The notes below the pieces were generated by a model. It did no database searches, was not told the origin of the DNA, and saw only the letters and a program-made list of their open reading frames with translations. A DNA stretch of 21,153 bases from a virus: positions 1 to 21,153 of the IMG/VR virus record IMGVR_UViG_3300025887_000175, one strand, 5' to 3'. This document shows positions 1 through 21,153 of the stretch, in pieces. Positions within the stretch are counted from its first letter, which is position 1, and each line of letters begins with the position of its first letter. A program made the translations under genes and the position numbers.

Positions 1-2
1 AC

Positions 3-1442
3 CGCATCGCCGAAACATCTGGCCGTCAGATCAGCCCGGAGTTCCGCAAGCAACTGACGGAGGGATACAACACGCGCATCCAAGAGCGTGAAACAAAGAA
101 GGCCCAAGAACAGAGTGACCGTGCGTCTGGCTGGCGCTTGAAAGTGCGTGAGAGCATCGCTGCAAACCCGAAGATCACGAAGCTGATCGAAGAAGGTCGC
201 ATCGACGAGGCAAGACAGATCATGGACAGCATGCTTGGTGATGTCCCGGAGGATGTTCGGGACAATGCCTTTGATGAACTCTTCGACCAGTTCACTGAGA
301 CCACCATCGCCACAAGCCAAGTTGACCAAGACCGTGCGCGTGAAGAAGCCCGCATGCAGTTCAACCAAAGCACCCCGGAAATCCGCATCAACGTGGCCAA
401 CAAGTCGCGGGAAGCAGCAGGCACTCATTTTGGGGACGGCACTCGCTTCACCCCAAACACTGGCCCCGCAGGAGGCAACGCTGCAATGGCAGCCCAGCAG
501 CTTGCTGGTGAGTTCTTCATGGATCAAACCGCCCTTGATACCCTCCAGACGGTATTTGCAGACGCGCCCAAAGACGCCATGGTTGGTGAATTGCTTGTCG
601 CTGGTAAGGCCGCTCTCCAAGGCAGCATGTCAATCAAAGACCAGCAGGACATGACCGTTGAAACGCAGCGTCGTGCCTTGGGTATTGTCGATGACGACAT
701 GACGTTCCAACAGTGGAAGACGCACTGGAAAGAAGACGTCGAAGATCAGGTCAGCAAGCTGGACAGACACCTCCGAGACGCCATGTCAGAGACCGACCCT
801 GCACGGAAGGCGCTCAAGCTGCGAGAACTCAAGAAGTTCACTGAGGGACGTGCCGGGTTCTACAAGACCGCACTCAAGAAGGACGCTGAGAACGCAGGCC
901 AGATCATCACGGCAGGCACGGCACCATGGAACGGCGCGGAAGCGATGCAAGAAGGTGCCATCGCCCAAGAGAAGTTCTCCGGTAAGATGCAGGAGATCGA
1001 CGCAGCCCTTGCTGTGCTGGCAGAGCAGGGCGTTTCAGCCGAGCAAGGCGCAGCAGCGGCGGCAGCGAAGGACAGGTTTGGCCTCAAGCCAGCCCAAGAG
1101 GGTGAGCAGACCAACGCTGGCCTCATCATGGGCAATGTAGCAGGCGCTGTCACAGGGAGCATTGATTACGCCACAGCAAGGAGCAATCTCCAGAGGGAAG
1201 CGCCATCGTATCTCACCAGCACCAAGACAGAGGTTGATAACTTCAACAAAATCTACAGGGTTTTGACTGACCCTAAGGTCGCAGCGCTGATCAAGGAAAA
1301 CCCGGAAGCCCTCGCCGCCATGGCGGAAGACCCCTTCGCGTTCTATCAGTCGGACTTTATCCAGAAACTCATCAAGGATACTGCCGACGCACAGACGACC
1401 ACCACCAGCACTCGCAACGGTGGTGACCGTCCCGGACGCTAA
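3..1442 (+). CDS. C-terminal part of a helical virion-associated protein (5' end outside window)
   Basis: The reading frame is open from the first complete codon at position 3 to the TAA at 1440-1442, so the gene starts upstream of the window. About 479 residues are visible. They are mostly charged and predicted helical, with no signal peptide, no clear membrane segment and no catalytic motif that I recognise. There is an Ala-rich stretch (nt 1039-1071) and a short polar Thr/Ser/Arg tail. It lies directly upstream of the giant polyvalent protein and the lysis genes. In podovirus-like genomes that position usually holds internal core or DNA-ejection proteins, so an internal virion protein is my inference from context and the helical composition. 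No specific family was identified. Confidence 0.6.
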   Translation, partial: RIAETSGRQISPEFRKQLTEGYNTRIQERETKKAQEQSDRASGWRLKVRESIAANPKITKLIEEGRIDEARQIMDSMLGDVPEDVRDNAFDELFDQFTETTIATSQVDQDRAREEARMQFNQSTPEIRINVANKSREAAGTHFGDGTRFTPNTGPAGGNAAMAAQQLAGEFFMDQTALDTLQTVFADAPKDAMVGELLVAGKAALQGSMSIKDQQDMTVETQRRALGIVDDDMTFQQWKTHWKEDVEDQVSKLDRHLRDAMSETDPARKALKLRELKKFTEGRAGFYKTALKKDAENAGQIITAGTAPWNGAEAMQEGAIAQEKFSGKMQEIDAALAVLAEQGVSAEQGAAAAAAKDRFGLKPAQEGEQTNAGLIMGNVAGAVTGSIDYATARSNLQREAPSYLTSTKTEVDNFNKIYRVLTDPKVAALIKENPEALAAMAEDPFAFYQSDFIQKLIKDTADAQTTTTSTRNGGDRPGR

Positions 1443-1458
1443 GGGACGACCCAAGACG

Positions 1459-1510
1459 CGGTACTCCATATCTTCCGGGGGAACATACCCCCTCGGAAAC
1501 TGGAGTACCG
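1459..1510 (+). promoter_or_regulatory. Long RNA hairpin covering the ribosome-binding site of the giant gene
   Basis: The outer arms CGGTACTCCA (1459-1468) and TGGAGTACCG (1501-1510) are perfectly complementary over 10 bp. Inside them, TTCCGGGGG (1473-1481) pairs with CCCCTCGGAA (1489-1498) with one bulged T at 1493, leaving a loop of about 7 nt. The 3' outer arm contains TGGAG, the only Shine-Dalgarno-like sequence in front of the ATG at 1514. If the hairpin folds in mRNA, it would hide that site. There is no T-run after the stem, so a simple intrinsic terminator is less likely than an RNase III processing site or a translational control element. Confidence 0.7.
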
Positions 1511-1513
1511 TAC

Positions 1514-4500
1514 ATGGGCCGCTTTGATAATCCTGACTTTGAATTTTCAGGTGACACGAACACACAATCAGACAGCGGTTACGCATCTGTAGACCCCACG
1601 ACAATCACCCGCGACCCCAAGTTCTTGATGGACCTTCGCACCCATTACCGTGACCAAGGTGTCATGGTGGGTGCAGCCTCCGACGAAGACCTGCTCGACA
1701 TGTTCCACCGCGACCGGAACTGGGCAGACTTCAACTCTCTCGCACTGGCCAAAGACACCTATGACGCATACACGGCGACAGGCGAGACCCGCGCCCGTGC
1801 CAAACGTCTGCAAGGTGCATGGCAATCCATGCCGAACTTCTACGAAGAAGGTGGCCGTGGCTTCATTGAGATGGCGAAGGACGTCCTTCCGGCTGTCGCC
1901 CTCGATCCCGTCAACTTCGTCGGTGGCCTCGCCGCCAAACCTGCCGCCCTTGGCGCAGCCGCAACCCGCATTGCCGCAGGCGAAACCGCAGAGCAAGCCG
2001 CCCGTGCGGGCGTGAAGGCTGGTATCAAACGTGCCGCAGGCACAGAAGCCCTCGTCTCAGGTGGCGTCGAAGCAGGCTTTGACGCTGCAACACAGGCCCG
2101 CGACATCAGCCTTGGCCTCCAAGACGAGTATTCCCTCGGTCAAACAGGCGTGGCCGCTGGCGTTGGTGCTACCATCGGTGGCGTGGCAGGTGCGCTTGTT
2201 GGTATTCCCGGCGCTTTCGCTGGCTCACGTCAGGGCCAAGAAGCATATCAAGTCCTCAAGAACCTTGGCGTCACAGACGAGGCCATCGCCAACATCCCTG
2301 TCGGCCAAGTTGACAAGCTGATCAGCAACCCTGACGCACTGGGTGAGTTCGCCACGCAGCCAGAGAACCGCGAAGACCGACGCGGCCTCAACAAAACCGC
2401 AGCAGACATCCCATTTGGCACCGACCTCGAAGGCGAAGCTCCCGCCATTGCCGCCCCGGAGCCAGAAGATGACGGCCTTGAGGCCACAGCAACCCGCTTC
2501 AACACCCTGATCGAAGCGCAGCGCAACTACATCGCACGTCTGCGAGCAGATGGCGCGGACATCACGCAGATCGAGAACTCCGAAGCATACCTTGCCCGCA
2601 TCTCTGTCCTGCAATCCATGCCTGACCGCCTTGCGCGGGAAGCAGGAGACATCAAAGCCCTTGAGGCATCCAACGATCCGATCAAAAGGAAGCGCGGCGA
2701 GGCCCGCCGTCTGGCCTTTGAGCGCGACTTGTCAGATTTCCGCACCCTCATGGGTGACGAGACCACAGGCGAAGAAGAGAACGCCATCATTGGCCGTCTC
2801 CTAGACCGCAAGGAGGAGATCGAGGAAGAAGACGCCGTTGCCAAGAAGCCGAAGAAGGCCAAGGCAACGCCAAAAGCCAAGGGCGCAAAGGCAGCCGCCA
2901 AAGACCAAGCAGAAGAGCAGACCGCAGAGGGGGTGACAGAAACCGGCACCCCTGACGCAGAGGCGGCAGTGGAAGAAGAGCCAGTCCCCCAGACGCCGGA
3001 AGAGATCGCGGAAGAGAAAGCCGAGGAAGCAGACCGCTTTCCTCCCACCAAGAACGCTGGCAAGTTTTCGGCCCCGGCCCAGAAGTACATCGACGACAAC
3101 AAGATCAAGATCAAAGCCTCCGACATCGGCGACGGTGAAGGCTCCACTGGCTTCATCACCAAGGGCCAGCTTGAGAAGTTCTTGAAAGAGAAGCGCGTTG
3201 CCGAGAAGCCAGACGTTGCCGCTCCAACTCCAGTACCTGAGGCCCTGCGCCGTAGCGCCATCCAGAACGGCATCGACTACCGCAAGGTCATGGAGGAAGA
3301 CCCCACACAAAAGCCGCGCACCGCATTGAAGAACGCTCTCAAGAAGAAGCAGGAAGAAGGCGGCCCCATCGACGAATACGTGGCCAACCTGTCCATGCAC
3401 GTAGACGAGTTGATGCAGGAACTTGGTGACGGGGGCATCGACGACGCAGACGAAGCACTCCGGTTGCTCATTGCAGCCGCCAAGGATCGCGGTGAGTTCG
3501 ACCCCAAAGACGTGGAATACTTCTTCACAGACCTGCTCAATGACACCCGCAACCAAGGTCTGCTGGATGACATCATCGAGTTCGACACACCCCTGACCAA
3601 GGCCAAGGAGGCCAACGCCAAGGCCCGCGCAGATGCTATGGTGGCTGCAGACGACAGCGTGTCTCCTGAGTTCGCACTCAAGATGGCTCGCATCGAAGTG
3701 GCATCCGAAGGCAGGGCAGACGCGAAGTCTCCTCGTGGCTCATCCCAGAAGTGGGGAGAAGCGGGCAAGTTCACCACCGCTGGCCGTTCATCTACCGGAC
3801 AAATCCAAGCGTTCTTGCAGCGCGGCACCCCTATCGCCAAGGGGTCAGACTACACAATCTCTGGCGCTCCATACCCCACGAAAGCCACCCTCGACTTTGA
3901 TGAGGCCCTGATCCGGGCAACAGAAAAGCAAGGCCCGGACATCGTCCCTTTCAAAGCATCGGGTAACGAGAAAGTAATCACCAATGGCGGTGGCGAAAAC
4001 AAGGTGCCACGCGGCAGCATCGCCTTCGCAGACGCTGTAACGGGCAAGGCATACGAGAGCCGTGAGATGGCGCTTGCGATGCGGCCAGAAGGTGGAAACA
4101 AGAAGCCGATCAAGGCCGACGAGAAGGGCAAGGGCAAGCCAGCCGCGTCCGTTCAGAAAGCCAAGAGAGCACAGGCCGACAACTCACCCATCCCTGCCGC
4201 CTCCAAGGGCGAAGGTCTGCTCATCATTCGCAAGAAGAGCGACCCGAATGTTGTGCGCATGATGTCTCCCAAGCAGGTGACTGACGGCAAGACAATGCAA
4301 GACCTCATTGGCAGCAAGGGCAAGATTGAAGACTGGGAAGTCAAGTACGCCCCGGCCAACCAGCACACTCACAATGCGTTCAAGCTGCGCAATCTGTTTG
4401 ATCGCCTCGATGCCCCAGATGAAAACCTCACAGGCGACATCATCAAGAAGGCACGTGATACGTCTGCCGAAGCCGACGCCCCACCTCCCGCCATCTACAA

Positions 4501-7500
4501 CGCCGAAACCATGGCTGTCCGCTCAGAGCCTCTCACTGCCGAAGAGGTTGACGCGATCAACGCTGCGACAGCGGGCGCACTATCTCCCGTCAAGGAAGGT
4601 GACAGCCTGACCGTCAAGGATTTAATGATGGTCAGCCACATTACTCACCTCATCGACTGGAAGCGACTTGAGCAAATCGGTGGCGTTCCCGTCGTTGCAC
4701 GTGCGCTCGCAACGCTTTCGGACATTCTGTCCCGCACAATGCCAGACGGCATCATGTTTGAGCAGGGAACCCGCGCTCAAGCTGTTGATATGGTCGAGAC
4801 CATCTTCCAGAAATACGCGCCGGAAGAAGTAAAGCTGGCCAAGGATTTCATCTCCCGCCGTCTTGGCGGCAAGAAGGACGTCGCTCCAAACTTCCGAGAG
4901 AACACCAAGGTCAACAATCTAAACACGGATTATGCAGATGGCATACAGGCCATCAATCTCAATGGAACCGTAAGAAACAGACCCGCATCTTCTGTCCTGT
5001 ATCATGAGGTCGCGCACTGGGCGTACCTGAACATCCTGACAGACGCAGACCGCGCCCAATTCTGGCGGGCCATGGAGAAGTACGTCGGCAATCCGAAGGC
5101 TGTCCAAGACGCGCTGCCGGAATATGACGGCATGCCTGTACCGAAAGAGAAGCCCCTCAAAGGCGGCAACGCAAACCTCAACCCTCAAGAGTTGTTCGCG
5201 CAGCAGTTTGAGATGTGGGTCACCCGCAACGGCGATCCCGCGCTGCAAGACGAAGCGTACTGGAAAAAGATTGGTCGCTACGTCAAGGCGATCTTCGACC
5301 GCTACATGGGCAACGCCAAGATCGACGCAGACCTTGAGCCTCTGTTCTCCAAAATCCTGCCAGACGATCAGGAGGGCCTGTTCCGTGGCGGCGTGGACTA
5401 CGAACCCCAGACCGACGCAGGCAAGCAGTACGCCAAGCGCCTGACTGAGGTGCGCATGGTCCAAGACACCCTCGAAGAAGCAATCTCCAGCGGCTCACAC
5501 GATGGCATCATCAACGGCTACAAAGAGATGGTCTCCATGCTCTTCTCCCTCAAAGGGGACGCGAAGAAGACAGGCACTTTCATGCCAACACGTCGGCTTT
5601 CCATGCTCATGAAGGCCCGCATCGCTGACTTTGATGCCATCATGGGTACAGACTTTGCCAGCTACGATGGGTCAAAGGGCTTCCTGCCTCCGGGCTTCGA
5701 AGACTTCGGCGGCGGCACAACGTCCAGCAACATGCTGGAACGCGCAGAGATGCTGGCTGACTTTTATTACAACGGCTACAACGGCAAGTACAAACCGACA
5801 GATGCGGAAGGCAACGTCGCCATCCCAGCCCAGATCAAAGACTTGGACGCCACATCTCCAAGTGCGCTGCTCGACATCATGGGGGCCGCAATCACGGGCA
5901 AGTACAAGATGGCCGAAGGGACATCCAAGCTCCCGGCTGGTGCCAAGCCACGCAAAGTCTACAAGTCCAAGAAGGTATCCAAGGGCGCAACCACTGCGGC
6001 CAAGAAGGTCGAGCGCTCCAACCGTGCCGCAACGGCAGAGGCGGAAAAGGTCACCAAGGCCAAGAGCAAGCCAACCGCTACCGCCAAGCCTGAGACAGCC
6101 ACCACAGACTACAAAGGCATGGGTCTCATGGCGCTGCGCAAGTCCCTGATGGAGAACCGCGACACAGAAGCGGCACCCCATCTGGCCATGGCTCTGATCC
6201 AAAAAGAGCAGGCCATGAAGATGCCGAAGACGAAGGTCGAGGTGCCTGAGGCAATCAAGACTTCGCCCACCAACGTCGTCAGGGCGGCGTACCTCAAGGC
6301 TCTGTACGAAGGCAACGCCGACGTCCTCAAGCAGACGTCTTACGAACTGCGCCTGCGCTACGGCGAGGACGTCAAACTCAGCGACCCCGTGCAGTCCCAA
6401 ACTCTGGCCGCAATCAGCCAAGAGCGGATGGACAGCATCGGCATCCCGGACAACAACGGCATCCCCGCGTCTGCCCGCGCTACTGTGCGCGAGATGCTCT
6501 CCTACATGACGCACCGCGATCCGGTCATCGAGAACTCCATGCGGACAATGACGTACCGCATGGTCAACCTGATGGGCCGCACCGCCAAGGCAACCGTAGA
6601 GAACGCCAACCTGATGTCTGCGCAAGACGTCGCCCGCCTCTCTGGCCGCCCACAAAGCGTAGTAGGCAGCGCAGTCTTCGCCGACTTCCGCAGCCCAGAG
6701 TTCACTGGCCTTCGCTCAGACCTTCGCCGCATGGCCGTGGGTCTCACCAAGGGCAAGAGCGATCCCCTCGACCTGATGCACGAGATCGGTCACGTCGTCA
6801 TGCGCTCCGGTGCAATGCCTGACAAGGAGATGGAGGCCATCTATGCCGCCTACGATGCGGCAGATGACAAGATCAAGAAGAAGGTCATCGACGCCTACGG
6901 CTCACGCTATGCAGACTTTGATGCACGTGACCGCGAGAACCTTCTTGCGGGTGAGTGGTTCTCCGAAAGCCTTGCCAAGTACATGTCAGAGCGCGTTGGT
7001 CGGGGCGACATCTACGAACAGATCACCAATGGCAGCTTCGAAGACGTGGAACTCCGGGGTCGCTTTGACCGCGCCATCGACCGCCTTGTCGAATACGTGG
7101 CCTATGTGGTGAACGGGCTGATCGGGCGCGACGACATCCGCCAGACCTTCCGCCGCCTGTCCTTCTATGGCGACATGATGGCGACACGCCCCAAAGGGCC
7201 GCTGGCAAACAGCGCTCTCAAGGGACGCGCACTCTCACCCGAACTGGCCCCCTCATATGCCAGTGACGTCTTCCTCAACGCACCCCGTGCGCAGAAGGAT
7301 CGCGCCCGTCGCTACGTCTCCAACGGATACGGCGCTGACGAGAACGGCAACCCCGTGGCCTTCTACCATGGCACCCCCAACGGAGATGCCCTGTCACGCA
7401 ACAAGAACCCACGGGTCAAGATTTCCAGCAACGGCAACTTTGGTCCCGGCTTCTATGTCGCGGCAGACCCGCGCCCCGCCGATCAGGTTTACACGCAAGG

Positions 7501-10500
7501 TACACCTGAGGCGATGATCCGGGCAATGGAGACAGCCAACCCGGATGCTACCCCGGAGCAGGTCGAAGACTTTGTAGACCTCGCGCTCAACATCGGTGAC
7601 ACGCGCAAGCGCATCGCCACCATGCGTCGTGAGTACACCATGCTCTTGGACAGCGTCGGGCAGATGGATGAAATCTCCAGAGAAATCATGGATCAGGAGA
7701 TCGAGGCCCTGCTCTACAAGATGGACCGGATGATCGACACTGAGTATGAGATGCTGGAAGAGGTCAACAAGTTCGGCGTGGACTTCTCCCCTGCTGTCTT
7801 GCCTGTCTACGTCCGCCTCAAGAACCCTGTCGATTTCCGCAAGAACGCCCGCTACGAGCAAGGTGACCCTGCACTGGTCGGCATCTTGGAGCGCCTGATC
7901 ACCGAAGACGGTGTTGAAATCCCATCACCCCCAGAGGTCATGGACGGCAACGAAGCCTACAAGTGGCTGGTCTCCTCTCTGGCCCGCAGCCAAGACTTGA
8001 GCGCAGACCAAGCCCGCGCCCGCCTGAACACAAGCCTCCAGCAAGCTGGCCACGACGGTCTGCTCACCACGCACTCCAACGTGCTGGACCTTGAAGGCAC
8101 GGCAGTCGCAGAGAATGGCCGCACCTACGCAGGAGAGGTCACCTCTTACGACGCTCCCATCCTCTTCTCTGGCAACAACGTCAAAAGCGTAGACGCAGTC
8201 ATGTACGACGAGACGTCACCCCTGCTCTACAACCGGACCCCACGTCTGGTGCCAGCCAACATGAACGCCAGCATCGTCGAGGCCATCGCCGATGGCCGCA
8301 TCAGCAGCATGTCAGAGGTCAGCGCGGCATCCATTGGGGAAGAAGTGGAGCGTGGAGGCGATCCTTCCTTGAGTGGCGCACTCATGTCCATGGCCTCTGG
8401 CCGCAAGCCCACGGCAAAAGAAGTGAGCGCCATGGTGAACCGTGGACCGCGTGGCTGGATCATGTCGCAAGACGAGCAGTTTGCTCAGATGGGAATGAAC
8501 TGGGTCTCTGGCTGGTATCGCAACATCTTCCCGGACGTACAGCAACGTCTGGCCAAGAAGTACATGCCCTTGGAGAAGTCCCTCCGCGCCCTGCCAGACG
8601 CAGACGGCAAGGCCCGCGCATGGGTCCGGTCTGTCACGGTTGGTGTCGGGCAGAAGCAGCCTGACAGCTACACCCGCATCGTCCGCGCACTGCGCCACGG
8701 GGAAGGCTCCCGACAGGAGATGGCCCTCACCGCTCAAGAGCGCTCGGCCTACCAGCAAGTCCGCAACTCATTCAACAATGAGCGCGACGAACTGGTCAAG
8801 TCTGGCATCTTCATGGGCAAGCGGAAGAACTACTTCCCACAGGTCTACAACGTCACAGCCATCGAGAAAGACCCTGAAGGCTACAAGGCCGCAATGGCCA
8901 ACTACTACGTGATCGAGAAAACAAAGATCGGCGAGCCAGTGGACATGCAGAAGGCCATGGATTTTGGTGACTACATGCACTCCCGCATCGTTGGGGATGA
9001 CAGTGATGGCGTCTTCGTGCCGCTGGAAGGTGGCTCCCGCAACCCACAGGCCGACAGCATCGACTTCGCCCGTATGGTCGAACTGGAGAAACACCCCGAA
9101 GCCCTGCGTGAGATCGAGAAGTATCTGGAGAATGACCTTGAGGCCATCCTCGTGAAATACTTCGAAGGCTCATCCAGACGTCTTGCCCACATTGAGAAGA
9201 TGGGCGTCAACAGCCATGGCCTCTACGATTACCTGACGGTCATTGACCAAGGTGCAGAGGGCATTGCCCACCTCCTGTCCACGAACAAGACGTTCACGAA
9301 GGAGTGGTCCAGCCTCGACCTCAAGGCACAGCCGGATACGTTCAACCTCAAAGAAGTCACGGCCATGCCGTTCTCCAAGAACCCCGGCGCGGCTTTGAAG
9401 TTTGCCAACGAGATCATCGCCGAGACGCAGGCCAACGGCACAGCCGCTGCCCGCAAGAAGATGATGGACCTCGCACCTCGAACCTTCCGGGGTGAAATCC
9501 CACTGGCCTATACCCGCCGCGTGGACGCCATCGTTGGCGCTCTGGCAGACTACAAGGGCCAGAAGTCTGGGATGAAGAACGAGGACTTGCAGTGGGTTCA
9601 GGAAGCCATGAACGTGGCCATGCGGAAGCGCATGAAGGGAACCTCCGAAGTCTCGGAGAGAGCCTCTCAGAAAATCCGCGCCTTCAACTCCATCACCCTT
9701 CTCAGCTACACAATGCTCACCTCTCTGGGTGATGTCATGCTGCCGCTTATCCGGTCAGGCAACATGCAGGCGTTCATCAAGGCGCAGCGCAAGTACCACT
9801 CTGATCCGATCTACCGTGAGGCAATCGCCCGTACAGGGGTGGCCATTGAAAGCATAACGCATGAGCGCATGATCCATCTCTTCGGTGGGTCAGACGGCAA
9901 GCTGTCCACGTCTTTCTTCAACGCCACTGGCCTCACACCTTGGACAGACTTCAACCGTCGCATGGCGGGGGCCGTAGGTCTTGAGGCTTTGATCGCCGAG
10001 CAGCAGCGGGCGTTCAGCGCTCACAAAGCAGGGGTGCCGTACAACCAGCAGCCCGCGTCCTTCCGTAAAGCCTACCGCTTCATGAAGCGTTACGGCGTGG
10101 AAGAGTTTGCGCCCGGCGGATCACGTGCAGGCCAGACGTTGTCTGATCTCTCGCTCACCGAGACAGACGACACTGTGCGCAAAGCCGTCATCCACTTTGC
10201 CAATGACGCGGTCTTTGCGCCCAACCCCAACGACATCCCGCTCTGGGCGCAGACGCCATGGGGCGCGGTCATCACGCAACTCAAGACGTTCCCGCTGATG
10301 ATGCACCGCATGACGTCTCACATCGTCAAGGAAGCCAACAAGGGCAACCTCACACCGCTGATCTACCTTGCAACCTTCGGCCCTGCCTCTGGCGCAGTTG
10401 CCTTGGGTGTGAAGGACATTGTCCAGATGCGCGGTGGTGACGAGGGTGACGAGGCTGATTTCCGCAAGCGGAACCTGCTCAAGTCCATGGGCTACGACGA

Positions 10501-10906
10501 GGATGTCCACGGCGACGAGAACGACTTCCTTGGCTGGTACTTGGAGGGCGTCTTGATGATGGGCGGCTTGGGTATCCTTGGCGACATGATGCACAGCGTG
10601 GGAACGCAGGTTGAGAATGGAGCCTACGGCCAAGTCCGTATCCTCTCCACTATCGGCGGCCCATCTGTTGGCCTGATCACAGCGGCCACCACTGTAGGCG
10701 GGGGCGTGAAGGAGATGGTCGTTGACGGCACAGAGAGCAACTACAAGGAGCGCTCTGCTGTCCGTGAGGTGGCCACCCGCATCCCCGGCATTGGCGGCAA
10801 CCGCGCTGCCCGTGAGGGTATCGTCAACTCCCTGTTCCCCAAGGAGGACGAAAGCAACGGCACATTCGGTGAAAGGTTCACTGAAAGTTGGACGAAGAAG
10901 TTCTGA
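1514..10906 (+). CDS. Giant polyvalent virion protein: two zincin-like sites, ADP-ribosyltransferase-like domain, hydrophobic C-terminal third
   Basis: This is a single 3130-codon frame starting at ATG 1514. In order, it contains: an Ala/Gly-rich hydrophobic segment (about residues 212-238); a Lys/Ala/Glu low-complexity linker (about 435-515); a first zincin-like site HEVAH (1164-1168), with E1226 in NPQELFAQ as a likely third zinc ligand; a second Lys/Ala linker (about 1478-1530); a second site HEIGH (1756-1760), with GEWFSE (E1814/E1818) downstream; an ADP-ribosyltransferase-like region (about 1935-2240) with FYHGT (1950-1954), FGPGFY (1976-1981), HDG (2180-2182) and a terminal NNVKS; then helical segments and several hydrophobic stretches (about 2720-2750, 2943-2965, 3008-3065). 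Phage polyvalent proteins, as described by Iyer, Aravind and colleagues, have this kind of architecture and enter the host with the DNA. Protease and ART activity, and packaging in the virion, are inferred. No RNA polymerase motifs of the N4 virion type were seen. Its stop codon overlaps the amidase ribosome-binding site. Confidence 0.85.
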   Translation: MGRFDNPDFEFSGDTNTQSDSGYASVDPTTITRDPKFLMDLRTHYRDQGVMVGAASDEDLLDMFHRDRNWADFNSLALAKDTYDAYTATGETRARAKRLQGAWQSMPNFYEEGGRGFIEMAKDVLPAVALDPVNFVGGLAAKPAALGAAATRIAAGETAEQAARAGVKAGIKRAAGTEALVSGGVEAGFDAATQARDISLGLQDEYSLGQTGVAAGVGATIGGVAGALVGIPGAFAGSRQGQEAYQVLKNLGVTDEAIANIPVGQVDKLISNPDALGEFATQPENREDRRGLNKTAADIPFGTDLEGEAPAIAAPEPEDDGLEATATRFNTLIEAQRNYIARLRADGADITQIENSEAYLARISVLQSMPDRLAREAGDIKALEASNDPIKRKRGEARRLAFERDLSDFRTLMGDETTGEEENAIIGRLLDRKEEIEEEDAVAKKPKKAKATPKAKGAKAAAKDQAEEQTAEGVTETGTPDAEAAVEEEPVPQTPEEIAEEKAEEADRFPPTKNAGKFSAPAQKYIDDNKIKIKASDIGDGEGSTGFITKGQLEKFLKEKRVAEKPDVAAPTPVPEALRRSAIQNGIDYRKVMEEDPTQKPRTALKNALKKKQEEGGPIDEYVANLSMHVDELMQELGDGGIDDADEALRLLIAAAKDRGEFDPKDVEYFFTDLLNDTRNQGLLDDIIEFDTPLTKAKEANAKARADAMVAADDSVSPEFALKMARIEVASEGRADAKSPRGSSQKWGEAGKFTTAGRSSTGQIQAFLQRGTPIAKGSDYTISGAPYPTKATLDFDEALIRATEKQGPDIVPFKASGNEKVITNGGGENKVPRGSIAFADAVTGKAYESREMALAMRPEGGNKKPIKADEKGKGKPAASVQKAKRAQADNSPIPAASKGEGLLIIRKKSDPNVVRMMSPKQVTDGKTMQDLIGSKGKIEDWEVKYAPANQHTHNAFKLRNLFDRLDAPDENLTGDIIKKARDTSAEADAPPPAIYNAETMAVRSEPLTAEEVDAINAATAGALSPVKEGDSLTVKDLMMVSHITHLIDWKRLEQIGGVPVVARALATLSDILSRTMPDGIMFEQGTRAQAVDMVETIFQKYAPEEVKLAKDFISRRLGGKKDVAPNFRENTKVNNLNTDYADGIQAINLNGTVRNRPASSVLYHEVAHWAYLNILTDADRAQFWRAMEKYVGNPKAVQDALPEYDGMPVPKEKPLKGGNANLNPQELFAQQFEMWVTRNGDPALQDEAYWKKIGRYVKAIFDRYMGNAKIDADLEPLFSKILPDDQEGLFRGGVDYEPQTDAGKQYAKRLTEVRMVQDTLEEAISSGSHDGIINGYKEMVSMLFSLKGDAKKTGTFMPTRRLSMLMKARIADFDAIMGTDFASYDGSKGFLPPGFEDFGGGTTSSNMLERAEMLADFYYNGYNGKYKPTDAEGNVAIPAQIKDLDATSPSALLDIMGAAITGKYKMAEGTSKLPAGAKPRKVYKSKKVSKGATTAAKKVERSNRAATAEAEKVTKAKSKPTATAKPETATTDYKGMGLMALRKSLMENRDTEAAPHLAMALIQKEQAMKMPKTKVEVPEAIKTSPTNVVRAAYLKALYEGNADVLKQTSYELRLRYGEDVKLSDPVQSQTLAAISQERMDSIGIPDNNGIPASARATVREMLSYMTHRDPVIENSMRTMTYRMVNLMGRTAKATVENANLMSAQDVARLSGRPQSVVGSAVFADFRSPEFTGLRSDLRRMAVGLTKGKSDPLDLMHEIGHVVMRSGAMPDKEMEAIYAAYDAADDKIKKKVIDAYGSRYADFDARDRENLLAGEWFSESLAKYMSERVGRGDIYEQITNGSFEDVELRGRFDRAIDRLVEYVAYVVNGLIGRDDIRQTFRRLSFYGDMMATRPKGPLANSALKGRALSPELAPSYASDVFLNAPRAQKDRARRYVSNGYGADENGNPVAFYHGTPNGDALSRNKNPRVKISSNGNFGPGFYVAADPRPADQVYTQGTPEAMIRAMETANPDATPEQVEDFVDLALNIGDTRKRIATMRREYTMLLDSVGQMDEISREIMDQEIEALLYKMDRMIDTEYEMLEEVNKFGVDFSPAVLPVYVRLKNPVDFRKNARYEQGDPALVGILERLITEDGVEIPSPPEVMDGNEAYKWLVSSLARSQDLSADQARARLNTSLQQAGHDGLLTTHSNVLDLEGTAVAENGRTYAGEVTSYDAPILFSGNNVKSVDAVMYDETSPLLYNRTPRLVPANMNASIVEAIADGRISSMSEVSAASIGEEVERGGDPSLSGALMSMASGRKPTAKEVSAMVNRGPRGWIMSQDEQFAQMGMNWVSGWYRNIFPDVQQRLAKKYMPLEKSLRALPDADGKARAWVRSVTVGVGQKQPDSYTRIVRALRHGEGSRQEMALTAQERSAYQQVRNSFNNERDELVKSGIFMGKRKNYFPQVYNVTAIEKDPEGYKAAMANYYVIEKTKIGEPVDMQKAMDFGDYMHSRIVGDDSDGVFVPLEGGSRNPQADSIDFARMVELEKHPEALREIEKYLENDLEAILVKYFEGSSRRLAHIEKMGVNSHGLYDYLTVIDQGAEGIAHLLSTNKTFTKEWSSLDLKAQPDTFNLKEVTAMPFSKNPGAALKFANEIIAETQANGTAAARKKMMDLAPRTFRGEIPLAYTRRVDAIVGALADYKGQKSGMKNEDLQWVQEAMNVAMRKRMKGTSEVSERASQKIRAFNSITLLSYTMLTSLGDVMLPLIRSGNMQAFIKAQRKYHSDPIYREAIARTGVAIESITHERMIHLFGGSDGKLSTSFFNATGLTPWTDFNRRMAGAVGLEALIAEQQRAFSAHKAGVPYNQQPASFRKAYRFMKRYGVEEFAPGGSRAGQTLSDLSLTETDDTVRKAVIHFANDAVFAPNPNDIPLWAQTPWGAVITQLKTFPLMMHRMTSHIVKEANKGNLTPLIYLATFGPASGAVALGVKDIVQMRGGDEGDEADFRKRNLLKSMGYDEDVHGDENDFLGWYLEGVLMMGGLGILGDMMHSVGTQVENGAYGQVRILSTIGGPSVGLITAATTVGGGVKEMVVDGTESNYKERSAVREVATRIPGIGGNRAAREGIVNSLFPKEDESNGTFGERFTESWTKKF

Positions 10907-10917
10907 GGAGGACAGGC

Positions 10918-11490
10918 ATGGCATACCGGCCAGACAACCAAGTGAAATGGATCGTGGTCCACTACAGCGCAACTCCGGTTGAGCGCGTCACGTCTTACGA
11001 TGCCATCGAGAAGGGCCACATTCAGCGTGGCTTCAAGGAGATCGGCTATCACGCATACGGCCCGCGCACCGGAGGCTTCATGCCGGGGCGTGACCTATCC
11101 CAGCCGGGGCGGTTCGAAGTCGGCGCTCACTCCCAAGGAGAAAACTCCCGCAGCGTGGGCTACTGCTACGAAGGCGGCGTCTCCATCCACGACATGAACA
11201 CTGGCTTCGACACCCGCACTCCCGCACAGATCGACGCCATGATCACTTGGATTGACATGATGCTGGAGCGTTTCGGTGGCGACGGCCTAGACCCGACGAA
11301 GGGTCCGATTGTCATCGGCCACCGTGACATGCCCGGAGCGGCGACACAGTGTCCGGGCTTCGACGTCACAGCATGGTGGCGCACAGTCGTTGAGGATCGC
11401 AAGTACAATGCCCCTCCACCCTCTGGCCCCTCATGGCTCACGGCGCTTGTCGATGCCCTGTCTGGCCTGTTCTCAAAGCGGAGGAAGTGA
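10918..11490 (+). CDS. N-acetylmuramoyl-L-alanine amidase, T7-lysozyme-like endolysin
   Basis: The 190-residue protein matches the Amidase_2/PGRP fold of T7 lysozyme, a zinc enzyme that cuts the bond between N-acetylmuramic acid and L-alanine in peptidoglycan. Visible ligands are H15 (VVHYSAT), H135 (GHRDMPG) and C145 (QCPGFD). Y44 (IGYHAY) matches the catalytic tyrosine. The lysine that lies two residues before the zinc cysteine in T7 lysozyme is T143 here. The C-terminus adds a Pro-rich linker and a basic tail (SKRRK). No signal peptide is visible, so export through the neighbouring holin is expected. ATG 10918 was chosen because GAGGAGGA (10905-10912) precedes it at good spacing. An in-frame TTG at 10888 lies inside the giant gene and lacks a site. 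First gene of the lysis cassette. Confidence 0.92.
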   Translation: MAYRPDNQVKWIVVHYSATPVERVTSYDAIEKGHIQRGFKEIGYHAYGPRTGGFMPGRDLSQPGRFEVGAHSQGENSRSVGYCYEGGVSIHDMNTGFDTRTPAQIDAMITWIDMMLERFGGDGLDPTKGPIVIGHRDMPGAATQCPGFDVTAWWRTVVEDRKYNAPPPSGPSWLTALVDALSGLFSKRRK

Positions 11491-11491
11491 C

Positions 11492-11674
11492 ATGGAGATA
11501 CAGCGTGAAGTTCTTCGGCTCATACGCCACCTGATAGCGCCTCTCATGGCCTTCTTGGTGGCCAAGGGGTGGATGCCTGCCTACCTGCAACATGACCTTG
11601 CAGAGGTCATCATAATCGTTGTGTCATTGGTGACAGTCATGGCCTTCTCCTTCCGCAGGGACAGCAAGAAGTGA
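11492..11674 (+). CDS. Small two-helix membrane protein, probable holin
   Basis: This 60-residue protein has two hydrophobic segments: about residues 10-25 (IRHLIAPLMAFLVAKGW) and 36-52 (LAEVIIIVVSLVTVMAF). A short polar turn separates them and the tail is basic (FRRDSKK). Two transmembrane helices, small size and position between the amidase and the spanins fit a class II holin, which forms the inner-membrane lesion that releases the endolysin. The overall pattern is similar to small phage holins of the Pam3-gp28 type, but I cannot confirm the family. ATG 11492 lies one base after the amidase stop, with GGAGGAAG just upstream. Its TGA overlaps the GTG start of the next gene. It could instead be an unrelated small membrane protein. 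Confidence 0.7.
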   Translation: MEIQREVLRLIRHLIAPLMAFLVAKGWMPAYLQHDLAEVIIIVVSLVTVMAFSFRRDSKK

Positions 11675-11895
11675 TCGGGTTTCTGTCTCGCATCAAGTTC
11701 CAGATCATCGCGGTCTTCTCCGCTGTCGTCGCTGCCATAGGCGTCCTCCTTCTGGCCAGACGTGAGGGCCGGAAGGACGCAGAACAAGACGCCAAAATAA
11801 AGGATCAAGAACGTGCTGACAAAATACGTGATGCTGTTGAGCGCAATGTCGATGACAGGGTGCGTAAGTACGATGACGCGGGGTGGCGCGAGTGA
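11671..11895 (+). CDS. Inner-membrane spanin subunit (Rz-like)
   Basis: The 74-residue product has one N-terminal hydrophobic helix (about residues 11-30, QIIAVFSAVVAAIGVLLLA). A highly charged, coiled-coil-like domain rich in Lys, Asp, Glu and Arg follows. This is the usual shape of an i-spanin: anchored in the inner membrane with a periplasmic coil that meets the outer-membrane subunit to fuse the membranes at lysis. It is shorter than lambda Rz but within the range of small phage spanins. The GTG start shares bases with the preceding holin stop (GTGA), so translational coupling is likely, and the upstream ribosome site is weak. The next gene begins inside it in another frame, as in the overlapped Rz/Rz1 pairs. 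Confidence 0.78.
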   Translation: MIGFLSRIKFQIIAVFSAVVAAIGVLLLARREGRKDAEQDAKIKDQERADKIRDAVERNVDDRVRKYDDAGWRE

Positions 11896-12049
11896 AGCCG
11901 AGGTCTGTCGTCAGATTGGAAAAGCACTCCCGACACGGTCACGCTCAGACACTGCGCAGACAGCCAGTGAGATACAGACGCTCTACGCCACCTTCTCACT
12001 GGCATGCCCAGACTTCGAAGAGTTTATTCCCCGAAGTAGCGCAGGCTAA
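11813..12049 (+). CDS. Outer-membrane lipoprotein spanin subunit (Rz1-like), overlapping the i-spanin
   Basis: The 78-residue protein starts with a short basic and hydrophobic signal (LTKYVMLLSAMSMTGC) and a lipobox that places the lipidated cysteine at C17. Two more cysteines follow (C32 in EVCRQI and one in LACPDF). A small lipoprotein starting inside the i-spanin gene in a different frame is the standard o-spanin arrangement. It overlaps the i-spanin by 83 nt and extends 154 nt past it. GTG 11813 has AGGA (11801-11804) eight bases upstream; GTG 11828 and ATG 11831 are alternatives in the same frame. Its last 26 bases overlap the end of the convergent dCMP deaminase gene. It is less proline-rich than lambda Rz1. 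Confidence 0.8.
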   Translation: MLTKYVMLLSAMSMTGCVSTMTRGGASEAEVCRQIGKALPTRSRSDTAQTASEIQTLYATFSLACPDFEEFIPRSSAG

Positions 12050-12470
12050 CACCCGCCTCGTTCATCATGTCCCGACTTGCGGCGAAGCTATCACGGAACC
12101 TTTCAGCCAAGCCATCCTTCGGGCGCAGAGTGATCACCTGATCCACGCCGGATTGTATCAACAGGCCAGCGCAGTTTGCGCATGGGTGGTGTGTCACGTA
12201 GGCCGCGCAGCCATCCAGAGACTGCACCGCGTTCAGGATCGCATTGGCCTCCGCATGCTGAACCATCAAGTACTTCTGCTCACGGTCCTTGTATCTGTCA
12301 TGTCCGTCTAGGACGCCACGCGGGAAGCCGTTGTACCCCATGCCCACGACCTGACGCTTGGGGTTCACCAAGACGCAGCCGACTTTGGTGCTGGGGTCTT
12401 TCGACCAAGCGGCGACGTGGAAGGCAAGCGCCACAAATCTGCTGTCCCATTTACCAGTGAGGGCGGTCAT
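12024..12470 (-). CDS. Deoxycytidylate (dCMP) deaminase
   Basis: The 148-residue protein is a zinc-dependent cytidine/deoxycytidylate deaminase, which converts dCMP to dUMP, the substrate for thymidylate synthesis. The zinc site is clear: H72-A-E74 (QHAEANAI) gives one ligand and the proton-shuttling glutamate, and C97-x2-C100 (HHPCANC) gives the other two. The N-terminal SKDPSTKVGCVLV and GYNGFPRG are also typical of the phage and eukaryotic dCMP deaminase branch. Its length is normal for phage members. Its start overlaps the end of the DUF5664 gene by 20 nt, and it is the last gene of the leftward operon. Its 3' end overlaps the o-spanin gene on the other strand. Confidence 0.93.
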   Translation of the reverse strand: MTALTGKWDSRFVALAFHVAAWSKDPSTKVGCVLVNPKRQVVGMGYNGFPRGVLDGHDRYKDREQKYLMVQHAEANAILNAVQSLDGCAAYVTHHPCANCAGLLIQSGVDQVITLRPKDGLAERFRDSFAASRDMMNEAGVSLRYFGE

Positions 12471-12816
12471 CCTTGCCTACCTCCCGCTGCTCATACGTCA
12501 CGAGAAACGCCATGCAGCAAGACGCATGCCAAAGGTGAGACTTGCCTGTTTCAGGGTCATGGCTCTCACCACTCCACCACGCCATCATGTGCCGCATCAT
12601 GGCCCCGTACACACGTGACCAGTTCATCCCCTTCTCCCAGTTCCGGTCACCGTATTTCTCAGCGCCAAAGGTGAGGATGTCCCCAATGGCCAAGACGATC
12701 TCTGGCGGCACAAGGTCGAGGCGGTTCTTGCCGCCGTCGAACTTCTTCCCTTCCGGCCAGACGTCTTGATGCGGCTGATCGTGAGGGTCAGCATATCGGT
12801 CTTTGCAGTCAGTCAT
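12451..12816 (-). CDS. DUF5664-family protein, putative dATP/dGTP diphosphohydrolase
   Basis: The 121-residue protein has the pattern that I associate with DUF5664: KKFDGGKNRLDLVPP, then LTFGAEKYGDRNW, WSRVYGAMMRHMMAWW and DPETGKSHLWHASCCMAF. The conserved His, Glu, Asp and Trp residues suggest an all-helical hydrolase of the MazG-like kind, and family members are often labelled dATP/dGTP diphosphohydrolase (N-terminal domain). The enzyme activity is not established here. Lying between a coiled-coil gene and dCMP deaminase, it fits a role in nucleotide-pool control. Its start overlaps the preceding stop (ATGA). A related activity in some phages supports 2-aminoadenine DNA, but no PurZ-type gene is present in this window. 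Confidence 0.75.
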   Translation of the reverse strand: MTDCKDRYADPHDQPHQDVWPEGKKFDGGKNRLDLVPPEIVLAIGDILTFGAEKYGDRNWEKGMNWSRVYGAMMRHMMAWWSGESHDPETGKSHLWHASCCMAFLVTYEQREVGKDDRPHW

Positions 12817-13097
12817 TCCATCTCCAATTCAGCTTTGAACCTCAAGAGCGCAACCTCTGCCTCTGCCTGCAACACTCCGAGTTCTACCTCGCTATCATCG
12901 CAGTCCTTCTGCACGTATCTCAGCTTGTCTCTTGCCCTCACCAGTTCCTCTGTCTCACCCTCTGCCTTGAGGACGTCTATGCGACCCCCGATAGAGTACA
13001 GGCTCCGCTTCAAAGTACCCAACCTGACCTCCTCTCTCTTTGCGTACAGGACCGCTTCTATGTATTTGAGTTCCAGTTCATATGTCTTGGGCGTCAT
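12813..13097 (-). CDS. Small coiled-coil protein of unknown function
   Basis: The 94-residue product is almost wholly charged and heptad-like, with repeated Glu, Lys, Leu and Val. It reads as two antiparallel helical segments split near the Gly-Gly at about residue 37 (SIGGRID). It has no cysteines that could bind metal except a single C near residue 66, no membrane segment and no catalytic motif. The start shares one base with the exonuclease stop (TGATG) and has a strong GGGAGG upstream. The stop overlaps the DUF5664 start. Tight coupling to the nuclease gene suggests a partner or accessory role in recombination, but this is only context. I do not recognise a family. Confidence 0.7.
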   Translation of the reverse strand: MTPKTYELELKYIEAVLYAKREEVRLGTLKRSLYSIGGRIDVLKAEGETEELVRARDKLRYVQKDCDDSEVELGVLQAEAEVALLRFKAELEME

Positions 13098-13918
13098 CAG
13101 ACCTCCCTTTCTGCTGGTTTGAATTGTTGCCAGTCATCGCAGGGGTGGTCCGGTATTGGACGCCCCTTCATGTTGCAGTACCAACCACCGTCCTCAGTGG
13201 GCGAAGAGTGGGTACATGTCTGGCACAGCGCGGGAACCTCAACGTGGCCCCAGCATGCGTCAGACTTGAAACAGAACCGACACCGCCAGTCTGTTTCATC
13301 CTTTGCGATCTTGATCACCTCGCCCGACAGGGCCAGCCCTACCTTCTGGCGGATGAAGCCAAACTCAAACTGGTCAAACTCCACGATCTCGCAGTGGTAG
13401 GCAGACGTGTTCTTATTGTAGGCAATGAAGAGAGACGACTGCATACGCGCCATCCCCATCATCATCTGAACCTGCCCGAAATACTGAGGGTGTGATTGCT
13501 TTACGCCGAGGTTCACAAACTTGGTGAACGAGGCATCGTTCATCGACTTGATCTCAAGGATCATGAGTTCGTCTTCGATCTCAATCATCCCGTCTGTGTG
13601 GCACACCACATGGCCACCAAAGTCAGAGTAGGTGTATTGCTTGCGCGTGAGAGCATCGACCTCCCAGACAGCGTACCCTGCCTTTTTCAAGTCAGCGACA
13701 ACCATGTCCTCAATCTTGTGACCGAGGCCAAAGATGCGTTTCAGCTTTGCGTCTGGCTCCTTGTTTGGAAAGCCACGCAGGTTGAAGGCGATAGACGCCT
13801 GACACTGATTGCCGACGATAGAGGCACCAATGTAGCGACGCGGTTTGTCGCGCCTGTCTGCTTCGTATGCGTCATCAATTTTGCGGAGAACATCTTCCGC
13901 CTTCAACGATCTTGTCAT
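13097..13918 (-). CDS. Cas4/AddB-like PD-(D/E)XK nuclease with predicted Fe-S cluster and an extra Cys4 module
   Basis: The 273-residue protein carries RecB-type nuclease motifs: GHKIED (66-71), HTDG with D109, and LEIKS with E122 and K124, followed by a Gln-containing helix (QYFGQVQ, 145-151). C39 lies early in the domain, and C213-x2-C216-x5-C222 lies after it. That is the one-plus-three cysteine arrangement and spacing of the 4Fe-4S site in Cas4 and AddB nucleases. A second set, C232, C235, C248 and C260, follows and could form a zinc ribbon. The likely role is resection of DNA ends to give single strands for the neighbouring Sak4-like ATPase and SSB. ATG 13918 was chosen because it overlaps the upstream TGA (ATGA); a GTG at 13954 is an upstream alternative. 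No cas1 or cas2 and no CRISPR repeats are in the window. Confidence 0.85.
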   Translation of the reverse strand: MTRSLKAEDVLRKIDDAYEADRRDKPRRYIGASIVGNQCQASIAFNLRGFPNKEPDAKLKRIFGLGHKIEDMVVADLKKAGYAVWEVDALTRKQYTYSDFGGHVVCHTDGMIEIEDELMILEIKSMNDASFTKFVNLGVKQSHPQYFGQVQMMMGMARMQSSLFIAYNKNTSAYHCEIVEFDQFEFGFIRQKVGLALSGEVIKIAKDETDWRCRFCFKSDACWGHVEVPALCQTCTHSSPTEDGGWYCNMKGRPIPDHPCDDWQQFKPAEREV

Positions 13919-14262
13919 GTTGGATGCGCCATCCCTTCCTCGGTGATCTGCCACGTGAAGATGGTGCAGGACTTGGGCCTATCACCCTCCACAAAACCAA
14001 GACGCCGCAACACAGTGAGGTAACATTTTACCTCATTCACTTGCGACTTCATGGCCAGCGCCACGTCTTCATTGGTACGGTATCGGCCATCCTTCATAAC
14101 AGAGAGCGCAAGTCTTGCGCCCTCTGACAGGATGTCCCTGTCCTGCACAACCTTCTCCACCTTCACAGGTCGGTTGGCAGGGTAGGGTGCGCCAAGCACC
14201 CTAACATTTTCATCGGCTGCCATAGCCTTCATGGCTGCAATGTTGTCGCTTGTCATACGCAT
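13915..14262 (-). CDS. Winged-helix-like DNA-binding protein
   Basis: The 115-residue product has a loosely structured N-terminal half. The C-terminal half reads as a winged helix: LSVMKDGRYRTNEDVALAM, then VNEVKCYLTVLRRLGFVE, then a basic wing (GDRPKSC) and FTWQITEEG. This is the helix-turn-helix-wing order found in MarR/ArsR-like and phage replication-accessory proteins. Whether it regulates transcription or helps recombination proteins load is not shown. ATG 14262 was chosen because GGAGG sits seven bases upstream, within the end of the SSB gene; an upstream TTG at 14280 has no such site. The stop overlaps the nuclease start. Its place between the SSB and the nuclease suggests a DNA-metabolism role. 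Confidence 0.65.
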   Translation of the reverse strand: MRMTSDNIAAMKAMAADENVRVLGAPYPANRPVKVEKVVQDRDILSEGARLALSVMKDGRYRTNEDVALAMKSQVNEVKCYLTVLRRLGFVEGDRPKSCTIFTWQITEEGMAHPT

Positions 14263-14276
14263 AACATTGCCTCCAA

Positions 14277-14756
14277 TCAAAACGGGATTTCATCATCCAG
14301 ATCAACAGACCTCTTAGCCTGCGGCTTGGGCGCGGGGGCGTCCCCGTCGATGATGAAGCGTTTGACTTCCTCGCGCTGCACCGTCTGGCCGTTCTTCTGA
14401 TACGGCTTGCCGAGGTCCACATAGATGCGGCACGTGAGGCCAATCATGCTCTCAATATCCCCCGGCTTGTCTGGGTTCGGGTGGTTGCCCGACACCAAGA
14501 AGGACTTGAGTTGACGCAAGCCAATCTCCTGCGCTTGGGGCACAGAGGTATGCACCACATTGAAGCCAGCGGCGATAGAGCCTGCGCCACCATTGTCCTT
14601 GAGGCTCACGACAACGCGCTTATCTTTGCCATTGGCGGCAGTCTTGATCTCTGCCTTGGTACAGGTGACCTCATACTCACCCTTGGTCAGCGGTGCGTAA
14701 TCATCCGCCTCAACACTGCTCAGGTCGAGGTTCGCAAATCCATTCCATCCACTCAT
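14277..14756 (-). CDS. Single-stranded DNA-binding protein (DUF669-like) with SSB-type acidic tail
   Basis: The 159-residue protein has a beta-rich body (GEYEVTCTKAEIKT, KRVVVSLKDNG, LTCRIYVDLGK) and a Pro/Ala/Lys linker. It ends in a tail, DLDDEIPF, that closely matches the DDDIPF tip with which bacterial SSBs recruit partner proteins. The body resembles phage DUF669/SSB-like proteins more than Escherichia coli SSB. It should coat single-stranded DNA made by the nearby nuclease and present it to the Sak4-like ATPase, whose gene is immediately upstream and overlaps by ATGA. AAAGGAG precedes its start. Pairing of Sak4 with an SSB is known in other phages, which supports the assignment. DNA binding itself is inferred. 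Confidence 0.82.
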   Translation of the reverse strand: MSGWNGFANLDLSSVEADDYAPLTKGEYEVTCTKAEIKTAANGKDKRVVVSLKDNGGAGSIAAGFNVVHTSVPQAQEIGLRQLKSFLVSGNHPNPDKPGDIESMIGLTCRIYVDLGKPYQKNGQTVQREEVKRFIIDGDAPAPKPQAKRSVDLDDEIPF

Positions 14757-15604
14757 TTGTCGTCTCCTTTATCAGACACTACTGCGTCAAGTTCTTCGAT
14801 TGATTTTGCCGGTTTGTCGGCAGGCTTCATACCACCACGTAGGGCATCAAACTCTTCGTCTGACATGGACATGAGGTGGAGAAGTTCGGTGATGTCGTCT
14901 GTCCGCTCAAAGGCTTTCAGGCGACGTCTTGGATCACGGACCTTGCCGTGCCATCCAGACACTTCGTCTGTGATCACGTAGCGTCTAACCTTGGGCATAC
15001 CCTTCTCGTCCTTGTCGGTGACGCGAACACCACACAACACATGGTCGAAGAGGGCAGGCACTTGCTTGGATACCGCATTGCCTTTGACGAAGGGCCAGAA
15101 GTGGGTGACGTCATTGGCATCCTTCTCTTCCTTGGCCAGACACGTCACGTAGACATGCAGGGGAAGATCGCGGACCCACTTGAGAGCGCCGATCATGATG
15201 CGGTTGTAGTCACCCCACATTGCAAAGCCGTTACCCGACCCTGCGTGTTCCTTCTCAAGGTGTTCGATCAGCCGCTCAGACAGTTCTGTCAGGCTGTCGA
15301 TGGCCAGCCACTTGTATCCCATCTTGGCAAAGTCAGGGGACGAGAGCATGCGGATGATGCCCTTGAAGGAATACACGTCACCTTCTGGATCGTGGTTGCC
15401 ATCCCAAGACGTGAACGGAATGTAATCAATATCAACATCCTCGATGGATTTCAGGCCCGCCTCACCAGAGATAATCAATCCCTTGCCATAACGGTCCTGA
15501 TACTTACGGCATTGATAAGTCTTACCAAATCCGTGGTGACTGTAGAGCAGCACCTTACTTGGGCCATCCTTGGCCAAGTCCGACGTGCGCAGCGGCTTAA
15601 ACAT
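14753..15604 (-). CDS. Sak4-like RecA-fold ATPase (single-strand annealing / recombinase family)
   Basis: This 283-residue P-loop protein has a Walker A motif at residues 22-29 (SHHGFGKT), E48 in ISGEAG as a possible catalytic acid, and a Walker B motif ending at D103 (YKWLAIDSLTEL). This layout matches phage AAA_24/Sak4 proteins, small RAD51-core-like recombinases that work with a phage SSB. The acidic C-terminus (DELDAVVS-like, ending KGDDK) is probably disordered. Its start lies within the last 8 bases of the preceding gene and its stop overlaps the SSB start, so all three are probably translated together. It is not a replicative helicase, because a separate PrimPol-helicase is encoded at 16378. 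The exact family should be confirmed by profile search. Confidence 0.83.
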   Translation of the reverse strand: MFKPLRTSDLAKDGPSKVLLYSHHGFGKTYQCRKYQDRYGKGLIISGEAGLKSIEDVDIDYIPFTSWDGNHDPEGDVYSFKGIIRMLSSPDFAKMGYKWLAIDSLTELSERLIEHLEKEHAGSGNGFAMWGDYNRIMIGALKWVRDLPLHVYVTCLAKEEKDANDVTHFWPFVKGNAVSKQVPALFDHVLCGVRVTDKDEKGMPKVRRYVITDEVSGWHGKVRDPRRRLKAFERTDDITELLHLMSMSDEEFDALRGGMKPADKPAKSIEELDAVVSDKGDDK

Positions 15605-16076
15605 TGTCTACCTCGATTTTTGCTGGAGCATGTTTGCGTGTCAGGGCGGGCTTCCATTTGCTTTGCTCTGACGTGGGTAGTGCGGCAAACTTCTTGCGAT
15701 CTACCCGTGTTGATTTCTTGATGAAGGATGGGAGTGTTTCATCACCCTCTCCACCCAAGATGCTGTCGAGTGTGTCCTGATCCCACAACCAGCGATCACG
15801 GTACGTGACTGTCATCTGGACGGTATCGGTCAGGGGATACAACACTGGCTCTTCATCTGGATCACCGCCCGGAAGATACCGCTCAATCTCCGCAACAGTT
15901 GCGCTCTCAAGGGCCTTCATTTCTTCGAGGCGATCACGTGTTTCGGATAGCGTGATGGCCAAGAAAGCCAGCTTCTTCCACTTCTCATCGTCCACGTTCA
16001 GGGGTGTGTCTTCTACATGTGGCGGCTCTGGTTCCACCTCTCTGGCCTTGTGATCAAGGCTGTCCCAGTCACTCAT
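15597..16076 (-). CDS. First gene of the leftward recombination operon, unknown function
   Basis: The 159-residue protein has an acidic, Pro-rich N-terminus (EVEPEPPHVED). It continues with a helical segment (KKLAFLAITLSETRDRLEEMKALESATVAEIERYL), a beta-like stretch (VQMTVTYRDRWLWD) and a basic C-terminal third ending KIEVDNV. I recognise no family or catalytic motif. ATG 16076 was preferred over longer versions starting up to 16190, because GGAGGA (about 16083-16088) sits just upstream and a longer form would run into the opposite gene's leader. It is the promoter-proximal gene in front of the Sak4-like ATPase and overlaps it by 8 nt. A role as an accessory factor for recombination is plausible from position only. 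Confidence 0.7.
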   Translation of the reverse strand: MSDWDSLDHKAREVEPEPPHVEDTPLNVDDEKWKKLAFLAITLSETRDRLEEMKALESATVAEIERYLPGGDPDEEPVLYPLTDTVQMTVTYRDRWLWDQDTLDSILGGEGDETLPSFIKKSTRVDRKKFAALPTSEQSKWKPALTRKHAPAKIEVDNV

Positions 16077-16177
16077 TGATTGTCCTCCGGTGATTAAGGT
16101 GTCTTGCTGTGACATCGAAAGGTGTATAATAGATATGACACCTAGACAAGAGTGTTTTTCAAAAAAGGAGAGAACAC
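16077..16177 (+). promoter_or_regulatory. Divergent promoter-operator region between the leftward operon and the HTH gene
   Basis: A perfect TATAAT lies at 16125-16130. A poor -35 candidate, TTGCTG, lies at 16104-16109 with a short 15-nt spacer. The box sits inside the palindrome AGGTGT (16120-16125)-N12-ACACCT (16138-16143). A further AGGTGTC lies at 16097-16103 and forms an imperfect palindrome with GACATC (16111-16116). This is what an operator for a Cro-like repressor looks like. The complementary strand is also AT-rich here (TATTAT), so the leftward operon may start from an overlapping promoter. AAGGAG (16165-16170) is the ribosome site of the HTH gene. Confidence 0.65.
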
Positions 16178-16381
16178 ATGCCGACCACAATGAAAGTCAG
16201 CCAGTTGATTGACGACCTTGGGGGTGCCGCCGAGGTGGCGCGTATTGCGGGTGTCGCCCGCACCGCACCTTACCGATGGATCAAGCACAACTACATCGGC
16301 TCTCCGATCCTTGAGCGTATCAAGGCAGCGCGTCCCAACATTGATCTGGACTACTACTTCAAGGAGGGAGAAGCAGAGTGA
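16178..16381 (+). CDS. Cro/YdaS-like helix-turn-helix regulator
   Basis: The 67-residue protein is dominated by one HTH: VSQLIDDLGGAAEVARIAGV, then ARTAPYRWIKHNYIGSPILERI as the recognition-helix region. The form, with Ala-Glu-Val-Ala in the first helix and a Trp in the recognition helix, is typical of Cro and YdaS antiterminator/repressor proteins. It follows a divergent region with palindromic half-sites and probably binds there, controlling its own operon and the leftward recombination operon. The start has AAGGAG eight bases upstream. Its TGA overlaps the GTG start of the primase-helicase, so the two are translated together. It could act as repressor or activator; the sequence does not say which. 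Confidence 0.8.
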   Translation: MPTTMKVSQLIDDLGGAAEVARIAGVARTAPYRWIKHNYIGSPILERIKAARPNIDLDYYFKEGEAE

Positions 16382-18333
16382 AGGTATCCGAAAAGATAGA
16401 CATTGCAATCGAATACCTTGAGCGAGGGTGGTCACTCATACCGATCAGCCCCGACACAAAGCGGCCTCTGATCAAATGGCTGGCCTATCAGGATCGCCAC
16501 CCGACCGAAGATGAAATCACCTCGTGGGTTGAGGCGTGGCCTGACTGTTCCTTTGCGATTGTCACGGGGGAAATATCAGGCTGCGTTGTGGTGGACTGCG
16601 ATAATGAAGATGCAATCCACGCCGCGTATGACGCGGACATGCGCAGCCCGATTAGGGTAAAGACCAAGCGCGGTGTTCACCTATACTTCGAACACCCAAA
16701 GGATGGCACTCGACGTGGACCCCGTGCTGGCAACAACAGCAAGGGGGAGGACTGGCCGAAGATCAACGGCCTCGACTTCCGTGGTGACGGATCATACGCA
16801 CTCTTGCCCCCATCCTCTGGCTATCACTGGGACTACCCGACCCACACACTTGACTGGGACGACATGCCAATGTGGAAGGACTGGACCCCCAGCCTTGATG
16901 CTCACATGGCAAGCAAGTCGAAGGACGACGGGTTCTCCTTCGGTGACCTTGACCTGTCCGGCATCGAGGCCATGGGGGAGTTCGTCTCCGAGTGGGACAA
17001 CACCGCCCGCTACGTCTTGGAGAAGTACCCCACCACCCGCAGGCTACCCACTGGCATGAGCAATGGCCGCAACGAGCGCGTCATGCGGTGGATCAGCGAG
17101 TGCATCATGGATGGGTACTTCGGCGATGAACTGCGCCTCAAGGGCTACTCGTTCATGAATGAGTTCTACGTGGACCCGTTAGAGCCAGCCGAGTATGAGG
17201 CCACGGTGCGGAGTATGGAGGCTGCCGAACGGCGCAACCATCCAGAGCGCTTCACGGACACGGGCGAGTACATCCCACGCGAGGCAACACACGTCACCAC
17301 GACGTCCGAGCACCCCGTAGCGGAGAAGCCGCCCGCCAAAACCAAGCGCCTGATCCAGATGAAGGATGCCGAAGACCTCATGCGTGAGGCGGACGGGCGT
17401 TCCTATCTGATCGAACCATGGCTACCACCAGCCACCATCGTTCAGGTGCACGGATACTCAGGACACGGGAAGTCCATGTTCCTCCAGCATGCGCTGGGCG
17501 CACTCACCGCTGGCCGCAAATACTTTGGCCCCTTTGAGATCGGCAGGGCGGCACGGGTACTCTATCTCGACTACGAGATGGGCATGTCCACCATCGCCAG
17601 ACGATTGATGGAACTGCGCACAGCACACGGAGACACAGGCGACAGGCTGCAAATCTGGACACCCTTCGTTGAGGGTAAGGACATGAGCCTGCTGCAACCC
17701 GAAGGTCTGGCCGCATTGCAGGAGTGGGTGATCAACGTGAAGCCAGATGTTGTGGTGATCGACACCATCCGCAGTGCGTTTCCGGGTCTCAAGGAGAACG
17801 ACGCTCAAGAATGGTCTCGCGTTAACCAGCTTGCCACACGTCTGCGCAACTCTGGCTATGCAGTGATCATGGTCCACCACTCCAACAAGCCCGGAGAGAA
17901 TGGGAAGTCAGGGCGTGAGGCTGGATCATCGAACCAGCTTACCGTCTTGGAGACGCAGATCAAAGTCACGCAGGTATTCCCAGACGAAGAGACGGCGCGA
18001 GAGAACGCTGGCATCTGGGATGAAGACTACACCAAGCCTGTCTGGGATGCGCTCCAACGCAAATGCCCAGCGGATTACAAACTCTACATGGTCAATGAGA
18101 TACGCTACGGCAAAGTCCGTGAGTGGTCAGACTTGCATGATCGTCTGCAATGGGTGGGGTATGCAGCCAACACCATCACAGACGAACGTACAATCGTGTC
18201 GTCACGATCCACAAAGCAGAAGGCCAAGGACATGGCCATCGACGGGTGGGGCATGGAGGCTATAGCTGATCGGCTCTCTCGGCCATTGTCTTTGGTGAGA
18301 GACTGGCTAGAGGTGCACCCACCCGTATCTTAG
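16378..18333 (+). CDS. Bifunctional PrimPol primase/polymerase - RecA-like helicase
   Basis: The 651-residue protein has two catalytic halves. The N-terminal AEP/PrimPol domain shows VVVDCD with D73 and D75 (metal-binding pair), GVHLYF with H101 (nucleotide-binding motif) and LDFRGDGSYALLPPS (132-146). After a linker, the RepA/AAA_25-type helicase domain shows Walker A GYSGHGKS (359-366), Walker B VVVIDT with D462, and a sensor-like VHHSN (H500-H501). A short C-terminal HTH-like segment (MEAIADRLSRPLSLVRDWL) follows. It would unwind duplex DNA and lay down primers for phage replication. The GTG start overlaps the HTH gene stop and has AAGGAGGG (16361-16368) upstream. No DNA polymerase gene lies in the window. 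Confidence 0.92.
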   Translation: MKVSEKIDIAIEYLERGWSLIPISPDTKRPLIKWLAYQDRHPTEDEITSWVEAWPDCSFAIVTGEISGCVVVDCDNEDAIHAAYDADMRSPIRVKTKRGVHLYFEHPKDGTRRGPRAGNNSKGEDWPKINGLDFRGDGSYALLPPSSGYHWDYPTHTLDWDDMPMWKDWTPSLDAHMASKSKDDGFSFGDLDLSGIEAMGEFVSEWDNTARYVLEKYPTTRRLPTGMSNGRNERVMRWISECIMDGYFGDELRLKGYSFMNEFYVDPLEPAEYEATVRSMEAAERRNHPERFTDTGEYIPREATHVTTTSEHPVAEKPPAKTKRLIQMKDAEDLMREADGRSYLIEPWLPPATIVQVHGYSGHGKSMFLQHALGALTAGRKYFGPFEIGRAARVLYLDYEMGMSTIARRLMELRTAHGDTGDRLQIWTPFVEGKDMSLLQPEGLAALQEWVINVKPDVVVIDTIRSAFPGLKENDAQEWSRVNQLATRLRNSGYAVIMVHHSNKPGENGKSGREAGSSNQLTVLETQIKVTQVFPDEETARENAGIWDEDYTKPVWDALQRKCPADYKLYMVNEIRYGKVREWSDLHDRLQWVGYAANTITDERTIVSSRSTKQKAKDMAIDGWGMEAIADRLSRPLSLVRDWLEVHPPVS

Positions 18334-18502
18334 CGTCTGTCTCCTTACGGGCGGTGCGTAGCTGGTGCATACGTTCCGCCCATTCCCTTGGCTCCAAGTG
18401 ACGTATGGCCGTCACCTTGGCGTCAGGAAAACTCTCACGAACTTTGTCGATCATTTGAGCAACACTGGGATACTTTTCTCGGTTGGAAATTTTCGTGGCC
18501 AA
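18260..18502 (-). CDS. Small basic protein of unknown function, convergent with the primase-helicase
   Basis: This leftward frame could encode 80 residues from a TTG at 18502, or 64 from an ATG at 18454. The sequence looks protein-like (SVAQMIDKVRESFPDAKVTAI, LEPREWAERMHQLRTARKETD), is helical and rich in Arg, and has no known motif. A strong AGGAGG on this strand (18516-18521) lies 13 bases from the TTG, which is longer than ideal. A 20-codon frame starting at GTG 18513 ends in a TGA that overlaps the ATG at 18454, so a coupled leader is another possibility. Its last 74 bases overlap the end of the primase-helicase gene in the opposite direction. Existence is plausible, not certain. Confidence 0.45.
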   Translation of the reverse strand: MATKISNREKYPSVAQMIDKVRESFPDAKVTAIRHLEPREWAERMHQLRTARKETDAKIRVGAPLASLSPKTMAERADQL

Positions 18503-18545
18503 AACAGATACACCGCCTCCTGCGTCTGCTACTTGCTATGTCAAC

Positions 18546-18631
18546 AAGTCTGCTCTCTTGCTTTCTTGCTCACTACGACAGGCCCCCCCAAGGGGGGCTG
18601 GCGAAGTGTCTGCTTGTCTTGCTGTCTAGCT
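18546..18631. repeat. Imperfect direct repeat around the GC hairpin
   Basis: The stretch 18546-18570 (beginning AAGTCTGCTCTCTTGCT) resembles 18604-18631 (beginning AAGTGTCTGCTTGTCTTGCT) when three small gaps are allowed. The two copies lie on either side of the hairpin at 18582-18598. The 10-mer GTCTTGCTGT in the second copy (18616-18625) also occurs at 16101-16110 in the other control region. Confidence 0.5.
18582..18598. terminator. Short GC-only hairpin
   Basis: GCCCCCC (18582-18588) pairs with GGGGGGC (18592-18598) around a CAA loop, giving seven G-C pairs. No T-run follows on either strand, so it is not a canonical intrinsic terminator. It may still stop or pause transcription coming from either side. 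Confidence 0.4.
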
Positions 18632-18672
18632 CTTTGCCTTACGGCGGTGTATCTGCCGAGGCGTAGTAAGTC

Positions 18673-18709
18673 AACACCCTTTGACACCTTCTGCCATTTG
18701 AAGACACCC
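18673..18709. promoter_or_regulatory. Three phased GACACC-type half-sites
   Basis: AACACCC (18673-18679), GACACCT (18683-18689) and GACACCC (18703-18709) lie in the same orientation at intervals of 10 and 20 bp, that is, on one face of the helix. GACACCT and its complement AGGTGTC are the half-sites at 16097-16103 and 16137-16143 in front of the Cro-like gene. A common regulator is the simplest reading. Confidence 0.45.
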
Positions 18710-18774
18710 AACGAGTTGTCGTGCTGTCTCATATGGGGTAATAGGATACCACAACACTTGGTGTGAGGTCCGAT

Positions 18775-19071
18775 ATGCCACGCAAGATATACGTCTCTGA
18801 GGCCAGTAAGGTATGGCTGCGAGACAATCACCTAGATGTCTCCTACCCCGACATGGCCTTTCACATTGGCTGCTGCGTAGACACCCTCAAACGCATCCTC
18901 GTGCGAGAAGGTCTACAAGAATTTGACGGAGCGAAGTACCAAGTCCGTCGCAACCACGACATCCCAACTTGGACACGACCCTGCATGGTCTGCAAGTCAG
19001 AGGAAGAAAGACCCAAGGGCTGGTATCTCTGCCGACCATGCAGAACCAGAGCAGGATACGACGAGATATGA
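18775..19071 (+). CDS. Small HTH plus zinc-ribbon DNA-binding protein
   Basis: The 98-residue protein starts with a helix-turn-helix-like segment, residues 8-47 (SEASKVWLRDNHLD, then YPDMAFHIGCCVDTLKRILVREG). This resembles HTH domains in phage regulators and recombinases. A zinc-ribbon pair follows: C70-x2-C73 and C86-x2-C89 (PCMVCK and LCRPC). It is probably a DNA-binding regulator, but target and effect are unknown. ATG 18775 is preferred over an in-frame GTG at 18763 because GAGG lies about seven bases upstream. It is the first gene after the repeat-rich non-coding region, so its own expression may be controlled from there. Its TGA overlaps the ATG of the HNH gene. Confidence 0.75.
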   Translation: MPRKIYVSEASKVWLRDNHLDVSYPDMAFHIGCCVDTLKRILVREGLQEFDGAKYQVRRNHDIPTWTRPCMVCKSEEERPKGWYLCRPCRTRAGYDEI

Positions 19072-19625
19072 CCGACGAAATCTGGGCAGACATACCTCAC
19101 TTCCCCGGCTACCAAGTCTCAACACATGGCCGCATCAACCGCACAGAAAAAACTCCGGGCGGCAAGCCACCCAAGATGATCATCGACTACGACAAGAAGC
19201 GACCACGTGGCAGGCACAACGCATACCACCGCGTCAAACTCCTACGCGAAGACGGTGAGAGAATTGAACGTCGCGTCCACAAGATCGTCGCCGACGCCTT
19301 CCTCCCCCCACCTCCCTCACCCGATCACGTCATCACGCACATCGACTACGACAGGCATCGCAACGTCCCCGAAAACCTGATGTGGGTCACACGCACAGAG
19401 AACCGCGCAAGACGTCAGGCAGACGGCGCTCTCTACACAAGACCCCGACACCACTACTCGCGCATCTCACCCTTCATCGCAGAGCGCATCCGCCAAGCCT
19501 ACGCCACGGGCGAATACTCCCTCTCCAAACTGGCCAAGGAATACAACGTCCACCACGAAGCAATAAGACGTATCGTCAACGGCGACTGGCATCGCCCCAA
19601 ATCCAGCAGAAGGAAACGGCAATGA
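19068..19625 (+). CDS. NUMOD4-HNH endonuclease (homing-type)
   Basis: The 185-residue protein has three parts. Residues 4-25 (EIWADIPHFPGYQVSTHGRI) are a NUMOD4 DNA-recognition motif. Residues 70-113 are an HNH core: VHKIVADAF, then THIDYDRHRN with H91, then PENLMWVTRTENR with N103. The C-terminus (about 136-180: ISPFIAERIRQAY, SLSKLAKEYNVHHEAIRRIV) is a helix-turn-helix. This is the arrangement of free-standing phage homing endonucleases, which nick or cut DNA and spread by repair. ATG 19068 overlaps the preceding TGA, and its own TGA overlaps the next ATG, so it is set tightly into the operon. That is less common for a mobile homing gene, and it may have a resident role. Confidence 0.9.
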   Translation: MTDEIWADIPHFPGYQVSTHGRINRTEKTPGGKPPKMIIDYDKKRPRGRHNAYHRVKLLREDGERIERRVHKIVADAFLPPPPSPDHVITHIDYDRHRNVPENLMWVTRTENRARRQADGALYTRPRHHYSRISPFIAERIRQAYATGEYSLSKLAKEYNVHHEAIRRIVNGDWHRPKSSRRKRQ

Positions 19626-19990
19626 CCACAGCCTCACAACGCAAGGGCAACAACTTCGAGCGCGAACTCTCAGCCTACCTCAACGACACCATTGGCCTAC
19701 GTGCGTCACGCGCCCCACTCTCTGGCGGCGGCAACGTCGGCATGTCAGGTGGCGCTGATCTCCTTGGCACCCCCGGCTTGTTCGTCGAGGCCAAGCGCGT
19801 AGAGAAACTCTCATTCCCCGAAGCCATGCGACAGGCTAAAGGGAACGTCATCAAGACCAACGCGCCCGAAGTCCCGATCGTCATCAACAGACGCAACCGC
19901 CAGACCATGGGCGAAAGCTACGTCGTCTTGGAACTCGACGGCTTCCTCCTGTTCTACCACGCTTGGCTCACACAGCAGGGCCACCTCTAA
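19622..19990 (+). CDS. Holliday-junction-resolvase-like PD-(D/E)XK nuclease
   Basis: The 122-residue protein carries the compact nuclease core of archaeal Hjc and similar phage resolvases: E13 in GNNFERELSAYL, a Ser/Arg-containing loop (ASRAPLSGGGNVG), D46 in GGADLLG, and E56-A-K58 in FVEAKR. Its size is usual for that group. It would cut branched DNA formed by recombination or replication before packaging, complementing the recombination operon on the other strand. AAGGA lies upstream and the start is coupled to the HNH gene by ATGA. An alternative is a VRR-Nuc or other small restriction-like nuclease, but the spacing of the acidic residues and lysine favours the resolvase type. Confidence 0.8.
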   Translation: MTTASQRKGNNFERELSAYLNDTIGLRASRAPLSGGGNVGMSGGADLLGTPGLFVEAKRVEKLSFPEAMRQAKGNVIKTNAPEVPIVINRRNRQTMGESYVVLELDGFLLFYHAWLTQQGHL

Positions 19991-20040
19991 CCGGACGACA
20001 TCCTCCCTCACCCACACCACACTGGCCTCTATCGCATGTC

Positions 20041-20074
20041 GGTCACCGGACCCCCTTTGGGGGGGTCCATGACC
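20041..20074 (+). terminator. Strong two-part hairpin after the resolvase-like gene
   Basis: GGACCCCC (20048-20055) pairs with GGGGGTCC (20061-20068) around a 5-nt loop. An outer stem, GGTCA (20041-20045) with TGACC (20070-20074), extends it to 13 pairs with a small internal loop. It lies in the 126-base gap between the resolvase-like gene and the next gene. There is no T-run, so termination or mRNA processing is inferred. The rest of this gap shows only the AGAGGT ribosome site. Confidence 0.55.
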
Positions 20075-20116
20075 TTCGCAAAACGCTGACGCAAAATAGC
20101 AAAAAGAGGTCCAGCC

Positions 20117-20674
20117 ATGGCAAGCCTTGCCCACACTCAAGAGATCGCCGACGAAATTATTGATTGGGTCGCCCACCTCTCCGAGACCACGGAGACCTCA
20201 GGCCCCCGCTGCCCCTACGCCCAGCCCGCCATAGACGCAGGCATGGTTGCCGTCCACGTCACCCACGACCTCGAAGTCGTCTCCCGCATCAAGGCCACCA
20301 ACCCCCCGATCCAGAACGCCGTGCACATCTTTGCGTGGACCAACCACATGCACCTCACCCTCGCCGAGTTCCGCGACTGGCTCCACTACCAGAACACCCA
20401 CCACTTCGGCACGTGGCTCCTCGCCTTCCACCCCGCCGACCCTGCCACCGATTACATTCCCGGCTTCCCCGAAATCATCGACGGCGAGTATGCCGTCATC
20501 ATCATGCTCAACCTCGAAGAACTCACAGCCTGCGCCCTCCCGCGCACACCCTCCAACCAAGTCCTCCAGCGCACCAACATCGCCCGCAACTTCTTCGCGT
20601 CCATTGATCCCGGCACCCTCGCCAAGTTCGACGCCATCGCCCTCTCAGCCTACGCCCAAGGCCACCACTCCTAA
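20117..20674 (+). CDS. Phage protein of unknown function with a conserved-looking PRCPYA motif
   Basis: The 185-residue protein has no membrane segment or signal peptide. The visible features are a GPRCPYAQPAIDAG stretch near residues 29-42, a His- and Trp-rich centre (WTNHMHLTL, FRDWLHYQNTHHFGTWLLAF), a short hydrophobic strand (EYAVIIMLNLEEL) and a second cysteine in LTACALP. It is mixed alpha/beta and compact. The GPRCPYA motif and the several histidines could bind a metal, but I recognise no family and give no function. AGAGGT precedes the ATG by six bases. It is followed after 12 bases by the muramidase gene and, like it, uses codons ending in C very heavily, unlike the genes left of about 19 kb. 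Confidence 0.75.
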   Translation: MASLAHTQEIADEIIDWVAHLSETTETSGPRCPYAQPAIDAGMVAVHVTHDLEVVSRIKATNPPIQNAVHIFAWTNHMHLTLAEFRDWLHYQNTHHFGTWLLAFHPADPATDYIPGFPEIIDGEYAVIIMLNLEELTACALPRTPSNQVLQRTNIARNFFASIDPGTLAKFDAIALSAYAQGHHS

Positions 20675-20686
20675 GGAACCCTGCCC

Positions 20687-21153
20687 ATGTCTTCCCTCAC
20701 CATGACCCCCGAATACCAAGCCTTCCTCGAAGCCATGTCCAAGCACGAAAGCGCTGGCGCATACGACGTCATGTACGGCGGCTCCAAGTTCTCCGACTTC
20801 TCCGACCACCCCCGCAAGTTCCACCCCATCAACTCTGGCCCCAACTCAGGCAAGAAGTCTTCCGCCGCTGGCAAGTACCAGTTCCTCGGCTCCACGTGGG
20901 ACAGTGTCGCCTCACAGTTCGGCATCCCAGACTTCACCCCTCCCTCCCAAGACCTCGGCGCTATCGGCTACGCCATCCAATCCTACAAGGGCAACCTCTA
21001 CGAAGACCTCGCTTCCGGCGACCCAGCCCGCATCGCCAACGTCGCCACTGGCCTCAATCACAAGTGGACCTCCCTTCCGGGCGGCATCGAAGCTGGCCAA
21101 GACACCGACACCTTCGTCGCCAACTACTTCTCCGCGCTCAACAACCCCGGCTC
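20687..21153 (+). CDS. Lambda-R-like (GH104-type) muramidase domain, 3' end outside window
   Basis: The frame is open from ATG 20687 to the end of the window, giving 155 codons. AAGGAA (20674-20679) precedes it. The sequence follows the lambda endolysin R pattern: FLEAMSKHESAGAYDVMYGG with E21 as the probable catalytic acid, KFSDFSDHPRK, SSAAGKYQFLGSTWD, and a helical end (YAIQSYKGNLYEDLASGD). Lambda R is a lytic transglycosylase that cuts the glycan chain of peptidoglycan. The domain ends near the window edge, so the protein may be a small lysozyme or the N-terminal domain of a long virion protein, as in internal core proteins of T7-like phages. Because an amidase/holin/spanin cassette already exists, a virion entry enzyme is more likely. 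Confidence 0.82.
   Translation, partial: MSSLTMTPEYQAFLEAMSKHESAGAYDVMYGGSKFSDFSDHPRKFHPINSGPNSGKKSSAAGKYQFLGSTWDSVASQFGIPDFTPPSQDLGAIGYAIQSYKGNLYEDLASGDPARIANVATGLNHKWTSLPGGIEAGQDTDTFVANYFSALNNPG

Follow-up and report, generated by a model that had tools for sequence, protein, structure and literature searches.

The question raised by this locus is whether one very long reading frame encodes one protein, and what a phage protein that seems to join protease-like sites, an ADP-ribosyltransferase (ART)-like region and hydrophobic stretches would do. The DNA analysed, here called the window, is the whole 21,153-base IMG/VR virus record IMGVR_UViG_3300025887_000175 and is probably a fragment of a genome. 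We consider it probable that the giant protein is a gp16-type ejection protein of a CRP-810-type phage that carries enzyme cargo, i.e., a polyvalent protein. The initial annotation had already proposed a polyvalent phage protein with mixed enzyme domains, and this holds for the ART and the first zincin site and depends mainly on the motif for the second. The features discussed below are collected in Table 1.

Table 1. Coordinates of the giant ORF, its parts and the gene upstream of it in the window
Feature	Residues	Position	Strand	Basis
Upstream gene, cut by contig end		3..1442	+	weak match to CRP-810 gp37 (E 1e-4)
Giant ORF, 3130 aa, from ATG		1514..10906	+	uninterrupted reading frame
Conserved N-terminal block with Gly/Ala-rich hydrophobic 213-231	20-260	1571..2293	+	conservation, PHROG matches in some members
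Low-complexity Lys/Ala/Glu linker	~421-510	2774..3043	+	composition
Conserved module, no fold assigned	~720-960	3671..4393	+	conservation; mixed helix and strand in model
Zincin 1 region (putative)	~1085-1310	4766..5443	+	HExxH 1164-1168 (5003-5017), Glu1226 (5189-5191)
Low-complexity linker	~1461-1550	5894..6163	+	composition
Zincin 2 region (provisional)	~1600-1900	6311..7213	+	HExxH 1756-1760 (6779-6793), Glu1814 (6953-6955)
ART domain	~1925-2235	7286..8218	+	ART-PolyVal match, H-Y-D triad, model
ART triad	H1952, Y1981, D2181	7367-7369, 7454-7456, 8054-8056	+	alignment
Long helical insert in ART	~1999-2090	7508-7783	+	model
C-terminal chassis, counterpart of CRP-810 gp34	2293-3130	8390..10903	+	virion structural / gp16-type PHROG matches

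The frame runs from its ATG through 3130 codons without a stop, as initially annotated, and the chance value for a stop-free run of this length at 59% GC is ~6e-47. In the nearest cultured relative of the window phage, Roseobacter phage CRP-810 (OR671924), the homology extends over the full length (31-50% identity) and the catalytic residues and genome position are the same, but the protein is split by two frame breaks over three ORFs, where gp36 corresponds to window residues 24-382, gp35 to 363-2298 and gp34 to 2293-3130. This annotation and one IMG/VR locus (L030), in which the protein is spread over three frames, would suit the idea that the long ORF is an artefact of assembly or gene fusion and that three genes are the true state. 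Such an artefact is extremely improbable, since a single ORF of 3128-3582 aa was present in all 36 IMG/VR loci holding both gene ends, and the counterpart in the Poseidonocella genome, a prophage in an isolate genome, is one ORF of ~3,270 aa. The breaks in CRP-810 consist of a 31-nt tandem duplication that shifts the frame at the gp35/gp34 junction (L004 24020-24150, OR671924, reverse strand) and of a one-base frame change at the gp36/gp35 junction, within continuous homology. The duplication accounts for one of the breaks without a programmed frameshift. Because the 36 loci and the Poseidonocella genome each carry one frame, a fusion artefact was rejected for the family as a whole; one ORF is the family state and CRP-810 the exception, via mutation or sequencing error, and the gp35/gp34 split annotated for the isolate has probably arisen secondarily or through an error. 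The parts of the CRP-810 paper available to us name gp36 internal virion protein D and hold no discussion of gp35, gp34 or the ART and zincin domains (PMC11288001).

A scan of IMG/VR with the C-terminal profile yielded 245 relatives, 80 of which were kept, and later scans with other profiles yielded 258 and 353. The longest member, L014 (1811-12556; 3582 aa), is without the ART and zincin 2, and its middle part has no domain assignment. The best conserved part of the family is the C-terminal 838 residues, where identity to the window protein is 32-59% per 60-residue bin; the zincin and ART regions and the N-terminus come next, and identity drops to 16-18% in the linker at residues 421-540. The domain order, not recognised in the initial annotation, is not special to this contig but common to the whole CRP-810-type phage family. 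Both low-complexity linkers were found (Table 1); the hydrophobic C-terminal stretches are borne out only in part, the best of them (2948-2966) reaching a Kyte-Doolittle mean of 1.43, and the strongest stretch is N-terminal (213-231, mean 1.87). Residues 520-1100 and 2260-2700 had been left without a domain, which still applies to 520-1060 and no longer to 2293-3130, where virion-protein PHROGs match. Sequence search against the PDB gave no relative for any block of the giant protein, and Foldseek against the PDB gave no match below E 0.001. PDB matches to designed helical proteins look like a composition effect, and an NCBIfam BepA match was set aside as far below its cut-off and off the motifs.

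The ART-like region noted at the outset proved well supported. Pfam ART-PolyVal (PF18760) matches residues 1942-1997 with E 3.1e-5 in the whole protein and E 1e-6 with the segment alone (30.0 bits vs the gathering cut-off of 31.2), and it was found at E<=0.01 in 28 of 39 family members (best 2.6e-10). The HYD-type active site of ARTs places H on strand 1, Y on strand 2 and D on strand 5. This triad is conserved in 75 of 77 members (65/66, plus 10/11 added later), the exceptions being L014, without the whole domain, and a prophage (L090) without the ART histidine. Matches of the AlphaFold model of residues 1600-2300 (mean pLDDT 80) include viral models labelled large polyvalent protein (top E 8e-18) and ART-PolyVal, one of the latter having 225 residues and a target TM of 0.54. 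Among solved structures the top VIA-align row was the cyanophage A4 pre-ejectosome chain 9k3a_B (Z 9.8, 3.5 A, 168 residues aligned at model positions 320-628), and Z alone is not decisive because the rows below it, at Z 9 or less, span nothing but the long helical insert. By sequence, 9k3a chain B is Anabaena phage A-4L gp27 (L093 20116-25269). Its structure was determined within the virion, where it belongs to the pre-ejectosome, and its residues ~1424-1600 form an unannotated ART-like region in which H, Y and D motifs follow each other in the expected order. Unlike the window protein, gp27 has 1,717 residues, no HExxH and no Pfam ART match.

The two HExxH sites of the initial annotation were recovered at residues 1164 and 1756, with 0.024 expected from composition and a probability of ~3e-4 for two or more. 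At site 1, all 57 members that have an intact HExxH also have Glu1226, and the 10 members without HExxH all carry K, Q or R in its place; this covariation is as expected for a metal ligand and points to Glu1226 as the third one. The site 1 model (mean pLDDT 70) has a moderate match among solved structures: it aligns with five entries of anthrax lethal factor at the zincin protease domain (144-163 residues aligned, 12-14% identity, rmsd 3.9-4.0 in four and 8.9 in 1j7n), with Z values of 6.2-6.5 that lie below the alignment tool's caution line of Z 8 and indicate fold resemblance only. The site 2 region was modelled as all helical, without the zincin sheet, and its profile shows weak similarity to that of site 1 (E 0.003, probability 11%); its assignment as a zincin is provisional and rests mainly on the motif. 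Structure models, suggested earlier as the check on both folds, were favourable for the ART, gave a low-Z resemblance for site 1 and showed no zincin sheet at site 2.

Among 67 members, HExxH is present at both sites in 30, at site 1 only in 27, at site 2 only in 10 and at neither in 0. The two zincins are therefore not equivalent, as one or the other is often degenerate across the family. On a tree built from the C-terminal block of 58 members, four inferred losses suffice, one of them at site 1 and three at site 2. Because they are so few, the pattern of one degenerate zincin and never both is only suggestive; reciprocal loss as a statistical proof was rejected. The loss of one zincin active site in 37 of the 67 members, together with the two ART exceptions L014 and L090, would also fit a purely structural ejection protein, in which the zincin and ART folds are non-catalytic relics that shape the internal core. 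We regard this as quite unlikely, since relics would not keep catalytic residues so strictly: the ART triad persists in members so divergent that regional identity falls to ~25-30%, and no member has lost HExxH at both sites.

The link to ejection comes from the terminal blocks. Full-length hmmscan failed to pick up the C-terminal family, whereas the C-terminal segment alone did. With this segment, PHROG 684 (virion structural protein) was matched in six of seven members tested (best E 5e-25), PHROG 6958 in all seven and PHROG 342 (T7 gp16 family) in three (best E 1.7e-16); the window member's own block matched PHROG 684 (E 8e-14) and gave no match to PHROG 342. As yardsticks, T7 gp16 matched PHROG 342 over its full length, T7 gp14 matched PHROG 805 and N4 vRNAP matched PHROG 2206. 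Direct profile comparison of the block with T7 gp16 stayed at noise level, and that with N4 vRNAP gave only noise. The relation of the C-terminal block to gp16 is one through PHROG family profiles, not through direct comparison. The N-terminal block, the counterpart of CRP-810 gp36, matched PHROG 37402 in 14 of 29 members, PHROG 342 in four and PHROG 2206 in two (best 5.8e-5); it forms another conserved block, with a weak relation to virion proteins. L003 shares 98% identity with the window, and there the second gene upstream of the giant gene weakly matches PHROG 805 (E 0.0076); it is a possible gp14-like gene, and the order would then equal T7 14-15-16. The gene directly upstream in the window gave no family match and is by position a candidate counterpart of T7 gp15.

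Like T7 gp16, the window protein would be the large last gene product of a 14-15-16-like cluster; it has hydrophobic parts at both ends, and the family's C-terminal block falls into the same profile families, but it is more than twice as long and carries the enzyme cargo in its centre. No lytic transglycosylase domain was matched in the window protein by Pfam or PHROGs. Among gp16-type proteins the N-terminal transglycosylase is present in T7 and absent in P22-like phages. N4 vRNAP, whose profile is weakly matched by the N-terminal block of some members, is a packaged protein of ~3,500 residues and bears an HExxH-containing C1 domain before a large helical C-terminal part (PMC12633501). The window protein has none of the vRNAP Pfam domains, and N4 vRNAP itself matches four such models.

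From gene order and the profile relation, the giant protein is most likely packaged in the virion and ejected with the DNA. Following the plan of T7 gp16 and N4 vRNAP, it would be packaged in the head, and after ejection its N- and C-terminal blocks would be set in the cell envelope and help the genome through; T7 gp16 has comparable membrane and cytoplasmic parts (PMC8954989). Between these blocks would lie the cargo of two zincin-type metallopeptidase sites and the H-Y-D ART. Once ejected, the ART most likely modifies host proteins by ADP-ribosylation early in infection, in parallel with the ejected T4 Alt (PMC5512222), and a zincin most likely frees the cargo by cleaving the chain, either inside the head or once the protein has been ejected. 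Disarming of the host, which the initial annotation cited for polyvalent proteins in general, is an inference here. The zincin could instead be an effector whose substrate is a host protein rather than the own chain of the phage, which is possible though not our preferred role: host proteins are the targets of other conflict-system zincins (PMC5512222), and the site 1 fold resembles a zincin that acts on other proteins. The low-complexity linkers between the modules suit cutting of the own chain, and P1 DdrB is known to be processed (PMC5512222), neither of which is decisive; N4 vRNAP, with its HExxH region, is packaged uncut (PMC5512222), which counts against self-cleavage. We consider own-chain cutting only moderately more likely than cutting of host proteins. 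That the two sites back each other up, so that at least one active protease is always kept to cut the chain and free the ART, is a more doubtful extension; if true, the enzyme cargo delivered by the phage would dismantle itself.

An N-acetylmuramoyl-L-alanine amidase gene (10918-11490) lies just downstream of the giant ORF, where CRP-810 has a glycoside hydrolase 108 as lysis gene; its ATG at 10918 behind GAGGAGG is a likelier start than the mechanical TTG at 10888, which overlaps the giant ORF. The replication genes at 12024-18333 are the same set as in CRP-810: the minus strand encodes a Cas4-like exonuclease, a Sak4-like annealing protein and possibly an SSB-like protein, and the plus strand a PrimPol-AAA25 protein. 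A lysozyme/endolysin-type protein (20687-21151; PHROG 90, 17230, 28672) is truncated at the contig end.

Polyvalent proteins of phages are already known to fuse an MPTase to an ART (PMC5512222). As in the window protein, a zincin-type MPTase and an HYD-type ART are combined there in one large, late, head-region polypeptide, and the ART-bearing vRNAP of Roseovarius Plymouth podovirus 1 is an example of such proteins (PMC5512222). The window protein has no RNA polymerase module and has a gp16-type C-terminal block, and the window family has two zincin sites, one of them often degenerate. Aeromonas phage phiA008 gene 66 (L005 7084-13236) has a C-terminal block homologous to that of the window protein (E 1.7e-25), with one HELGH site, an N-terminal staphylococcal-nuclease domain and no ART. 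The family-wide combination of an ART and two zincins on a gp16-type chassis appears new, as no description was found in the literature that our search covered.

Our results connect polyvalent effector domains with an ejection chassis of the gp16 type, in a marine phage family that is abundant. The nuclease on a similar chassis in phiA008 suggests that the cargo is exchangeable, and confirmation of the ART-like part in the cyanophage A4 pre-ejectosome protein would place such a domain inside a virion. With CRP-810 the family has a cultured member, so the proposed packaging, cutting and delivery can be tested on a real host.
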